Below, piece by piece: positions 1 to 64,000 of a stretch of DNA of 64,000 nt. Source of the stretch: Candidatus Eisenbacteria bacterium (GTDB lineage: Bacteria; Eisenbacteria; RBG-16-71-46; JAFGJU01); contig JAPLKG010000014.1 in assembly GCA_026388185.1 (NCBI GenBank), positions 1 to 64,000 of the forward strand, written 5' to 3'. A program made the translations under genes and the position numbers. The number at the start of each line of letters is the position of its first letter. Position 1 is the stretch's first letter. The notes below the pieces were generated by a model. The model did no database searches. It was not told where the DNA came from and saw only the letters and a list, made by a program, of their open reading frames with translations.

Positions 1-237
1 CTCCCTATCGAGACTTTGTCGGACCGCTTAGGCCCAGGTGTTGCCACACTGAACCCGATCCCTCACTACGGGGCTGACAAGCAGTTACCCCGACCGGCTC
101 CTCTCAGCCGGCTAGAACAGCGCGCCCTTTGCTGGGCACTCGCCGCAGCAGCACCATCTTGCGCGTGGCCACGAAGTCGCCGGCTCTTATGATCGTTCCC
201 CTTGCTCCACAACGGGGGCAAGGGTCAGCGCCGGAGT
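1..237. other. Intergenic edge with orphan secretion-tail fragment
   Basis: No gene is visible. Positions 143-188 on the minus strand read R-A-G-D-F-V-A-T-R-K-M-V-L-L-R-R, which is the last strand of the FlgD-like tail found in the large secreted proteins of this window. No upstream part of such a gene is present, so this is a relic. It is one of five orphan tails. Confidence 0.6.
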
Positions 238-669
238 TTACTCCATTAGCCGACCGAGAAGATCATCGAGCATCTTAGAATACTTGCCAGCGAGATCGTT
301 CTCTCTACAGCGCGTGGCGTGGTACTCAATCATTGCAGGATAGCCCGAGACATTGTGCCCGTCATCGCCACTGAAACCCGTTTGGAGTGCCTGAAGCTTT
401 TCCGAACGAAGACCAACAAGATCTATTCTCTTGTAATCCAAGCAGAGAAGTCTGACAAGTTGTGCATTAATATCAGGATTAGCAGGGTCCGATTTATACG
501 CGCTCCTGAGTAGACTTATCGATTCCCGACAGAGAGGTCTCAGTCTACCGTTTAGATCAAGTTTCTCGCCAGCCGTAAGGGAACTCGATTCGGCTAAGCG
601 CTTCACATAGTGGCCGAAAGTCGCTCCTGAAATGATCTGCATCGCCCTATCAAAGGATTCATTTCTCAC
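238..669 (-). CDS. Small helical TPR-like protein, partner of TIR gene
   Basis: About 143 residues, function not recognised. The protein is predicted all-helical, and residues near 50-90 (C-R-E-S-I-S-L-L-R-S-A-Y-K, then D-P-A-N-P-D) resemble one TPR unit. It follows the TIR gene stop codon (685) closely on the same strand, so the two are very probably co-transcribed. A TTG at 681 is possible, but the GTG at 669 lies about 11 nt after an AGAGGT sequence and is preferred. By context it could be a regulator, sensor or immunity partner of the TIR protein; that is inference. Confidence 0.55.
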   Translation of the reverse strand: MRNESFDRAMQIISGATFGHYVKRLAESSSLTAGEKLDLNGRLRPLCRESISLLRSAYKSDPANPDINAQLVRLLCLDYKRIDLVGLRSEKLQALQTGFSGDDGHNVSGYPAMIEYHATRCRENDLAGKYSKMLDDLLGRLME

Positions 670-684
670 TTTGTGATCCAACCT

Positions 685-1731
685 CTAGATGATATTGTAC
701 CCTGCCGTCGGAAAGAACCATTGCTCAACGCCGACCGCCAGGACTCTGGGACGAAAAGGGGTACCGGCTGCAATTCCAGCAATCTCTATGATCTGAGGCA
801 GCGCAGGCTTGAGATCAAGCTTGACCTTGGTGAAGTGGAGCAATTCCTGGACTGTCGATATCGAAAGCACCTGCGCTTTCCTCTCACCAGTGTCAATATC
901 GATTTCACCCATGGGGAGTATTTGGCGGAATGGGGTTCGAAGTCGAGCCTCGATTTCCAGAATCAGTGTTCGGTAGAGTGGATCTGTTGCGAAGGTCGAG
1001 CCAATTGGGACATTGTACAGTTCCTTGATGAGACGATCTCCGTTGACTATGACCTGATGAGCGTTCTGAAGCGATTGGACAAGAGCGCTGATGTCTTTGA
1101 AAATCAAAGGGACATCTCCGACGATTTGACCAGTATCTATGTCAAGGGAAATTCCAAACTTGGACGTTGGCGTCTCCAACTGTGATAAGATGTTATCGAC
1201 GATCTTCTTATCTACCCAAGTCCCGTCATAGTCCAACTGGCGATCGTACAGGGCTGTTAAAAGACTCATGCTTCCATCGGATACCCTTGCTTGCAGAAGC
1301 TGTCTGACGAGCGCGCCCGGATCTGCAAACTTCGATGGAGAGCCGCCAATTGCCAAAAGCAGCTGTCTAAACGCTGTTTCGTAGCTGACAAAAAAGTCTG
1401 CATACGATTTGTCCGAAATCCAGATTGGTATTGCACAATCGTCAATTCTCCCCGGCAAGAGAAGTCTGCGACCTACCCTCTTCTCAACCGTCTTGGCAGT
1501 TTCGACTTCACGTCGAACCCATTCGGACTGAATTGAATCACGAGAAAGAAGCACAAGAACGAAGTTTGAGTCACTAATTGCGTTGACGATCTTGGGCTCG
1601 AAGAACTCTCCAATAGGTACTTCCCATTGGTCAATCCAGACTTCTGCACCGTTGCTTATGATATCTGTTGCCAGCTTGAGCGCAAACTGCTGATCAAGTC
1701 TGGCGTAACTGATGAAAAGAAATGGTTTCAT
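685..1731 (-). CDS. TIR-domain protein, putative NAD-cleaving effector
   Basis: 348 residues. Residues 3-130 form a TIR domain: strand F-L-F-I-S-Y-A at 4-10, V-W-I-D-Q-W at 31-36, and S-E-W-V-R-R-E at 69-75, where the Glu sits at the position of the catalytic Glu of bacterial TIR NADases. The remaining ~215 residues match no family I recognise and may sense a ligand or mediate oligomerisation. No membrane segment is seen. A Shine-Dalgarno AAGGA precedes the ATG. It is followed at once by the small helical gene at 238-669. Bacterial TIR proteins commonly act in antiphage defence (Thoeris, CBASS, Pycsar and short-Ago systems), but no SIR2, nucleotide cyclase or Argonaute gene is nearby. Confidence 0.8.
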   Translation of the reverse strand: MKPFLFISYARLDQQFALKLATDIISNGAEVWIDQWEVPIGEFFEPKIVNAISDSNFVLVLLSRDSIQSEWVRREVETAKTVEKRVGRRLLLPGRIDDCAIPIWISDKSYADFFVSYETAFRQLLLAIGGSPSKFADPGALVRQLLQARVSDGSMSLLTALYDRQLDYDGTWVDKKIVDNILSQLETPTSKFGISLDIDTGQIVGDVPLIFKDISALVQSLQNAHQVIVNGDRLIKELYNVPIGSTFATDPLYRTLILEIEARLRTPFRQILPMGEIDIDTGERKAQVLSISTVQELLHFTKVKLDLKPALPQIIEIAGIAAGTPFRPRVLAVGVEQWFFPTAGYNII

Positions 1732-1795
1732 ACCAGCGATTCCTTAATCGTGAACTAAAACGGACCCTGGGATGGTGTGTGCATAATAATTAGCT

Positions 1796-3295
1796 CTAGT
1801 GCGAGAGATCAATGTCGGCACAAAGTATAAGGTTTTGTTTTTGATCATGAATATAGATTAGTCCTTTTTGAAAATCTACGGCAGCCCCCACAATCCGCAG
1901 GGTCCGACCTGCTTTGTCGCCGTTGCCACGATCTAATAGAATATTTGCGGGGAAGACAGAAACTTCCTTCCCGCTAATCGCCGACAGTCCAACGACTCTA
2001 AATCGATCTTCAGGTCCTTGATCCGGGAAAAACAGGCGCTGCCCGGCAGGATCAACAAGTAAAGGTCCAAGCTGATAGAGATGCCCTAACCTGTAAACCC
2101 AGGTCTGCTTCATGACGCCATCTTCCATGATTTGAACCCCAGCTACAGATCGTTCCTTCGAATAGTCATCATCACCTAACTTGAGACAGCCTACCACCAC
2201 GAATCCCCCAGGAGAAAGTTCGATTTGATCCGGCTGATAAGTCAGGGTGTCTGAATGTTCATCTGTTACCACGATGTCTTGAGATTTCATTCGCTCTGCT
2301 TTCTCAGCTTCTGTCAAGGCAAGCTCATCCGGGAAGAGGGCAGCGAAATTCTTCGGTAGATCCCACCTTGGAGGGGCATCGGGATTTCGGAGATCTAGCG
2401 AGAAGTACAGGGTGTTCCCCTCTTCATTCTCAAGCGAGAAGATCAAGGTCTTTTGATCGCCCACGAGGAAAAACTTGCCCAACGAATAGATATATTGATG
2501 AAGCGGGACGTCTTGCCGGTCCTCAAAGAAATCGGGAAGAAAATACAGAGGTCCGTTCTCAATTATCTCGGATTTTCCTGCTTTTAGTAGCGACCCAAGG
2601 GGGCGCAAGTCGGCAGGAGTCAGGCCAACAAATGACCGTACCTCAAGGGTAGTCAAATCGAGCAGGTGAAAGTCATACCTACAGTCTACAACGTAGGGAA
2701 CACTATATTCATGGTCAGCTGAGTTCCAGGAATGACGCCCAATCTTGATGCTATTGTGATAGAATATGAGCACATTTCCTTTTTGCCTCCAGTGACCGAA
2801 TGAGACTGAATTACCTGCCCCATAGCTTGTCGAAAGATCAGAATATTTCAATTCTTTCGAAAAGAAGGGTTTTAGTGTTGAGGGGTCAAGCAATGCCACA
2901 AACGCGTGGTTGTCCTTCTCTGCTTCAACCAATAATTGGCCGGATGCAAGATGATGAAGTTGTTCCCCCTCACTCAACTTTGTATATATCGTCTTTTCGG
3001 GCGCACCCTTTGCATTCAATGCAATTCTAACTACATGAAAGTCTTTGCCAGACTCATAAACCAAGAGCTCGGCAGGCTGAGACAAGTCTATAGTCACATT
3101 CTTCCCGCTTCTGTAAGGCAAGCGAACTCCCCAGCGTGTGTGCTTGAGGACTTTCTGTTGCTGTTCGGCCTCGGCAAAAGACTGATATTTTGGACGGGGG
3201 AATATTAATAGACACAGCATAACCGCCAAAGCACCTCCGATGAGAATCGGAGGAACCCAATTTTCATCGAAGAACGAAACTACTCGAAGTTTCAT
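1796..3295 (-). CDS. Membrane-anchored protein of unknown function, possible beta-propeller
   Basis: 499 residues. A hydrophobic segment at about 14-31 looks like an uncleaved signal anchor, leaving a large extracytoplasmic part. The rest is rich in short beta strands, with repeated patterns such as L-V-Y-E-S-G-K, F-F-L-V-G-D-Q-K-T-L-I-F-S-L and G-L-I-Y-I-H-D, suggesting a WD/NHL-like propeller; no family is recognised with certainty. A strong GGAGG precedes the ATG. It lies 64 bp upstream of the TIR gene on the same strand and could be in the same transcript, but nothing else links them. Confidence 0.6.
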   Translation of the reverse strand: MKLRVVSFFDENWVPPILIGGALAVMLCLLIFPRPKYQSFAEAEQQQKVLKHTRWGVRLPYRSGKNVTIDLSQPAELLVYESGKDFHVVRIALNAKGAPEKTIYTKLSEGEQLHHLASGQLLVEAEKDNHAFVALLDPSTLKPFFSKELKYSDLSTSYGAGNSVSFGHWRQKGNVLIFYHNSIKIGRHSWNSADHEYSVPYVVDCRYDFHLLDLTTLEVRSFVGLTPADLRPLGSLLKAGKSEIIENGPLYFLPDFFEDRQDVPLHQYIYSLGKFFLVGDQKTLIFSLENEEGNTLYFSLDLRNPDAPPRWDLPKNFAALFPDELALTEAEKAERMKSQDIVVTDEHSDTLTYQPDQIELSPGGFVVVGCLKLGDDDYSKERSVAGVQIMEDGVMKQTWVYRLGHLYQLGPLLVDPAGQRLFFPDQGPEDRFRVVGLSAISGKEVSVFPANILLDRGNGDKAGRTLRIVGAAVDFQKGLIYIHDQKQNLILCADIDLSH

Positions 3296-3343
3296 AATCG
3301 TCGGCCCCTCCCTCCACCAACAATCAATTCAGTGAACGGTTAC

Positions 3344-3381
3344 CGTCAGCTGCATTCGCCTGATGCGGCTCGCATTATATC
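3344..3381 (+). repeat. Dispersed repeat B, partial copy
   Basis: Carries the left part of family B (CAGCTGCATTCGCCTGATGC, then a CGCATTATATCA segment). It is followed by a 90-bp stretch and an orphan tail that are repeated as a block near 3833-3949. Confidence 0.6.
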
Positions 3382-3493
3382 AGACTTTATGGATCTGGCT
3401 GGACTCCTCAACTAACCGTGCGTTAGTGCGCCGCTAATGGAGCAGCACCATCTTCCGCGTGGCCACGAAGCCGCCGGACTTGAGGCGGTTAAG
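3368..3493 (-). repeat. Composite repeat ending in orphan secretion tail, copy 1
   Basis: Read on the minus strand, 3493-3434 encodes L-K-S-G-G-F-V-A-T-R-K-M-V-L-L-H and a stop, with no gene in front. The DNA next to it (CTTTATGGATCTGGCTGGAC and onward) recurs with many substitutions at 3833-3949. It looks like the 3' end of a lost tailed gene together with its downstream sequence. Confidence 0.6.
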
Positions 3494-3507
3494 CCGGATC
3501 TGGAAGC

Positions 3508-3711
3508 TCAGTCATCCCAGTCCAGCCAGCACTGGTAGGAGCACACGATGTCTCTGAAGAAACCAACGGTCTTCTCATAAGCACACTCCGGATGGACCCA
3601 GTGGTCGCCGTGTCCGGAGAATCCGGATGCCGCGCACTTCACAAGTTCACCGCCCCCCTCATCACAGATACAACAGCAATGATCGTCCTGCTCCGCATTC
3701 ATTCGATTCAT
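3508..3711 (-). CDS. Small cysteine-rich protein, PHD-finger-like
   Basis: 67 residues. The Cys/His pattern (C-C-I-C-D-E-G-G-G-E-L-V-K-C, then H-W-V-H-P-E-C, then C-S-Y-Q-C) closely resembles the start and core of a PHD-type treble-clef Zn finger, including the D-E-G-G-E-L-V-x-C signature. PHD fingers are typical of eukaryotic chromatin proteins and rare in bacteria, so a convergent Zn ribbon is also possible. AGGAAG precedes the ATG by about 10 nt. It sits between the two composite tail repeats. Confidence 0.5.
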   Translation of the reverse strand: MNRMNAEQDDHCCCICDEGGGELVKCAASGFSGHGDHWVHPECAYEKTVGFFRDIVCSYQCWLDWDD

Positions 3712-3832
3712 GCTTATCGTCTTCCTAAGATCCTGTCCAAGTTGCCGCTCGCAGACGACGGTTCCACGCTAGGTCTTATGTTCAAAATCGTACCATCCAG
3801 AAGAGGCACCGTCGTCAGGTAACGCAGTGCCA

Positions 3833-3949
3833 CGCATATGAGTCACCTTATCTGACTTTATGGATCTGCCTGGACTCCTTCACTAATCATGCGTGAATGC
3901 GCCTACCGCAACACCACCTTCCGCGTGGTCACGAAGTTGCCTGCTGCAC
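3833..3949 (-). repeat. Composite repeat ending in orphan secretion tail, copy 2
   Basis: Diverged duplicate of 3368-3493. The minus strand of 3949-3903 encodes A-G-N-F-V-T-T-R-K-V-V-L-R and a stop. The two copies flank the small Cys-rich gene at 3508-3711. Confidence 0.6.
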
Positions 3950-3971
3950 AACCACGGGCTAAGGTCTCCCT

Positions 3972-4406
3972 CTATCCACTGACAGAGGGAGACCTCCTCA
4001 ACGTCAAGCGCCGCTGGCCAGCGTAGTTCCGCAGGTGTATCGTACTAACGTGAGCATCCTCATCTACAAGGAAAACGACAAGGTTGAGCGCCTTCATCGC
4101 ATCCCGAGGTATCTTGCCGAGGGCGCGCCGCTTCCAAGCAGTGGGGATGGCCAGGCCAGAGAAGTAGTTCTTGTGGCATCGGAACTTCGTGACGACTTGT
4201 CCCAAACCACGGATCAATTTCGCCTCCATCTGGCTCTTCGCTCTCGACTCGCCCTTGGCCTCAACGAAATAGAATCTCCCGCCGCGCCGATGCCGAAATA
4301 TCAAATCGCAACCCGTCTCATGTTTCTCGCGCGAGTCAACCTTCTTGTATCCCCTACTGTCCATGTATTTCTCGATGGCTCGCTTGACTTTCTCCTCAGT
4401 CATCAT
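3972..4406 (-). CDS. PD-(D/E)XK nuclease-fold protein
   Basis: 144 residues. The core is T-G-C-D-L-I-F followed by F-Y-F-V-E-A-K-G-E (residues ~31-52), giving the D-x(n)-E-x-K triad of restriction-endonuclease-fold proteins. The flanking helices and I-R-G-L-G-Q-V fit Mrr-like or DUF3883-like domains. It may be a small restriction or DNA-repair nuclease, or a domain left from a larger defence protein. GGGAG precedes the ATG pair. It stands alone, between accessory genes. Confidence 0.65.
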   Translation of the reverse strand: MMTEEKVKRAIEKYMDSRGYKKVDSREKHETGCDLIFRHRRGGRFYFVEAKGESRAKSQMEAKLIRGLGQVVTKFRCHKNYFSGLAIPTAWKRRALGKIPRDAMKALNLVVFLVDEDAHVSTIHLRNYAGQRRLTLRRSPSVSG

Positions 4407-4490
4407 TGGAGTCTCCCGCTGTGCCTAATGCAGAGTGCCTCACTTGCGGATGCCCAAGAGTGCCCCCTGCAACCCGGGTTGGGCGCAGGC

Positions 4491-5288
4491 TCATAGGATC
4501 ATGCGTCTGAGTACCACAAACACGGTTCTGACGAGTATTCCTAGATCAAGGCGTAACGACCGCTCTTCAACATACTTCAGATCGAGATCAATCATTTGGC
4601 GGGGATCGGGTACTGGCAAGTACGAGACCTGCCATAAGCCCGTCAAGCCAGGTTTGACAGACAGAATTCGTTTCTCTGCATCCAGCGTATCTTTCATATC
4701 GGCAGGCTGCCGCGGCCGTGGACCGACTAGGCTCAGTTCACCCTCGAGGACATTGTAAAATATCGGCAATGTGTCAAGGGAAGATTGCCTTAGGAATCTA
4801 CCGAAATGTGTTAAGGGAAGATTAGACTCGGTAACCGACCTGGTCCGAAACTCGTACATATCAAACAAACGACCATATTGACCAACACGTTTGGAGCGGT
4901 TGAAAGCTGGGCCAGGCGATGCCAGCTTCATGCATAATGCGATCAGTATCATTACTGGGCCTAGAAAGAACAGACCTAAGGATGATATTGTGACATCGAA
5001 GAATCGTTTAAGTATTTGGCCTAATTTGTAGCTGATAGTCTTGTTAGTGGCCTTAGTGGTAAACGTACTGTACAGCAATAGCCAGATTGCAGGTGGAAGG
5101 AGAAAAACCAATTGTTCTGTTCTAGTTGCTTGCTGATTGCCGACAATCACTGCCAGAATCATTAGCAGGGAGATACTCGTGAGAACAATTGCAGAATAGG
5201 CCCCCAGACCAACTACAAGTCGGCTCAACACTCTTCTAAACAGCCAGCCCCCAGTCCTGGTTCTTATATCGAGATCAGTCTGATTCAT
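4491..5288 (-). CDS. Bacterial sugar transferase (undecaprenyl-phosphate glycosyl-1-phosphate transferase), catalytic Glu replaced
   Basis: 265 residues. There are two hydrophobic segments in the N-terminal 90 residues and a membrane re-entrant segment before the catalytic domain (R-F-F-D-V-T-I-S-S-L-G-L, G-P-x-F-x-R-S-K-R-V-G, L-S-L-V-G-P-R-P-R, K-P-G-L-T-G-L-W-Q-V). This family moves a sugar phosphate to undecaprenyl phosphate to begin polysaccharide or O-antigen assembly. The usual S-L-D-E-L-P motif, with its catalytic Asp-Glu dyad, reads S-L-D-T-L-P here. ATG 5288 follows AGGTGAGG and is preferred to a GTG at 5297. The start overlaps the end of the upstream small membrane protein. No other capsule genes are near. 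Confidence 0.75.
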   Translation of the reverse strand: MNQTDLDIRTRTGGWLFRRVLSRLVVGLGAYSAIVLTSISLLMILAVIVGNQQATRTEQLVFLLPPAIWLLLYSTFTTKATNKTISYKLGQILKRFFDVTISSLGLFFLGPVMILIALCMKLASPGPAFNRSKRVGQYGRLFDMYEFRTRSVTESNLPLTHFGRFLRQSSLDTLPIFYNVLEGELSLVGPRPRQPADMKDTLDAEKRILSVKPGLTGLWQVSYLPVPDPRQMIDLDLKYVEERSLRLDLGILVRTVFVVLRRMIL

Positions 5289-5595
5289 GAACCTCACCTA
5301 CTTCTATCTCCCGTCGGATGCTTCGTTGCGTGCGTAAGAGCATTATTCGAATGTCGCGGTATATCGTGATTATGACGGGGGCCAAAGTGGAAATGGCAAA
5401 GAGAACCTGGAACATGGATAGGACTAGACTGGGAATGCCGGTCGGTCTCAGGGGCGTGATGACTCTGCTGCTCACTAGCCACTGAACTGAGATCCAAAGG
5501 GCTAGAAATAAAGAGTTAATGATGCTAACCACGGCCCATATCGCAAAGAGACCGAGGGTATTCTTGAGTCCTACCCAGTCATTTGTTTCGCTCAT
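5275..5595 (-). CDS. Small membrane protein upstream of sugar transferase
   Basis: About 106 residues with two hydrophobic stretches (roughly 14-38 and 55-80) and a charged C-terminus. No family recognised. Its stop codon overlaps the start of the sugar transferase, which indicates translational coupling. ATG 5595 is chosen; a TTG at 5616 is possible. The pair may be the remnant of a lipid-linked sugar pathway. Confidence 0.5.
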   Translation of the reverse strand: MSETNDWVGLKNTLGLFAIWAVVSIINSLFLALWISVQWLVSSRVITPLRPTGIPSLVLSMFQVLFAISTLAPVIITIYRDIRIMLLRTQRSIRREIEVGEVHESD

Positions 5596-5640
5596 TAGCC
5601 AATGTCCAACAAGCAATACCTGTTGCGTCTAAGTACGGCT

Positions 5641-5710
5641 CATGCCCTTTCCACATAAGTGCCTTCTTGCAGTATATCACGAGAGTACCCACTGCTGAGG
5701 GGAAAAGCGC
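5641..5710 (+). repeat. Dispersed repeat B
   Basis: Diverged copy: ATGCCCTTTCCACATAAGTG, then AGTATATCACGAGAGTACC, ending GGGGAAAAGCGC. It lies about 330 bp upstream of recombinase copy 1, in direct orientation relative to the gene. The rest of the gap to 6043 shows no gene. Confidence 0.55.
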
Positions 5711-6043
5711 TTGACGCGCCCCGAAATCCTGTAGTCCGCGCATACCGCTCGAACCTAGCCGCTGGATGGATAGCCACTTTTTCGCACTGCTTTCGGTTTT
5801 GCCAGGGCTTCTGCTATTCCAAGCGGGTTAGGCGGCGCTTCCCAGAGGCTAGGCGTCAATGCCCACCTCCCAAGAGATAAGGCCGCACAGCGCCTGTGTT
5901 GCGGCCGCGTGGCGAACTGTGGGACAACAGCGCCCTGCAATTGCCCTCATCTCCCAGATTCTTCGCATAATCCCGTTGACTGTCTCAGGGCACAGAGCGT
6001 TCATGGTCACAGCTTGAGAATCCACTGGAAGGGAGGTGAGCCC

Positions 6044-6910
6044 ATGAAGCTTTCGACAGCTATCATGCGCTTCGACACTCAGCTTCGGGCAGACGGCAAG
6101 AGCGAGCGTACGCGGCAGGCGTACCTCAGGGATCTGGGCAAGCTCCAGGACTGGCTCGGCACCGATGGTGCGGTCACGGCCATCAATCCCAACACGCTCG
6201 CACGTTTCCTTGCCGATGGGAACGGCAAGCCAAAGTCCGCGCTCACCGTCAACAGAACCAAGACGGCCTTGCGTGTCTTTTTCCGCTTCCTCAGCGACGC
6301 AGGGTATCTGAGCGAAAACCCGGCAAGGCTCATTCGCTCGACCCCAACTGACAGGAGAGTGCCGAGCTACTTGTCTATCGACGAAGCGAGGGGATTGCTC
6401 GATGCAATCACCAACTCTGACAGCGCCCTTGCCACACGAGACCACGCGATGTTCTCGCTCCTCCTCGGCACTGGCATTAGGCTTGGCTCGCTTGTTGCCT
6501 TGAACGTATGCGATGTGAACCTCGCTGAGGGAACCGTGACAATCAAGGTCAAAGGTGGACGCGAAGAAACCGTCTTTCTCAACAAGCAACTCTGCCGGCT
6601 GCTCGGTGGGTACGTCAGACCTCTGAACGCGACTGATGGAACGCCGCTCTTCTCCTCTCGCCACGGCGGTAGACTTGGCCCGCGCCAGGTTCAACTGAGG
6701 CTTAAGCACTGGCTCGCGAACGCTGGCATCGCCCGGCCACTCTCGATCCACTCGCTGAGGCACACCTTCGCCACCCGGCTCTACAGCAAGACCGGTGATT
6801 TGCGGTTGGTGCAACGAGCCTTGGGCCACAAGCACATCACAACTACCGAGATCTATGCCAGGGTGGAGGACAGCGCACTCAGGAAGGCGCTGGAAAATCT
6901 CTCTTTGTGA
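6044..6910 (+). CDS. XerC/XerD-like tyrosine recombinase, copy 1
   Basis: 288 residues. An N-terminal SAM-like core-binding domain (~1-95) is followed by the catalytic domain. The conserved residues are present: Arg146 (G-T-G-I-R-L), Lys near 168-170 (K-V-K-G-G), His236/Arg239 (H-S-L-R-H-T-F-A), His262 (L-G-H-K-H) and nucleophile Tyr271. It is a site-specific recombinase acting on DNA. GGAGGTGAG lies 5 nt before ATG 6044. It is followed by a ~400-nt leader and a large secreted-protein gene, an arrangement repeated at 32.4-37.4 kb. Repeat B lies upstream in direct orientation and downstream inverted, so the gene is bracketed by inverted copies. It may be a mobile element or serve local rearrangement. 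Confidence 0.9.
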   Translation: MKLSTAIMRFDTQLRADGKSERTRQAYLRDLGKLQDWLGTDGAVTAINPNTLARFLADGNGKPKSALTVNRTKTALRVFFRFLSDAGYLSENPARLIRSTPTDRRVPSYLSIDEARGLLDAITNSDSALATRDHAMFSLLLGTGIRLGSLVALNVCDVNLAEGTVTIKVKGGREETVFLNKQLCRLLGGYVRPLNATDGTPLFSSRHGGRLGPRQVQLRLKHWLANAGIARPLSIHSLRHTFATRLYSKTGDLRLVQRALGHKHITTTEIYARVEDSALRKALENLSL

Positions 6911-7306
6911 TGGTTCGTCGAATCGGCACTATACGAAGTTGGGCTTGACGGGGCGGCTCCCTCCAGGTGACTGAGAGGTATTTGTCTCTTGAGATGTAGT
7001 AGCTATGTGATAGAGGTTTTCGCTTGTGTTAGCGATACTCTGGTGATATAGTACGACCGTGAGTCAATTGAAAGTGACTCAGCACATCGGATCTCTGACT
7101 CTGATAATGGCGGATGCACCAATGTTTCGTGGCCCTGCACAATTCGTGCGTCTGCAGAGGAGATTGAGCCCTGCAGGGTTTGCGGTGGGGCTTTTCTGTC
7201 TGGTTGGAGGTGGACAGGCTCAGCTCGACTTGCTCCCGAGTGTCTCGGCCGAGGTTTGCTTCGGGTCAGGAGCCTTGGGTTTCCCTTGGTAGTAGGAGGT
7301 GCGCCG
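6911..7306 (+). promoter_or_regulatory. Conserved leader between recombinase and secreted-protein gene, copy 1
   Basis: This stretch has no credible gene, yet it is closely matched at 33196-33623. It holds an inverted repeat-B copy (7017-7056), a perfect 7-bp inverted repeat TGAGTCA-N8-TGACTCA at 7060-7081, and a possible -10 GATAAT near 7100. Conservation over most of its length suggests a long 5' leader with a regulatory role, although recent duplication alone could also explain it. Confidence 0.5.
7017..7056 (-). repeat. Dispersed repeat B, inverted, downstream of recombinase copy 1
   Basis: On the minus strand it reads CTATATCACCAGAGTATCGC followed by TAACACAAGCGAAAA, close to the family consensus. 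It is opposite in orientation to the copy upstream of the recombinase. Confidence 0.7.
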
Positions 7307-10300
7307 ATGAGACAAAAGTTAGCGGGTCTTCTCATCCTGCTCGTCGGGATTACGATGACAGCGGCTGTTGCCGGAGCCAAGGAGATCGAGAGACGAGTAC
7401 CCATCGTTGATGATGGAACCAGTATGCTTCCGATGGGTCGCGTGTACGGCGTGAACGCGGCCATGCAGGGCACTGACACGTTCTACTATGGTGGAACGGT
7501 CATATCCGGTGGCGACACTCTCGCTGCCACGCCTGCTGCTGCCGGCTGGGCAAACGCGAAGATGTGGACTTGGAGTCCTGCCGGTTACAACGGCACTCCC
7601 CATAGCGGCCTCAACATGGATGGCTGGCGCGGCCTGGACCGAACAGATCAAGTGGAAGACTACATGCACGTTGCGAGCAGCACGAGCACCGATCCCTATT
7701 ACAACATTGGGGATTGCGTGATTGCCGGCTACAAGTCTCTGTTCTGCGGTATGACAAACCAGCAGTGTACAGATCTCTGTGTCAGTGACGTGAATGGCAC
7801 TGGCTATGGCAACAACATGCGCCAGACCGTTGCCACGCCGACCTATAGGTACTATGGCGGCGACGCAGTCACTCTCGGTTACAAGTATCACGATGAGAGT
7901 GAGCCGGGTTTGGACTACGGTCACTGCATACTGCAGATTTATGATGCGGACGCTTGGGAGTGGGTCAACCTTGACACGCTGGCGACGTACACTGACGTGA
8001 TGGACGGGACGGAGAGCATAGACGTCGGTTCATACCTGGCGATCTATACCGATTCGGTTGATTTCCGCATCGCGTTCAAGTTTGACTCGGACGGTGGGTA
8101 CTCGGACGAGGACGGCTACTATACAACCGAGTGCGGTGGTCTGGAAATCGACAACTATGTGCTCACCATCAACTCGACGCCCGTGGAAAGCGAGGACTTT
8201 GAGTCCGTCGCTGACGGTAGTTTGCCGACCGGGTGGGAGCATTACTATGGCGGCGCTTGCGGCGACTACGCTCACGTGGCGCACGTCAACGATCTGCCCC
8301 TGATGTTGAGCCAGGATGTTTGCTGGACCGTTGTTGGTTCGTCGTGGTGCGCGATGGCGGACAGCGTGTTGGTGTTCTACGATGAGAGCAACCTTGCCTA
8401 TCCGCATCCGTTGTGTCAGGACAACGTTGCGTATTCGCCGGTGATAGATTTCTCGGGGCATCCTGGGTTGCCTGGCAAGCTGTTCAGCTGTGAGAGGTTT
8501 GGGTATTCGCCGCTCGTCATGTACATCTTCTTCTACTACGAATGCAGGTATGCGCCTGCGTGCGCGTCAGGTGGATGGAGTGGATGGTTGAGCGACGGTT
8601 ACGTTTACTACACGGGTGAGACAGCGTCATGTCGTCCGTTGACCTACGACATATCGACGTCGCTACCGCCGACAGCTACTAAGGCACAGATAGCGTACGG
8701 CGTTATCAACTATTGCGATGAGGATCCGTGGGGATACCACGACTGTTCTTACACATGTAACGCTACACCGTACTTTGACAACGTGTCGTTTGGTTTGTAC
8801 GGGTCTGACTTGGCTCCGTACATCAGCATGAGAGAGCTGGATTATTTCCAGGATCAATTTGCTGAAGACGGAACTCTGAGCCCGACATCCACGGCAGACA
8901 CGAGAATAGCAGGCTATTTGAGTGACCTCGATCCTCCGATCTTTGGAGACACGATGGTGTGCCGTGGTGGTGCGGATGACATGGAAGTGTGGTTGACCTT
9001 CCGTATGGCGAAGGTGGGGCCGCAGCAGCCTGTTTCGAACGCGTTCTTCACGACGTGGTTCCCGACAGTTACTACGGGTGCGTGGCAAGAGGCCAGGATG
9101 GACACTGGTCGTGCCACCGCTTCTGGTGGAGCTACGACGATCGACGTTCCCGGGACCTGGATGACCTGCTTCCACGAAGCTGATCCTGTCAGGGTAGCGA
9201 ACGCGTTGCCGGAATTGACCGAGATACTTCCGAACAACTTGTTTGTACCCGGAACTAGGATTGAGTACTTCCTGAAGGCACGTTACACGGGATCGAGCTA
9301 CTGGTTCTTGCTACCTGACACGACTGGTGGAGTTTCGGAGGAGTTTGAGATTCTGCCGATGATGAGGAGCGACGATTACGGTGGCGTGGAGTGGCCATGC
9401 TTGATAGTTGCAGATCATTTTGGTCAAAGAGGTAACTGGGGTCTGAGGAACTCTGATAGGATTGCTCAGCATCTAGCGGCTAACAACTACGCCTACGACA
9501 TGTTCAACAAGCTGGGACCGACGAGCGCGTTGAAGAACGGTATTGCTCGTTGGGCGGCCAACACCGGCCAGATTGGTGGACCCGGGACCGACAAGTACAA
9601 TTGGGGTCCTGGCGCGACAGTTGTACAGATGTTGGCCTACAGCTATTGCATGTTAAACGCAGGTACGCAGCTCAACTACAGCATGTATGAGCAGGACGTT
9701 GACCTGATCAACAGTTGGTTGGTCAGGTACTCATACTATGATTCTCCCAGATTCTTCTGGTTGAGTGGCAATGGGGCTGCGAGATGGTTGTACAACCAAT
9801 CTATGGCTAGCAGGGCGTTTCTGAACAACATTCTGGGCACTTCGTACGTGACCAAGGACTACGCGGCGTTCACGGGCGACTACACCTACTGCTTGCCTGT
9901 GAGAGGCGTAGCAGGTGGTGCGTTGCCCGACACGACGTTGTTTGTGATTCGCTCGAACGGGTGTTTGAATACGTACAACGTGCTAGGAGTGTCCGGTTCT
10001 GCAGCTGGCGCGAAGGCTGAGAGGCAGTATGACTCGAGGCCGACGGCCAGGTACGCGGCAGTCAGCAACAACGTTGCGGTTAATGATGTTACACACTACA
10101 AGTCGTTGGTAGAGGGGTACGACAACTGCTTCGTCAGGACTGACGGTTCCCTCGGGTATCCTGCCTGCGGCAACGACAACATCCTGACTCAGTGGTTCGC
10201 CTGGGTACTGGGTTGGGCTGGCTACTCCGAGTACTGGGCGCCGTGGTGCCAGTGCCCGGGGGAAGTCTGTTGCTGTCTTCCCCCCGGCGTCGATCCTATC

Positions 10301-10594
10301 AGTGCGCCGCCTGCAGTGAGTACGTCGTTGACGCAAGCGTATCCGAACCCGATGAATCCGACAGCCGCTATGAAGTACACCGTGGGTGCGCCTGGTAAGG
10401 TAAGCCTGAAGGTGTTCGATGTTAGTGGCAGGGTCGTCAGGACGTTGGTAGACGAGACGAAGGCTACGGGTCGGTACACCGTGATTTGGGACGGTAGAAC
10501 GGATCGTGGTGATAAGGTCGCTAGTGGTGTGTTCTTCTATCAACTTGACGCTCCCGGATACAAGAGTGCGAAGAAATTGGTGATTGCCCAGTAG
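7307..10594 (+). CDS. Large secreted protein with FlgD-like C-terminal tail, copy 1
   Basis: 1095 residues. It starts with a signal peptide (L-L-I-L-L-V-G-I-T-M-T-A-A-V-A-G-A). The body is rich in Cys, Tyr and Trp and matches no family I recognise; it has jelly-roll-like strands (E-D-F-E-S-V-A-D-G-S-L-P-T-G-W-E-H-Y). The C-terminal ~90 residues are the FlgD-type Ig sorting tail: Y-P-N-P-M-N-P, V-R-T-L-V-D, W-D-G-R-T-D-R-G and S-G-V-F-F-Y. AGGAGGT precedes ATG 7307. Residues 1 to ~970 are about 80-90% identical by eye to the protein at 33624, but the tail differs. Just after the stop, 10601-10651 encodes the end of another tail, so this gene's tail was replaced. Likely exported or surface-bound. 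Confidence 0.85.
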   Translation: MRQKLAGLLILLVGITMTAAVAGAKEIERRVPIVDDGTSMLPMGRVYGVNAAMQGTDTFYYGGTVISGGDTLAATPAAAGWANAKMWTWSPAGYNGTPHSGLNMDGWRGLDRTDQVEDYMHVASSTSTDPYYNIGDCVIAGYKSLFCGMTNQQCTDLCVSDVNGTGYGNNMRQTVATPTYRYYGGDAVTLGYKYHDESEPGLDYGHCILQIYDADAWEWVNLDTLATYTDVMDGTESIDVGSYLAIYTDSVDFRIAFKFDSDGGYSDEDGYYTTECGGLEIDNYVLTINSTPVESEDFESVADGSLPTGWEHYYGGACGDYAHVAHVNDLPLMLSQDVCWTVVGSSWCAMADSVLVFYDESNLAYPHPLCQDNVAYSPVIDFSGHPGLPGKLFSCERFGYSPLVMYIFFYYECRYAPACASGGWSGWLSDGYVYYTGETASCRPLTYDISTSLPPTATKAQIAYGVINYCDEDPWGYHDCSYTCNATPYFDNVSFGLYGSDLAPYISMRELDYFQDQFAEDGTLSPTSTADTRIAGYLSDLDPPIFGDTMVCRGGADDMEVWLTFRMAKVGPQQPVSNAFFTTWFPTVTTGAWQEARMDTGRATASGGATTIDVPGTWMTCFHEADPVRVANALPELTEILPNNLFVPGTRIEYFLKARYTGSSYWFLLPDTTGGVSEEFEILPMMRSDDYGGVEWPCLIVADHFGQRGNWGLRNSDRIAQHLAANNYAYDMFNKLGPTSALKNGIARWAANTGQIGGPGTDKYNWGPGATVVQMLAYSYCMLNAGTQLNYSMYEQDVDLINSWLVRYSYYDSPRFFWLSGNGAARWLYNQSMASRAFLNNILGTSYVTKDYAAFTGDYTYCLPVRGVAGGALPDTTLFVIRSNGCLNTYNVLGVSGSAAGAKAERQYDSRPTARYAAVSNNVAVNDVTHYKSLVEGYDNCFVRTDGSLGYPACGNDNILTQWFAWVLGWAGYSEYWAPWCQCPGEVCCCLPPGVDPISAPPAVSTSLTQAYPNPMNPTAAMKYTVGAPGKVSLKVFDVSGRVVRTLVDETKATGRYTVIWDGRTDRGDKVASGVFFYQLDAPGYKSAKKLVIAQ

Positions 10595-10600
10595 CCTCGC

Positions 10601-10651
10601 CTTGAAGCCGGCGACTTCGTGGCCACGCGGAACGTGGTGATAGTCAAGTAA
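10601..10651 (+). pseudogene. Orphan last 17 codons of a replaced secretion tail
   Basis: This segment reads L-E-A-G-D-F-V-A-T-R-N-V-V-I-V-K and a TAA, without any start or upstream domain. It lies at exactly the place, relative to the downstream terminator, where the paralogue at 37382 has its own tail end I-K-A-G-D-F-A-A-S-R-K-M-V-M-L-R. The copy-1 gene therefore once ended here. Confidence 0.8.
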
Positions 10652-10676
10652 TTGCACCTAGGAGCCAAACACAATC

Positions 10677-10706
10677 GAGGGGCTGGCTCAGCGCTGGCCC
10701 CTCTTG
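10677..10706 (+). terminator. Terminator of the GAGGGGC...GCCCCTCTTGC type
   Basis: GAGGGGCTGG and CTGGCCCCTC form a stem with a 7-nt loop, followed by TTGC. The same hairpin and flanks follow the paralogous gene (37408-37437), and variants follow several minus-strand genes. The U tract is poor. Confidence 0.65.
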
Positions 10707-10783
10707 CTGTCATCGCGCAAAGACTCTATGTGGCCGGACAACGTGGTCACGAAATTGCATACTGTCCATGGCTCGATACCACT

Positions 10784-11368
10784 CTATTTATCATCAAGCG
10801 GTATCGGCGCAAGCCCACGTTCAAGCCTGTACTTGTTGACGATCTGACGGAAATCGAGCGTTGACTGTTTCTGCTCCGCGTTCACCGTCTGCGTCACCAC
10901 AAAACCCTTGCGAGAGATGAAGCCAGAAAGCTCGGCCAACCTCTCCAGTATCTCCACGGCCCTCTGCAACAAGATAGCCTGCGCATACGGATCAGGGATC
11001 CTCGTCCCTTCCTTCGTTTGTCTCTGCGCATCCTTGTACGCCATCAACGCAAGCGAGAAGAGTCCCTCAAGCTTCGTCACAATCTCACTCTTCCGCTCGA
11101 CCGAGTTCAGGGCCTTCGCGTTCTCCTGCATGCAAAGCTGGTAGTCTCTCCAGGCACGCTCCCCCGTCATGGGCTCAAACCCATACGCACAGATCCGCTC
11201 CCCTATTTGGTCAAACGTGAGGTTACCGATGGTCCGAAGCTCTGCAACTCTCTTGCGCCGTTCCCCATAGTAGACCCGGCCTCTGATGGGGCGATGTCTT
11301 CTGACTGCCTTCACGTCTCCATCCCCGGGGGCAACCTGGTCAGGCAACTGCTTCTCTGACGCGCTCAT
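10784..11368 (-). CDS. Helical DNA-binding-like protein, possible phage terminase small subunit
   Basis: 194 residues. The N-terminal third is basic and contains a helix-turn-helix-like stretch (R-K-R-V-A-E-L-R, L-T-F-D-Q-I-G-E-R-I). The rest is helical, with a charged C-terminus. Its start overlaps the 3' end of the ParB-methyltransferase gene by 29 bp, so the two are translated from one message. In phages a ParB-methylase gene is often followed by a terminase small subunit, which this could be, but no large subunit or structural gene is present. Strong AGGAGG before the ATG. Confidence 0.5.
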   Translation of the reverse strand: MSASEKQLPDQVAPGDGDVKAVRRHRPIRGRVYYGERRKRVAELRTIGNLTFDQIGERICAYGFEPMTGERAWRDYQLCMQENAKALNSVERKSEIVTKLEGLFSLALMAYKDAQRQTKEGTRIPDPYAQAILLQRAVEILERLAELSGFISRKGFVVTQTVNAEQKQSTLDFRQIVNKYRLERGLAPIPLDDK

Positions 11369-12629
11369 AGCCCCCTCCTATCAGATTGCCGTCCCTGAGC
11401 AAGAGAGCCTTCTGCCCTGTGAAGCGCTCCCATCTCACCACTGCCATGTCCACGTAAGTCGGGTCGAGCTCCACCGCATAGCAGACCCTCGTTGTCATCT
11501 CGGCAGCTATGATGGCCGTCCCGAAGCCCGCAAACAAATCAAGGCATGGCTCGAGTGATAGAGCGTTGTTCCTCATCGCCCTTGCGAAAAGCTCCACAGG
11601 TTTCTGCGTGGGATGTTTGTGATCGGTCTCTCGCGTGACTTCCCACACCGTCGACTGATTCCTCATGCCCACGAACCTGTGCTTCGCTCCCCAACCGTAG
11701 AGGCAAGGTTCATGACGCCAGTGGTAGTCTGCTCGGCCAAACTGGAAGTTTTCCTTCACCCACACTATTTCCTGATGGACTTCGACTCCGACTGACCTCA
11801 AAGCCTCGATGAATATGTCTCTCGTCACGCTCGCATGCCACACGTACCAGGAGGCATCCGGCGTTGAGACTTGAGCAGCAGCCTTGAATGCCGCAGTCAG
11901 GAACTCCAGCAGCTTCTCTCCCTCAAGGTCGTCGTTAGCAATGGGGCGATACACGATGCCGCCTCCGTGCTTCGTCGGGCTTACCTTCCTCCGGTGCTGG
12001 TTACCGTCGTAGGCAACGCCGTAGGGCGGGTCAGTGGCAACGAGCACAGCCTTCGCTCCGTCCATGAGCCGCTTCAGCGTCTCCGGCTTTGTTGAGTCGC
12101 CGCATAGAAGGCGGTGTCGGCCAAGTTGCCAGAGGTCACCTGGTTTGCTTACGGCCTTCTCAGGCTCCTCCGGAATGGCGTCCGGATCGACCAACCCCGC
12201 GTACCCTTCTGGCGGAAAGAGCTTCTGAAAGTCAGTCTCCAGGATATCCAATCTCAGCGCTGCTGTAAGTTCAGGCAGCTCTATCTTGAGTTCCTGAAGA
12301 ATCACTCCCAAGCCAGCACTCCAGTCGCCCTGGATGTGACGGCTGTTGAGAGCGATGTTCAGCGCCTTCTCACGCTCGGGGTCAAGGTCCACTACCACGA
12401 CATTCGTGCTCTTGACCCCGGTCTGCTCCAGCACCTTGAGCCGTTGGTGGCCTCCCACAACGTGGCCGGTTCTCTCGTTCCAGACGATTGGTTCCACAAG
12501 ACCGAACTCGCCGATGCTGTGGGCAAGCCCGTCGAGAGCATCGTGTGAGATCTCGCGCGGGTTGTAAGGCGCAGGCTCAAGCTTCTCGATGTCCACTTCT
12601 CGAATGTCCATTTCCATCTTATCTCCCAT
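11340..12629 (-). CDS. ParB-N domain fused to beta-class DNA methyltransferase
   Basis: 429 residues. Residues 8-100 form a ParB/Srx-type N-terminal domain (L-E-P-A-P-Y-N-P-R, V-V-G-G-H-Q-R-L). The rest is an N6-adenine or N4-cytosine methyltransferase with D-P-P-Y at 200-203 before the S-adenosylmethionine loop L-F-A-G-F-G-T near 365-375, the order of the beta class, and the H-P-T-Q-K-P motif. Such fusions are typical of phages and integrated elements, where they methylate DNA without a cognate endonuclease. An in-frame ATG at 12617, with GGGAG 5 nt upstream, is an alternative start. Likely prophage or plasmid remnant. Confidence 0.85.
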   Translation of the reverse strand: MGDKMEMDIREVDIEKLEPAPYNPREISHDALDGLAHSIGEFGLVEPIVWNERTGHVVGGHQRLKVLEQTGVKSTNVVVVDLDPEREKALNIALNSRHIQGDWSAGLGVILQELKIELPELTAALRLDILETDFQKLFPPEGYAGLVDPDAIPEEPEKAVSKPGDLWQLGRHRLLCGDSTKPETLKRLMDGAKAVLVATDPPYGVAYDGNQHRRKVSPTKHGGGIVYRPIANDDLEGEKLLEFLTAAFKAAAQVSTPDASWYVWHASVTRDIFIEALRSVGVEVHQEIVWVKENFQFGRADYHWRHEPCLYGWGAKHRFVGMRNQSTVWEVTRETDHKHPTQKPVELFARAMRNNALSLEPCLDLFAGFGTAIIAAEMTTRVCYAVELDPTYVDMAVVRWERFTGQKALLLRDGNLIGGGYERVREAVA

Positions 12630-12730
12630 TCTTCCCCAGCAACGACGGAAGCGCGGGTCGGTTGGTGCTCCTAATGTCGGGCGAGTCTAGCTGCCACGAA
12701 ATCGCAGAGCGCCCGCGCCTCCGCATCTAA

Positions 12731-12768
12731 AGCAAAAAGCCCGGTTGGCTGTGAGACCAACCGAGCCC
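12731..12768 (-). terminator. Rho-independent terminator of the higA-immA gene
   Basis: On the minus strand GCTCGGTTGG and CCAACCGGGC form a strong stem followed by TTTTTGC. It lies 130 bp beyond the stop of the antitoxin/metallopeptidase gene. Confidence 0.75.
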
Positions 12769-12901
12769 ACTCATATACATCAATAGCGCAGAACTCGCGT
12801 GCTGTCAATCCCGCGACCAAAAAGCTCCGAACTTATCTCACGAAATTGGATGCGCGTTCTGGCAGCTGCGGTTGAAGGTCAATACCCGTGTCCTCAAAGG
12901 G

Positions 12902-14119
12902 TCAGTTGACGCCAGCTAGGTATTCAGCAAAATGCCTACGTACCTGCCGATTACCAACAAACTGCCAAAGTAGTCGGTAGTTGCTCTGTTCTTTCCGAAT
13001 GCGTCCAGCCACAATGGCTGGGTCAATTCCCAGTCTCTTGGCGTATTCCCTAAGTGCGCCCGGGGTGTAACTCCGACGTACCGATGTGCCTGCCCAACTT
13101 CTTGGCGGAATCAGCGACTTCTCAGCGAACGAGTCTGCTTCTTTTTCCTCTGAGTCCCCCTGGGCGTCAAGGTCATCGAAATACTGTTTCTTCTCCGATT
13201 TTTCAATGTGCAGAGCCAGATGGCCCAATTCATGGCACAGACAAAACCAGAAATTATCCAGCCGATCGTACCTCAGTGTTACCGCTACCACCGGCGTCTT
13301 ATTATCAATCAGCATTGCTGCACCATCAAGGTGGGTCCGGGGCAGGTGTGATAGAACCACAAAATGGATTCCACTTTTCCCCAGAAATTCCTTTGCGAGC
13401 AAGGGGCCCTCACTGAAACTGCTCAGTCTCACTAGCTTATGCATAAACTCATCATCTATGGTGCCCGGTTTATATGCTGCAGACAGAGTTTGGCCGCGCG
13501 CCAGCTCTACTACGCGAGCCGCCCATCCTGCGAGGGAATAGTCGTCCATTTGCGAGCCGCGTCGGACGTGCTGCCGCAAGAATACTGACCCTACCCCCGC
13601 TATTCTTGCTCGTTTGAACAGCCCAGTCACAAGCTCCTCCGCACAGTCAAGGGCATCTGATGGCCTGCCGCGGAATTCAGGAAACATATGGCGTATAGCC
13701 ATCTCTTTAATCGGGAATCTGTTCCACTCGGTTGACGATTGGGTTTCGGTCGTCGCCGAATCCTGCCGTTGCAGGAGAGCCTCTGCTGGAATGCCAAGTC
13801 CCGCGTGAAGAGCCCGGATCATTCTGAGGGTAAGCGGCCGCTTACCACTAAGTACTTCTGAGACTCGGCTACGGCTACCGAAATACGGCACCAGATCACG
13901 TTTCGTCAACCCTTGCTGTTCCATCCGAAACTCGATCGCCTCTATTGGAGTCGGCGCTGCGACCGGGAAATGTTCTTCTTCGTATGTTGAAACGAGGAGG
14001 GCGAGAAGCTCAAGGCGGTCTCTTTCCTCAGTGCGCGCCGCAGGGTGATGCTGCATAAGCTTCTCCACTTCACGGACAGCCATCTTGTGCTGGCTTTCCG
14101 TCTTTATTACCTTAACCAT
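12902..14119 (-). CDS. HigA-type antitoxin fused to ImmA/IrrE metallopeptidase
   Basis: 405 residues. The N-terminal part (~20-115) resembles HigA: acidic helical region, then an Xre HTH (G-L-T-K-R-D-L-V-P-Y-F-G-S-R-S-R-V-S-E-V-L-S-G). The C-terminal half is an ImmA/IrrE peptidase with H-E-L-G-H near residue 300 and E-A-D-S-F-A-E-K downstream as Zn ligand region. It probably represses its promoter and neutralises the upstream HigB; the peptidase may degrade a repressor or the antitoxin itself. ATG 14119 is chosen because AGGAGG lies 6 nt before it. The gap to higB is 10 bp. Confidence 0.85.
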   Translation of the reverse strand: MVKVIKTESQHKMAVREVEKLMQHHPAARTEERDRLELLALLVSTYEEEHFPVAAPTPIEAIEFRMEQQGLTKRDLVPYFGSRSRVSEVLSGKRPLTLRMIRALHAGLGIPAEALLQRQDSATTETQSSTEWNRFPIKEMAIRHMFPEFRGRPSDALDCAEELVTGLFKRARIAGVGSVFLRQHVRRGSQMDDYSLAGWAARVVELARGQTLSAAYKPGTIDDEFMHKLVRLSSFSEGPLLAKEFLGKSGIHFVVLSHLPRTHLDGAAMLIDNKTPVVAVTLRYDRLDNFWFCLCHELGHLALHIEKSEKKQYFDDLDAQGDSEEKEADSFAEKSLIPPRSWAGTSVRRSYTPGALREYAKRLGIDPAIVAGRIRKEQSNYRLLWQFVGNRQVRRHFAEYLAGVN

Positions 14120-14129
14120 CAGATACCTC

Positions 14130-14411
14130 CTAGTCTCTCCTTGAATATTCAGCGTGTGTGCCAACCCATCGGATCACTACAATGCTGAGTTCATAATCAA
14201 TGCGGACCTCTAAGCGATATTTGTTCCCGCCTATGTTGAAGATAACGATGTCGTCGGCAAGGAAGCTACTGGCTTGATACCTTGCCTTGACTTCTTGCGG
14301 ATTCGCCCATTGGGCGCCCTCGACTTCTTTAAGCCAGGCGCGGAGGCGGCCAGCCGCGTCCGCGTGCTTAAGAATCGCTCTCCTGAGAACGTCCCTGCCA
14401 ATGACCTTCAC
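14130..14411 (-). CDS. higB: HigB-family mRNA interferase toxin
   Basis: 93 residues from a GTG at 14411. The family pattern is clear: K-V-I-G-R-D-V-L, A-W-L-K-E-V, W-A-N-P-Q-E-V-K-A-R-Y, F-N-I-G-G-N-K-Y-R-L and V-G-T-H-A-E-Y. HigB cleaves mRNA at the ribosome. The GTG start gives the usual family length, and no ribosome binding site precedes it. A TTGACA / 17 bp / TACGCT promoter puts the transcription start at or next to the GTG, so the message may be leaderless. It is first in the operon, toxin before antitoxin, as usual for higBA. Confidence 0.85.
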   Translation of the reverse strand: MKVIGRDVLRRAILKHADAAGRLRAWLKEVEGAQWANPQEVKARYQASSFLADDIVIFNIGGNKYRLEVRIDYELSIVVIRWVGTHAEYSRRD

Positions 14412-14417
14412 TAGAAC

Positions 14418-14446
14418 AGCGTAGTACAAAGTGCGATAGCTGTCAA
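14418..14446 (-). promoter_or_regulatory. Promoter of higBA
   Basis: On the minus strand TTGACA (14446-14441), a 17-bp spacer and TACGCT (14423-14418). The predicted start falls at about 14411, the first base of the toxin GTG. Confidence 0.55.
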
Positions 14447-14451
14447 GGACA

Positions 14452-14474
14452 AATGTTCCCAAAACGGGAACATT
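14452..14474. promoter_or_regulatory. Perfect palindrome, likely HigA operator
   Basis: AATGTTCCC-AAAAC-GGGAACATT: 9-bp arms without mismatch around a 5-bp centre, directly upstream of the -35 box of higBA. It is the natural site for autoregulation by the HTH antitoxin. Confidence 0.7.
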
Positions 14475-14568
14475 CTTAGTCTCTAATGGAATCTGTTGCG
14501 GCCAAGTCAATTAGCAAGAGTATCCGTACGAGAAACTCCCCTGCGTCTTAGAACACCAAGCTCCTTTT

Positions 14569-14616
14569 CCACACCCTCCTCAGTGTCGGTACGTTGACAA
14601 TACGGACCTCCGGCAA
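14569..14616 (+). repeat. Dispersed repeat A, variant 2
   Basis: Contains CTCCTCAGTGTCGGTACG and TACGGACCTCCGGCA; it matches 27808-27868. It lies just upstream of the higBA operon. Confidence 0.6.
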
Positions 14617-14707
14617 ATTTAAGATCTTGTGACCACATCCCACCGCGAGACACAGCTGGGCTCTCACCGTCTCTTGGTCCGCGAGCGCTCACAAATGCGT
14701 ACAGCAA

Positions 14708-14740
14708 AGCAAGAGGGGCCGGCGCTCAGCCAGCCCCTCA
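14708..14740 (-). terminator. Terminator of the 14788-17235 gene
   Basis: On the minus strand GAGGGGCTGG and CCGGCCCCTC pair, followed by TTGCTTTGC. It belongs to the terminator family also seen at 10677, 25277 and 37408. Confidence 0.65.
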
Positions 14741-14787
14741 TCGTGTTTTATTGCTAACCGCAAATCGCGAGACTTGCCCAGTCGACC

Positions 14788-17235
14788 CTACCTGATCAAG
14801 ACCATCTTCTTTGTCTCACTGTACCCGGGCGCATCTAGCACGTACACGTAAACCCCCGAAGCAACTCCACGATCGCTGTCGTCCCGACCATTCCATGTCA
14901 CGTCATACCTGCTCGCCTCTCTCATGCCATCGACCAGAGTCCGAACAGGTCGACCCGCTACATCATACACAATCAGCGTCACCAAGCCGGGTTCGGCAAT
15001 CGCAAAGCGTATCACGGTCATCGGATTGAATGGATTCGGAGCGTTCTGCTCAAGAAGAGAAACGGCAGGAACCGCAGGCGGACCTGAAGCTCCTGTTATG
15101 TCCTCCGGCCTCAACAGCGCATACTCGCTTTCATTCTCATGAATATCCCACGCACTCACCTTGTAGTAACTACGAGTTGGATCAAACGACGTGTCCACGA
15201 ACGACGTGTCCGAAGGCGTTCCTATCCGATTACTCTCGCTTGGAACAAAACCCTCGCCCTCCCCCTTGTACACGGCATAGTGGGACAGATCGCCCTCCTT
15301 GTTCGGCTGCCATGTTATGACGACTTGAGCTGGCTGATAGTTGAGCCCACCGGCCAACCCGCTCGGCGGAACAGGGGAGAGATTGTCTACACTGTAACCG
15401 CTATCAGGAGCTGAAACCCAGAACTGAGAAGGGTCGGCACCATGAGCTATCACCTGGAAGTAATGATGTTCATTACATACGGACGTTGAATCAAACAGCG
15501 TGGAAACTACCTTGGAGTAGCCATCCAGGTAGTAAGCCTTAACCTCTGACATCAGCTCCCAATAGAAGGTTTCCCCCTGCACTTCCTCGACACGAAGTGC
15601 CTCACCTCCAGTCAATGCCAGCGCTTCAGATGCCGACGTCAAGACATGGGCTCCCTGTTCCAGCAAGCCTGCCATTCGCTCAGGAGTTATCGCTCTCCAC
15701 ACCGTGTACTTGGAGATAACCTCCTCAGGCCATGGGTCAAGTCTGCTCGCGTCCCAGGCAACATTCACATTGCCGCCCTGGTCTCCAGGTACATCTCTCA
15801 CAGCTTTGATACTAGCTGCCGGGTAGCCCCAGTAACCATTTCTCTCCACCCGCTGCGCATAGATGTCATAGTTGAGCGCGTAGTTGCTCGCGCTACGGGA
15901 GTCTAACCATGTCACGATCGCCTCGCCTACAGCGCCAGTTGTGATTGCGGGACCGAACTGGTTGCCACTCGCCGTGCACAGTGCCACTCCGTCTGGTGCC
16001 CACTGAACAACACCCGAAGCGTTTACCTTCTGCACGTAAACGTCAAAGCTAGCGCTACGGTAATCATCCCACGCCACAATCGCCCCGCCTGCACCATCTG
16101 ACGTCATTTCGGGATACAACTCGCCAGCTGCAGTGCACAGTGCCACCCCATCCGGTGCCCACTGAACAACACCCGAACCGTTCACCCTCTGCACATAAAT
16201 GTGAGAGCTAGTGCCACCGCCACGGGCGTCCTGCCACGCCACAATCGCCCCGCCCGCGCCATCTGACACGATTCTGGCACCCTCCTGACGGCCAGCTGCA
16301 GTGCACAGTGCCACCCCATCCGGTGCCCACTCAACTCCACCCCAACCATTCACCCTCTGCACATAAATGTCATAGGAACCCCCGCGTGTGTCACTCCACG
16401 CCACAATCGCCCCGCCTGCATCATCTGACGTGATTGTCTGACTCCACAGGTCGCCAGTCACCGAGTACAGTGCAACCCCGTCAGGAGTCCACTCAACACC
16501 ACCCCAAGCGTTCACCCTCTGCACATAAATGTCATGGTTGCTCAAGTTACCGCCGGATCCATGCCACGCCACAATCGCCCCGCCGGCACCATCTGACGTG
16601 ATTCTGGGATAGCTCTGCTCGTAAGTTGCCGTGCACAGTGCCACTCCGTCTGGTGCCCACTGAACCACACCCGAAGCGTTTACTCTCTGCACATAAATGT
16701 GAGAGCTAGAGCCACCGCCACGGTCGTCCTGCCACGCCACAATCGCCCCACCCGCACCATCTGACGTCATTACGGGCCGGAACTGCTTGCCAGCTGCAGT
16801 GCACAGTGCCACCCCGTCCGGTGCCCACTGAACAACACCAGAACCGTTCACCCTCTGCACATAAATGTCATAGTCGTTCCCTCGTGTGTCCTCCCACGCC
16901 ACAATCGCCCCGCCCGCACCATCTGACGTCATTACGGGCCGGAACTGTTTGTCAGTTGCCGTGCACAGTGCCACCCCGTCCGGTGCCCACTGGACAACAC
17001 CCGAAACGTCTATCCTCTGCACATAGATGTCGTAGTTACCGCTCCGGGTGTCGGTCCACGCCACAATCGCCCCACCCGCGTCATCAGACGTGATTGTGGA
17101 ACCTTGCAGATCGGCGGTTGCCGTGCACAGTGGATTACCATTCTCGACCCACAAGCCGAAAGAACACGCAGGAAACACCTGAACCAGCGTCAACACTAAC
17201 AATACCCATAGCAACATTCTCCAGGTCTTTCCCAT
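14788..17235 (-). CDS. Secreted repeat protein with fibronectin-like domain and FlgD-like tail
   Basis: 815 residues. A signal peptide (M-L-L-W-V-L-L-V-L-T-L-V) is followed by eight ~53-residue repeats (A-P-D-G-V-A-L-C-T-A, T-S-D-G-A-G-G-A-I-V-A-W, D-I-Y-V-Q-R-V-N), probably a beta-propeller. A fibronectin type III-like domain comes near residues 560-720, then the tail N-A-P-N-P-F-N-P, V-R-T-L-V-D-G, S-G-V-Y-V-Y and K-K-M-V-L-I-R. The repeats are also visible in DNA (about 15830-17150). ATG 17235 follows AGGAGT. The frame stays open upstream to a second ATG (17361) with AGGAGGAGGT that encodes another complete signal peptide, which looks like a fused relic. Exported; role unknown, possibly adhesion or carbohydrate binding. 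Confidence 0.8.
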   Translation of the reverse strand: MGKTWRMLLWVLLVLTLVQVFPACSFGLWVENGNPLCTATADLQGSTITSDDAGGAIVAWTDTRSGNYDIYVQRIDVSGVVQWAPDGVALCTATDKQFRPVMTSDGAGGAIVAWEDTRGNDYDIYVQRVNGSGVVQWAPDGVALCTAAGKQFRPVMTSDGAGGAIVAWQDDRGGGSSSHIYVQRVNASGVVQWAPDGVALCTATYEQSYPRITSDGAGGAIVAWHGSGGNLSNHDIYVQRVNAWGGVEWTPDGVALYSVTGDLWSQTITSDDAGGAIVAWSDTRGGSYDIYVQRVNGWGGVEWAPDGVALCTAAGRQEGARIVSDGAGGAIVAWQDARGGGTSSHIYVQRVNGSGVVQWAPDGVALCTAAGELYPEMTSDGAGGAIVAWDDYRSASFDVYVQKVNASGVVQWAPDGVALCTASGNQFGPAITTGAVGEAIVTWLDSRSASNYALNYDIYAQRVERNGYWGYPAASIKAVRDVPGDQGGNVNVAWDASRLDPWPEEVISKYTVWRAITPERMAGLLEQGAHVLTSASEALALTGGEALRVEEVQGETFYWELMSEVKAYYLDGYSKVVSTLFDSTSVCNEHHYFQVIAHGADPSQFWVSAPDSGYSVDNLSPVPPSGLAGGLNYQPAQVVITWQPNKEGDLSHYAVYKGEGEGFVPSESNRIGTPSDTSFVDTSFDPTRSYYKVSAWDIHENESEYALLRPEDITGASGPPAVPAVSLLEQNAPNPFNPMTVIRFAIAEPGLVTLIVYDVAGRPVRTLVDGMREASRYDVTWNGRDDSDRGVASGVYVYVLDAPGYSETKKMVLIR

Positions 17236-18071
17236 CTCAACCACTCCTTTCTTCTGGCGCCCGCATATGATGTCGCGGTTGATGCCGGCAGGGTGGCTCC
17301 ATGCTGCATTGGAGAACAGGGCGGAGAACAAGGCGAGCACAATGAGGAACGGTTTCTTCATGGCGACCTCCTCCTTGAGATGGAACACCCAGCGGTGGCT
17401 GGCACCTCTGAGTGAACTCTGGTCAGCCTTGTCCCGGCGGAGCAATGTTAAGACCAAGGAGTTGGACAGCCATCATGGGTAGACTTACCTGCCCAACGGC
17501 AATTATGTCACAACGGTACCGCTAATGCAAGAAAGAAATACTTGCCACAATCTCGGGCCGCCAGTACCGCTCCAAGCTCTGAAGCTCGTCTAACTGATCG
17601 TGTGCACCCCAAGCCTCGACCGCAGCGTGAGATTTCTCACATACACCCCCTTCGTTTGCCCTAAGTTCGGACCGGACCTCCGGCATGGCAACGTAGGGTA
17701 CACGAGAGTCCGCGTCCCTCGGAAAAGGTACTTCATAGAAAGCGACTTCGACCTGCCTCTCCTTTGGATTTGCCTTTGCGCCTGCCACGAAGCAGCGGAG
17801 AATGGCTTTCTGCTTGGACAGTGGTGCAGCCAGAAAGGCAAGAGGCGTGAGCGACGGGCAAATCACTCGAATCTATCTCGGCAATCAACTGGCGTGTGGG
17901 CTCCGTTTCCACAACTGCTCACTGCGGTCACAGCTGCGAAGCGAGTGCTCACCTAGGAGCCTAGCGAGGTCTCAGTCAATCGCCGGCTATTCGACCATCG
18001 TCAAAGCGTAACTCTATCTCTTGATAGCGGGAGGCCTCATAGGGGTCAGACCGCAGAAGTAGCTAGCGTTG
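17236..18071. other. Gene-free region with relic signal peptide and repeat A
   Basis: 17236-17361 (minus) encodes an in-frame signal peptide that may be a remnant start. A repeat-A copy is at 17635-17698, and a degraded repeat-D segment lies near 17905-17945. No other credible coding sequence. Confidence 0.5.
17635..17698 (+). repeat. Dispersed repeat A
   Basis: TTTGCCCTAAGTTCGGACCG and GGACCTCCGGCATGG, preceded by a TCTCACATACACCCCC segment. Near-identical copies are at 25115, 26545 and 39861. Confidence 0.75.
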
Positions 18072-18485
18072 TCACGCATTCATGCGCTTGAACATCCCAA
18101 CGGGGTCTGACCTGAGATTGTTAGCCATGCCAATGACAATCTCGACTTCATCGCTTGCTAGACCAGCCAACGTCGCTGTTGCCACTACTTCGGGTTTGAT
18201 GCCTCGGTCCTGCTGTTCGCGGCCTCCTCTCGCTCCCTTGTCCAGTTTTGTGTCCACAATGGGTGGCGCGACTTCATAAACGCGCACGGAGGTTTCGAAG
18301 AGCTGATGGCGTAAGGATAGGCTGAAGGAATGCAGAGCGGCTTTAGTGGCGCAGTAGACAGGCATCAGTGCCAAGGGCGCGAATGCCAAGCCCGAAGTGA
18401 TGTTAATGATCGCCGCCTCCGACTGCTCAAGCGATGCCTCAAAATAGTCAGCCTCGAGAATTGGCGTGTGGTCGCTTTCACCCAT
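18072..18485 (-). pseudogene. C-terminal fragment of a short-chain dehydrogenase (DltE-like)
   Basis: 137 residues covering only the second half of an SDR. It has the catalytic Ser (I-N-I-T-S-G-L-A-F), Y-C-A-T-K and the substrate-side helices, but the N-terminal Rossmann strand with its G-x-x-x-G-x-G is absent, and the DNA before 18485 does not encode it. It cannot bind NAD(P) normally and is best read as a 5'-deleted gene. Confidence 0.75.
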
Positions 18486-18641
18486 TATCCCTCACTACTG
18501 TGAAGTCACCCCAGAAGTCTAACGCAATCGGCATCGGCTGCGACGGAGCAGGGTTGTGTGACTGATGCCCCGCTGCCGGCAATTCGCTGGCAGCTGCATG
18601 TCGCGGTTAGGCAGAATCACAAGATCAGAGGCAGACGTTTC

Positions 18642-19070
18642 TCACGGATCACCTTTCCCAAACGGAAATCTCGTGGACTTATACTCTTTGCCAGTAGTGT
18701 CCCGGGCCCACAGGGTCCGAACAACCTTTGACTGATATTTCTTCTCAAGAGCATAGGAACTGTGCTTTTGCCCTTCCTCCAATTTGAGGGGAAACTGGGT
18801 GTCGTGGGTACAAAGGGAGACAGTCTGACCATTAGTGAGCTCGAGACCGAAATCTTCCAGGTGAAGCGGTCGTCTCCCAACATTCACGACTTCCACGATA
18901 CGCGAGGTGGCGGAACCAAACCACATTTGAATGTGGATTGTCTGAGGATTCAGCGCGAACCTGCCTCTGTCGCGGCTCCACTGTACAATAGCGATCAGCG
19001 TTGAGAGCACAGCGGCATAAGCGCTGAGGGTTAGAATACCCCAGCTGTGAAGTAGGTCTGGTATGCTCAT
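18642..19070 (-). CDS. Small membrane-anchored protein of unknown function
   Basis: 142 residues from ATG 19070. One membrane segment lies at about 10-32 (I-L-T-L-S-A-Y-A-A-V-L-S-T-L-I-A), followed by a beta-rich cytoplasmic or periplasmic domain (V-E-V-V-N-V-G-R-R-P-L-H-L-E-D-F-G). This pattern is seen in many uncharacterised single-pass proteins. No clear ribosome binding site is present. The frame is open further upstream, but that part looks non-coding. Confidence 0.5.
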   Translation of the reverse strand: MSIPDLLHSWGILTLSAYAAVLSTLIAIVQWSRDRGRFALNPQTIHIQMWFGSATSRIVEVVNVGRRPLHLEDFGLELTNGQTVSLCTHDTQFPLKLEEGQKHSSYALEKKYQSKVVRTLWARDTTGKEYKSTRFPFGKGDP

Positions 19071-19524
19071 GGTGAGGGACACCCCTTTGTCAGCAGATCC
19101 GGCAAGCCGAGGTAGCTGTTCCCGAGTGCCGGGTCCGAACCCCATGTAACCGCCCATCCGGTGACGAGAAAACCAAACAAGAACCAGCGCAGAGGTGTGA
19201 ACGGCATTCTCACCGCTGTCCATGCGTGCGCCGCTCTTAAACTCGTGCATTCCGGGCTGGAGACCAGCTTCTGCGATGGCTTTGTTCACGACCGGCGTCA
19301 GATCGCTCTGCGAATAAACCCACGCGCCGAGGATAAACCCGGCGCGATCATGTATGCTCTCGTCAAAATAGAAGAATCCTATTCCTCAACCACCGATTAC
19401 AAGCCTAACGAGATGCGCGCCGCCTGCGGGTATGGTTGGCCTCTCTGTCGTTCTGCAGTTCCGTGAACAGTCATCGGATTTCGTCAGGAATTGGGGCCTT
19501 CGCGCGCTCGAATCCTGATTCCTC

Positions 19525-19638
19525 TCACGGAGAGCTCTTCTGTTGCTTATCCTGCTTCCTTTTTGCCTCTTGATCCTGTTTGCTTACCTTCTGTTTCTGA
19601 CTCTTGTTCTTGTCCTTTTTCCCGCCTTTGTCTCCCAT
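19525..19638 (-). CDS. 37-residue lysine/glutamine-rich small protein
   Basis: The sequence begins M-G-D-K-G-G-K-K-D-K-N-K and continues with K, Q, D and E only broken by S, V, A and P, ending K-S-S-P. AAAGGAGT lies 6 nt before the ATG, the best ribosome binding site in this stretch. Very similar lysine-rich micro-proteins starting MGDKGGKKDKNK occur in diverse bacteria (from memory) and have no known function. The composition suggests a disordered, nucleic-acid-binding peptide. Confidence 0.65.
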   Translation of the reverse strand: MGDKGGKKDKNKSQKQKVSKQDQEAKRKQDKQQKSSP

Positions 19639-19737
19639 TGTGTGACTCCTTTCCGTTTGCTACTTACCGTTTCGCCGTGAGGGGTGTAGCCGCACGGCCG
19701 ATTCTGGCACTGGCTATCTTCATGGTGCTGAACGGCC

Positions 19738-19845
19738 AACCATGTATTATACAGAACTGTGAAAAATATTACACTGACCGACCCTCGCAGTATATCACAG
19801 TTTCATTCCCAAAACGCCTCGTCTCAACTCCCTCATTCGCTTGAG
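19738..19845 (+). repeat. Dispersed repeat C, copy 1
   Basis: Shares with 27951 and 47941 the order CATGTAKTATAC..., AACTGTG, CAGTAYATCACAGTTTCATT and CCCAAAACGCCTCGTC. About 100 bp, roughly 75-80% alike by eye. Confidence 0.75.
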
Positions 19846-19915
19846 ATATACAGCAGTCTTTGCTTGCTGTATATCTATATATGCTACGGGGCTCCGTTAA
19901 TCAGATAAACGTAGC

Positions 19916-19985
19916 GGGCGCGAGACTTCGGCTTCCCTCCGGCGTCTCGAGTGTGTACCGCGTTCCCACGACTGCGCACAGAACA
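19916..19985 (+). repeat. Dispersed repeat D, following repeat C copy 1
   Basis: Core CGTTCCCACGACTGCGCAC preceded by a CGCGAGACT segment. The same C-then-D order is found at 27951-28146. Confidence 0.6.
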
Positions 19986-20338
19986 AGAAAGAGCAAGGCC
20001 GGCTATCATAGACGGCCCTCACTCAGCTTGATGTTACTTCTTCTCTCCTGGCACACCTATTCCCTAACGTTCCACCTTTGTTTCCCACGCGCTCTCGCGG
20101 ACCGACGTGCTTCTCGGTGTAGGCATAGGCAGGCTTGTTGACCTAGTTTTCCAGCTGAGGGCATTCCAGCAAGCAGCAAGGGGCCGCGCCTTGGTTCACC
20201 CATTCTCTGCGGGCCGCAAGAGCCTGATCGGGAACGCGTGGAGGCAGTGAGATGTGATACCGACTGAAGTGTGCCTTGCCGTCATCCGAGTACTCTTGCG
20301 GAGAGAGGGTCTTCGGCAATAGAAGCAGTTTGGCGACA

Positions 20339-20381
20339 AACTAATCGGGGGGGGATCTACATTCTCCCCCCCCAATTAGTT
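20339..20381 (-). terminator. G/C-run hairpin downstream of the RRM gene
   Basis: AACTAAT plus a run of eight G, an 11-nt loop, a run of eight C and ATTAGTT form a long, almost perfect stem 55 bp beyond the RRM stop codon. A typical U tract is not obvious, but the stem is very stable. Confidence 0.6.
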
Positions 20382-20435
20382 GTCATCTGAAATGGCCAGC
20401 TGTCAATACTGACGCGATGTTACTTACCGGAGATC

Positions 20436-20711
20436 TTAGTATCTCCGATAACCCCCGCTGTCTCTATCTCCTCTGTCTCTCTGCGGCTTCGCCTCGTCAA
20501 CTTTCAGGTTGCGGCCTTTGAAATCCGTGGAATCCAAACCTTCCTTCGCCTTCTCGGCCTCGGCAACGCTTGACATCTCCACAAATGCAAATCCCTTACC
20601 TTCGATTACGTTGACTTGCTTCACCACACCGTAGGTGGAAAATAACTGTTCCAGTTCGCTGCTGGTTACAGAGTAACCAAGATTTCCTACATAAAGCTTG
20701 CTAACTTGCAT
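20436..20711 (-). CDS. RRM-domain RNA-binding protein
   Basis: 91 residues. A single RRM fills residues 4-78, with RNP2 (L-Y-V-G-N-L) and RNP1 (K-G-F-A-F-V-E-M). The tail is short, rich in Arg, Asp and Gly (D-R-G-D-R-D-S-G-G-Y-R-R-Y), like cyanobacterial and delta-proteobacterial Rbp proteins, which bind RNA and often respond to cold. Monocistronic, with a hairpin downstream. Confidence 0.9.
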   Translation of the reverse strand: MQVSKLYVGNLGYSVTSSELEQLFSTYGVVKQVNVIEGKGFAFVEMSSVAEAEKAKEGLDSTDFKGRNLKVDEAKPQRDRGDRDSGGYRRY

Positions 20712-21349
20712 TCTAGTCTCCTGTTCTTGAGTGTCTCTTCAGTTCAATAATGTATGTCTCGGAGGGAGAAGCAAAATAGCAATTTGAACCGACCAAATGG
20801 CAACATTACTACTCTCCAGAGAATTGCATTGAGAACTGTGTTCAGAAACGTGTTTCAGATGAATCGATCGATTTTCCTTGCCACCTCCAATAGTTACTAG
20901 CCATTTCGTGTGAAAGAATCTCGTGAGATACACTTTGTCTTTAGGTTTTGAATCAGAGGGGGCTGAATGAGTGAACCACGAAGGCGGATGACAGATGGGC
21001 ACTTGCTGCAGGCTATCGTCCTTCTTATGGAGGCTGACTCAACCTATCTCTTACGTCGCTTTGCCAGCTCGGAAAAGCTCTCAGAGCTGCCAGCAACCCT
21101 CGATTAGGGGTTGAAGTCATACTGCCTCAGGCTAACATGATTGTCAACTGCCAATTCCCCTTAGGTTTTTGATCTCAAAATGGTCCGTCTCTTCCCGTGT
21201 TCAGACCTTGTGAACGGAGTTTCAACGGAGCTAGCCAACATACTACAGAGAGATGCAGCACAATCAAGGTGAAAGCTTGACGATACCCCACAGCCCTCGT
21301 CTCCATGCATGGTTGGTCAGCATCCTTGGCGTTGCGGCTACCATTCTGA
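20712..21349. other. Gene-free stretch
   Basis: 638 bp without a credible gene or any repeat family I can place. It contains the 5' region of the RRM gene. Confidence 0.4.
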
Positions 21350-22321
21350 CTATACATCTAATCCATAGTCGGAGGGTTCGTTATCTGCGCCGCAAAGCCA
21401 CTCAAGAATGACGCGAATACTGCCAGTGGCGAGGGCAATGCTCGAGTCCGCCGCGCCGTAATACAGGTTGAGGGTGTCGCCATCAGCGGCGATAGTGTAG
21501 CCACAAGGAAAGACAACATTGTCCACATCACCGTGTCGCTCGTACGGTTCTTCAGGGCCGAAGACCCACTCGTCGCCGCGCTTCAGGCAACGTTCAGGTG
21601 TTTCCAAATCAAACAGAGCGAGCCCAAGTCGGTAAACACCACCAGCACTTGTCTGCCGCACACCATGGTAAATCACCAGCCAACCCTGCTGGGTTTCGAT
21701 GGGTGGTGCCGAGAGACCGATTTTGTTCGCATCCCACCATCCACCACGCCGGGCTTCCAGCATAATCTTGTGGCTGCCCCAGTGCCGCAGGTCGGGCGAA
21801 TAGGACATCCACATGTGTGCCCTTGGAGAACTGACCGGACGATGGATCAAGGCCCAGTTGCCACCAATACGATGAGGCAACATGGCTGCGTTTTTGTCTT
21901 CCGGTGGCATGATCACCCCATACCGCTCAAAGTGGCGGAAATCTTCCGTGAACGCCAATGCCACACCGGGCCCGTCGCGCGTGTAGACGATATAGACAAC
22001 GGCATACTTCCCTAATTCGGGGATGTGGGTGATGCGCGGGTCTTCAATGCCCCACAATTCTTCCGGGAAGTGCTCGGGGTCAGGCAACAAAGTGGGTTGT
22101 GGGTCAATCTGCCAGCTATCCACACCATTGGCGGAGCGGGCAACGCAGAAGTGGGAATGGCCGCGCCGATCTTCCACGCGGCACAACAGCAGGGTGGTTC
22201 CATCCGGTGTCAACGTAGCGCCGGGGTTAAACACGCTAGTGGCCGGATAGGGCCAATCGGCGGCAGTCAAGATAGGATTGGACTTATGCCGACGAAAAAG
22301 CTCGGAGCAACGATGGCTCAT
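21350..22321 (-). CDS. GH130-family glycoside phosphorylase/hydrolase
   Basis: 323 residues, a five-bladed propeller enzyme. Recognisable pieces: N-P-I-L, V-F-N-P-G-A, L-L-L-C-R-V-E-D, G-I-E-D-P-R-I-T, N-W-A-L-I-H-R-P and W-L-V-I-Y-H-G-V. The Asp of the E-D-P-R segment is the family's catalytic acid. GH130 enzymes cleave or phosphorolyse beta-mannosides (beta-1,4 or beta-1,2). The start overlaps the 3' end of the GT4 gene by 38 bp, so they are coupled. The family often sits beside such glycosyltransferases, pointing to synthesis and turnover of a mannose-containing glycan. Confidence 0.85.
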   Translation of the reverse strand: MSHRCSELFRRHKSNPILTAADWPYPATSVFNPGATLTPDGTTLLLCRVEDRRGHSHFCVARSANGVDSWQIDPQPTLLPDPEHFPEELWGIEDPRITHIPELGKYAVVYIVYTRDGPGVALAFTEDFRHFERYGVIMPPEDKNAAMLPHRIGGNWALIHRPVSSPRAHMWMSYSPDLRHWGSHKIMLEARRGGWWDANKIGLSAPPIETQQGWLVIYHGVRQTSAGGVYRLGLALFDLETPERCLKRGDEWVFGPEEPYERHGDVDNVVFPCGYTIAADGDTLNLYYGAADSSIALATGSIRVILEWLCGADNEPSDYGLDV

Positions 22322-24608
22322 CTTGAGATCGTGCCTCCATAGATAGAACTGTATTCTCAGCCAGACGCAATTCCAGCAGGGCCTGAAGAAAAGCTAGTGT
22401 AGATTCCGCGCCCTGATTCTCGTTCGGACGGTCGGGATGGAGACCGTCACGGCAACCACCCGTTGTCGGATCGTAGACAGGCAGGTTCAGGTCGTTACGC
22501 CCAAGGAACCACTCAAAGGCGCATCGGGCTTCCTTGCGCCAACTCCTGTCACCTGTGACCTGGTAGGCTTCGAGACAGGCGGAGACCGTAGCTTGCGCCT
22601 CCACCGGCTGTTGATCGAACCGGGCACGCTCACCGCTCCGCCGATAAAAGCCGTTGGATCCGATGGGGACGAAATGCCCCCCTTCCTTGTCAGCGCGCTG
22701 TAAGTTGGCCAGCCAACGGAGCGATTCCAGTCCGGCTTCGGTCATGGCGTCATTCGCCATTGATTGGCCGCACATCAGCAATGCATGGGGCAGCGCGGCG
22801 TTACAATAGGTCAGCCCTTCTTCGTACCAGCACCATTCATCCGAGCGGTGGCTTTGATACAACCTCAATAGCCGCCCTGCCAATTCCTCCCTCACCTGGC
22901 TGGCCCGGCGGTCACCTGCAAACCGCCGGAGATACTCATGGATACCGATGAGCGAGAAAGCCCAGGCCCGCACGCCAGTCGTGTCGAGGATGGCGGGCAA
23001 GGCCTGCTCAAACAGTCGGCCTGCCATGCTATGCAAGCTTGTCGTGTTAGAGCGACCCAAAACGGTGCCCAAAGCCCACAACGCGCGGCCGTGACTGTCA
23101 TCTGAACCGCCATCCTCCAGCCAGTAGCGCTGGTAATCCATAAGATTGCGAAAGCGTCTGGTCTCAGTATGGAAGGCATACCAGATGAAGGCCAGATAAC
23201 GGGAACCTAGTTCCAAAGCCTCGCTGTTACCCAATTCCTCTAGAAGCGCGCTCACCATCACTGCGCGTGCATTATCGCCAGTAGTGTACCCCTCGCGATA
23301 GTTAGGCACCGTGAAAAGGGCACGTTGCAGCACACCGGTCTCGTCCGTCATATGATGTAAGTGATCGAGTTTGAGGGGAGGCAATTCGCCCGGGCGTTTG
23401 TCGAGGGGTTTGACCGCGAAGCCCGTGGGAGTGAAATGCCGGCGTTCTGCTTTCGCACGTTCAAAGCTCTCCATGTAGCGGCGCGCCACCTGCGGCCAGA
23501 TCATGCCTCGTCCAAACAGATAGGCCCGCTTGCGCATGGCATGGCGCTTGGCCTCATTATCCAACAGATAAATCACTTGCTCGGCCAACGACATAGGATC
23601 ACGAAACGGCACCAGTACTCCCCGTTCTTCGGCCAGCATTTCTTCCGCATACCAATATGGTGTCGAAATCACGGCCCTGCCCGCCCCTATGGTGTAGGCC
23701 AGTGTGCCCGAAGTGATCTGCGCCGCGTTGAGATAAGGCGTGATGTAGATGTCCGCTGTGCTGATGAACTCGACAAGTTCCTCCAAACTGACAAATCTGT
23801 TGTAGAAGATCACCTGACCTTCCACGCCTTTCTCCTGCGCCAGCCACTGCAGGGACAGCCGGTACGTTTCGCCGTCCTGTCGCATAACTTGCGGATGGGT
23901 CGCACCGAGGATGATGTACACTACATTTGGATGCTTGGCCAAAATGGTTGGCAGGGCGGCGATAACATTCTCGATCCCCTTATTCGGTGAGAGCAAACCG
24001 AAGCTGAGCAAAACGATCTTGCCCTCGGCTCCAAACAGGTCTTTGTGAAAACTCGGATCCACAAATGGCACATCGGGGATGCCGTGCGGGATCAGATCAG
24101 TCTTCTGCGGCAGCACACCATAGACCTCCTGCAGGAATTCTGCGCCGCGCTTACTCATGACGACCAACCGATCGGACAGGGCCGCAACTTCTTCCAGCAC
24201 GCGGCGTTGATCCGGGTCAGGGTCGCGCAGAATGGTGTGTAAGGTCGTGACGATGGGCATACGCAATTCACGCAAAAGGGCCAGGATGTGACTGCCCGCC
24301 CGTCCACCGAAGATGCCATATTCGTGTTGTAGGCATACGAGGGATACGTTGTTGATATTCAGGAAGTCGGCGGCACGACGGTACGAATCGACGTCCTTCT
24401 CCGTCAGTTCAAATCTAACGCGGGGCGGGTAGACGTAGCCAGCCTCGAGATCGTTGACGGGCAGGGCAATGCACGTTGTTCCGCCATATTCGCCGGCGAT
24501 GGCTTCACACAAGTCCGTGGTGAATGTGGCGATGCCGCACTGGCGCGGCAGGTAGTTGCCGATGAACGCAATGCGGTTGATGGTTGAATTGGTTGCGCTT
24601 TGTTCCAT
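22284..24608 (-). CDS. Glycosyltransferase family 4 with C-terminal (alpha/alpha)-barrel-like domain
   Basis: 774 residues. The N-terminal ~400 residues are a GT-B fold GT4 enzyme: I-G-N-Y-L-P-R-Q-C-G-I-A-T-F, C-L-Q-H-E-Y-G-I-F-G-G, L-L-S-P-N-K-G-I-E and A-Y-T-I-G-A-G-R-A-V-I-S-T-P. The C-terminal ~350 residues are helical (N-Y-R-E-G-Y-T-T-G-D-N-A-R-A, W-C-W-Y-E-E-G-L-T-Y-C-N-A-A-L-P) and resemble a six-hairpin glycosidase domain. ATG 24608 is preferred to 24617 because AGGAG lies 9 nt before it. Its higher G+C than the flanks hints at transfer. Works with the overlapping GH130. Confidence 0.85.
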   Translation of the reverse strand: MEQSATNSTINRIAFIGNYLPRQCGIATFTTDLCEAIAGEYGGTTCIALPVNDLEAGYVYPPRVRFELTEKDVDSYRRAADFLNINNVSLVCLQHEYGIFGGRAGSHILALLRELRMPIVTTLHTILRDPDPDQRRVLEEVAALSDRLVVMSKRGAEFLQEVYGVLPQKTDLIPHGIPDVPFVDPSFHKDLFGAEGKIVLLSFGLLSPNKGIENVIAALPTILAKHPNVVYIILGATHPQVMRQDGETYRLSLQWLAQEKGVEGQVIFYNRFVSLEELVEFISTADIYITPYLNAAQITSGTLAYTIGAGRAVISTPYWYAEEMLAEERGVLVPFRDPMSLAEQVIYLLDNEAKRHAMRKRAYLFGRGMIWPQVARRYMESFERAKAERRHFTPTGFAVKPLDKRPGELPPLKLDHLHHMTDETGVLQRALFTVPNYREGYTTGDNARAVMVSALLEELGNSEALELGSRYLAFIWYAFHTETRRFRNLMDYQRYWLEDGGSDDSHGRALWALGTVLGRSNTTSLHSMAGRLFEQALPAILDTTGVRAWAFSLIGIHEYLRRFAGDRRASQVREELAGRLLRLYQSHRSDEWCWYEEGLTYCNAALPHALLMCGQSMANDAMTEAGLESLRWLANLQRADKEGGHFVPIGSNGFYRRSGERARFDQQPVEAQATVSACLEAYQVTGDRSWRKEARCAFEWFLGRNDLNLPVYDPTTGGCRDGLHPDRPNENQGAESTLAFLQALLELRLAENTVLSMEARSQDEPSLLRAFSSA

Positions 24609-24936
24609 GCCGAACATCTCCTTCCACGACTCCCCCCTGAATTACCTCTTGCCCATGAACGCAGAGAGGCGGCTACCCTAGTGACCGCCTCCGGCATGTC
24701 CGGACGAGAATGGGGCCGGGTGTTCTCGATATGGATGTCAAGTCGCCAGTAATCACATCGTCAATCAATATGCCAGACGGTTAGGATTGGGCCTGGCTGC
24801 GTTTCTCGCTTAACTTGCAAGGCGATTGCGAGGTTGGGGGTCGCCATGAATTGTGGCGAGCAGGCTAACTTGAATTATCCTCAACTAGATGATCTGACGC
24901 GGTGACTGAATCCAGCAGCATAGGTAAAGCCACCTA

Positions 24937-25004
24937 TCAGCTGCATTCGCCTGATGCACCGCGCATCATATCACCAAAGTATCGCCAACGCAAGCGAAAA
25001 CGCC
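24937..25004 (+). repeat. Dispersed repeat B, full copy
   Basis: CAGCTGCATTCGCCTGATGC, then CGCATCATATCACCAAAGTA, then TCGCCAACGCAAGCGAAAAC. One of the best-preserved copies. TTCGC near the left end and GCGAA near the right end are inverted to each other. Confidence 0.75.
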
Positions 25005-25114
25005 CGTGAAGCGCTCTAGGATCAAATGGCAAGGGTCCGACCTATGTCAGACCCCTCAAAGCGAGTAATTGTTAACTGCGCGACACCGTTACAGGCTTAG
25101 CACCGTAGTGCGGT

Positions 25115-25190
25115 CTCGGCCTTCTCAGCTCTACCCGCTTAGCATACACCCCCATCGTTTGCCCCAAGTTCGGACCGGACCTCCGGCAAG
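25115..25190 (+). repeat. Dispersed repeat A
   Basis: CTCGGCCTTCTCAGC at the left and CAAGTTCGGACCGGACCTCC at the right. Matches 26545-26621 and 39861-39940 over about 75 bp. Confidence 0.75.
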
Positions 25191-25276
25191 CTTGGACTTT
25201 TCCACTGCGTGGGTTTAATCTCCCGTGCACAGTGTGCCTCGGCAGACCATCCTCCATACAGAACCCTCGGGCAAAA

Positions 25277-25309
25277 TAGCAAGAGGGACCGGAGTGTGAC
25301 CGGCCCCTC
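25277..25309 (-). terminator. Terminator of the SDR gene
   Basis: On the minus strand GAGGGGCCGG and CCGGTCCCTC pair, followed by TTGCTATTTTGC, about 80 bp beyond the SDR stop codon. Confidence 0.65.
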
Positions 25310-25389
25310 GCTACAGCAACCTTGGCCCCCCTCGTCTGCAGCCTGCATGGCAAGAGGGGCGTGCGCTTGGCTACGACACTGACGCTGAA

Positions 25390-26367
25390 TCATTCTCCAT
25401 AGGATTCAATGGCTTCCTCGAGCGCACGGCGAATCGGTGCGTATCGAATTCCCAGTTCCCTCTCGGCCTTACTACCGTCGACTAGGGGAGCTTCTTTCAT
25501 TGTCCTAATCTGATCGAGGGACATTCCCCAGGCGGGCGGCTTCTTGGTCAACCTAGACAACGTTGTCAGAAGACCCGCCATTGCAACAGCGAGCGCGTCC
25601 GGAAGGCTCAGTTTTGGCAGCGGCACGCCGGAGATCTCGCTAATCATCGCGTTGATCTCACCAAAGGTCAGGTTCTCACTGACCAGCAGGTACCTCTCTC
25701 CCATGTTATCCCGCTTCTCCGCAGCTCTTGTGATTGCTTCTGCAACATCGGCCACGTGAACAAAGGGGAACGACGCACTACGCAGAACCGTCGCGGGCAT
25801 TCGGCGATGAATCAAGTCCTGAACGTACTGACCAGAGGGCTTCTGATCTCCAGGCCCTAGAACCGCACCAGGATAGACCACCACGAGCGGAAGTCCTTTC
25901 TTTTCGCGAAGATGCCAAGCAACGATGTCGCCATCGAACTTGGTCCGGGCATACTCGCTAGACCGAACAGGCCCAACTGCCGTGTCTTCGGTCACAGGGC
26001 TCTTCGCCGGCTTCCCGTAAACAGCAACGGAGCTTACGTGAACCACCTTGGAAACGCCGGCTTCGAGTGCGCTCTCCATGACATTCCGGGTACCGCCAAC
26101 GTTGACATTTCTGTAGTCTCGAGGGTTGGCCGTCCAGAAAGAGTAAGCGGCCGCTGCATTGATTACGCAATCACAGCCCGTCATGCCTTTGAATAGAGAT
26201 GCCCTGTCGGTGATGTCCCCGCGGACGATCCGAACGCCAAGTTCCTCTAGAACGCTCGTGTTGCTCGATGGCCGCGCTAGGCAGCGCAACTCGTGTCCCT
26301 TCCCTACGCAGTGCCTGACCACGTGGGTTCCCATGAAGCCCGTTCCGCCCGTCACAAATATCTTCGT
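25390..26367 (-). CDS. NAD-dependent epimerase/dehydratase-like extended SDR, apparent ACG start
   Basis: About 325 residues. Rossmann motif V-T-G-G-T-G-F-M-G, then N-V-G-G-T-R-N-V-M, V-H-V-S-S-V-A-V-Y-G and the catalytic S-E-Y-A-R-T-K (YxxxK). It resembles dihydroflavonol-4-reductase and sterol-dehydrogenase-like SDRs; substrate unknown. The AGGAGG at 26374-26379 has no ATG, GTG or TTG at proper distance. An ACG lies 6 nt after it and would give M-K-I-F-V-T-G-G, restoring the first beta strand. The GTG at 26355 lies 18 nt away and would remove that strand. Confidence 0.8.
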   Translation of the reverse strand, partial: TKIFVTGGTGFMGTHVVRHCVGKGHELRCLARPSSNTSVLEELGVRIVRGDITDRASLFKGMTGCDCVINAAAAYSFWTANPRDYRNVNVGGTRNVMESALEAGVSKVVHVSSVAVYGKPAKSPVTEDTAVGPVRSSEYARTKFDGDIVAWHLREKKGLPLVVVYPGAVLGPGDQKPSGQYVQDLIHRRMPATVLRSASFPFVHVADVAEAITRAAEKRDNMGERYLLVSENLTFGEINAMISEISGVPLPKLSLPDALAVAMAGLLTTLSRLTKKPPAWGMSLDQIRTMKEAPLVDGSKAERELGIRYAPIRRALEEAIESYGE

Positions 26368-26544
26368 GTGTCACCTCCTGCGGAATCTCGCAGTATGCAA
26401 GCTCTCGACGCAGAGAGAACATAGCTCTCACTTCACCTCACAACACTAATTCCAACGCTTCTGTTTTGGCAGACGTTGCAACTAGGCTGACAGTGCGGCA
26501 TTATATCACACCGGTGCGGTACCACCAAACCTGAGCTTGGCAAT

Positions 26545-26621
26545 CCTCGACCTTCTCAGCTGCAACCTCCTCACATGAAACCCCATCGTTTGCCCCAAGT
26601 TCGGACCGGACCTCCGGCAAA
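26545..26621 (+). repeat. Dispersed repeat A, upstream of the MNT/HEPN module
   Basis: Contains CTTCTCAGCTGCAACCTCCT and CAAGTTCGGACCGGACCTCC. It ends 50 bp before the promoter of the MNT gene; a variant-2 copy lies 67 bp after the HEPN gene. Confidence 0.75.
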
Positions 26622-26670
26622 CTCGCAATCAGGACTGCCAGATCGGCACGACACGCGTCACTCAAAGTGC

Positions 26671-26699
26671 TTGACGCGCGTACCCAAAACGGGTACGTT
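26671..26699 (+). promoter_or_regulatory. Promoter of the MNT/HEPN module
   Basis: TTGACG, 17 bp, TACGTT. The predicted start is about 4 nt before ATG 26710, leaving almost no leader. The box sequences resemble the higBA promoter (TTGACA / 17 / TACGCT). Confidence 0.5.
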
Positions 26700-26717
26700 C
26701 GTACCCGAAATGGGTAC
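26680..26717. promoter_or_regulatory. Two tandem palindromes, likely operator of the MNT regulator
   Basis: GTACCC-AAAAC-GGGTAC (26680-26696) and GTACCC-GAAAT-GGGTAC (26701-26717), 21 bp apart centre to centre, so on the same face of the helix. The first overlaps the -10 region, the second overlaps the start codon. Confidence 0.7.
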
Positions 26718-27321
26718 AACAACGGCAATCGACAGTCTCTCTGCAGTCCTCTTCGGAAAAGCCCGACGAGCGCTCTTGTCTTTGCTTTTCACTCATGTTG
26801 ACCAACTCTACTACATCCGACAGATTGTGCGCATTGCCGGAGTCGGCCAGGGAGCAGTCCAGCGAGAGCTTACGCAGCTCACTCGCGGCGGCATCGTGAC
26901 GCGAATTGCTCGTGGAAGGCAGGTTTACTACCAAGCGAATCGGCAATGTCCCATTTTTCAGGAATTGCGTTCCATCGTGGTGAAGACGGCGGGCCTAGGG
27001 GATTTCCTGAGATGCGCTCTTGAGCCTCTGGTTTCCAAGATCAAGATTGCTTTTGTGTATGGTTCGATGGCGTCAGCGAAGGAGCGCAACAGTAGTGACG
27101 TGGACATCCTTATCGTGGGTAATGTGTCGTTCGGCGACATCGTGTCTCTGCTGGGTCCTTTGCAGGAGACCTTGGGGCGAGAGATCAATCCTTCCGTCTA
27201 CTCTCGCGCCGAATTCCGACGAAAGCTCTCTCAGCACAACCACTTCTTGCGTAGTGTCACCAATGGGGAGAAGCTCTTTATTATAGGAGATGAACGTGAC
27301 CTTGCGAGAGTGGCTAGATAA
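26710..27321 (+). CDS. Winged-helix/MNT nucleotidyltransferase, antitoxin-type regulator
   Basis: 203 residues from ATG 26710. Residues ~15-90 form a winged HTH (Y-I-R-Q-I-V-R-I-A-G-V-G-Q-G-A-V-Q-R-E-L). Residues ~110-190 are a minimal nucleotidyltransferase with G-S-M-A-S-A-K and S-D-V-D-I-L-I, the GS...DxD signature. MNT proteins paired with HEPN proteins form toxin-antitoxin modules in which the MNT enzyme modifies the HEPN toxin; this one can also bind DNA. The frame is open upstream, but the palindromic operator and promoter there argue for the internal ATG. It overlaps the HEPN gene. Confidence 0.85.
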   Translation: MGTTTAIDSLSAVLFGKARRALLSLLFTHVDQLYYIRQIVRIAGVGQGAVQRELTQLTRGGIVTRIARGRQVYYQANRQCPIFQELRSIVVKTAGLGDFLRCALEPLVSKIKIAFVYGSMASAKERNSSDVDILIVGNVSFGDIVSLLGPLQETLGREINPSVYSRAEFRRKLSQHNHFLRSVTNGEKLFIIGDERDLARVAR

Positions 27322-27741
27322 CGGCTGGCTTGTTGAACACAAGACGAGCCCCGAGGAGATAGCCAATCTACTCGGCCTAGCTGATCGCGACCTGGCAAAC
27401 TGCCGAGCGCTCGGCCTGAGTCGGACTGGCTGCTGACCATTGCATACAACGCCGCGTTGCAGGTCGCCACTGCCGCACTGGCCGCTGCAGGCTACAGAGC
27501 CGCACGAGATTCACATCACTATCGCGTCATTCAGTCATTGGTTTACACGATCGGTGCTGATCCGAGTTTGGTCCTCCAGCTGGATCAGTTCCGGAAGAAG
27601 AGAAACGTATCTGCCTACGACCGAGCAGGTGCGGTGTCCGAGCGAGAAGCCAAGGAGATGATTACTCTTGCTAACCGAATGCGGCAAGATGTCCGGGACT
27701 GGCTTCAGGCAAAACACCCGGAATTGATGAAAGGCAAGTAA
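27296..27741 (+). pseudogene. HEPN-domain partner of MNT, frameshifted
   Basis: The first part reads M-T-L-R-E-W-L-D-N-G-W-L-V-E-H-K-T-S and stops at 27434-27436. The family sequence continues at once in the next frame (L-T-I-A-Y-N-A-A-L-Q, R-D-S-H-H-Y-R-V-I, F-R-K-K-R-N-V-S-A-Y-D-R-A-G) to 27741. Adding one base near 27422, so that AGTCGG reads AGTCCGG, restores an S-P-D-W-L-L-T-I junction. Either the gene is broken or the assembly has a one-base error. GTG 27296 follows AGGAG by 6 nt, better spaced than ATG 27290. HEPN toxins are usually RNases. Confidence 0.8.
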
Positions 27742-27807
27742 AAGGACGCTGCCGGATCGCTCCTGCCTCCCACGCTCCCGGGGGCCTCAAAAACGCACGC
27801 TCCTAAC

Positions 27808-27868
27808 CCACACTCTCCTCAGTGTCGGTACGTTGACGATACGGACCTCCGGCATGGCAACGTAGGGC
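27808..27868 (+). repeat. Dispersed repeat A, variant 2
   Basis: CTCCTCAGTGTCGGTACGTT and TACGGACCTCCGGCATGGC, then CAACGTAGGG as in the copy at 17635. Same variant as 14569-14616. Confidence 0.7.
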
Positions 27869-27950
27869 CCAGACCCACCTCAAAATCGAGGCCTCAACTG
27901 GACCAGTTTTCGGGGGGGACGTCACCTAAGGCCTGTGTGGTCTGCTAGCG

Positions 27951-28055
27951 CCCAACATGTAGTATCCGGAACTGTGTAACATATTGCACCAACTTATCCT
28001 TGCAGTACATCACAGTTTCATTCCCAAAACGCCTCGTCCCAACTGCCTCACTTGC
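27951..28055 (+). repeat. Dispersed repeat C, copy 2
   Basis: About 100 bp matching 19738-19845 and 47941-48042, with shared TCACAGTTTCATTCCCAAAA. Repeat D follows directly, as after copy 1. Confidence 0.75.
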
Positions 28056-28075
28056 TGTCTATCTAGAATTGCAGT

Positions 28076-28146
28076 GGCGCGAGACTGCGGCCCTCCAGCG
28101 TCGTGAGCGTGAACACCGTTCCCACCACTGTGCACCGCGTTCACAG
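28076..28146 (+). repeat. Dispersed repeat D, following repeat C copy 2
   Basis: CGCGAGACTGCGGCCCTCC, then CGTTCCCACCACTGTGCACC and GCGTTCACAGC. Also at 28798 and 43836, next to tail sequences. Confidence 0.7.
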
Positions 28147-28184
28147 CACACAGAGTCATAGTGCTATAGTCATGCGTCCGGCAC

Positions 28185-28769
28185 TTACTTCTTCTTCAGA
28201 AGGGTCAAGCCTTCATCTATTATTGTCTGCAAGGGATATGAAAGATCGTCAACTGTCATCGACATAGTGGTCTGGCTGACATAGCCGCTACGCGCAAACG
28301 CTCCTTGGTTCGTTCCGCTATGGTAGAAGCCTATGGTAAAACCGCCCTTAGTGCAGTACATAACTTCTGTGTAAGGATCCCTAGAAGTTCCTTCCCATTC
28401 GCTCGCTAAGTTTGTCATATATGTAATGGCAGCGGAGAGCCTTTCAAGCTCATCCAAGTCCAAGAAGGAAACATCTGAGTGTTCATAACTCCCAGCTTCT
28501 GTGATTTCAACATGCAGGCCTCTCAAGCTCTGAGCTTCCACACCGGGTTGATCCACAATCAATGCATCGAATGCAATCTTGCCCAATCCGCTGACCTCTC
28601 CGAGAGAATAAGAGTCCTTGACAATCAGATTGCCTTTCTTGGCGAGGAAGGCTTCCATCCTCGTTGCAGGCTCTCTTGGGGCGACTTCCCTCTTAGCCTG
28701 TCCAAAAACTGCCGTACGTGGAAAGAGGAGCGAACACAGAACCCCTGCTATTAAGAACCATCTGAACAT
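28185..28769 (-). CDS. Exported protein of unknown function
   Basis: 194 residues. ATG 28769 follows AGGAGG by 5 nt and opens a signal peptide (F-L-I-A-G-V-L-C-S-L-L-F-P-R-T-A-V-F-G-Q). The mature part is a mixed alpha/beta domain (S-G-L-G-K-I-A-F-D-A-L-I-V, L-R-G-L-H-V-E-I-T-E) ending in three lysines. No family recognised. The frame runs further upstream only because it enters an orphan tail at 28845-28902. Confidence 0.6.
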   Translation of the reverse strand: MFRWFLIAGVLCSLLFPRTAVFGQAKREVAPREPATRMEAFLAKKGNLIVKDSYSLGEVSGLGKIAFDALIVDQPGVEAQSLRGLHVEITEAGSYEHSDVSFLDLDELERLSAAITYMTNLASEWEGTSRDPYTEVMYCTKGGFTIGFYHSGTNQGAFARSGYVSQTTMSMTVDDLSYPLQTIIDEGLTLLKKK

Positions 28770-28797
28770 CACAGCCTCCTTTTGATTCTCGTGGATG

Positions 28798-28902
28798 CCA
28801 TTCCCACCACTGTGCACCGCATTCACAGCTGCGAAGCCAGCGTTTAACGCAAAAAGCGCCATCTTCCGCGTGGCCACGAAGTCGCCTGCGTCGAGGCGGT
28901 AA
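28798..28902 (-). repeat. Repeat D joined to orphan secretion tail
   Basis: On the minus strand 28902-28845 reads Y-R-L-D-A-G-D-F-V-A-T-R-K-M-A-L-F-A, then comes repeat D (28832-28798). The same tail-then-D order is seen intact at the 3' end of the gene at 43886-44695, so this is a relic of such a gene end. Confidence 0.65.
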
Positions 28903-28947
28903 CTGGTGCGAATCTAGCTTACTCGCCCGCTAGTATTCAAACACCGC

Positions 28948-29886
28948 TTATTGCCGCGAGTTGCTGACGAACAGCCTGTTTGATGAAGATTCTGATACAG
29001 CCCTCCCTTGTGCATCCGTAACAACAAAGTTGCTTTCACAAGGGTTGGACAATAGAAACTCGAGGACCATTTTCATCTGCGGTCCACGTTGACCTTCTAA
29101 GGGGCCGTGCATCCTCAGTGTGCCGTGTGGACTACTGATCCTCAGTGGCCAAGAACCAAAGCGACAATAGGAAGTAATGTCGATTGCCTGAGTGCAAGGG
29201 GCGTTGGCACATTCACCTTGAAACGTCTGTTTGAATTCACGCACGCAAGTGTCGCCAAAATTGAAATTCACTGGACGATCGTACGGGGCAAAACTATATC
29301 GTGCATTGACCCTCCACCGTGCTTCACGAACTCGACACTCCGGAATATTCAAAGTGTAGGAGAGGGCGAACTCATTGATAACGATCCTCTTGTAGATATT
29401 GCTTCTGGCATCAAACACTACAGAATTTGAGTCCCAGCATCCTTCTTCGTCGCACGGCGGGAAAGTACCACCGCTTCCTCCTTTGATGTCTGCGTACACT
29501 GTGGAATAGGATGAGTAGAAAGCATCTATGTCAGCTATTCTCCCGATTGGAGCAAAGGCATAGATTCTCAATGCTCCTGCCAGATTGACGATCGCGCTAT
29601 CCCCCCTAGCTCCAACCGATGGCCATATCAGACAGGAATCCTGAAGGAGCACATTCTTGTTTTTGTCTCGAGCCCACCCCTGGATCTGTCTCATTGTGTA
29701 GTAGCTAATGGCTCCGACTTTTACCGCCACAGCTGCCATCGACTGCCTTGGCCGATAGCCTTCCACAGGATGACTGGCTGAGGAAGCGGTAGGCACTTGA
29801 GCAAGTGCCTGACTCTTCGCCTCGGTGGAGCATGAAAGCACTAGCATGATGCCCAGCATGAAGAAGTACACGAATCTCCCGGTCAT
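28948..29886 (-). CDS. Exported protein of unknown function, cysteine-containing
   Basis: 312 residues from ATG 29886, with AGGAGA 6 nt before it. The N-terminal hydrophobic segment (F-M-L-G-I-M-L-V-L-S-C-S) could be a lipoprotein signal, but its box is weak. The remainder is beta-rich with several Cys pairs (C-D-E-E-G-C, C-A-N-A-P-C) suggesting disulfides outside the cytoplasm. No family recognised. It and the exported gene at 28185 are separated by 178 bp. Confidence 0.55.
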   Translation of the reverse strand: MTGRFVYFFMLGIMLVLSCSTEAKSQALAQVPTASSASHPVEGYRPRQSMAAVAVKVGAISYYTMRQIQGWARDKNKNVLLQDSCLIWPSVGARGDSAIVNLAGALRIYAFAPIGRIADIDAFYSSYSTVYADIKGGSGGTFPPCDEEGCWDSNSVVFDARSNIYKRIVINEFALSYTLNIPECRVREARWRVNARYSFAPYDRPVNFNFGDTCVREFKQTFQGECANAPCTQAIDITSYCRFGSWPLRISSPHGTLRMHGPLEGQRGPQMKMVLEFLLSNPCESNFVVTDAQGRAVSESSSNRLFVSNSRQ

Positions 29887-30518
29887 TGTTGGTCTCCTTC
29901 CTTGTTCTACTGAACGACATAACTCTTTCCCGGACCCGAGATCGCCGGCCGCTACGTTCAAAATAAGTCTGTCGGTTCTTCTGTATATGGCAAAACCGCA
30001 TCGCCGAGAATCAACCACCTCCTTACAGTATGCAACCTTCACTCAGGCAGACAGGATGCGATCCTGCCAACAGAGAACAGTATACCAACCGTCCTCGGTT
30101 GAAGAATTGTGACATGGGTTGCAGTGTCCTCAATTGACTTGCGTATCAACGCTCACTTTCAGTTAGCCGCAGCTACGATTTGAATCAGGCTACTAATTGT
30201 GAGCAAAGCCACTGACTCTGAAGGTTGCTGCGAAGAATGCTTCACACAAAGGTGAATGGCAACGAGTGGAACACACGGTCAATTACTGTTCTCAAATCAT
30301 GTACCGCGCACTATATCACCAAAGTATCGCTAAGGTAAGCGAAAACGCCTGCTGGCTTAGAACCTCGGAAACGGCGAGTACCTGTAGGCCCTCACTGTGG
30401 CACATCTGGTCGCTCTACCTTACCCCATGCCCTATCGGCGGCCCTCGAACACAAACTACACCCAGCACCACCCGTCGCCAGCAGCAAGATGGCGTGATCG
30501 CGCACGACATGGAGCACG
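29887..30518. other. Gene-free region with long repeat-B relic
   Basis: Holds repeat B at 30302-30349. The 65 bp after it (CGGCGAGTACC..., CCTCACTGT) still resemble the 5' coding part of recombinase copy 2, so the whole is a recombinase remnant. Confidence 0.5.
30302..30415 (+). repeat. Dispersed repeat B extending into recombinase-like sequence
   Basis: CTATATCACCAAAGTATCGC then TAAGGTAAGCGAAAACGCC. Downstream, CGGCGAGTACC and GGCCCTCACTGT match 32512-32540 inside the recombinase gene. Confidence 0.65.
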
Positions 30519-30860
30519 CTATTCGCGTAGCTTGGGGCCAATCGAGTCCCCGAGGTCGTAGTACTCCTTCATGACCGTCGTATCTTCACGAAACGTCAAA
30601 GCCAGTCTGTACATGACGTCCGCAGACTCTGAGAGATTCCCGTATTTCATCGCCCTCTCGTAGGAGGCCACCGCGGAATCCAGCTCACCGAACGCGAAGT
30701 ACCGATCCCCCGCCCGTTCGTATCGCAGGCGCGATTGACGGGGTTGATACCAGAACGCGCAGACAGAAACGACGATCAGCAGCAGCACCCCCGCCAAAAC
30801 GGCTCGACGCCTCCGGTTCGCGAGTATCGTTCGGCATTTCGATAACGTCTTTTCGAGCAT
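30519..30860 (-). CDS. Small membrane-anchored TPR-like protein
   Basis: 113 residues from ATG 30860, with AGGAG 8 nt upstream. A basic N-terminus precedes a membrane segment (A-V-L-A-G-V-L-L-L-I-V-V-S-V-C-A-F). The outer part contains one TPR-like hairpin (Y-E-R-A-G-D-R-Y-F-A-F-G-E-L-D-S-A-V-A-S-Y-E-R-A). Possibly a protein-interaction adaptor at the membrane. Confidence 0.55.
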   Translation of the reverse strand: MLEKTLSKCRTILANRRRRAVLAGVLLLIVVSVCAFWYQPRQSRLRYERAGDRYFAFGELDSAVASYERAMKYGNLSESADVMYRLALTFREDTTVMKEYYDLGDSIGPKLRE

Positions 30861-31322
30861 ACCAAGCACTCCTCTTCCAAATCTTGTGCAAAAACCTAGG
30901 TCGTCTGTCGATAGAAACAGCGTCCCCTTTTCCGCCCGGCTGGGACAACGATCGTCTACCGCGACGCTCATCTTGAAGAACCCCCACGGATATCCGCCGG
31001 CCGGTTGAGCGGCTTCTCCGTGGCCGGTCTTAAGTGACCGCTGACACAGCCGCCGATTACTTCATCACGTGCCGAAGGTCAAGAGAGTTCGCAGGAATCC
31101 CGAGCACTCCAAGCCCATTATCAGTTCGCGGGTTGCAGATCACCGACAGTCCGCAGTCCTCCTCGGCGGCAGTGCCTTACCCGTATAACAGACGAACTCA
31201 TAGGAAGCGAGTAGTCTGGTTTAGGCTCTCCACGCGGAGCTGTAACACGGCCACACCGTTAGACGCTCACTTCGCTTTCCAAGATGCATCCACCTGCTGC
31301 GCATTTTGGACTTCGTTATTGA
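30861..31322. other. Gene-free stretch
   Basis: No credible gene and no family repeat seen apart from short inverted segments around 31000-31030. Confidence 0.4.
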
Positions 31323-32243
31323 TCAATGCCAATTTGCCAAAGACGCTTCGGCGATATTCCGCGACCATATTATTTTGCAGTTCGCAGCGCCAACGCCGCC
31401 AAGATCTATATTGCCTTTCCCTCGCGTGATGAACTCAAGCCTGAAGTATTGCCCTGGGCAGGCTGCCCATTCAAGGCTATGTTGTCCGGCAGCCAAGTCC
31501 AATGAAACGCTCCCGCCGGGTTTGCGGAGATATGGATATTCGTAATTAACTCCACGCACCAACACCCTAGAACCTACACAGCCCGGACCATTAATGTATG
31601 CGACCCTTGCGTTCTCTACTCTCGTGTTAATAGGTATTTGAAGGATAACGCCTTGCCCTCTCGACGTAAGAATAACAGACTGATATCTGAAATCGCCGGT
31701 GTAGTATTCTGCATTTTCATAAAGCGTCTTCGCAAAGGCAAGAGACGGATATGTCCTCCCTGGTTCTGTTGTAGGAAAATCTGGACGAATATCCGATATC
31801 AGTTGCAGCACTCGCTCCAGTTTTGTCTCAAGCACATCTTTGTCACCAAGAGTCGCTATTTGCGAGCGGCATACAACAAGGACGTTTCCCGTATCTTCGA
31901 CAATGGCTTGGTACTCGCGATCCAAAGCAAATCGCAGAGCGTGTGGTGAGCTACGAATTATCGCGTATTGCCTTTCCTGCGCATGATGCTGCAACACCCG
32001 AAGATCGATAGTAGCTGCGGTAGTGGCAGAGGACCCAACCATGACACGAGTAGACACAGCCGACTGAAAGGTTATAGTTGTATCGGGTTCTCTTTCGGGT
32101 CGCATCCCCTCGTTGATTTGCGCCTGTGGATGAGCACATCCAAGCACCGAAGCGAATGAAACCAGGAGGAGCAAGAAGAAGGCGATCCTTATCGCAGGAA
32201 AGCCTGAAGGTCCAAATGAGTTGCTCCAAGTTTTGCCTGACAT
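31323..32243 (-). CDS. Putative lipoprotein of unknown function
   Basis: 306 residues. A strong hydrophobic stretch ends S-V-L-G-C, a plausible lipobox, so the protein may be lipid-anchored in an envelope membrane. The rest is a mixed alpha/beta domain (residues ~80-170), then beta-rich sequence. AAGGGGG precedes the ATG. No family recognised; it is in a run of minus-strand exported proteins. Confidence 0.6.
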   Translation of the reverse strand: MSGKTWSNSFGPSGFPAIRIAFFLLLLVSFASVLGCAHPQAQINEGMRPEREPDTTITFQSAVSTRVMVGSSATTAATIDLRVLQHHAQERQYAIIRSSPHALRFALDREYQAIVEDTGNVLVVCRSQIATLGDKDVLETKLERVLQLISDIRPDFPTTEPGRTYPSLAFAKTLYENAEYYTGDFRYQSVILTSRGQGVILQIPINTRVENARVAYINGPGCVGSRVLVRGVNYEYPYLRKPGGSVSLDLAAGQHSLEWAACPGQYFRLEFITRGKGNIDLGGVGAANCKIIWSRNIAEASLANWH

Positions 32244-32419
32244 TCCAAACCCCCTTTATATCTGCACAAGCATGCCTGCATCTCGGAAGGATGACGTAGA
32301 GAACAGATTCGAGGGCTCTCCCACGGGGGTGAATGACAGCGCTGAGTCTTTCTATGGCAGGTTGAATGAATCCTGTCCATTGTAATCCCCTGATCTACAT
32401 TTGGCTGTCCAACGACGGC

Positions 32420-32494
32420 TTATGCCGTTTCTGGATGACTACCTCAGGACAACATATCACCAAAGTATCGCTAACGCAAGCGAAGACGACGTCG
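32420..32494 (+). repeat. Dispersed repeat B, forming the 5' end of recombinase copy 2
   Basis: TTATGCCGTTTCTGGATGAC, then ACATATCACCAAAGTATCGC, then TAACGCAAGCGAAGAC. Here the repeat is in frame with the recombinase and encodes M-P-F-L-D-D-Y-L-R-T-T-Y-H-Q-S-I-A-N-A-S. Confidence 0.7.
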
Positions 32495-33195
32495 CGCGCT
32501 ATAGCCACGCAATCGGCGAGTACCGTTCGGTCCTCACTGTCAACCGGACCAAGACAGCCTTGCGAGTCTTCTTCCGCTTCCTCAATGATGCTGGTTATCT
32601 CAGCGACAATCCGGCAAGGCTCATCCGTTCGACGCCGACTGACAGGAGAATACCAAGCTACTTGTCTATCGACGAAGCGAAGAGATTGCTCGGCACAATT
32701 GCCAACTCTGACAGCGCCATTGCCAAAAGAGACCACGCGACGTTCTCGCTCCTTCTCGGCACCGGCATCAGGCTCGGCTCGCTCGTCGGCCTGAACGCCA
32801 GTGACGTCAACATCGCTCAAGGGACCATCACAATCAGAGCAAAAGGCGGACGGGAGGAAACCGTGTTCCTTAACCAGCAACTCTGCCGACTGCTCAGGCA
32901 GCACATCGATGCTTCGGCTACAGGCGATGGACGTCCGCTCTTCCGTTCCCGCAACGGCGGCAGGCTTGGGCCACGCCAGGTCCAGCTGAGGCTTCGCCAC
33001 TGGCTTGAAGTGACTGGCATCACAAAGCCACTCTCAGTTCACTCGCTGCGTCGCACCTTTGCCGCAAGACTGTACTCTAAGACTGGCGACCTGCATTTGG
33101 TACAGCGTGCCCTCGGACACAGGCACATCACAACCACCGAAATTTACGTCAAGGTCGAGGACAACGCACTCAGAAAGGCGCTTGCAAACATGTGA
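32422..33195 (+). CDS. XerC/XerD-like tyrosine recombinase, copy 2, short N-terminal domain
   Basis: 257 residues from ATG 32422. From the N-R-T-K-T-A-L-R segment on it is close to copy 1 and keeps all catalytic positions (G-I-R-L-G-S, H-S-L-R-R-T-F-A, L-G-H-R-H, E-I-Y). The N-terminal domain is 29 residues shorter, and its first ~25 residues are encoded by repeat B. No ribosome binding site precedes the ATG. It could be a truncated, inactive gene or a shorter working recombinase. An inverted repeat-B copy lies 140 bp downstream, as after copy 1. Confidence 0.7.
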   Translation: MPFLDDYLRTTYHQSIANASEDDVARYSHAIGEYRSVLTVNRTKTALRVFFRFLNDAGYLSDNPARLIRSTPTDRRIPSYLSIDEAKRLLGTIANSDSAIAKRDHATFSLLLGTGIRLGSLVGLNASDVNIAQGTITIRAKGGREETVFLNQQLCRLLRQHIDASATGDGRPLFRSRNGGRLGPRQVQLRLRHWLEVTGITKPLSVHSLRRTFAARLYSKTGDLHLVQRALGHRHITTTEIYVKVEDNALRKALANM

Positions 33196-33623
33196 CACTC
33201 AGAGGGGCTGTTTTCTTTGCCAGTTCCAGCATCCCATAATCGGCACTATACGAAGCTGGGCTTAACGGGGCTGGTCGCGCCAGGTGACTGAGAGATATTC
33301 GCCTCTTGAGATGGAGTAGATATGTGATAGTGATTTTCGCTTGTGTTAGCGATACTCTGGTGATATAGTACGGCCGTGAGTCAATTGAAAGTGACTCAGC
33401 ACATCGGATCTCTGACTTTGATAATGGCGGATGCACCAATGTTTCGTGGCCCTGCACGATTCGTGCGTCTGCAGAGGAGGTTGAGCCCTGCCGGGTTTGC
33501 GGTGGGGCTTTTCTGTCTGGTTGGAGGTGGACGAGCTCATCTCGACTGATTCCCGAGTGTCTCGGTCGAGGTTTGCTTCGGGTCGGGAGCCATGGATTTC
33601 CCTTGGTAGTAGGAGGTGTGCCG
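33196..33623 (+). promoter_or_regulatory. Conserved leader of secreted-protein gene, copy 2
   Basis: Close match of 6911-7306, with the inverted repeat TGAGTCA-N8-TGACTCA at 33377-33398 and GATAAT near 33420. Small differences are scattered without regard to reading frame, so it is not a conserved gene. Confidence 0.5.
33332..33373 (-). repeat. Dispersed repeat B, inverted, downstream of recombinase copy 2
   Basis: On the minus strand CTATATCACCAGAGTATCGC then TAACACAAGCGAAAA. Opposite in orientation to the copy at 32420-32494, so the recombinase is bracketed by inverted copies. Confidence 0.75.
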
Positions 33624-36600
33624 ATGAGACAAAAGCTAGTGGGTCTTCTCATCCTGCTCGTCGGGATTACGATGACAGCGGCTGTTGCTGGAGCCAAGGA
33701 GATCGAGAGACGGGTGCCCATCATCGACGATGGAACCAGTATGCTTCCGGTAGGTCGCGTGTACGGCGTGAACGCGGCCATGCAGGGTACGGACACGTTC
33801 TACTATGGTGGAACGGTCATATCCGGTGGTGATACTCTCGCTGCCGCGCCTAGTGCTGCTGGCTGGGCGAACCGGAAGATGTGGTCGTGGAGCCCCAGCG
33901 GTTTTAACGGCACTCCGCACAGCGGCCTCAATATGGACGGCTGGCGCGGCGTGGACCGAACGGATCAGGTGGAAGACTACATGCACGTTGCGAGCAGCAC
34001 GAGCACCGATCCCTATTACAACATTGGGGATTGCGTGATTGCCGGCTACAAGTCTCTGTTCTGCGGTATGACAAACCAACAATGTGTCGATCTCTATTTC
34101 AGTGATGTCTCTGGCACTGGCTACGCCAACGACATGTACCAGATCGTTGTCACACCGACTTACGCCTACAATGCTGACGATACGATCACTCTTGCTTATG
34201 CATACCATAACGAGACTGAGGCTGGTCATGACTACAGCTATGTAATATTACAGAGTTATGACAGCGACGCCGCTACGTGGACCGACTACTACACCTTGGG
34301 CACGTACGACGACGTGGTGAACGGTACGGACAGCATAGACGTTGCTTCGTACATGGCGGGGTTGTCTCCACCGGTCAATTTCCGCATCGCGTTCAAGTTT
34401 GACTCGGACGATGGGTACTCGGACGAGGATGGCCACTATCCAACCGAGTGTGGTGGTCTGGAGATCGACAACTATGTGCTCACCATCAACTCGACGCCTG
34501 TGGAAAGCGAGGACTTTGAGTCCGTCGCTGACGGTAGTTTGCCGACTGGGTGGGAGCATTACTATGCCGGTTGCGGCGACTATGCTCACGTGACGCACGT
34601 CAACGATCTGCCCGTTCTATTGAGCCAGGATGTTTGCTACACCTGGATTGGCCCATCGTGGTGCGAGATGGCGGACAGTGTGTTGGTGTTTTACGATGAG
34701 AACAACCTTTCGTACGCGCATCCGCTCCGTCAGGACAACTATGCGTATTCGCCGGTGATTGATTTTTCGGCGCATCCTGGTCTGCCTGGCAAGCTGTTCA
34801 GCTGTGAGAGGTTTGGGTATTCGCCGCTCGTCATGTACATCTTCTTCTACTACGAGTGCAGGTATGCGCCTGCGTCCGAGTCAGGTGGATGGAGTGGCTG
34901 GTTGAGCGACGGTTACGTTTACTACACGAGTGAGACAGCAGCGTGTCGTCCGTTGACCTACGACGTATCGACGTTGATACCGCCGACAGCGGAGAAGGCA
35001 CAGATTGCATACGGCGTTATCAACCTTTGCGATGAGGATCCGTGGGGATACGGAGACTGTTCGTACACTTGTAACGCGACGCCGTACTTTGACAATATGT
35101 CGTTTGGTTTGTACGGGTCCGACGTTGCTCCGTACATCAGCATGAGAGAGCTGGATTATTTCCAGGATCAATTCTCAGAAGATGGAACGCTTAACCCGGC
35201 GAGCACTGCTGACACGAGAATAGCGAGTTATTTGGGTGACCTCAATCCGCCGGTCTTTGGCGACACGATGGTGTGCCGTGGTGGTGCGGATGACATGCAG
35301 GTGTGGTTGACCTTCCGTATGGCGAAGGTAAGCCCGCTGCAGCCTACCACCAACGCGTTCTTCACCACGTGGTTCCCGACAGCGACTACTGGTGCATGGC
35401 AAGAGGCCAGGATGGATACGGCTGCGATTACCGCTCTCTCCGGCACGGAGACCCGTAGTGTTCCCGGCATCTGGATGACCTGCTTCCACGAGAGCGATCC
35501 TATCAGGCTTGCGAACGGTTTGGCGGAAGGTACGGAGATACTTCCGAACAACTTGTTTGTGCCTGGTACGAGGGTTGAATATTTCCTCAAGGCTCGTTAC
35601 ACGGGATCGAGCTACTGGTTCTTGCTACCTGACACGACTGGTGGAGTTTCGGAGGAGTTTGAGATTCTGCCGATGATGAGGGACGTCGGTGAGGGTGGCG
35701 TGGAGTGGCCGTGCTTGATAGTTGCAGATCATTTTGGTCAGAGAGGCAACTGGGGTCTGAGGAACTCTGACAGAATTGCTCAGCACCTGGCAGCCAACGA
35801 TTACGAGTACGACATGTTCAACAAGCTGGGTCCTACGAGTGACTTGAGGAATGGTATTGCTCGTTGGGCGGCTAACACCGGCCAGATTGGTGGGCCTGGG
35901 ACTTACAAGTACAACTGGGGTCCTGGCGCGACGCCAGAGCAGCTCCGGGGCTACACTCACTGCATGTTGAACGCGGGTTCGCAGTACTACCACAGCATGT
36001 ATGAGCAGGACGTTGACCTGATCAACAGCTGGTTGGTCAGTTACTCATGCTATGACTTTCCTAGGTTCTTCTGGTTGAGTGGTAATGCGGCTGCGAGATG
36101 GTTGCACAACCAATCTACTGCCAGTAGGACGTTCCTGAACAGCGTTCTGGGCACTCAGTACGTGACCAGCAACTATGCGTCGAACACGAATGACTACACT
36201 TACTGTCTGCCCATCAGAGGGTTGGCAGGTTCGTTGCCCGACACGACGTTGTTTGTGGCTCGTTCGAACGGGTGTTTGAACACGTTCAACTGCATCACGA
36301 GCATCAACACTGGTATTAAGGAGAGAAAGTTCGACTCGTCTGCGACGGCCAGGTACGCGGCAGTCAGCAACAACGTTGCGACTAATGATGGTACACACTA
36401 CAAGTCGTTGGTAGAGGGTTACGACAACTGCTTCGTCAGGACTGACGGTTCCCTCGGCTATCCTGCTTGCGGAAACGACAACGTGCTGACTGGCTGGTTT
36501 GCCAGCGTGTTGGGTTGGGGCAACTACGCCCCCAATCTGCTTTGCAATGAATGTGACCCGTACATTCCGTATCCCCCCTATTGCACCGTGCAATGGGAGA

Positions 36601-37382
36601 ATCTTGTGAACGACGATAAGGCGTTTGTCTGCCCAACGGCTTCTTCGGAAACAAGCTCCATTCATGTGGTCGTCCGAAATCGGTTTGGCCGGCCTTTGTC
36701 TTTACCCGTCACCGCGACCTTCAACTCCAGTTGTGACATGAAGCTCTGTCGAGAGGTCTATGCTTGGTCCGACCATTCGGGTGAGGCAACCCTAGTTATC
36801 CCTGCCGGTTTGGACAGAAGTGATCAAACTGAGTGCTGTTCCATCAGGACGAGGGTAACATGTTTCCAAATGCCACTCTTCGACGACACGAGACTGTGGT
36901 TGTCGCCGGACCTAAACGCCGATGGCACTGTAGACGCTCTTGACGCGGCTATTCTCTCTTCTGACATATCGACAAGCGCTTGCAGATCTGACTTCAACTG
37001 TGATGGTCTGGTTGATAGTCTGGATTCGGCCATCTTTGGGTGCCACGTGGGACACACGTGTACGGGAGTGGTCGGCATAGACAAGGGGCTCACGGGCGTA
37101 CCGCTTGTAACCGCGATGGCGCAGAACTACCCCAATCCGTTCAATCCTGTGACCGAGATCAAGTTCTCGCTCGCGAAGCCGGGGAGAGTGGTCGTGCGGA
37201 TATACGATATCGTGGGTCGCCCGGTTCGCACCCTCATCGATTCTTGGCGAGAGTCCGGCGTGTACAGCGTGCTCTGGGATGGGCGGGCGGATGACGGCGT
37301 GGCACTGCCTTCCGGCGTCTATTTCTGCTCGATCAAAGCAGGCGACTTCGCGGCCAGCCGGAAGATGGTGATGCTGAGGTAA
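33624..37382 (+). CDS. Large secreted protein with dockerin-like segment and FlgD-like tail, copy 2
   Basis: 1252 residues. Signal peptide and body match copy 1 (7307-10594) to about residue 970, with patches that are identical and others that differ, suggesting gene conversion. It then diverges: a beta-rich ~110-residue domain; two dockerin-like calcium loops (D-L-N-A-D-G-T-V-D-A-L-D, D-F-N-C-D-G-L-V-D-S-L-D), about 30 residues apart; and the tail N-Y-P-N-P-F-N-P, V-R-T-L-I-D, S-G-V-Y-F-C and A-S-R-K-M-V-M-L-R. AGGAGGT precedes ATG 33624. Exported; function unknown. The calcium loops may bind a cohesin-like partner or simply stabilise the tail. Confidence 0.85.
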   Translation: MRQKLVGLLILLVGITMTAAVAGAKEIERRVPIIDDGTSMLPVGRVYGVNAAMQGTDTFYYGGTVISGGDTLAAAPSAAGWANRKMWSWSPSGFNGTPHSGLNMDGWRGVDRTDQVEDYMHVASSTSTDPYYNIGDCVIAGYKSLFCGMTNQQCVDLYFSDVSGTGYANDMYQIVVTPTYAYNADDTITLAYAYHNETEAGHDYSYVILQSYDSDAATWTDYYTLGTYDDVVNGTDSIDVASYMAGLSPPVNFRIAFKFDSDDGYSDEDGHYPTECGGLEIDNYVLTINSTPVESEDFESVADGSLPTGWEHYYAGCGDYAHVTHVNDLPVLLSQDVCYTWIGPSWCEMADSVLVFYDENNLSYAHPLRQDNYAYSPVIDFSAHPGLPGKLFSCERFGYSPLVMYIFFYYECRYAPASESGGWSGWLSDGYVYYTSETAACRPLTYDVSTLIPPTAEKAQIAYGVINLCDEDPWGYGDCSYTCNATPYFDNMSFGLYGSDVAPYISMRELDYFQDQFSEDGTLNPASTADTRIASYLGDLNPPVFGDTMVCRGGADDMQVWLTFRMAKVSPLQPTTNAFFTTWFPTATTGAWQEARMDTAAITALSGTETRSVPGIWMTCFHESDPIRLANGLAEGTEILPNNLFVPGTRVEYFLKARYTGSSYWFLLPDTTGGVSEEFEILPMMRDVGEGGVEWPCLIVADHFGQRGNWGLRNSDRIAQHLAANDYEYDMFNKLGPTSDLRNGIARWAANTGQIGGPGTYKYNWGPGATPEQLRGYTHCMLNAGSQYYHSMYEQDVDLINSWLVSYSCYDFPRFFWLSGNAAARWLHNQSTASRTFLNSVLGTQYVTSNYASNTNDYTYCLPIRGLAGSLPDTTLFVARSNGCLNTFNCITSINTGIKERKFDSSATARYAAVSNNVATNDGTHYKSLVEGYDNCFVRTDGSLGYPACGNDNVLTGWFASVLGWGNYAPNLLCNECDPYIPYPPYCTVQWENLVNDDKAFVCPTASSETSSIHVVVRNRFGRPLSLPVTATFNSSCDMKLCREVYAWSDHSGEATLVIPAGLDRSDQTECCSIRTRVTCFQMPLFDDTRLWLSPDLNADGTVDALDAAILSSDISTSACRSDFNCDGLVDSLDSAIFGCHVGHTCTGVVGIDKGLTGVPLVTAMAQNYPNPFNPVTEIKFSLAKPGRVVVRIYDIVGRPVRTLIDSWRESGVYSVLWDGRADDGVALPSGVYFCSIKAGDFAASRKMVMLR

Positions 37383-38068
37383 CTGGACCTACGAACCAGA
37401 CACAATCGAGGGGCTGGTCGAGTGCCGGTCCCTCTTGCATCATCAAGCAAAGACTGTATCTGGTCGAAGAGAATGGTCACAACATTGTGGATTGCCAGAG
37501 ACCCGGCCCCTTACGCGGCGCAGTCTTCCGGCTGGCTTGGCGCCGCCGCCTTCCCGTTGCTCTTCTTCGCCTTCTTTGCAATGTCTCTCACCTCCCCTCT
37601 AACAGCTTTTTGTGCAAGCAGTTACAATGACTGCCCAAGTCCATGAACGCTCTGGGGACGAGAAATGGCAAGCTAATTGTGAGGCTCAGGCAAAGATTCT
37701 TTCAGCGGGAAAGCTGGGCAGAAAGCGCAGGGGAAGGGGCGCTTTGCGGCTTGAACGCAGGCGACCCTGCTCAGATGTACGTCGGGCTGGAGTTCTTCAA
37801 AGAAACCACGCAAGAGCCGAGGATTCGAGGTGACGGAATCGATTGGAGAGGATGTACAGGTATGAACAGAGTTATCGCTGGTGGAAGCCACGTTTCAGTT
37901 GGCACGCACCGGTTACACAAGGTGAGTACTCATCCTTTTGGAAAGCAAGACTGGCCTGGTAGTGGCTACCCGGTGATCGACATCAGAGGTCGGTGGATGG
38001 GTGACGAGCACCGCGCGTCCGATAACCCCAGCCAACGTCCAGCCGCTGCATGCCGCTGTTAACTGGGG
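37383..38068. other. Mostly empty region after secreted protein copy 2
   Basis: Apart from the terminator at 37408-37437, sequence up to ~37500 resembles that after copy 1. No credible gene follows. Confidence 0.45.
37408..37437 (+). terminator. Terminator of secreted protein copy 2
   Basis: GAGGGGCTGG and CCGGTCCCTC pair, followed by TTGC. Same location and type as 10677-10706. Confidence 0.65.
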
Positions 38069-38392
38069 TCAACTGAGTTTCTTGCCTCCAACATCCCAGG
38101 CTTGATTAATAATGATGGTATGAATGGCTTCCCTAGGTATCTCTAATGTCCTACCGTCCTCAAGCTTGAATATCACACGGTCCTGCTTGATCTTTCCACT
38201 AAGGCGATCATCATTCGTGAGCCATATCTCATCTTGCCTGAATTGTGGTAGATTCATAACATGAACCCACGTTATGTCTTTCGTTCTCACCGGGATGTTG
38301 CCAAAAACGGTGGCAATATCAAAAGCCTTGTCGAGGACTGTTCCGGTAATAGAGTCTCCCGTGCGTCCAACGATCATGTCATTCGTGCGCAT
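38069..38392 (-). CDS. Small beta-rich protein with two Sm/SH3-like repeats
   Basis: 107 residues from ATG 38392, with AGGAGGAG 6 nt upstream. Two similar halves (G-D-S-I-T-G-T-V-L-D... and N-D-D-R-L-S-G-K-I-K...) each look like a five-strand barrel; the second contains F-K-L-E-D-G-R-T-L-E-I-P. No signal peptide is obvious. Such proteins are common in FCB-type genomes and uncharacterised. Confidence 0.6.
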   Translation of the reverse strand: MRTNDMIVGRTGDSITGTVLDKAFDIATVFGNIPVRTKDITWVHVMNLPQFRQDEIWLTNDDRLSGKIKQDRVIFKLEDGRTLEIPREAIHTIIINQAWDVGGKKLS

Positions 38393-38549
38393 GTAAATCT
38401 CCTCCTCTCCAATTTGACGTTCGGCCCAACCGGCTTGACACTGCACGCCAGCGGCGTATCAAGTCCGCGTTGAGGTTGCGGTTAGTTTCTTGTTGAATGC
38501 CTCGGATACTGCACTTGCTAATTCAATAGCATTAACCGTAAGCTAATCT

Positions 38550-39431
38550 CTACGTTTGTGTGATGGCGAAAACCGCAGCCAATCGCGCTGTTGTACCATC
38601 TTCATTTTCTACGTTGATGTCCCATTTGCCTCCTGGCTCTTTATCGATCAGCACTTTGCACTGAATCTTTGTAGCGTTGGATAAAACCTCTGTGCCCACC
38701 ATCGCTTCACCACCTCGTAGCAAACGAACCGCTCTTGGTGACTTGAACCCTGTCCCCTCTATCTCGAGGCCAAGCTCTTTGCCCTGTGCGCCTTCTCTAG
38801 GCGTAATGTCCTGGATCATCGGGGCTGCAGAAACCTCCTCGCGTTCCTTCTTTGCGGCGCTGCTCGGCAGAGTACTGCCAAAATAGAAACTAGCGATGGC
38901 TACAACCAACGTCCCTACGGTGGTTATGAGCTGCTGGGCCAATCGTTTGCCCTCATCACTTATCTGCTCTGGAACGTAGACATAGTACCCAGTCCTAGTG
39001 GACTCGCCCTTATCATTGTTCTCGTAGCGCGCCGTGAATAATACAGGTTCGTCCTCGGGTATCCTGACATCAGCAGTGTCTGTCACGAATCCCAAATAGT
39101 TCATGTTGGATACCGAAACCTTACGGAACAAAAAAATACCGAAAATAATGAACACCATTATCAGGACAAGGGCAATCATTGAACGAATACTCCCCTCGGG
39201 AAGACCCAGCGCTTGCTTTGGATCAGCGAGCCTCATCGAACTGAAACCAGCAGCTAGAATGAATAGCACGGTCATCAGAGTAGCAATAGCTACAACAACC
39301 ATTATCCCCATCATGACTTCGGGGTCAGCGCCTGTCTTTGTGTTGAACCAATATATCAGCACGCCGCCTGCTGCTATAATCAGCAATAACATCGTCACGA
39401 ATAACAGTGCCATCTTTTTAGATCCGTTCAT
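38550..39431 (-). CDS. Membrane protein with C-terminal IPT/TIG domain
   Basis: 293 residues. Four hydrophobic segments (about 8-28, 42-62, 85-103 and 168-188) are followed by an Ig-like IPT/TIG domain (I-T-P-R-E-G-A-Q-G, L-E-I-E-G-T-G-F, W-D-I-N-V-E-N-E-D-G-T). G-L-P-E-G-S-I-R-S-M-I-A-L between the second and third segments looks like a conserved turn. GGAGGAGG precedes the ATG. Function unknown. Confidence 0.7.
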   Translation of the reverse strand: MNGSKKMALLFVTMLLLIIAAGGVLIYWFNTKTGADPEVMMGIMVVVAIATLMTVLFILAAGFSSMRLADPKQALGLPEGSIRSMIALVLIMVFIIFGIFLFRKVSVSNMNYLGFVTDTADVRIPEDEPVLFTARYENNDKGESTRTGYYVYVPEQISDEGKRLAQQLITTVGTLVVAIASFYFGSTLPSSAAKKEREEVSAAPMIQDITPREGAQGKELGLEIEGTGFKSPRAVRLLRGGEAMVGTEVLSNATKIQCKVLIDKEPGGKWDINVENEDGTTARLAAVFAITQT

Positions 39432-39492
39432 CTCCGTCCTCCTCCGGCTAACTAGACGTCAAATAGGTAGTTCGTATGATATAAAGCCCGAC

Positions 39493-39635
39493 TACGTCTT
39501 ATGCCGTTTCCAGATAAGTGCCTTCATAACGTCTTGCTTTCCCAATAACACTCGTTGAACTAAACCGTCAGCTGAGTTCGCCTGATGCAACCACGGACGA
39601 TATCACCAAAACACCACTGAGGCAAGCGGAAACAA
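39493..39635 (+). repeat. Dispersed repeat B, two adjacent partial forms
   Basis: First TTATGCCGTTTCCAGATAAG (as at 32420 and 5641), then CAGCTGAGTTCGCCTGATGC and GATATCACCAAAACACCACT with GGCAAGCGGAAAC. Both alternative left ends of the family occur here side by side. Confidence 0.6.
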
Positions 39636-39860
39636 CCGTCATATTGTGACAACTTCGTAACAAATGAGCGGCGTTCGGCGCTGATCGTGGCATAGTTTGT
39701 TGTGCCTTCGACCATCATCTTCAAGGCCGACAATGCAAGAAGGAGCCTGACGTCTATCAGATCCCTCAACCATCCTAACCTGCAAGGTACTATCTGCCTG
39801 AAGCTTCAGCACTCTCGCATATACTCACTCATTTTGCCCCAACTCAGACGCAGCTGAACA

Positions 39861-39940
39861 GCCTCGGCCTTCTCAGCTGCAACCTCCTCACATAAACCCC
39901 CATCGTTTGCCCCAAGTTCGGACCGGACCTCCGGCATGGC
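39861..39940 (+). repeat. Dispersed repeat A
   Basis: CTCAGCTGCAACCTCCTCAC and CAAGTTCGGACCGGACCTCC. Nearly the same as 26545-26621. Confidence 0.75.
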
Positions 39941-39991
39941 GTGAGATCACCTGCTCGGCCCCTACCCGAGCAGGTATGTGCTTCACACAAA

Positions 39992-40022
39992 GCAACGAGG
40001 CCGGACAGTTCATCCGGCCTCT
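39992..40022 (-). terminator. Terminator of the 13-repeat secreted protein
   Basis: GAGGCCGG and CCGGCCTC form a perfect 8-bp stem with a 10-nt loop, 60 bp beyond the stop codon; followed on the minus strand by TTGC. Confidence 0.7.
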
Positions 40023-40081
40023 CCAGATTCCGCACAAAACAACAGCACCACAGGTTCGTGAGCCACCACCCACCCGAGCTG

Positions 40082-43000
40082 CTATCGCATCAGCACCATT
40101 TTCCGCGTGGCCACGAAGTCGCCGGCTTTGAGTCGGTAGAAGTAGACGCCTGATGGCGATGCGCTGCCGTCGTCGGCTCTGCCGTTCCACGCTTCACTGT
40201 ATTCTCCGGGCTCGCGCCAGCCGTTGACAAGAATACGCACAAGTGAGCCGGTCACATCGAATACCTGAAGGCTCACTTTTCCCGCTCTTGGTACGTCATA
40301 GCCAATCGTGCACAGCGGATTGAACGGATTGGGATAGCTCTGGTGGGCGCGGTACGCAGTCGGTACTGCGCCGACACGCACTTCAACCGGTCCGTAGCTT
40401 TCTTCCCAGGATGAACCCACTAACACAATCCTGTACCAATAGGTCTTGCCCGGTTGGACCGAGCAATCGGTGCAAGAGAACTTAAATCCCGAGCTCATCG
40501 ATATCGGCAGGTCCAGCGTCAAGAATTCTCCCTCGAGCGACTCGGAACGCTCTATGCGGAAGCTCGAGGTCACAGCCTCCACCGCCATCTGCCACGAGAG
40601 TGTGACATGACCCTGTTCCGCTGTTGCCGAGGCTGAGGCGAAGGCTATGTCTACCGGCCCATTCCAAGCGTTACCCCAGATACGGTAAGAACCATAAGTT
40701 GGAGCCGGCGTAAATGACTGGTAGGAGATCATCATGCCGGAGGAAGTCCCGCTAGCCAGAGCGGGACGGAGCTGGTCATAGGCCCCTGCGGAAATGGCGA
40801 AGCCTGCCGGGTCGAGGACAGTCCCCGCAGGAAGCACGCGCGCGCCGTAGATCTCATAGCCGGAGCCACTGCCGCTGTAGTAGTCTTCCCACACCACAAG
40901 ATAGTTTGTCTCATCAAAAGCTATCGCAGGTCGGCGTTGGTCGTTCGTTCCAGTAGCGATCCCTATACCGGCGGTATCAAGTACACTACCGCCCGCACTC
41001 ACCCGCGCACCGTAGATGTCATGGAATGGATAGGACTCAGTCACGTTGCGCCGATCGTCCCACACCACAAGATAGTCTGTCCCATCAGAAGCTACCGCAG
41101 GCAAGTACTGAATGTGCGCTGCAGTTGAGATGGCTATGCCATCCGGATCGAGCACACTACCATCCATACCCACTCGTGCACCGTAGATGTCAGAGTACCC
41201 GCTACTGCGATTGTCCTCCCACACCACAAGATAGTTTGTCCCATCAAAAGCTATCGCGGGGCACCACTTCTCGTACGCTCCAGTCGAGATCGCGATGCCG
41301 CCGGGATCAAGCACACTACCGTCCACGCTCACTCGCGCACCGTAGATGTCCGGGTAAACAGGATCGTCCCAGCCGCTGTAGTAGTTGCGCCAGTCCTCCC
41401 ACACCACGAGACAGTTTGTCCCATCAAAAGCTACTGCAGGATTGAACTGATAGTTCGTTGCAGTCGAAATGGCTATGCCACCCGGGTCAAGCACACTACC
41501 ATCCGTGCCTACTCGTGCACCGTAGATGTCAGAGTACGTGCCACTGCGATAGTCATGCCACACCACAAGGTAGCTTGTCCCATCAAAAGCTACTGCAGGC
41601 CCGCGCTCAGTCCTCGCTCCAGTTGAGATGGCTATGCCACCCGGATCAAGCACACTTCCACCCCCACTCACCCGTGCACCATAGATGTCATACGAGCGAC
41701 CACGATTGTCCTCCCACACCACAAGAAAGTCTGTCCCATCAGAAGCTATCGCAGGGTAGAACTGATTGTTCGCTGCAGTCGAGATCGCTATACCGGCCGC
41801 GTCAAGCACACTACCACCCGCACTCATGCGCGTGCCGTAGATGTCTCTCGAGCCACTGCGATAGTCATGCCACACCACAAGAAAATTTGTCCCATCAAAG
41901 GCTATCGCAGGGCTGAACTGATCGCCCGGTGATGTTGCGACGGCTATCCCTCCGGGATCAAGCACACTACCATCCGTACTCACTCGCGCACCGTAGCTGT
42001 CCCAGGACGTGCGACTGCGGTCGTCCATCCACACCACAAGATAGTTTGTCCCGTCAAAAGCTATTGCAGGGTACAACTGATCCATCGCAGCAGTTGAGAT
42101 CGCTATATCGGCCGTGTCAAGCACACTACCACCTGCACTCACGCGCACACCGTAGACGTCATAGTACGGGCCATTACGAGAGTCATGCCACACCACAAGA
42201 AAGTTTGTCCCATCAAATGCTATCCTAGGGCGGAACTGATTCAACGCTGCAGTTGAGATCGCGACGCCACCCGGATCAAGCACGCTGCCGCCCGCACTCA
42301 CGCGCGCCCCGTAGATGTCAGAATACGTGCCGCTGCGACCATCCTCCCACACCACAAGAAAGTCTGTCCCATCAAAAGCTATCGCTGGGAACTCCTGACT
42401 GTTCGCTGCAGTAGAGATCGCTATGCTACCCGGATCAAGCACACTACCATTCGTACTCACCCGCGCACCGTAGATGTCATAACCGGAGCCGCTGCCGTAG
42501 TCCATCCACACTACAAGACAGTTTGTCCCATCAAAACCTATCGCAGGGTTGTATTGATTGGTCGTTCCTGTTGCGACGGCTATCCCTCCGGGATCAAGCA
42601 CACTACCACCTACACTCACACGCGCACCGTAGATGTCCCAGGACGAGCGACTGCGGTTGTCCATCCACACCACAAGATAGTTTGTCCCATCAAAAGCTAC
42701 TGCAGGGTTCAACTGATCGATCGGTGCGGTCGAGATCGCTATACCGGTCGTGTCAAGCACGCTACCACCTGCACTCACTCGTGCCCCGTAGATGTCGGAA
42801 TACGTGCCGCTGCGATCGTCCTCCCACACCACAAGATAGTTTGTCCCATCAAAAGCTACTGCAGGGTAGCACTGATCATTCGCTGCAGGCCCATACATGG
42901 GCTCTCCACGGCCGATGAGAAAGGGCGACCCAACCTCATCAGCACTCGCAAGACGACCCGCGGCCTGGGACTTCCCGTCAACAGACAAAGGCAGAGCACC

Positions 43001-43357
43001 GCGGACAGGTGCACCCGCAAAGCTCTCGCCACCGTAATCAAAGTAGTCGCGCTCGTAGTGAACATCACCATGTAGGACCGCTGATGAGTCGCGATCCAAT
43101 TCACTCACACTGTGCCTCCCCCCCACGCGCACCCTATTCCTCTCCACCATCCGCACTACATCCATCGGATCCATACTACCGGGAAGCTGCACTGTACCCC
43201 CATCGCGCTTTTCGGATAAGGTCGGGGCCGGTTCAGTTGCCGACGCTGCCCCTTCGGCAGTCACCCACAGAACTGAGACAACCAAGAACAACATCCCAGC
43301 TACAACTGCGCTGAGGAAGAGTGAACACAAGCTAGTCTTTGCTCTAACCATTGCCAT
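40082..43357 (-). CDS. Secreted protein with 13 tandem propeller-like repeats and FlgD-like tail
   Basis: 1091 residues. Signal peptide (L-F-L-S-A-V-V-A-G-M-L-F-L-V-V-S-V), about 130 unique residues, then 13 repeats of ~53 residues (P-A-I-A-F-D-G-T-N-Y-L-V-V-W, D-I-Y-G-A-R-V, G-G-S-V-L-D, G-I-A-I-S-T). A fibronectin-like region follows, then the tail S-Y-P-N-P-F-N-P, V-R-I-L-V-N-G-W-R-E-P-G-E and A-T-R-K-M-V-L-M-R. The repeats are alike in DNA (about 40790-42900), so the copy number may vary. The repeat type is related to that of the gene at 14788. Thirteen units would form more than one propeller. Exported; possibly surface adhesion. Confidence 0.8.
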   Translation of the reverse strand: MAMVRAKTSLCSLFLSAVVAGMLFLVVSVLWVTAEGAASATEPAPTLSEKRDGGTVQLPGSMDPMDVVRMVERNRVRVGGRHSVSELDRDSSAVLHGDVHYERDYFDYGGESFAGAPVRGALPLSVDGKSQAAGRLASADEVGSPFLIGRGEPMYGPAANDQCYPAVAFDGTNYLVVWEDDRSGTYSDIYGARVSAGGSVLDTTGIAISTAPIDQLNPAVAFDGTNYLVVWMDNRSRSSWDIYGARVSVGGSVLDPGGIAVATGTTNQYNPAIGFDGTNCLVVWMDYGSGSGYDIYGARVSTNGSVLDPGSIAISTAANSQEFPAIAFDGTDFLVVWEDGRSGTYSDIYGARVSAGGSVLDPGGVAISTAALNQFRPRIAFDGTNFLVVWHDSRNGPYYDVYGVRVSAGGSVLDTADIAISTAAMDQLYPAIAFDGTNYLVVWMDDRSRTSWDSYGARVSTDGSVLDPGGIAVATSPGDQFSPAIAFDGTNFLVVWHDYRSGSRDIYGTRMSAGGSVLDAAGIAISTAANNQFYPAIASDGTDFLVVWEDNRGRSYDIYGARVSGGGSVLDPGGIAISTGARTERGPAVAFDGTSYLVVWHDYRSGTYSDIYGARVGTDGSVLDPGGIAISTATNYQFNPAVAFDGTNCLVVWEDWRNYYSGWDDPVYPDIYGARVSVDGSVLDPGGIAISTGAYEKWCPAIAFDGTNYLVVWEDNRSSGYSDIYGARVGMDGSVLDPDGIAISTAAHIQYLPAVASDGTDYLVVWDDRRNVTESYPFHDIYGARVSAGGSVLDTAGIGIATGTNDQRRPAIAFDETNYLVVWEDYYSGSGSGYEIYGARVLPAGTVLDPAGFAISAGAYDQLRPALASGTSSGMMISYQSFTPAPTYGSYRIWGNAWNGPVDIAFASASATAEQGHVTLSWQMAVEAVTSSFRIERSESLEGEFLTLDLPISMSSGFKFSCTDCSVQPGKTYWYRIVLVGSSWEESYGPVEVRVGAVPTAYRAHQSYPNPFNPLCTIGYDVPRAGKVSLQVFDVTGSLVRILVNGWREPGEYSEAWNGRADDGSASPSGVYFYRLKAGDFVATRKMVLMR

Positions 43358-43409
43358 ACGCTACCTCTTCAGACCTTAATACGGAAGCCGGCGTGCGAAT
43401 TACCCCTCG

Positions 43410-43473
43410 AGTTGCTTTCGCCTGATGCAGCAGTGACTATATCACGAAAGTACCGTCAACTCAAGCGAAAACC
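43410..43473 (+). repeat. Dispersed repeat B
   Basis: TTTCGCCTGATGCAGCAGTG, then CTATATCACGAAAGTACCGT and CAACTCAAGCGAAAACC. It lies 53 bp upstream of the start of the 13-repeat gene. Confidence 0.65.
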
Positions 43474-43555
43474 TTCTGCTTGCTAGAGCCGTTGATGTAT
43501 ACCAGAGTGTGGGCTCTTGGCTGACTGCCGCGTCGTCGCATGGGCGCCGAACCCT

Positions 43556-43747
43556 CTATTTCCTCGCTTGATCAAGCGCGATCCCGATCGCGACGCCCAT
43601 GGCTATGCCTATGGCTATACCGGCTCCCATGTTGTCCATGGCGGCGCCGAGCGCAACTCCGATGGCTACACCTGCGCCAATGAAAGCCCCGCCACGCACC
43701 TTCCTCGAACGCTTCGCAACTGGCTTCTCCCTGTCATCTGCACTCAT
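43556..43747 (-). CDS. Small glycine-zipper membrane protein
   Basis: 63 residues from ATG 43747. A charged N-terminus (D-D-R-E-K-P-V-A-K-R-S-R-K-V-R) is followed by two membrane helices full of small residues (G-A-F-I-G-A-G-V-A-I-G-V-A-L-G-A and G-A-G-I-A-I-G-I-A-M-G-V-A-I-G). Glycine-zipper proteins of this size insert in membranes and may oligomerise. The family is found in several phyla and has no known function. Confidence 0.65.
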   Translation of the reverse strand: MSADDREKPVAKRSRKVRGGAFIGAGVAIGVALGAAMDNMGAGIAIGIAMGVAIGIALDQARK

Positions 43748-43835
43748 CAGGGTTTCCTTCTGACTCTCCGCGATGCCCAACTCCTTTAAACAGGGCGAGC
43801 GCGAGGCTTCGGCCAGTCTGTCAGTGCCACGAGTG

Positions 43836-43872
43836 TAAACAGCGTTCCCACCACCGTGCACCACGTTCACAG
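43836..43872 (+). repeat. Dispersed repeat D, downstream of a tailed gene
   Basis: CGTTCCCACCACCGTGCACC and ACGTTCACAGC, just beyond the stop codon of the gene at 43886-44695. Shows the original arrangement from which the relic at 28798-28902 derives. Confidence 0.65.
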
Positions 43873-43885
43873 CCGACGAGCGCGC

Positions 43886-44695
43886 TTAATGCAACAGCAC
43901 CATCTTCCGCGTGGCCACGAAGTCGCCCGCCTGGAAGCGGTAGAGATAGACGCCGGAGGGCAGTGCGCTGCCGTCGTCTCCTCTGCCATCCCAGATCTCG
44001 CTGCACCCGCCGGGCTCACGCCAGCCGTCAACGAGAGTGCGCACAATAGAGCCGTTCACATCAAACACCTTCAAGTTCACTCTACCTGCCCGAGGCAACT
44101 CGTACCGGATCGTACACACAGGATTGAACGGATTGGGATAGTTCTGATAAGCGCGATACGTGGCTGGAACTGCCTCGACGCGCACCTCATTCGTAAGATT
44201 CTCTATCGAAAAAGAGACCCCTCCTCTATTGTGATCAAAACAATCTTGGTGGTCTGGAGTAAGTAGCACAACATAGTCATTCACACTCAAAGGAATATCA
44301 ACAAAAAGACCTATTCCTATTGCTTCTGCCGTCGCATATGTACTTTGATAGATTGGGTCTCCAACTCCATAATCGGAGCCAACCGGTCTCCATTTTCCGG
44401 GATTTGCCGAGTCCGCTTCATATGTAACAGGGCGATTCTTGTAAACTTGAACAAACGTTCTCCAGCCTTGATCGTCAGGACTTCCTTCAGGCCAGGGTGA
44501 CCATGCACCTGCCGTGATTGTAAACCGATAATTGCCCGAAGAAGAAGCAGAGTAACTTACTCCGTATCCTGCAGTTGACGGCACATATAACTCGCCGGCA
44601 GAAGCAATTAGTGCCGCAGCACACAATAGAAGAAAACAAGAAACTATCAGGCCCGCCGACACGATCGTTGCTTCACAATTGCGAACTCTTATCAT
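43886..44695 (-). CDS. Small secreted protein with FlgD-like tail
   Basis: 269 residues. Signal peptide (I-V-S-C-F-L-L-L-C-A-A-A-L-I-A-S-A-G), a ~135-residue beta-rich domain of unknown type (Y-R-F-T-I-T-A-G-A-W-S-P-W, D-I-P-L-S-V-N-D-Y-V-V-L-L), then the tail N-Y-P-N-P-F-N-P, V-R-T-L-V-D-G-W-R-E-P-G-G, S-G-V-Y-L-Y and A-T-R-K-M-V-L-L-H. The smallest complete tailed protein in the window. Confidence 0.8.
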   Translation of the reverse strand: MIRVRNCEATIVSAGLIVSCFLLLCAAALIASAGELYVPSTAGYGVSYSASSSGNYRFTITAGAWSPWPEGSPDDQGWRTFVQVYKNRPVTYEADSANPGKWRPVGSDYGVGDPIYQSTYATAEAIGIGLFVDIPLSVNDYVVLLTPDHQDCFDHNRGGVSFSIENLTNEVRVEAVPATYRAYQNYPNPFNPVCTIRYELPRAGRVNLKVFDVNGSIVRTLVDGWREPGGCSEIWDGRGDDGSALPSGVYLYRFQAGDFVATRKMVLLH

Positions 44696-44767
44696 AATCT
44701 CGTCCCGCCTTTCCGGGGTCTTAGTGTCCTTACCGAAAAATCGCCACTATCTGCTCCGGCGCAAACA

Positions 44768-44810
44768 GATAGTATATCATGGAAACACCGCCAACGCAAT
44801 GGAAAAGCGT
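44768..44810 (+). repeat. Dispersed repeat B, diverged
   Basis: AGTATATCATGGAAACACCG, then CCAACGCAATGGAAAAGCG. A hairpin GGCCTGACGTCTGTCAGGCC follows at about 44840, like those after the copies at 24937 and 39562. The surrounding gap 44696-45039 has no gene. Confidence 0.55.
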
Positions 44811-45039
44811 CAGTTACGCCTCTCCCTTACAGACAATAATGGGCCTGACGTCTGTCAGGCCACTCAAAGCGGGCAATCCCCAAGTGCTCAAGTCCCTGGA
44901 TCTTCAGCATTCTTCATGGCCTCGCCCGGCCTCATCTTGCATTAGCGCTCTTCACACATTAGAATGCCCGTGACAGTCTAACGCTGTTGAGGTCCAAGGC
45001 CAGGACGCTTCACACCTTGAAGCGACACGTGACTTCCAT

Positions 45040-47277
45040 ATGATCGGTAGGACAATCTCTCACTACAGAATCCTCGAAAGGCTCGGCGAAGGCGGGATGG
45101 GCGTCGTCTACAAAGCCGAAGACATCAAGCTAAGACGGATTGTTGCGCTCAAGTTTCTCCCTCCTGAACTTACTCGCAACCTCGAAGCCAAAGAGCGCTT
45201 TGTTCGAGAGGCACAGGCCGCCTCGGCACTCGATCATATCAACATCTGCACAATCTATGAAATCGACGAGACCGAGAACGGCGAGATGTTCATATCAATG
45301 GCCTGCTACAAAGGCGAGACTCTCAAACAGAAGATCGAGAAAGGATGGCTCGAACCAGGGGAGGCCATCCGGATTGCAATGCAGATCGGGCAAGGTCTGG
45401 CTAAGGCCCACGAGCAAGGCATCGTGCATCGAGACATAAAACCTGCCAACCTATTCATTACGGACGATGGATACGTGAAGATAGTAGACTTCGGGTTGGC
45501 AAAGCTGGCTGGCCAGACGGGTTTGACCAGAACCGACAAGCGCGCCGGCACCGCGGCGTACATGTCTCCCGAGCAGGTGAGGGGACAGGCGACAGATCAT
45601 CGAACGGATATCTGGTCCCTGGGAGTTACGCTTTATGAGATGCTGGCCGGGCAGTTGCCCTTCAGGGGCGAGTACGAGATGTCGGTCATGTATTCAATTC
45701 TCAATGAAAGCCCGCAGCCCGTATCGGTATTGCGTTCCGGAATCCCGGCCGGATTGGAGCAGATCGTCAGCAGGGCCATGCTCAAGAATCCGGCTGAACG
45801 TTATCAGAGCGCGGGAGACCTCATCGCCGACCTCGCGAGTCCCGAAAAGGACATGGGAACCGCAACCTCTATTGAAACGGCCGCACTATCAAAGCCTCGG
45901 TCCTCAGTAGCCGTACTGCCCTTTGCGAATCTGAGCGCAGACCCCGAGCAAGAGTACTTCTGTGACGGCATGGCGGAAAACATGATCAACGCTCTCACGC
46001 AGGTGCGGGATCTGCGTGTGGTAGCCAGAACGTCGGCTTTTTCATTCAGAGGAAAAGAGACAGACGTGCGAGAGATCGGGAGGAAACTCAACGTGGAGTC
46101 TCTTCTCGAGGGCAGCGTGCAGAAAGCGGGTAACCGGTTGCGCATCACGGTGCAACTTGTGAACGTGGCGGACGGCTATCATCTGTGGTCTGAGAAATAC
46201 GACCGCAATCTGGAAGATGTTTTTGCTATCCAGGATGAGATCTCACAGGCGATAGTGGACAAGCTGAAGGTCCGAGTCCCAGGAGTCGACAAGGCGAAAC
46301 TCAGGAAGCGCTATACGGAGGACCCGGAGGCGTACAATCTGTATTTGAAGGGCCGTTGGTTCAGCGAGAAATACACGGAAGAAGGATTCAACAAGGCCGT
46401 CGAGTATTTTCGGTTGGCAATAGAGAAAGACCCTCACTTTGCCCTCGCCGTTGCGGGTTTGTCCGACGCTTACGTTGGGTTTGGGCTTATTGGCTGCTTG
46501 CCCAAGGAAGTCGCGTATGGCAAGGCAAAAGTAGAAGCAGAGAAGGCGATAGAAATGGATGATGCGCTCGCCGAGGCTCATCTGGCGTTGGCGAACATCA
46601 GACTATGGTTCGATTGGGATCTGACGGCTGCCGAGCGTGAGTTCAAGCGAGCCTGGGCTCTCAACCCTTCCAACGCGGAGGTTATCCATCAGAACGCACA
46701 TATGCTGGTGTACCTGGGACATTCCGAAGAAGCAGTAATGCATATGAAACAGGCAGTGAAGCTTGAACCTCTCTCGATTCTCATGAACGCCTGTCTGGGA
46801 CAGATTCTATACTTGGCGCGCAGGTACGACGAGGCGATAGAGCAGCTCGAGAAGACAATCGAGATGGACCCCAACTTTTACAGTCCCTACATCTGGCTCG
46901 CGTTCACCTACGCGCTGAAAGGGATGTACGAACAAGCCACGGAAACAGTTCGAGGACTCACTACCTCCCGACCGGGTGGCAAGGCCGCGAGGGCAACTCT
47001 CGGATATATCTGTTCAGTCTCGGGCAGGACTGGCGAGGCGAAGGATATATGTGATGAGTTGAAGGAGCTCTCCAAAAAGGAAACCGTGACTCCGTACTAC
47101 CTAGCCCGGATCTACGCAGGTCTGGGAGAGAGCGAGCATTCTATTGAGTGCTTGAACAAGTGCTACGAAGAGCGTGATGCTTCGCTCGCCTTTCTTAAGA
47201 CGGATCCTGTTTGGGACAACCTGCGTCATGATACAGGCTTTGTGGATCTGATAAAGAAGATGGGCTTTGAGGCATGA
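45040..47277 (+). CDS. Serine/threonine protein kinase with TolB-like and TPR domains
   Basis: 745 residues. Kinase domain at ~8-270 with G-E-G-G-M-G-V-V-Y, Lys38 (V-A-L-K-F), H-R-D-I-K-P-A-N at 130-137 and D-F-G at 150-152, so catalytically complete. Then a TolB/FlgO-like domain, ~285-410 (V-A-V-L-P-F-A-N-L-S, F-C-D-G-M-A-E-N-M-I-N-A-L, L-L-E-G-S-V-Q-K). Then several TPR units to the end (A-L-N-P-S-N-A-E-V, E-M-D-P-N-F-Y-S-P-Y). This architecture is common in Acidobacteria and candidate phyla and is thought to receive and relay signals; no membrane segment is present. No clear ribosome binding site. Confidence 0.9.
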   Translation: MIGRTISHYRILERLGEGGMGVVYKAEDIKLRRIVALKFLPPELTRNLEAKERFVREAQAASALDHINICTIYEIDETENGEMFISMACYKGETLKQKIEKGWLEPGEAIRIAMQIGQGLAKAHEQGIVHRDIKPANLFITDDGYVKIVDFGLAKLAGQTGLTRTDKRAGTAAYMSPEQVRGQATDHRTDIWSLGVTLYEMLAGQLPFRGEYEMSVMYSILNESPQPVSVLRSGIPAGLEQIVSRAMLKNPAERYQSAGDLIADLASPEKDMGTATSIETAALSKPRSSVAVLPFANLSADPEQEYFCDGMAENMINALTQVRDLRVVARTSAFSFRGKETDVREIGRKLNVESLLEGSVQKAGNRLRITVQLVNVADGYHLWSEKYDRNLEDVFAIQDEISQAIVDKLKVRVPGVDKAKLRKRYTEDPEAYNLYLKGRWFSEKYTEEGFNKAVEYFRLAIEKDPHFALAVAGLSDAYVGFGLIGCLPKEVAYGKAKVEAEKAIEMDDALAEAHLALANIRLWFDWDLTAAEREFKRAWALNPSNAEVIHQNAHMLVYLGHSEEAVMHMKQAVKLEPLSILMNACLGQILYLARRYDEAIEQLEKTIEMDPNFYSPYIWLAFTYALKGMYEQATETVRGLTTSRPGGKAARATLGYICSVSGRTGEAKDICDELKELSKKETVTPYYLARIYAGLGESEHSIECLNKCYEERDASLAFLKTDPVWDNLRHDTGFVDLIKKMGFEA

Positions 47278-47293
47278 TTGCGAGCGGGAGGCC

Positions 47294-47905
47294 TCATACG
47301 TGCCAGGCGACACCACGCCAAGGAAACACCGCCGGAACCCGGGCGCGGTACACCCTGTATTCCTCGCCAAACACCTCCAACAGCAACTTCTCCTCAACCC
47401 GCACGCGAATGATGGTACCGGCACCGTAGAAGGCAATCGCAATAGCCAGCGCCCACCACGAACTGAGCACGAGCCCCGAGGCGATCAACATGCCACCCAT
47501 CCCAGCGTAGATCGGATGACGCACCCAGGCATAGGGCCCGGTCGTCACAAGCTTGTGGGCCTCTATGACCCGCGCGCCCACGGCCCATTGCCGGCCGAGC
47601 GTTCGGACTGCCCCGGCCGCGAACCCGATCGAGAGGCACATCAGGGCTACAACCAGAACGGTGAGCACGAGATCCAGCGCGGACGCACTTTCGGCGAGCA
47701 TGCCGCGATTCGGGCGCTGGATCGCGAAGGCGAGCGCGAAGGCGACGCCTTGGAGGAGAAACGCGAGGCGTTTCCCTCGGGCTTTGCCGACGGCCACGCT
47801 TCGCCCTCGTGCGCGGGGACGGTACCGCACGAAGAGCACGGCGAAGCCCAACCAACCCGCCACTATGGCGAACTGGCTTATTGTGCTACTGCTCAGTGAC
47901 GGCAT
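47294..47905 (-). CDS. Isoprenylcysteine carboxyl methyltransferase-like membrane protein
   Basis: 203 residues, with five or so membrane segments and the signature G-P-Y-A-W-V-R-H-P-I-Y-A-G followed by E-E-K-L-L-L-E-V-F-G-E-E-Y-R-V-Y. Members of this ICMT/PEMT-like superfamily methylate lipids or small molecules with S-adenosylmethionine at the membrane; the bacterial substrate is unknown. ATG 47905 follows GAGGAGG. Convergent with the kinase gene, 16 bp away. Confidence 0.85.
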   Translation of the reverse strand: MPSLSSSTISQFAIVAGWLGFAVLFVRYRPRARGRSVAVGKARGKRLAFLLQGVAFALAFAIQRPNRGMLAESASALDLVLTVLVVALMCLSIGFAAGAVRTLGRQWAVGARVIEAHKLVTTGPYAWVRHPIYAGMGGMLIASGLVLSSWWALAIAIAFYGAGTIIRVRVEEKLLLEVFGEEYRVYRARVPAVFPWRGVAWHV

Positions 47906-47940
47906 CGCGCCCTCCTCGGACCGCATTTGGTACGGCGTTC

Positions 47941-48042
47941 ACCTAACATGTAGTATACAGAAATATGTGACATATTACCCTGACCGACCCCTGCAGTACA
48001 TTACGGTTTCATTCCCAAAATGTTTCGTCTTGATTGCCTCAT
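47941..48042 (+). repeat. Dispersed repeat C, copy 3
   Basis: CTAACATGTAGTATACAG, TGACCGACCCCTGCAGTACA and GGTTTCATTCCCAAAATG. Not followed by repeat D, unlike the other two copies. Confidence 0.7.
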
Positions 48043-48073
48043 GTGATCGGGGCTAGAGCAGTCTTCACTTGCT

Positions 48074-48574
48074 TTATGGCTGGATGCGCTGCGGCGCGTT
48101 GCTGTCTTCTTCGCCATCTTTGCCTTTCTCAATATGTTCAAGAATTTTCAAGATGAGTTCATTTTGGTGGTCAAGATGCATGAGTATGACCTCAATTTCC
48201 TTTTCCGCTCTAACGTTCACTTCAAAATCAGACTCTGCTCTCTTTTCCGCATGACGGCCTTGAAGATTTTGACCAACCATGATTAAGGGCATCAGAAACA
48301 GCTGAATCATGTTGGAGATAAAGAGCCATAGAACGAATGCAGGAAAAGGATCGATCCGCAAATCTTTTGGCGCAAGAGTATTCCAAGCAAGCCATGATAG
48401 TGTCCAGATAAATATGATTAAGAAAAACCCCATTGAGCCGACATGGTCTGTAACACTGACAGCGGCCTTTTCCAATCCACTAAGACTTTCTTTGTGCACA
48501 ATATTTGCATTATGTATTGGCTTGCGTAACTTTCTCAATTCTTCACGAGCTATCAGACGCTCTCTTTCGTCCAT
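48074..48574 (-). CDS. DUF1003 family membrane protein
   Basis: 166 residues. Two membrane helices (F-F-L-I-I-F-I-W-T-L-S-W-L-A-W-N and F-V-L-W-L-F-I-S-N-M-I-Q-L-F-L-M-P-L-I-M) flank the conserved F-D-P-F/I-D-P-F-P-type segment. Then N-L-Q-G-R-H-A-E-K-R-A-E-S-D, typical of DUF1003, followed by a helical tail. Function unknown. Confidence 0.85.
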   Translation of the reverse strand: MDERERLIAREELRKLRKPIHNANIVHKESLSGLEKAAVSVTDHVGSMGFFLIIFIWTLSWLAWNTLAPKDLRIDPFPAFVLWLFISNMIQLFLMPLIMVGQNLQGRHAEKRAESDFEVNVRAEKEIEVILMHLDHQNELILKILEHIEKGKDGEEDSNAPQRIQP

Positions 48575-48641
48575 CTCCCCTCCATCTTGCGAGGTTGTTC
48601 AGGCAATAGAGTGTTCGCGGTTTGAATCAGAAATCCATTTC

Positions 48642-49265
48642 TCAGTTTTGAAACATGAACGACACCAGTCTGGGTAGCTTGTCTTGATCTTCTTCGTGCC
48701 ACCACTCCTTCAGACTCTGGAGCGTCAACCCACTGGCCTCGGCGACGTTTAGGAAATCGGAGATGTGATGTATGAACGCCTGAATCTCAGTCGTTCCTCC
48801 GTCGCGCCGAAAACTGGCCTTGGTCCCTTGATATTGCCTGAAGGGATGTAGCTCACAAACGAAGAAGCATCCTCCGGCAACCAAAGACCGAAATGCTTCA
48901 GAATAGATGAAAGATAGATTCTCTATGTGCTCGAGCACGAGACTGCAGACAACCAGATCGGCAGACGCGTCTTCACACGGCCAGCGCGTTGTGATGTCTG
49001 CCATTGCAAAAGTCACATTCTCTGCCTGCACCTTCCTTTTGGCCCGGTCGATCATGCCTTCTGAAAAGTCGAGGGCACGAACTTTCTCGGCGATTTGCGC
49101 AAGAAAGATAGTGTTATTCCCTGTTCCGCAGCCAATCTCAAGGATTGATTTGCAGTGGAGATTTGCCAGACTGTTCCTGGTGACAACCTGACTAAGATCG
49201 CGCGTAAGGTTGCGATCAGAGTCATACGTTACCGACCAATTGGTGTAAGCATCTTGGATGTTCAT
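48642..49265 (-). CDS. SAM-dependent class I methyltransferase
   Basis: 207 residues. Motif I I-L-E-I-G-C-G-T-G-N-N-T at ~42-53, acidic loop A-L-D-F-S near 64-68, then D-L-V-V-C-S-L-V-L-E-H-I. Fold type Methyltransf_11; substrate cannot be told. Between a DUF1003 gene and a peptidase gene on the same strand, without overlap. Confidence 0.85.
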   Translation of the reverse strand: MNIQDAYTNWSVTYDSDRNLTRDLSQVVTRNSLANLHCKSILEIGCGTGNNTIFLAQIAEKVRALDFSEGMIDRAKRKVQAENVTFAMADITTRWPCEDASADLVVCSLVLEHIENLSFIYSEAFRSLVAGGCFFVCELHPFRQYQGTKASFRRDGGTTEIQAFIHHISDFLNVAEASGLTLQSLKEWWHEEDQDKLPRLVSFMFQN

Positions 49266-49323
49266 ATCGGCTCCAGAAAATCAGATACGAGCGCTCATTT
49301 GATAGCAGCCTTTATCTCCGCGT

Positions 49324-51564
49324 TCAAAGGTGTTCATCGAAGAACTTGGTCACAGTCTTATAGAAATGTGTCTGCACGCTTTTCCCGCTGAGACTGTGCT
49401 TGCTGCCGGGATAAGTCATCGTTTCAAAGAGAATGCCTCTGTCCTGCAACACCTTGAAGAGCCTGCAGCTATTCAAGAAAAGCACGTTGTCATCGGCCAT
49501 GCCATGAATGATCATCAGCTCTCCATCGAGACCCTCGATATATTTCAGCGCGCTGCTCTTCTCGTAGCCTTCCGCGTTTTCTTGCGGCCTTGCGAGATAG
49601 CGCTCCGTATAGTGCGTATCGTAAAGCAGCCAGTCAGTGACCGGAGACGCAGAAACTCCCGCTTTGAAGACGCGAGGGGCTTTCATCATCGAAAGCAACG
49701 CCATGTATCCGCCATAGCTGTGGCCGAAAATGCCGATTCTGTTCGGATCCACATAGGCCAGGCTCTTGAGAAAGTTGGTGCCCTCGATCTGATCTTCCAC
49801 TTCCACGTTCCCGAGGCCGCGATAGATCGCGTCTTCGAAAGCCTTGCCTCGGTTTCCCGAGCCTCGGTTGTCCAACGCAAACACGACGTATCCGTGCTGT
49901 GCCATATACTGCACCCAGAGTCCTTTGCGTTCTCCCCAGGACTTCATCACAATCTGGAACAGTGGTCCTCCATAAACGTCAACAATCGCCGGATATTTCT
50001 TGCCGGGATCAAACGGAACGGGCTTCGTAATGCTGTAATAGAGAAGAGAGCCGTCCACCGCTGTCAGAGTTCCAAATTCCGGTGAAGAATGAGAGCCGAC
50101 ATAAGGATAATACGGGTGAGAGCCATCCAGCTTGTTGGCCTCAAGGAACGCGATGACCGTTCCATCCATTCGCCGCAGGCTAACCTGAGGTGGTGTATCG
50201 GGATTGGAAAATCGATCGACGAAGAATTCGCACTTGTCGCCACCCTCAACGTCGTGCCAACCCTCAGCGCTCGTGATTTGCCTTGTCTGCCCGACGGCGT
50301 TTGTGGACAAGGAAGTGCAATAGAGGTGCTTCTCGAGGGGGCCCTTGACAAAACCTTCAAAGTACACCCTGCGATTTTTCTCGTCAACGCGCGCCAGCTT
50401 ACGTACGACCCAATTGCCGGCGGTCAGCGGGCGCACCAGCTTTCCATCAAGATCGTAAAGATAGAGGTGTTTGTAACCGGTACGCTCTGACGACCAGATG
50501 AACATGGACTTCTTCTTGAAAAAGGTCAGGTCGTCGTGCAGATTTATCCACGTCTTACTGGATTCCGTCAGTACCACGCGCGTTTGTCCTGTGGAGATGT
50601 CGCCAAACATCAAGTCCAAGACCTTCTGATCTCGGCTTTGTCGTTGGATCGCCACGTGTTTGTTGTCCGGCAGCCAATCGACCCGTGCGACATAGATATC
50701 TGTGTTGTTTCCCAGGTCCATCCACGTTAGGTCCCCGTTCGCGACGCTCATCACACCCAGCTTGATAATGACGTTCGGTGTGCCGGTCCTTGGATAACGT
50801 TCATCGACAACTTTGAACGTGTCCGCATAGATCTCGTAGCGCTGCATCACGTCAACAAGATTCTCGTTGGTCTGGGTAAAGGCAATGTTCTTTTCGTCGT
50901 CAGACCACCAGTAACCCGTGTAACGGTCCATTTCCTCCTGTGCGATGAATTCTGCCACTCCGTTCTTGATCAACCCCGTGCCGTCGAAGGTAAGCTGCCT
51001 CTCTTTCCCGCTGGTGAGATCAATGATGAAGATGTTCTGCTCGCGAATGAAGGACACGTAGCGTCCTTTTGGAGAGAAACGAGCGTCTGCTTCGAATTCC
51101 GGCGTCTGGGTGAGTCGTCTTATCGCGCGACCACGCGGTTGTGTCAAATCGTAGCGGTAAATGTCGCCGTCGAGGCCAAAGAGCAGGGCCTGACCATCGA
51201 CTGACCAGGAGTACTCGACAATGCCTGTCGCAAAGACACGTTTGCGCTCTCGCCTCGCCTTTTCGTCGTCCGATAAGGTCTCGGCGCCTCCAGTAATCGA
51301 GTCGCAGTCTACGATCAAGCTGGTTCTGTTGCCCGCGAGGCTATAGACCCAGAGATCAAATCGTTCAGAATCCCCGTCTCTATTCCTTAGAAACGCAACT
51401 CGGCTACAATCAGGTGAAATCTTGATCTCGCGAAGGCGTGGCCCGTTTAGATCAGGGTCACTGCAGACGCGCTCGAGGGTCAGCTCGCTCGCATGACCCA
51501 TCGAATTCACCAGAACACACAACAGACAAGATAGAGTGAAGACTAGCGACGACGTTGTTCTCAT
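49324..51564 (-). CDS. Exported prolyl oligopeptidase-family peptidase (dipeptidyl peptidase IV-like, S9B)
   Basis: 746 residues from ATG 51564, which opens a signal peptide (L-V-F-T-L-S-C-L-L-C-V-L-V-N-S-M-G-H-A-S). The N-terminal ~480 residues are a DPP IV-type eight-bladed propeller with E-F-I-A-Q-E-E-M-D-R-Y-T-G-Y-W-W, the double-Glu motif that binds the substrate amino terminus. The C-terminal alpha/beta hydrolase has G-H-S-Y-G-G-Y (Ser), D-D-N-V (Asp) and K-H-S-L (His). It removes X-Pro/Ala dipeptides from peptides outside the cytoplasm, feeding on protein. GGGGGT precedes the start. Confidence 0.9.
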   Translation of the reverse strand: MRTTSSLVFTLSCLLCVLVNSMGHASELTLERVCSDPDLNGPRLREIKISPDCSRVAFLRNRDGDSERFDLWVYSLAGNRTSLIVDCDSITGGAETLSDDEKARRERKRVFATGIVEYSWSVDGQALLFGLDGDIYRYDLTQPRGRAIRRLTQTPEFEADARFSPKGRYVSFIREQNIFIIDLTSGKERQLTFDGTGLIKNGVAEFIAQEEMDRYTGYWWSDDEKNIAFTQTNENLVDVMQRYEIYADTFKVVDERYPRTGTPNVIIKLGVMSVANGDLTWMDLGNNTDIYVARVDWLPDNKHVAIQRQSRDQKVLDLMFGDISTGQTRVVLTESSKTWINLHDDLTFFKKKSMFIWSSERTGYKHLYLYDLDGKLVRPLTAGNWVVRKLARVDEKNRRVYFEGFVKGPLEKHLYCTSLSTNAVGQTRQITSAEGWHDVEGGDKCEFFVDRFSNPDTPPQVSLRRMDGTVIAFLEANKLDGSHPYYPYVGSHSSPEFGTLTAVDGSLLYYSITKPVPFDPGKKYPAIVDVYGGPLFQIVMKSWGERKGLWVQYMAQHGYVVFALDNRGSGNRGKAFEDAIYRGLGNVEVEDQIEGTNFLKSLAYVDPNRIGIFGHSYGGYMALLSMMKAPRVFKAGVSASPVTDWLLYDTHYTERYLARPQENAEGYEKSSALKYIEGLDGELMIIHGMADDNVLFLNSCRLFKVLQDRGILFETMTYPGSKHSLSGKSVQTHFYKTVTKFFDEHL

Positions 51565-51795
51565 CCCTGACCCCCAAGATTTCCTTACGACGAAGGAGTA
51601 ACCACGCTCGTGCTGGTGCATACGGACAGAATCTATCACAAAGAGATACGGAACGCACGGCCCGCATAATCCTGTCTTCATCCTTTGCCTCCTGAGTAAC
51701 CTCACGACCTCCACAGTGCTATAATGACAGACGATCTGGGAAACGACAGACGGTCTCGGAGCTGAGGACTGGTTTCCAAGAATGGGAGAACGGCG
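51565..51795 (+). promoter_or_regulatory. Divergent intergenic region with -10 box of cysK
   Basis: TATAAT at 51720-51725, about 70 bp before the cysK start, is a good -10, but no clear -35 lies 17 bp upstream. No riboswitch seen. Confidence 0.35.
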
Positions 51796-52722
51796 ATGGC
51801 AAGAATAGCAGAGGACGTCACACAACTCATCGGAAAGACCCCGCTGGTTAGACTCGGTAGAATCGGGGACGGACTGCGCGCCGACATAGTCGCAAAGCTC
51901 GAGGCGTTCAACCCGGGCTCCAGTGTGAAGGACAGAATCGGCCTGAACATGATCGAGGCGGCGGAACGCAAGGGACTCATTCGCGAGGACACCATCATTC
52001 TCGAACCCACGAGCGGCAACACCGGAATCGCTCTAGCGTTGGTGTGCGCTGCAAGGGGCTACAAGGCGATCTTGATCATGCCCGATACGATGAGCGTGGA
52101 GAGACGAAAGCTGCTAAAGATCTTTGGCGCGGAGCTGATACTCACGCCGGGGGCCGAGGGGATGCCCGGCGCAGTCAGGAAGGCCGAGGAACTTGCCGCC
52201 TCAAATCCGAGATACTTCATGCCGCAGCAGTTCCGCAACCCGTCAAATCCCGAAATCCATCGCAAGACCACGGCCGTGGAAATATGGGACGACACCGGTG
52301 GCAAGGTGGACATTCTCGTGTCCGGCGTTGGGACAGGCGGTACGATCACAGGTGTGGCAGAGGTAATCAAGTCTCGCAAGCCCGCGTTCAAGGCGATAGC
52401 AGTCGAACCGATCGATTCTCCGGTGCTCTCGGGCGGCAAACCCGGGCCGCACAAGATTCAAGGTATAGGAGCCGGGTTCGTCCCGGAGGTGCTTCGCATG
52501 GACCTGGTGGACGAGGTGATCAAGGTGAGTCACCAGGACGCCGGTGTCGCGGCGAGAAGGCTCGCTCGAGAAGAGGGAATACTGGCGGGCATCTCCTCCG
52601 GCGCGGCCCTGTGGGCAGCCCTCGACGTGGCGAAGAGACCTGAGAGCGAGGGCAAGATGATCGTTGTGATGCTCCCCGACACGGGAGAGCGTTACTTGAG
52701 CACATGGCTATTCGAGGAATAG
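51796..52722 (+). CDS. cysK: Cysteine synthase A (O-acetylserine sulfhydrylase)
   Basis: 308 residues. PLP-binding Lys45 in N-P-G-S-S-V-K-D-R, substrate loop T-S-G-N-T-G at ~72-77, the PLP-phosphate loop G-T-G-G-T-I-T-G and G-I-S-S-G-A-A. It makes cysteine from O-acetylserine and sulfide in the cytoplasm. Length and motifs fit CysK rather than cystathionine beta-synthase (no haem or CBS domains). GGGAG precedes the ATG. No serine acetyltransferase gene is adjacent. Convergent with the ABC permease gene. Confidence 0.93.
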
Positions 52723-52729
52723 GCGACCG

Positions 52730-53512
52730 CTACTTTATCAGTCTTCTCTTCATTAGCTTGATGCCGGAGTAGAAGGCAACGACTTCCAGCAGAACGAGGT
52801 ACAGGAAGTCGCCTGCCAGACCCGAAGAGAGCTCACCCGAAAAGGCAGTGCGGGAAATGTTGACCGCATGCGTGAGGGGAAGAAACTTGGCCAGCACCTT
52901 CACCCACTCGGGGAATCTGTCGAGCGGGAAGAAGACTCCGGAGAAGAACAGCATCGGAGTGATGATCAATTCCGTGTAGTAGTTGAAGAAGTCGAAGTTC
53001 GGTGCGAACGCCGTCACGATCATTGCGAGCGACCCGAACAGGACACCGATGAATACCATGAAAAGAAGGAGAAGCAGCGCGTTGAGTATCGACGCAGGAA
53101 ATACCCGCATCAACATCGCTATGACCAGCATCAGAGAACCACTGATCAATCCTCTGAAGGCTCCCCAGGCTATTTCTCCGGCCACCGCATCCTCGGCGGA
53201 CACGGGCGTCGCTATCATGGAGACGTACAGCTTCTGATGGACCATCTTGACGAAGGTGTAGTACAGGCACTCGAAGGTCGACGAGAGCATCACGGAAGAC
53301 ACCAGAATGCCCGGGACGAGAAAATTCAGATAAGGCTTTCCGCCGAGATGTCCCAAGTACGCACCCAGACCAACGCCGAAGGTCACGAGATAGAAGAGCG
53401 GCTGCCCGAGACTGACCACGAAGGTGGGCAGAATGAACCTCTTGTACGAAATGAGGTTTCGGAAGAAAACGTAGTATATTCTATACGAGAGATTCATCGT
53501 GCACTCGCGCAT
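52730..53512 (-). CDS. ABC-2 type transporter permease
   Basis: 260 residues with six membrane segments and the ABC-2 pattern typical of NodJ/DrrB exporters (F-L-V-P-G-I-L-V-S-S-V, N-F-D-F-F-N-Y-Y-T-E-L-I-I-T-P-M-L-F-F-S-G-V-F-F-P). ATG 53512 or 53497 may be the start; neither has a strong ribosome binding site. It follows the ATPase gene by 15 bp and forms the exporter with it. Substrate (lipid, polysaccharide or drug) unknown. Confidence 0.88.
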   Translation of the reverse strand: MRECTMNLSYRIYYVFFRNLISYKRFILPTFVVSLGQPLFYLVTFGVGLGAYLGHLGGKPYLNFLVPGILVSSVMLSSTFECLYYTFVKMVHQKLYVSMIATPVSAEDAVAGEIAWGAFRGLISGSLMLVIAMLMRVFPASILNALLLLLFMVFIGVLFGSLAMIVTAFAPNFDFFNYYTELIITPMLFFSGVFFPLDRFPEWVKVLAKFLPLTHAVNISRTAFSGELSSGLAGDFLYLVLLEVVAFYSGIKLMKRRLIK

Positions 53513-53527
53513 TACGTGACGGGCTCG

Positions 53528-54445
53528 CTATTCCATGAGGCTCCGTCCGGTTAGCTTGAGAAATACGTCCTCCAAAGTGGCCGGGCGGTTAAGGACGTTC
53601 GGAAGATTGAGATCCACAGCCTTCTTCATCACTTCGCGGCCGTCACGGCAATAGAAATAGAGAGTGTCTCCCGCCCGCTCATGCCCGCAAGCGACTCCCG
53701 CCATCCGGGCGACGAGCTTCTCGTCCTCTTCCTCTCCTATTCTTATTTCGACGACTTCCGTGCCAATCTCGTCCAGAATAAGCTTCTTGGGAGATCCTTC
53801 CTTGAGGATGCGTCCCTCGTACATGATCACCAGGCGATCACAAAGTTGCTCTGCTTCTTCCATGTATTGCGTCGTCAGTATCAGTGTCGTGCCCAGGTTC
53901 TTCAGCGATCTCAACCTTTGCCAGATGAGGTGTCTCGCCTGTGGGTCGAGTCCGGTCGTCGGTTCGTCCGCGATGATGAGCCGCGGTTTGTTCAGAAGCG
54001 CTCGCGCGACAAGAAGCCTTCGTTTCATCCCCGTGGAGATCTCGTCTATCTTGCTCTTGCTCTTGGCATCAAGCTCGACGAAATGGAGCAGCTCGGCGAT
54101 CCTTTTCTTAGTCACGGCCCCGGGGATGCCAAAGAACTTCGCGAAAACCATGAGATTCTCGTAGACGGTAAGATCCCCGTCCAGAGTAATCTCCTGAGGT
54201 ATCACTCCGGTCTCCAGTTTGATGTCTCTATTATCGATGTGCGATCTCTTTCCGAAGACGGTGACCGAACCGGCGGTGATAGGAGACACGCAGTGAATCA
54301 TCTTTATGGTCGTCGTTTTCCCGGCTCCGTTGGGCCCCAGGAAACCAAAGCACTCGCCCTCTTTGATTTCGAACGATATGCCGTCGACCGCCGTGAGGTC
54401 GCCGTATTTCTTGGTAAGGCCTTTTGCCACGATCGCGGTGTTCAT
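53528..54445 (-). CDS. ABC exporter ATPase (NodI/DrrA type)
   Basis: 305 residues. Walker A G-P-N-G-A-G-K-T-T at 37-45, signature I-S-T-G-M-K-R-R-L (usual L-S-G-G-M-K-R-R-L changed at two positions), Walker B L-I-I-A-D-E-P-T-T-G-L-D. The C-terminal ~80 residues form the regulatory part seen in ABC-2 exporters. Partner of the permease 15 bp downstream. Confidence 0.92.
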   Translation of the reverse strand: MNTAIVAKGLTKKYGDLTAVDGISFEIKEGECFGFLGPNGAGKTTTIKMIHCVSPITAGSVTVFGKRSHIDNRDIKLETGVIPQEITLDGDLTVYENLMVFAKFFGIPGAVTKKRIAELLHFVELDAKSKSKIDEISTGMKRRLLVARALLNKPRLIIADEPTTGLDPQARHLIWQRLRSLKNLGTTLILTTQYMEEAEQLCDRLVIMYEGRILKEGSPKKLILDEIGTEVVEIRIGEEEDEKLVARMAGVACGHERAGDTLYFYCRDGREVMKKAVDLNLPNVLNRPATLEDVFLKLTGRSLME

Positions 54446-54643
54446 TCAGTCCCTTCCTCGGCGCTCCCTCCCTTTGCCCGGAGAGAGGTGCCGCTCGTCC
54501 ATTACGATATCATTACCGCCCAAAACGTGCCAGTCGTTACTGCGGCCGGCAAAGCCAGAGGGGCCGGCACGAGTCGGAATTGTAGTACGTGCCAGCCTAT
54601 ACACAACAATTACATCAGGAGGGTTCCATCAGTCACGTTGCCC

Positions 54644-54672
54644 TTGACCTTCAACTCTGGCTAGTGTATAGT
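54644..54672 (+). promoter_or_regulatory. Sigma-70-type promoter of the sigma-54 activator gene
   Basis: TTGACC, 17-bp spacer, TATAGT. The predicted start is near 54679, about 85 bp before the gene. Confidence 0.6.
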
Positions 54673-54682
54673 TCTATCATAC
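54664..54682 (+). promoter_or_regulatory. Candidate activator-binding site at its own promoter
   Basis: GTGTAT-AGTTC-TATCATAC. The same GTGTAT-N5-TATCATAC arrangement occurs at 55887-55905. It overlaps the -10 box, so binding would repress the activator gene. Confidence 0.5.
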
Positions 54683-54763
54683 ATTCTACGGCACCCACCC
54701 CGAGAGGTGGCGGCGCTCGGCAAACCGAGGCTCGAGAGCTGGCGGCACCGAAAGGCGCGACAC

Positions 54764-55822
54764 ATGACCGAATCTCGACAACAAGACCCTCATACCGCAC
54801 ACCGCATTCTTATCATCGACGAGGATCGGCGGGGCTTCGAAGGTATCATCGGCGAGAGCCCTGTCATGGAATGCGTCTTCAAGTTGATCCAGCGTGTCGC
54901 ACCCACGCAAGGGACGGTTCTCATCACGGGCGAAAGCGGGACCGGAAAGGAAATGGTGGCAAGGGCGATCCACAATCTGAGCCCTCGCAAGGACAAGCCA
55001 TTCTTGGCGTTCGATTGCAGCTCGCTGGCGCCCTCTTTGATCGAGAGCGAGCTCTTCGGTCACGTGAAAGGCTCGTTCTCGGGCGCAATCGCGACGAAGC
55101 AAGGCCTATTCGAGGTTGCCGATGAAGGCTCTCTCTTCCTCGATGAAGTCGCCAATATCAGCCTGGAGACTCAGGGAAAACTCTTGCGAGTCCTCGAGAC
55201 CATGCAGGTCAAGAAAGTGGGGGACACCGTCGAGCACCAAGTGAACATACGCCTGATCGCTGCGACCAACAAGAATCTGCTCGAAATGGTGAAAGACGCT
55301 GCGTTCCGGGAGGATCTCTATTATCGTCTCAACGTCGTGCCCATCCACGTGCCCCCGCTCAGAGAGCGCAGAGGAGACATTGCGCGACTCGCGATGACGT
55401 TCCTCGAACGCTACCGCAAGAATTATCAATTCAAGGCCCGACTTTTCTCACCGGCAGCCATGCGCCTCATGGAGAGCCATTCCTGGCCCGGCAACGTGCG
55501 CGAGCTCAAGAACATCGTGGAGCGCATAGCCATCATGTGCGACTCGGAAGAGATTGAGCCTCATCATTTGCCCCCGGAAATGCAGCAGGCTTCGCTCCCG
55601 CCTTCGTCAGTCAACATACCGCGCACATGGGAAGAGTTCAGAGCTCTGAAGCGACAGATGTGCGAATCCATTGTTGAGGAGCTCGAATGTCGTTTCATCA
55701 TGCAGGCGCTCGAACGCTCGAACGGCAACGTGAGCAAGGCGGCGCAGGAAGTCGGCATGCAGCGCACAAACTTCCACGCACTCATGCGCAAGTACGGCCT
55801 GACGTCGAAGGATCTGGCGTAG
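54764..55822 (+). CDS. Sigma-54-dependent transcriptional activator lacking a receiver domain
   Basis: 352 residues from ATG 54764. The AAA+ domain (~28-260) has Walker A G-E-S-G-T-G-K-E at 56-63, the sigma-54 contact loop G-S-F-S-G-A at 103-108 (usual GAFTGA) and Walker B S-L-F-L-D-E-V. A Fis-type HTH closes the protein (N-V-S-K-A-A-Q-E-V-G-M-Q-R-T-N-F). In front of the AAA+ domain only ~27 residues remain, containing R-I-L-I-I-D-E-D, which looks like the first strand of a deleted receiver domain. It very likely drives the sigma-54 promoter 270 bp beyond its stop. Confidence 0.9.
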   Translation: MTESRQQDPHTAHRILIIDEDRRGFEGIIGESPVMECVFKLIQRVAPTQGTVLITGESGTGKEMVARAIHNLSPRKDKPFLAFDCSSLAPSLIESELFGHVKGSFSGAIATKQGLFEVADEGSLFLDEVANISLETQGKLLRVLETMQVKKVGDTVEHQVNIRLIAATNKNLLEMVKDAAFREDLYYRLNVVPIHVPPLRERRGDIARLAMTFLERYRKNYQFKARLFSPAAMRLMESHSWPGNVRELKNIVERIAIMCDSEEIEPHHLPPEMQQASLPPSSVNIPRTWEEFRALKRQMCESIVEELECRFIMQALERSNGNVSKAAQEVGMQRTNFHALMRKYGLTSKDLA

Positions 55823-55886
55823 TCACAAGTAGCCTCGGGATTCGTTGCGCCCTCAAGGAAAATCCTCCTCCTTTTCGATCCATACA

Positions 55887-55905
55887 GTGTATGTTAGTAT
55901 CATAC
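55887..55905 (+). promoter_or_regulatory. Candidate upstream activating sequence for the sigma-54 activator
   Basis: GTGTAT-GTTAG-TATCATAC, with inverted GTATG and CATAC, about 185 bp upstream of the -24 element, a usual distance for an enhancer. Confidence 0.5.
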
Positions 55906-56085
55906 GCGAGCGTTGTTGTGCCTCCGTCTTCATAATCTCTTTATTGTCCTACGATTACACGATGAATGCGCGGCTTTTCACTCTCACGACAGCCAGGGAC
56001 TCTCTGCGAGCCGGTCTCGCCCGCAACGCCGATAACTCTCTGCATCACAACCGATTACGGCCATTCTGCCCAATGCCGTCGGATT

Positions 56086-56100
56086 TGGCACACTGGTTGC
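56086..56100 (+). promoter_or_regulatory. Sigma-54 promoter (-24/-12) of the GcvH-like/hdr operon
   Basis: TGGCAC-ACTGG-TTGC matches the consensus in full, with GG and GC separated by 10 bp. The predicted start is near 56112, giving a leader of about 100 nt before ATG 56210. Confidence 0.85.
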
Positions 56101-56209
56101 CTTGTTGTAGTGGCGCGAAGAGAGAGACAGAAGCTCTGACTGGGCTTCGATCCAACGCCGGATAACCCTGACAAGAGGCAACAACCTACAGCCGAAAATG
56201 GAGGCAGCC

Positions 56210-57406
56210 ATGAAAGCCGAAACGAAGAATCTCCCCGTGGAGCACTCGAAGGAATATTACTTCCTGGACGAGACATGGATGCAGCGTGCGCCCTACAATT
56301 CAGTGAGAGTCGGGGCCTTCCTGCCGAGCGAGGATGCTAAGGCCATTTCGTCGATACGGCTCCCGCAGGTCGGCGACGCCGTACACCGAGGTTTACCGCT
56401 TGCAGCCATCAGCATTACGGGCAGGCCCCAGCGCGTCATCCCTTCACCCGCGACGGGCGAGGTAGTCGAAGTCAACAGTGCCCTCGCCGGCGCGAAAGCG
56501 GAGACGTGGGCGAAACCCTGCCAGGCCGCATGGATAGCCAACATTCGTCCCACGAACCTCGAAGAGGATTTGCTCGGCTGCACCACTCGCAGCGTCGTGC
56601 TGGCAACCACGGACGAGAAGAAGGGAAAGCAGCAGGCCGAGCTTCTCACGGATCTTGGTTGCGCGGTTGAAGTTGCGAAGACTTCTGAAGCCGCCTCCGA
56701 AGCCCTCAAAAGGAACAAGTCCAGGCTCTTCATAATTGATGCAACTTCTTATGGGAATAAGGGCCCCGATATGGTACAATATTTCAATTCTACTTTCCCC
56801 GATGTGAAAGTAGTCGTTATAGGGGCTCAGGGCTCCAAGTCCGAGGCCGACTATCGCGCGCACAAGATTCTATACTATGCGCTGGAGCCGCTTGCCGAGA
56901 CGGAGATGATCGATGTCCTCAATTCGGTGTTCGGTCCGGCCCTCGGGCCCGCACCGGAGGTGGCGCCGTCGAGGAAGCTGCCCAACTGGATCTGTAAGAT
57001 CAGTATCACGAACCGGCATGGGAAGAAGGTCAATCTTCTGAGCTCCGGCGAGGTCCTGTTCAGCCACAAAGGTCTGGGCCTCCAGTTGCGTGACCTGATC
57101 TTCGGGAAGAGTTATCCGATAACGTTCACGCTTGGAGCAAAGAACTACAACGTGATAGACATAATAAGTGAAGTCGAGAATTGCGACCGGCTTCTATTCC
57201 TGGAAGCCAGGGACGCGGGGAAGATCCCCGGCAATATCGTGGTGACGTCCGGAAGTGAGTTGCTGAAAGGGATGGGCAGCGGAGAAGACAAGATCAGGAC
57301 GCTGACTGTCCAGCCGAACAGCGCGGAGAGCACTGCTCTTGTTTTTGACGCGCGCACGTCGAGAGCGCAGGCGGAGTTCATTCTGAAGGAGATGACGTCG
57401 AACTAA
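56210..57406 (+). CDS. GcvH-like domain fused to receiver-like domain, hdr operon
   Basis: 398 residues. Residues ~25-125 follow the glycine-cleavage H-protein fold (V-G-D-A-V-H-R-G-L-P, P-S-P-A-T-G-E-V-V-E-V-N-S-A-L, W-I-A-N-I-R-P-T-N), but the E-S-V-K-A lipoylation segment reads T-G-R-P-Q-R, so no lipoyl Lys is present. Residues ~125-245 look like a CheY-type receiver (R-S-V-V-L-A-T-T-D, L-F-I-I-D-A-T-S, V-K-V-V-V-I-G-A). A third, unrecognised domain follows. ATG 56210 follows GGAGG. First gene after the sigma-54 promoter, 19 bp before hdrC; probably a scaffold or regulator of the Hdr complex. Confidence 0.7.
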   Translation: MKAETKNLPVEHSKEYYFLDETWMQRAPYNSVRVGAFLPSEDAKAISSIRLPQVGDAVHRGLPLAAISITGRPQRVIPSPATGEVVEVNSALAGAKAETWAKPCQAAWIANIRPTNLEEDLLGCTTRSVVLATTDEKKGKQQAELLTDLGCAVEVAKTSEAASEALKRNKSRLFIIDATSYGNKGPDMVQYFNSTFPDVKVVVIGAQGSKSEADYRAHKILYYALEPLAETEMIDVLNSVFGPALGPAPEVAPSRKLPNWICKISITNRHGKKVNLLSSGEVLFSHKGLGLQLRDLIFGKSYPITFTLGAKNYNVIDIISEVENCDRLLFLEARDAGKIPGNIVVTSGSELLKGMGSGEDKIRTLTVQPNSAESTALVFDARTSRAQAEFILKEMTSN

Positions 57407-57425
57407 GGCACAAGAGGCGTACCAA

Positions 57426-57998
57426 ATGAAACAAAACATGCTCTTTGAAGGTCAACAGGACACGGGGTTTCTTGAAGAGATAGCCGCGCTTCCCGAGGGA
57501 GAGCGCGTGCTCTCTTGTTTGCAGTGTGGAACGTGCAGCGCTACTTGCCCGGTCGCGCCCTTGCTCGAACAGCCGCCGCGGCGTATTTTCGCCATGATTC
57601 GGGCCGGCATGAGAAAAGAAGTGCTGGGAAGCCTTACCCCATGGATGTGTTCCTCGTGCTACGAGTGCACCGTAAGGTGTCCGGCGCAGATCAGGATAAC
57701 CGAGATCATGTATGCGCTGAAGAGAAAATCCGTCCGCGAAAAAATGGTGACTAAGGATTCCGACGTGCACAGATTCTACAAGCTGTTCACCGAAATAGTC
57801 TGCAAGTATGGGCGGATGCACGAGATGACGCTCCTCCTGAGATACATGATGTTCAATCATACCGTGGACCTGGCATTGCAAATGCCGGTTGGGATGAGGA
57901 TGTTCAGCACGGGAACCATGCAGATCCAACCTCACAAGGTGAAGAATCAAGATTCTTTCAAGAAGATTGTGCAGAAGGCCCTGTCACTGGAGGAATAG
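57426..57998 (+). CDS. hdrC: Heterodisulfide reductase subunit C-like iron-sulfur protein
   Basis: 190 residues. Two [4Fe-4S] motifs, C-L-Q-C-G-T-C-S-A-T-C-P (~31-42) and C-S-S-C-Y-E-C-T-V-R-C-P (~75-86), are followed by a helical C-terminal region as in HdrC. It carries electrons between HdrA and HdrB in the cytoplasm. 8 bp separate it from hdrB. Confidence 0.9.
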   Translation: MKQNMLFEGQQDTGFLEEIAALPEGERVLSCLQCGTCSATCPVAPLLEQPPRRIFAMIRAGMRKEVLGSLTPWMCSSCYECTVRCPAQIRITEIMYALKRKSVREKMVTKDSDVHRFYKLFTEIVCKYGRMHEMTLLLRYMMFNHTVDLALQMPVGMRMFSTGTMQIQPHKVKNQDSFKKIVQKALSLEE

Positions 57999-58006
57999 GT
58001 TCTACC

Positions 58007-58921
58007 ATGAAATATCTCTACTTCCCTGGTTGTTCTATGAAAGGAACTTCTCGAGGATACGAGGAGTCCGTCGTTACGGTTTTTTCGAAGCTCGGCATCG
58101 CGCTGGAAGAATTGCCGGACTGGAATTGCTGCGGCTCGACCTCAGTGATCGCGGTAAACAAGATTCTCGCACTGGCCCTGGCGGCAAGAAACCTGGCCCT
58201 GGCAGAGCCGAGCGGCCTGCAGTTGCTCACCCCCTGCCCGAGTTGCTGGCTCGAGCTGACGAAGGTCAACAATGTGATCAAGGAGGGAGGCAAGGAGGCC
58301 GAGAAAGTGAAAGAAGCTCTCGCGGCTGGCGGCCTCTCGTACAAAGGGACGACCGTGGTACGTCATTTGGTAGAGTTCCTGGTGAATGAGGTGGGCGTCG
58401 AGAAAATCAAGCAATACGTGAGCAACCAGAAATACGTGGGTAATCCTCTCACCGGACTCAAGATCGCTCCGTACTACGGTTGCCAGATGGTGCGCCCGTA
58501 CGCCGAGAAGGACGACGCGTACAATCCGCAGAACATGGAGAAGATAATCGAAGCGCTCGGGGCGGAGGTTGCACCCTTTGAACTCAAGACCGCCTGCTGC
58601 GGCGGAGCGCTGATGGCCACGCGCAAGAACGTTGCCCTAGACATGGGCAGGCAGATACTCAGAAGCACAAGAGAAACAAAGGCAGACATTGTCGTCTCTG
58701 CGTGTCCGCTTTGCCAGCTCAATCTTGAGCTGGTTCAGTTCAGAAACGACAAATTCGCAGGGAAAGACGAGCTGCCCATACTAAGCATCACTCAGTTGGT
58801 GGGCTTGGCGATGGGGATATCGCCCGAAGAACTCGGGCTTTCCCGCTCGGTTCTTCCGGGCGTGGCAAAAGCGATTACCAATATGCAAAAGGAAAAGGCT
58901 CCGGCAGCGATAGGGGGATGA
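58007..58921 (+). CDS. hdrB: Heterodisulfide reductase subunit B-like protein
   Basis: 304 residues with two CCG domains: C at 9, N-C-C-G-S-T at ~40-45 and C-P-S-C near 78-81; then Y-G-C-Q near 153-156, T-A-C-C-G-G-A-L and C-P-L-C-Q-L-N. These ligate the noncubane [4Fe-4S] clusters that split disulfides in HdrB. In a non-methanogen the substrate is unlikely to be CoM-S-S-CoB; other disulfides or electron bifurcation partners are possible. 3 bp before hdrA. Confidence 0.9.
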   Translation: MKYLYFPGCSMKGTSRGYEESVVTVFSKLGIALEELPDWNCCGSTSVIAVNKILALALAARNLALAEPSGLQLLTPCPSCWLELTKVNNVIKEGGKEAEKVKEALAAGGLSYKGTTVVRHLVEFLVNEVGVEKIKQYVSNQKYVGNPLTGLKIAPYYGCQMVRPYAEKDDAYNPQNMEKIIEALGAEVAPFELKTACCGGALMATRKNVALDMGRQILRSTRETKADIVVSACPLCQLNLELVQFRNDKFAGKDELPILSITQLVGLAMGISPEELGLSRSVLPGVAKAITNMQKEKAPAAIGG

Positions 58922-58924
58922 ACG

Positions 58925-60946
58925 ATGGCGCCTCGAATTGGAGTGTATGTCTGTCACTGCGGTTCAAACATCGCAGGTAAGGTGGACGTAAAAGCGGTCG
59001 GAGAAATGGCGAAGAACCTGCCGAACGTGGTTACGGCCAGGGACTATCAATTCATGTGTTCTGAACCAGGTCAGGAGCTCATCCGGCAGGACATTCGGGA
59101 GAAGGACCTCGACGCGGTGGTGGTCGCGGCGTGCTCGCCTCTGATGCACGAGAAGACGTTCCGCGGCACGTGCGCCTCTGCCGGGCTCAACCATTACAGA
59201 ATGCAGATGGCAAACATTAGGGAGCACTGCTCCTGGGTGACCGAGGATCCTGCTGCGGCGACCGAGAAGGCAAAAGCAATCGTGGCGGGAACGGTCGGCA
59301 AAGTCCGTCACCTGCGACCTCTCGCCGAACGGGAGGTGCCGGTCGTCCAGTCCGTTCTGGTTGTCGGCGGCGGAATCGCCGGTATCCAGGCCGCTCTCCA
59401 GTGTGCGGACGCCGGCTACAAGGTGTATCTCGTTGAACGCAAGCAGTCCATCGGCGGTCACATGGCCATGCTGGACAAGACGTTCCCCACTCTCGATTGC
59501 TCCGCTTGTATCCTTACTCCCAAGATGGTCGCCGTCGGCCAGCATTCCAACATAAAGCTCTTCGCTTACAGCGAGGTAGAAGGCATCAGCGGATATGCGG
59601 GCAACATGAAGGCGAAGATCCGGCACAAGGCGGCATACGTGGACTTCGAGAAATGTAACGGTTGCGGGATATGCCAGGAGAAATGCCCGGCAAAAGTGCC
59701 CAACGAGTTTGAACAAGGCAGAGGCCAGCGCAAAGCAGTGTACACGCTCTTTGCGCAAGCAGTGCCCAACAAGCCCGTGATTGACAAGGCTGCCTGCATC
59801 TATTTCAAGACCGGAAAATGCCGCGCGTGCGAGAAGTTCTGTAAGAGGAATGCAATCGATTTCGAGCAACAGGACAGAGTCGAGGAAGTGGACGTCGGGG
59901 CCATCATTCTCGCCACGGGCCATGAGGTATTCGACGCCACGAGGATGCCGCAATATGGATATGGCAAGTATCCCGACGTGTACACCTCTCTCGAATTCGA
60001 GCGGATGGTTAACGCGAGTGGCTTTAGCCAGGGAAAGGTCCTAACGTCGGAAGGAAAAGAACCTGATTCCATCGCGATCATCCACTGCACAGGCAGCAGA
60101 GATCAGAGATACAACACGTATTGTTCCGAAGTCTGTTGCATGTACTCGCTCAAGTTTGCTCACCTTCTTCACGAGCACACACACGCAAGGATTTACAACT
60201 TCTACATAGACATGCGATGTGTCGGCAAGGGCTACGAGGAATTCTATGACAGGTTGCTTAACGAGGGCGTGCGCTTTGTGCGCGGGAAGGTGGCCGGCGT
60301 CACCCGCGACGCTCGCGACGTGTCGGAACACGGCAAGCTCGTCGTTCAGGCCGAGGACACCCTCACCGGCGTGATACGTCGTGTACCCGTGGACATGGTG
60401 ATTCTCGCGAACGCCCTGGAGGCTCAAAAAGACGCCGGGGAAGTCGGAAGGCTCTTCGGTATTTCGCGGAACAAGGCCGGATTCTTTATTGAGCAGCATC
60501 CCAAGCTCAATCCGTTCGGCACTTCAAACAACTGCATTTTCATAGCCGGTACGTGTGCGGGTCCGAAGGATATTCCGTACACCGTTTCCCAGGCGTCGGC
60601 GGCGGCCAGCGGCGCCATCACGTTACTGAGTCGTGGAAACGCGCTGCTCGAAGCCGTGGGCGCTCACATAGACTCGGATCTGTGCAGCAGGTGCCTGACG
60701 TGCGTCAGTATTTGTCCTTACCAGGCAATATCCGTTGACGGCGAGCCTCAGCTAGTGGCCGTCGATGAAACGCTGTGCCACGGCTGCGGTACGTGCGCGG
60801 CTGCATGCCCGGCCGGAGCCATAGAGGCTGACAATTTCAACGACAATCAGATACTGCACGAGATAGAGGGACTTCTCTCGTGGAGAAAAGAGCGCGGGAA
60901 GGAGACGGAAGCAGAATTGGCGGGGACCGGCTCGCCGACAAAATAA
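58925..60946 (+). CDS. hdrA: Heterodisulfide reductase subunit A-like flavoprotein
   Basis: 673 residues, full HdrA length. N-terminal C-H-C-G at 10-13, FAD-binding V-V-G-G-G-I-A-G near 144-151, the C-S-A-C-I-L-T-P-K-M segment, an inserted ferredoxin pair (C-N-G-C-G-I-C-Q-E-K-C-P near 242 and C-R-A-C-E-K-F-C), and a C-terminal two-cluster ferredoxin (C at 587 and at 618). HdrA bifurcates electrons at its FAD in Hdr complexes. No mvhD, hydrogenase or formate dehydrogenase is adjacent in the window. Last gene of the operon; a terminator follows. Confidence 0.93.
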   Translation: MAPRIGVYVCHCGSNIAGKVDVKAVGEMAKNLPNVVTARDYQFMCSEPGQELIRQDIREKDLDAVVVAACSPLMHEKTFRGTCASAGLNHYRMQMANIREHCSWVTEDPAAATEKAKAIVAGTVGKVRHLRPLAEREVPVVQSVLVVGGGIAGIQAALQCADAGYKVYLVERKQSIGGHMAMLDKTFPTLDCSACILTPKMVAVGQHSNIKLFAYSEVEGISGYAGNMKAKIRHKAAYVDFEKCNGCGICQEKCPAKVPNEFEQGRGQRKAVYTLFAQAVPNKPVIDKAACIYFKTGKCRACEKFCKRNAIDFEQQDRVEEVDVGAIILATGHEVFDATRMPQYGYGKYPDVYTSLEFERMVNASGFSQGKVLTSEGKEPDSIAIIHCTGSRDQRYNTYCSEVCCMYSLKFAHLLHEHTHARIYNFYIDMRCVGKGYEEFYDRLLNEGVRFVRGKVAGVTRDARDVSEHGKLVVQAEDTLTGVIRRVPVDMVILANALEAQKDAGEVGRLFGISRNKAGFFIEQHPKLNPFGTSNNCIFIAGTCAGPKDIPYTVSQASAAASGAITLLSRGNALLEAVGAHIDSDLCSRCLTCVSICPYQAISVDGEPQLVAVDETLCHGCGTCAAACPAGAIEADNFNDNQILHEIEGLLSWRKERGKETEAELAGTGSPTK

Positions 60947-61029
60947 ACCGAGTGCGCACAGAGCGCGAGGCGGGGTGAGCCGAGTTTAGTCCCCCACGCA
61001 CCCGATGGGCGCAGGGTCACAGAATACAG

Positions 61030-61067
61030 AAGGGGTGAGAAGCCAATTGAGCTTCCCACCCCTTTTT
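61030..61067. terminator. Strong Rho-independent terminator after hdrA
   Basis: AGGGGTGAGAAGC and GCTTCCCACCCCT form a 13-bp stem with one mismatch and a 7-nt loop, followed by TTTTT. Placed between convergent genes, it may serve both. Confidence 0.85.
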
Positions 61068-61095
61068 CTGTTGTCTCGTCCTGTGCGAAGAACGA

Positions 61096-61647
61096 CTAAC
61101 GATATAGAGCCTTAACGTGTCCCCACGTCGAATTGTCGACCGGCGTTTGCTCCGGATAGATTGGAGCAACGACCAACCCCGGCCCCCCACACAAGTCATT
61201 AAACGGTGAAGGGACGTTGCACGGTTCGGTCGGATGGTTCCAAGAACCATCTATCGGCTGATCGAAGGGACTGGACGAGCCCGTTCCTGTCACAAACCAT
61301 GAATGACAGCACGGAGCGCAATAGTGCGTGTAGCCGAACGCAGACGCAACTCCGACGGGCAGCGGGTTGGTGGTTGTCCACCAAGTAAGCGCAACCGCCG
61401 ATGGAAGCTGGGTAACGGTGAAGTTCCATCCAGCGGGCATGACCAGGTTAAGATAGTGCCCTATGTTGCCTTCAGCTACGCCCGCATAGACATGGAAGTC
61501 CATGATGACCTCCCCTGGAGCCGGGGTCACGGTGTAGGAATACACAAAGTTGTTGAACGAACTCCAGACCGTTGCCGCGCTCACGGGCAGAGCCAGGAAC
61601 AGGACGCCCAAGCAAAGAGCCATGAGAACAACTGTGACAAATCGCAC
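61096..61647 (-). CDS. Exported protein of unknown function
   Basis: 183 residues from GTG 61647, with AGGAGG 4 nt before it. Signal peptide (V-V-L-M-A-L-C-L-G-V-L-F-L-A-L-P-V-S-A-A) and a beta-rich mature part with Y-C-A-P-C-C-H near the middle. No sorting tail. Resembles uncharacterised exported proteins of FCB-type genomes; function not known. Confidence 0.65.
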   Translation of the reverse strand: MRFVTVVLMALCLGVLFLALPVSAATVWSSFNNFVYSYTVTPAPGEVIMDFHVYAGVAEGNIGHYLNLVMPAGWNFTVTQLPSAVALTWWTTTNPLPVGVASAFGYTHYCAPCCHSWFVTGTGSSSPFDQPIDGSWNHPTEPCNVPSPFNDLCGGPGLVVAPIYPEQTPVDNSTWGHVKALYR

Positions 61648-61815
61648 GTCACACCTCCTAGTTGCAATGTCGCCACGGTGCTGCAAAGAACGGCACCAAA
61701 AACGAGAAACCCAAGTCGGTGGAACGGATAAAAGCGTAGAATCCGGAACGGGGGCATTATACCATTTGAAGTCGCTTCCGTCAAGCGGCGACTTGACACC
61801 AAGCCACTCCGCCGC

Positions 61816-63183
61816 CTATTCAGATCGTTTCGGGGGTTGATATTGAACGTCGGGCCTGACCGTGTACGTGTACTCGCCGTCCCAGTCCTTGTAGAAAATC
61901 TGACGGAGCATCTCCGCTATTGCCAGGCTCTTCACGACGAGCCCGACATTTCTGGACCCGTAAAAATAGCTCCTTTCCCAATTGCTTGAACCGATCCACG
62001 ACATGTTCCCGTCCACGACCATGTACTTGCAGTGTTCAACGCGGGCGTACGGGACGAAGCCGCCGGACCACTCCGGTATTGTGCTGAGTTTGACTCCTAT
62101 GTTCGGCATGAGGCCGAGACTCTTCAAACAGTCGATTTGAGGATGACTCTTCGCCCAATCGGACACGATGAGTTTCACGAGCACGCCGCGTGCGGCAGCA
62201 TTTCGTAGAGCGTTGTCCAGAATCGGATAGTAAGCTCCATCGGAGATGGTAGAGTAGGTCAACACCTGAATGTCTATTTCCCTTCTGGCACTGTCAATCA
62301 GCTTGACTATGTTCTGCTCGTCCCACAACTTCTCGTCGGGGATGAAACCTCTGGGGCCGTAGACCGGCCAGACCACGACGGTGTCTTTGCTCCCGTACTT
62401 GGAAGGAATCGTCCCGTGCGGGTAAGGCACGTTGACCAGCCCTGCCAGTGGGAGCCGGTAGGTCTTGTGCGCCACGTACTGTTCCCGCGCGCCGCCGACG
62501 CCGGAGTCTCTCGCCTTGTTCCCAAGACCTTCGGCCGATTTCCAGTCCAGCTCAAACAGATCAGAGAAAACCCCCGCAAATTCTTTGCTCTTCACTCTGC
62601 AACCTATCTCGTGAATATGTTTGAGAGCGCGCCAATCGAAATTCTGGCTTCCAAGGAAGACTTCCTTGCCGTCCACGATGAAGTACTTTGCATGCATCAC
62701 GCCGCCGCTGATGCGTCCCATGTCTATCGTCCTTACCAGCACGTTCTTCTGCCTTGATAGCCAGTCGAGGCGCTCCGGATAGGTCCGGTACATCTTGGAG
62801 TCGACCACAAAACGCACGCGGACCCCTCTTTGAGCCGCGTCCACTATGGCATTCAGAACGTCCTCCAGCGGCTCGCCCGGGGCGTCAGAAACGTAGAATT
62901 CTGCAACCTCAAGCGTATTGGCGGCTCCCCCGATCATTTCGAGCCAGACTTCATGTGTATTTCTTATCTCTTGATTGTCCATGTCGGTCTCGACTGGAAC
63001 ACTCTCGACCAGTTCGAATTCCTCAATCCCGGCAGGCAACCCGGCACCGACGCTCGGGGGTCGGAAAACGCCAGACGCGGAGCACGAGTCGGCGTCAAGG
63101 CAAAAGAAAACGGCTGCCAGAAGCAGCAGCAACGGGATGAAAACAAAGACGTTAGCCGCGGCGAACCCAGTTTCTCGTCTCAT
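61816..63183 (-). CDS. Phospholipase D-like protein, membrane-anchored
   Basis: 455 residues. N-terminal hydrophobic segment (V-F-V-F-I-P-L-L-L-L-L-A-A-V-F-F-C-L) and two HKD motifs: H-A-K-Y-F-I-V-D-G-K-E-V-F-L-G-S-Q-N and H-C-K-Y-M-V-V-D-G-N-M-S-W-I-G-S-S-N. Both are complete, so the protein should be an active phosphodiesterase or transphosphatidylase outside the cytoplasm; Nuc-type nuclease activity is also possible. Weak ribosome binding site. Confidence 0.88.
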   Translation of the reverse strand: MRRETGFAAANVFVFIPLLLLLAAVFFCLDADSCSASGVFRPPSVGAGLPAGIEEFELVESVPVETDMDNQEIRNTHEVWLEMIGGAANTLEVAEFYVSDAPGEPLEDVLNAIVDAAQRGVRVRFVVDSKMYRTYPERLDWLSRQKNVLVRTIDMGRISGGVMHAKYFIVDGKEVFLGSQNFDWRALKHIHEIGCRVKSKEFAGVFSDLFELDWKSAEGLGNKARDSGVGGAREQYVAHKTYRLPLAGLVNVPYPHGTIPSKYGSKDTVVVWPVYGPRGFIPDEKLWDEQNIVKLIDSARREIDIQVLTYSTISDGAYYPILDNALRNAAARGVLVKLIVSDWAKSHPQIDCLKSLGLMPNIGVKLSTIPEWSGGFVPYARVEHCKYMVVDGNMSWIGSSNWERSYFYGSRNVGLVVKSLAIAEMLRQIFYKDWDGEYTYTVRPDVQYQPPKRSE

Positions 63184-63699
63184 TGCTCAATTGTCCTCAT
63201 TTGCTCGAGTTACTCGAGCTGGTAGATCCCATCTGTTAGTGACACGAACACCGCGCGGGTAAGCGCACGTAGACCCACACCCGGTGCCTGCGCATCGTAT
63301 CGCGGCGTAGGTCGCCCTCGCCGGCCCGAAGGCGCCGGACGTAGGCTCACGCGTTACCCGCACTCCACATCCACAATTACAGTCCCGGCAACGCTCCAAT
63401 GCAACAACAATCGCCAACCATGGGTAGAGCTCCGGATTGTTGCCGTTTATGATGCGAGTGAAGGCGACGCGACTCTCGCAGAAGCCCCTTGCAAAACCTC
63501 CCTTTACGCGGTACCATACTTGGTCTTGGAGTCTGACATTGGAACTCTGTATCGGGCTTCGTACCCGAGCCTCGCGTTCGAGTTTCGTGTCATTCAATCC
63601 ACTCGCTTCGCCGAGTTCGCTTTCATCATCCGGCCGGCATCGTTGCCTGGCGTAGGCCGCGAGCGTTCTTGCCGCTACCCAAGGATGTGAGGAGAGAGA
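63184..63699. other. Gene-free upstream region
   Basis: No credible gene. A GG-N10-GC sigma-54 promoter like that of the hdr operon was looked for by eye and not found. Confidence 0.4.
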
Positions 63700-64000
63700 A
63701 TGAAAGTCGTAAAGATAGCCAAAGAGAGGTTGCCGCAGTTCGTTGACGCCATCAAGAAGAAGGGCGAAATCTGGGGGCCGGTAAAGAACGACGAGAAGAA
63801 CATCGAGATGTTCGGCCCCGCAACGAACATGGAGAGTTACAACTACAGAAAGGTAGACGAGTTCTCCGAACTGGTACTGGATGCGACGCGGACAATTATC
63901 CCGCCAAAGATTTTCTTCCACCCGACCAATTTCAACATGTTCAAGTTCGACGAACATGGGTACCGTGAGGACTCTTCCGAAATCTCCCCCAAGATCGTCT
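63700..64000 (+). CDS. Start of a hydrogenase beta-subunit-like 4Fe-4S protein (partial)
   Basis: The first 100 residues are visible; the gene runs off the window. AGGAG lies 5-6 nt before the ATG. The sequence (F-V-D-A-I-K-K-K-G-E-I-W-G-P-V, F-G-P-A, L-P-x-K-type P-P-K-I-F-F-H-P) follows the N-terminus of the sulfhydrogenase beta/AsrA family of proteins with two 4Fe-4S clusters, which often join Hdr or hydrogenase operons. The clusters themselves lie beyond the window. Confidence 0.65.
   Translation, partial: MKVVKIAKERLPQFVDAIKKKGEIWGPVKNDEKNIEMFGPATNMESYNYRKVDEFSELVLDATRTIIPPKIFFHPTNFNMFKFDEHGYREDSSEISPKIV

Follow-up and report, generated by a model that had tools for sequence, protein, structure and literature searches.

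The closest described systems are the loci of Rhs proteins, CDI and T6SS effectors, in which a conserved 5′ part is joined to an exchangeable 3′ part and an orphan 3′ end lies downstream (PMC3150448, PMC8125069, PMC5361080). The orphan 3′ ends of Rhs and effector genes have been attributed to paired homologous and illegitimate recombination (PMC8125069, PMC5361080). Surface proteins of Porphyromonas gingivalis associated with the type IX secretion system (T9SS) are reported to be altered via domain rearrangement and exchange (PMC5266723), and tandem islands at tRNA genes are known from the Islander work (PMC4383910). In the literature searched, no paper on a T9SS in Eisenbacteria was found, and none on tail swaps in the T9SS.

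The window, i.e., the whole stretch of DNA analysed here, comprises 64 kb from the start of contig C14 in a Candidatus Eisenbacteria genome (2.62 Mb in 20 contigs). Of the full-length matches to the HdrA-like protein encoded at 58925-60946, the nearest (74%) is that of Candidatus Eisenbacteria CP070702.1, isolate bin56. On the plus strand it carries two paralogous genes: copy 1 (7307-10594), encoding a secreted protein of 1095 aa with a body (7307-10217), a short tail and its own TAG, and copy 2 (33624-37382), a long-type paralogue with a body up to 36519, a long module with a dockerin-like stretch and an intact sorting tail. An earlier note had proposed that the two are alike up to about 10215/36535 and unrelated thereafter, and the alignment it had asked for placed the breakpoints at 10217/36519 and 10605/37336. 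DNA identity is 83% over 6512-10217 / 32803-36519, and with looser scoring the homology, including upstream DNA, widens to 6242-10228 (copy 1 coordinates). Homology followed by a break was thus found as proposed, but with its end at 10217-10228 / 36519-36530, beyond which all similarity is lost. The modules behind the break are unrelated as DNA; as proteins, however, both end in the same type of domain, that of copy 2 being longer with its dockerin-like stretch. Homology returns at 10605-10757 / 37336-37487 (77%, E 6.5e-28), and this second block begins within the last codons of the copy 2 tail. The paralogues therefore have like 5′ and unlike 3′ parts, a feature of genes that have undergone C-terminal displacement.

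Copy 1 is closest to copy 2 in its body, to genes on contigs C5 and C7 in its tail and to contig C10 behind the tail, and the chimaeric makeup and both junctions are established by these DNA comparisons. The left junction zone (10218-10286) lies between the end of the long-type homology at 10217-10228 and the start of clear short-type homology to C5 at about 10287. At the right junction zone (10595-10604), homology to C5 and C7 stops at 10593/10594 and old-type homology starts at 10598-10605, and no clear microhomology was found in this zone.

Both tails are predicted export signals, as follows from their family. The NCBIfam model for T9SS type A sorting, TIGR04183, scores 29.2 bits on copy 1 and 28.3 bits on copy 2 at a cut-off of 23, the tails of neighbouring genes also exceed the T9SS cut-off, and Pfam assigns the FlgD-Ig-like domain PF13860 to both copies. 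The Pfam Por_Secre_tail model reaches 21.7 on copy 2, below its cut-off of 27. There are 60 matches to the tail in the genome, and SprA_N, the one T9SS component that was looked for, was found above cut-off in one open frame (C8:145428-146627).

Copy 1 ends with a TAG at 10592-10594, and six bases further on, on the same strand and with no start of its own, begins an orphan tail end (10601-10651) encoding LEAGDFVATRNVVIVK and a stop; these are the final 16 codons of the old long-type tail together with its stop. An old 3′ end kept downstream in this manner, also found on contig C19 and in the related genome G002, is a second feature of displacement. In the same frame, the sequence past the TAG reads P-R-L-E-A-G-D-F-V-A-T-R-N-V-V-I-V-K-stop (TAA); the 17 tail-form codons reported earlier are thus a tail end in frame, but only 16 of them plus the TAA are homologous to tails. 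The orphan scored 30 against the tail end on C10 (best of 2000 shuffles, 13) and 18.5 bits on a hidden Markov model (HMM) of tail ends, where background pieces were seen at about 6-8 bits, so that chance likeness is excluded. The earlier claims that the downstream flanks of the copies are homologous and that a matching terminator follows the orphan were borne out as well: a terminator-like hairpin (10677-10707, plus strand) is common to the flanks of copy 2, of the C10 gene and of a gene at 14788-17457.

A third locus, on contigs C1 and C10, has retained the intact long tail. The C10 gene is 84% identical to copy 2 and carries the long module and an intact tail ending in AGEFAATRKMVMLR before the stop. 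C10 breaks off inside this gene, and C1 starts there with an exact end overlap of 141 bp, which is the size of an assembler k-mer and makes it likely, but not certain, that both belong to one locus. C1 carries the N-terminal part of the gene, and upstream of this part it also has an integrase that shares 80% identity with the one before copy 1. On the other side, the downstream flank of copy 1 (10605-12647, plus strand) is 85.6% identical to the C10 flank over 2 kb, spanning the converging genes 10784-11368 and 11340-12629, so that the converging methylase region is included in the shared DNA. Copy 1 hence matches C1 and C10 in integrase, body and 2 kb of downstream DNA and differs in the tail module, and the intact old-type tail sits exactly where copy 1 has the orphan. 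Owing to this synteny, copy 1 matches a long-type locus on both sides, the tail apart, which identifies the recipient type. The central proposal of the earlier note, a new tail with its own stop replacing an old one whose last codons remain, is upheld by this locus together with at least three genes of the new tail type (see below). The new tail does stand before the old one, but most of the latter is gone, indicating displacement with deletion rather than simple insertion.

Contig ends raise the question of an assembly chimaera in this metagenome-assembled genome, as the body is repeated and several of its copies are interrupted where contigs end and overlap by exactly 141 bp. However, no identical stretch of 141 bp spans 10594-10605, and a second contig and the single-contig genome of another genus show the same arrangement. 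We therefore reject this explanation as highly improbable.

The new tail module of copy 1 (10287-10594, plus strand), a T9SS type A sorting domain of the FlgD-Ig-like kind, is 77-83% identical in DNA to tails on C5, C7 and C2 and 70-81% identical to that on C11. From about 10287 to the stop, identities are 80% (C5), 83% (C7), 82% (C2) and 81% (C11, part only). At least three genes bear this tail type (C5, C7/C2, C11), which establishes the donor type, and on C5 and C11 it is joined to the same body type as in copy 1; several paralogues are cut by contig ends and some copies are therefore partial. The protein tree of the body being too weak, a DNA tree of five paralogues (1729 columns) was used in its place. 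It paired copy 1 with the long-tailed copy 2 at a support of 100/99, although gene conversion among paralogues can blur such trees. Forcing the long-tailed copy 2 and C10 genes together was rejected (p-AU 1.6e-56), as was forcing together the short-tailed genes copy 1, C5 and C11 (p-AU 2.2e-60). Since a single origin of either type is rejected, the tail type has switched at least twice among the five paralogues. G002 likewise has both tail types.

The main rival to an exchange of the tail is a deletion between neighbouring tail genes, in which a short-tailed copy 1 would have stood before a long-type gene and a deletion from its stop to the last codons of the neighbour would have left the orphan. 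Tandem tail genes are common, occurring at 43886 and 40082 in the window, at C14:101522/105188 and in G002 (769707 and the gene ending at 774568), and a deletion with both ends illegitimate would yield an identical junction. However, such a deletion requires an extra gene, of which none is seen, the C1 and C10 locus having a single such gene, and it leaves the differing tails of the sisters copy 1 and copy 2 unexplained. It fails mainly on parsimony, and we regard it as unlikely.

Copy 1 is thus probably the product of C-terminal displacement of a T9SS sorting tail. Its ancestor would have been a long-type gene with the integrase upstream, the body, the long tail module, the terminator and the converging methylase region. 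DNA of a short-type paralogue may have paired with the body by homology, bringing in the short tail and its stop, and the far end of the incoming DNA, just behind that stop, would have been joined illegitimately into the last codons of the old tail. This would have deleted the remainder of the old module, which in copy 2 amounts to about 815 bp, and stranded 16 codons and the stop. The protein would have retained a sorting signal, albeit of another subtype, and the orphan would be an untranslated scar in the DNA. Three features fit this mechanism: the left zone borders on conserved body DNA, the right joint follows the incoming stop sharply, and an old 3′ end remains. The direction of the exchange, the donor molecule, the number of steps, the pairing of one homologous with one illegitimate joint and continued export by the new tail are elements that we infer, the illegitimate joint not being directly visible.

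As suggested earlier, other genomes of the group were searched for orphan tail ends behind tailed genes, and the search was successful. In G002, a single-contig genome from another genus of the same family, an orphan at 771088-771156 (encoding GGLYFYRLQAGEFVATRKKVLLK and a stop) lies 10 bp behind the gene 769707-771077, a homologue of the end of the copy 1 body with a short tail ending in KKIVILQ; the sequence just upstream of this case is masked. Within the present genome, a further orphan (C19:2133-2177) lies 17-20 bp behind the stop of the tail gene C19:1379-2116. In all three cases, the orphan is within 20 bp of the tail gene's stop, a recurrence that is evident from the sequences, and the differing left ends and downstream sequences suggest separate events. 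Scanning with the tail-end HMM, which covered loci mostly with 1.5 kb of flank and part of the relatives' tails, yielded no further tail gene with an orphan. Alternatively, readthrough of the stop codon might make the orphan a functional second tail, as its frame behind copy 1 would allow. However, on C19 and in G002 the orphan does not share the frame of the preceding gene, indicating that these orphans are scars, and other orphans lie behind untailed genes; readthrough is thus refuted as a general explanation, and we give it practically no credence.

The genome has tail-end DNA in eleven places that were found, of which four are intact tails and seven are orphans (C14: 152, 3446, 3912, 10610 and 28857; C19: 2136 and 9606); as the orphans were found by the core pattern, their high core identity is partly a selection effect. 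Four orphans of the window are on the minus strand: 143-190, directly before a group II intron 5′ end at the contig edge; 3434-3493, followed by a 50-bp IS tip; 3903-3944, also followed by an IS tip; and 28851-28904, behind the untailed gene 28948-30042. The same tail-end DNA closes the intact tail genes 40082-43357 and 43886-44695, both on the minus strand. A class-wide search over 47 genomes found tail-end DNA only in this genome and in one intact tail of G002; this form of DNA is thus lineage-specific and orphans elsewhere require a protein-profile search. Five of the eight orphans of both genomes lie behind sequence other than tail genes, and tail-by-tail displacement alone cannot account for these. 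Judged by the genome average, it is surprising that the other three follow tail genes (0.0008); judged by the tail-rich island, it is not (0.09).

This island appears very active, as judged from its tRNA-Leu fragments, recombinases, IS tips, intron start and defence genes, and the tail swap would have taken place within it. One repeat of the window is a 3′-end fragment of tRNA-Leu, present in six att-like copies, all on the minus strand and with two types of adjoining sequence: 39904-39936 (type I), 145 bp from the tail gene 40082-43357, and further copies starting at 27854 (II), 26619, 25188 and 17685 (I) and 14615 (II). The sole tRNA-Leu(CAA) found by similarity in the genome is at the start of contig C20 (C20:120-208), which the assembly does not link to C14; the DNA before the tRNA gene (GGACTCTCGTGTACCCTACGTTGCCA) is also found before the fragment at 17685. 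G002 has an intact tRNA-Leu and a fragment on one contig in agreeing orientations; the intact tRNA-Leu follows a tail gene at a distance of about 7 bp, and the fragment, at 771164, comes directly after the orphan. Three fragment intervals hold about one gene each: 17685-14615 a tail gene (14788-17457, minus strand), 26619-25188 an epimerase gene and, in G002, 771164-774575 a tail gene. For the six fragments there are two recombinase genes in the window, both Xer-like and on the plus strand, fewer than one integrase per member. The tyrosine recombinase before copy 1 (5909-6910) has readable R, K, HxxR, H and Y catalytic positions, and that upstream of copy 2 (32401-33195) is N-terminally shortened. 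An integron was considered and rejected, as TIGR02249 scored 91.9 bits against a cut-off of 265; the best matches were XerC/XerD models, also below cut-off. The island further contains a TIR gene, a PD-Lambda-2_B match and a methylase. A 166-bp repeat (19970-20135) considered as attC-like proved to be another coding 3′ end, and a 10-bp palindrome in the tail end (CGTGGCCACG) was discarded as a candidate recombinase site, since it is broken in the G002 copies.

Such a setting invites an explanation by site-specific integration of cassettes, with the 30-bp tail-end DNA as attachment site: inserting elements would push the original 3′ end downstream, and orphans would be displaced att ends, as with islands at tRNA genes and orfX. 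The tail-end core is near-identical in the eleven places, most orphans lie in one orientation downstream of intact tail genes, Xer-like integrases stand beside both copies, and in G002 the intact tail end and the orphan both adjoin tRNA-Leu sequence. A second gene family is also arranged as a full gene followed by orphan 3′ ends, in arrays. However, the left borders of the orphans vary, lying 0 to about 24 bp before GGCGAC in this genome and about 50 bp before it in G002, which does not fit a fixed crossover; nothing lies between stop and orphan in the three tail-gene cases, the end of the new tail of copy 1 differs in type from the supposed attachment site, and the peak of tail-end conservation is partly an effect of the pattern-based finding. 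We consider this origin of the copy 1 orphan improbable, somewhat more so than a neighbour deletion. There is a small but real chance, slightly above that of either, of a broader arrangement in which multi-copy genes of this lineage have conserved 3′ ends (those of the sorting tail and of a 182-aa MAKKAK protein) that serve as recombination ends, cargo genes being strung behind a full gene, each closed by a copy of that 3′ end with its terminator, and Xer-like recombinases acting in trans. If so, the copy 1 orphan would be one visible product of a non-integron cassette system.

On the preferred reading, displacement of the sorting tail, the secretion tail of T9SS cargo, usually held to be a fixed sorting label, would be an exchangeable module. 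Tail exchanges would leave recognisable scars, and past swaps could be counted in any genome with a T9SS by looking for orphan tail ends. C-terminal displacement, so far a matter of toxins, would be widened to include export signals, and this in a lineage for which only metagenome-assembled genomes are known here. In this region the scars are tied to a tRNA-Leu island as well as to arrays of orphan gene ends, and the enzyme that drives these arrays is testable.

Compared with the known systems, the island resembles tandem tRNA islands (PMC4383910) in its tRNA-Leu 3′ fragments of one orientation, its intact tRNA-Leu and its nearby tyrosine recombinases. It differs in that six fragments lie within about 25 kb and the intervals between them, which are as short as 1.2-1.4 kb, in several cases hold about one gene and no integrase, and its linkage to the intact tRNA-Leu on C20 crosses a contig gap. 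With T9SS type A proteins (TIGR04183; PF13860) the locus shares a sorting domain above cut-off and SprA_N in the genome, but the host belongs to Candidatus Eisenbacteria, not Bacteroidota, and the tail itself appears to be swapped between paralogues. The P. gingivalis case is alike in that T9SS surface proteins were changed by domain exchange; unlike at copy 1, no orphan tail end is mentioned in the abstract (PMC5266723). In contrast to Rhs and CDI loci, the displaced part would be a secretion tail rather than a toxin domain, no immunity-like gene pair follows, and with just 16 codons left the orphan could not be reloaded as a module. Nevertheless, copy 1 shares with Rhs, CDI and T6SS effector loci the conserved 5′ part, the swapped 3′ part and the old end directly downstream.

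The secreted-protein paralogues copy 1 (7307-10594) and copy 2 (33624-37382), both with T9SS sorting tails, are among several genes that are preceded by a promoter-like dispersed repeat (TTGCGTTAGCGATACTTTGGTGATATAATGCG; window 24935-25005, 30299-30349, 7016-7055, 33334-33372 and 43410-43472). An inverted-repeat sequence (GTGAACGCGGTGCACAGTGGTGGGAACGGTGTTCAC) occurs at 28790-28840, 28096-28147 and 43822-43873 of the window and at C19:2190-2237 on another contig of the same genome, being located downstream of two orphan tail ends, i.e., last tail codons lacking the rest of the gene, and of one intact tail gene.

The orphan tail ends at 3434-3493 (-) and 3903-3944 (-) are each followed by a copy of an IS tip without the IS. 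The 50-bp repeat at 3382-3434 (-) is this tip; the IS-like element to which it belongs is multi-copy, and the element's first codons (MSQYI) run off four contig ends, those of C14 (the window's contig), C5 and C12 and the start of C11. A group II intron 5' end (GTGCCC.GCAAAGGGCGCG) lies directly behind an orphan tail end at window 1-140 (-), and also directly at the IS tip at the end of C12.

Within the island, the six tRNA-Leu 3'-end fragments (14615-39936) share one orientation and adjoin sequence of two kinds; the intervals separating them are as short as 1.2-1.4 kb, and several hold about one gene. Defence candidates are present in the island, as indicated by a strong PADLOC match to PD-Lambda-2_B (12902-14164 (-), 478 bits), a match to PDC-M05A (26575-27321 (+), 246 bits) and a TIR-domain protein (685-1731 (-)).

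Just behind the flank of copy 2 lies a fragment of 81 bp that comes from the beginning of the multi-copy MAKKAK gene (37541-37621 (-)), on the same strand as a 3'-end fragment of this gene at 19965-20143 (-). The gene forms arrays in which a complete MAKKAK gene, encoding 182 aa (MAKKAKKGNGK...RAVMAGK), is followed by up to 11 copies consisting only of the 3' end and terminator. The array sites are C11:25038-38756 (locus C11:24500-42500), C1:11027-14003, C10:119751-123314, C13:5052-6590, C18:62244-66543, C19 and the window fragment at 19965-20143. In the arrays, the 3'-end copies are oriented as the complete gene; their 5' truncation points vary, several falling at query positions 419-421 and 473-475, and between them lie other genes (DUF4062, a histidine phosphatase and a TPR protein). 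The arrays look like a gene-cassette array built on the 3' end of a gene.
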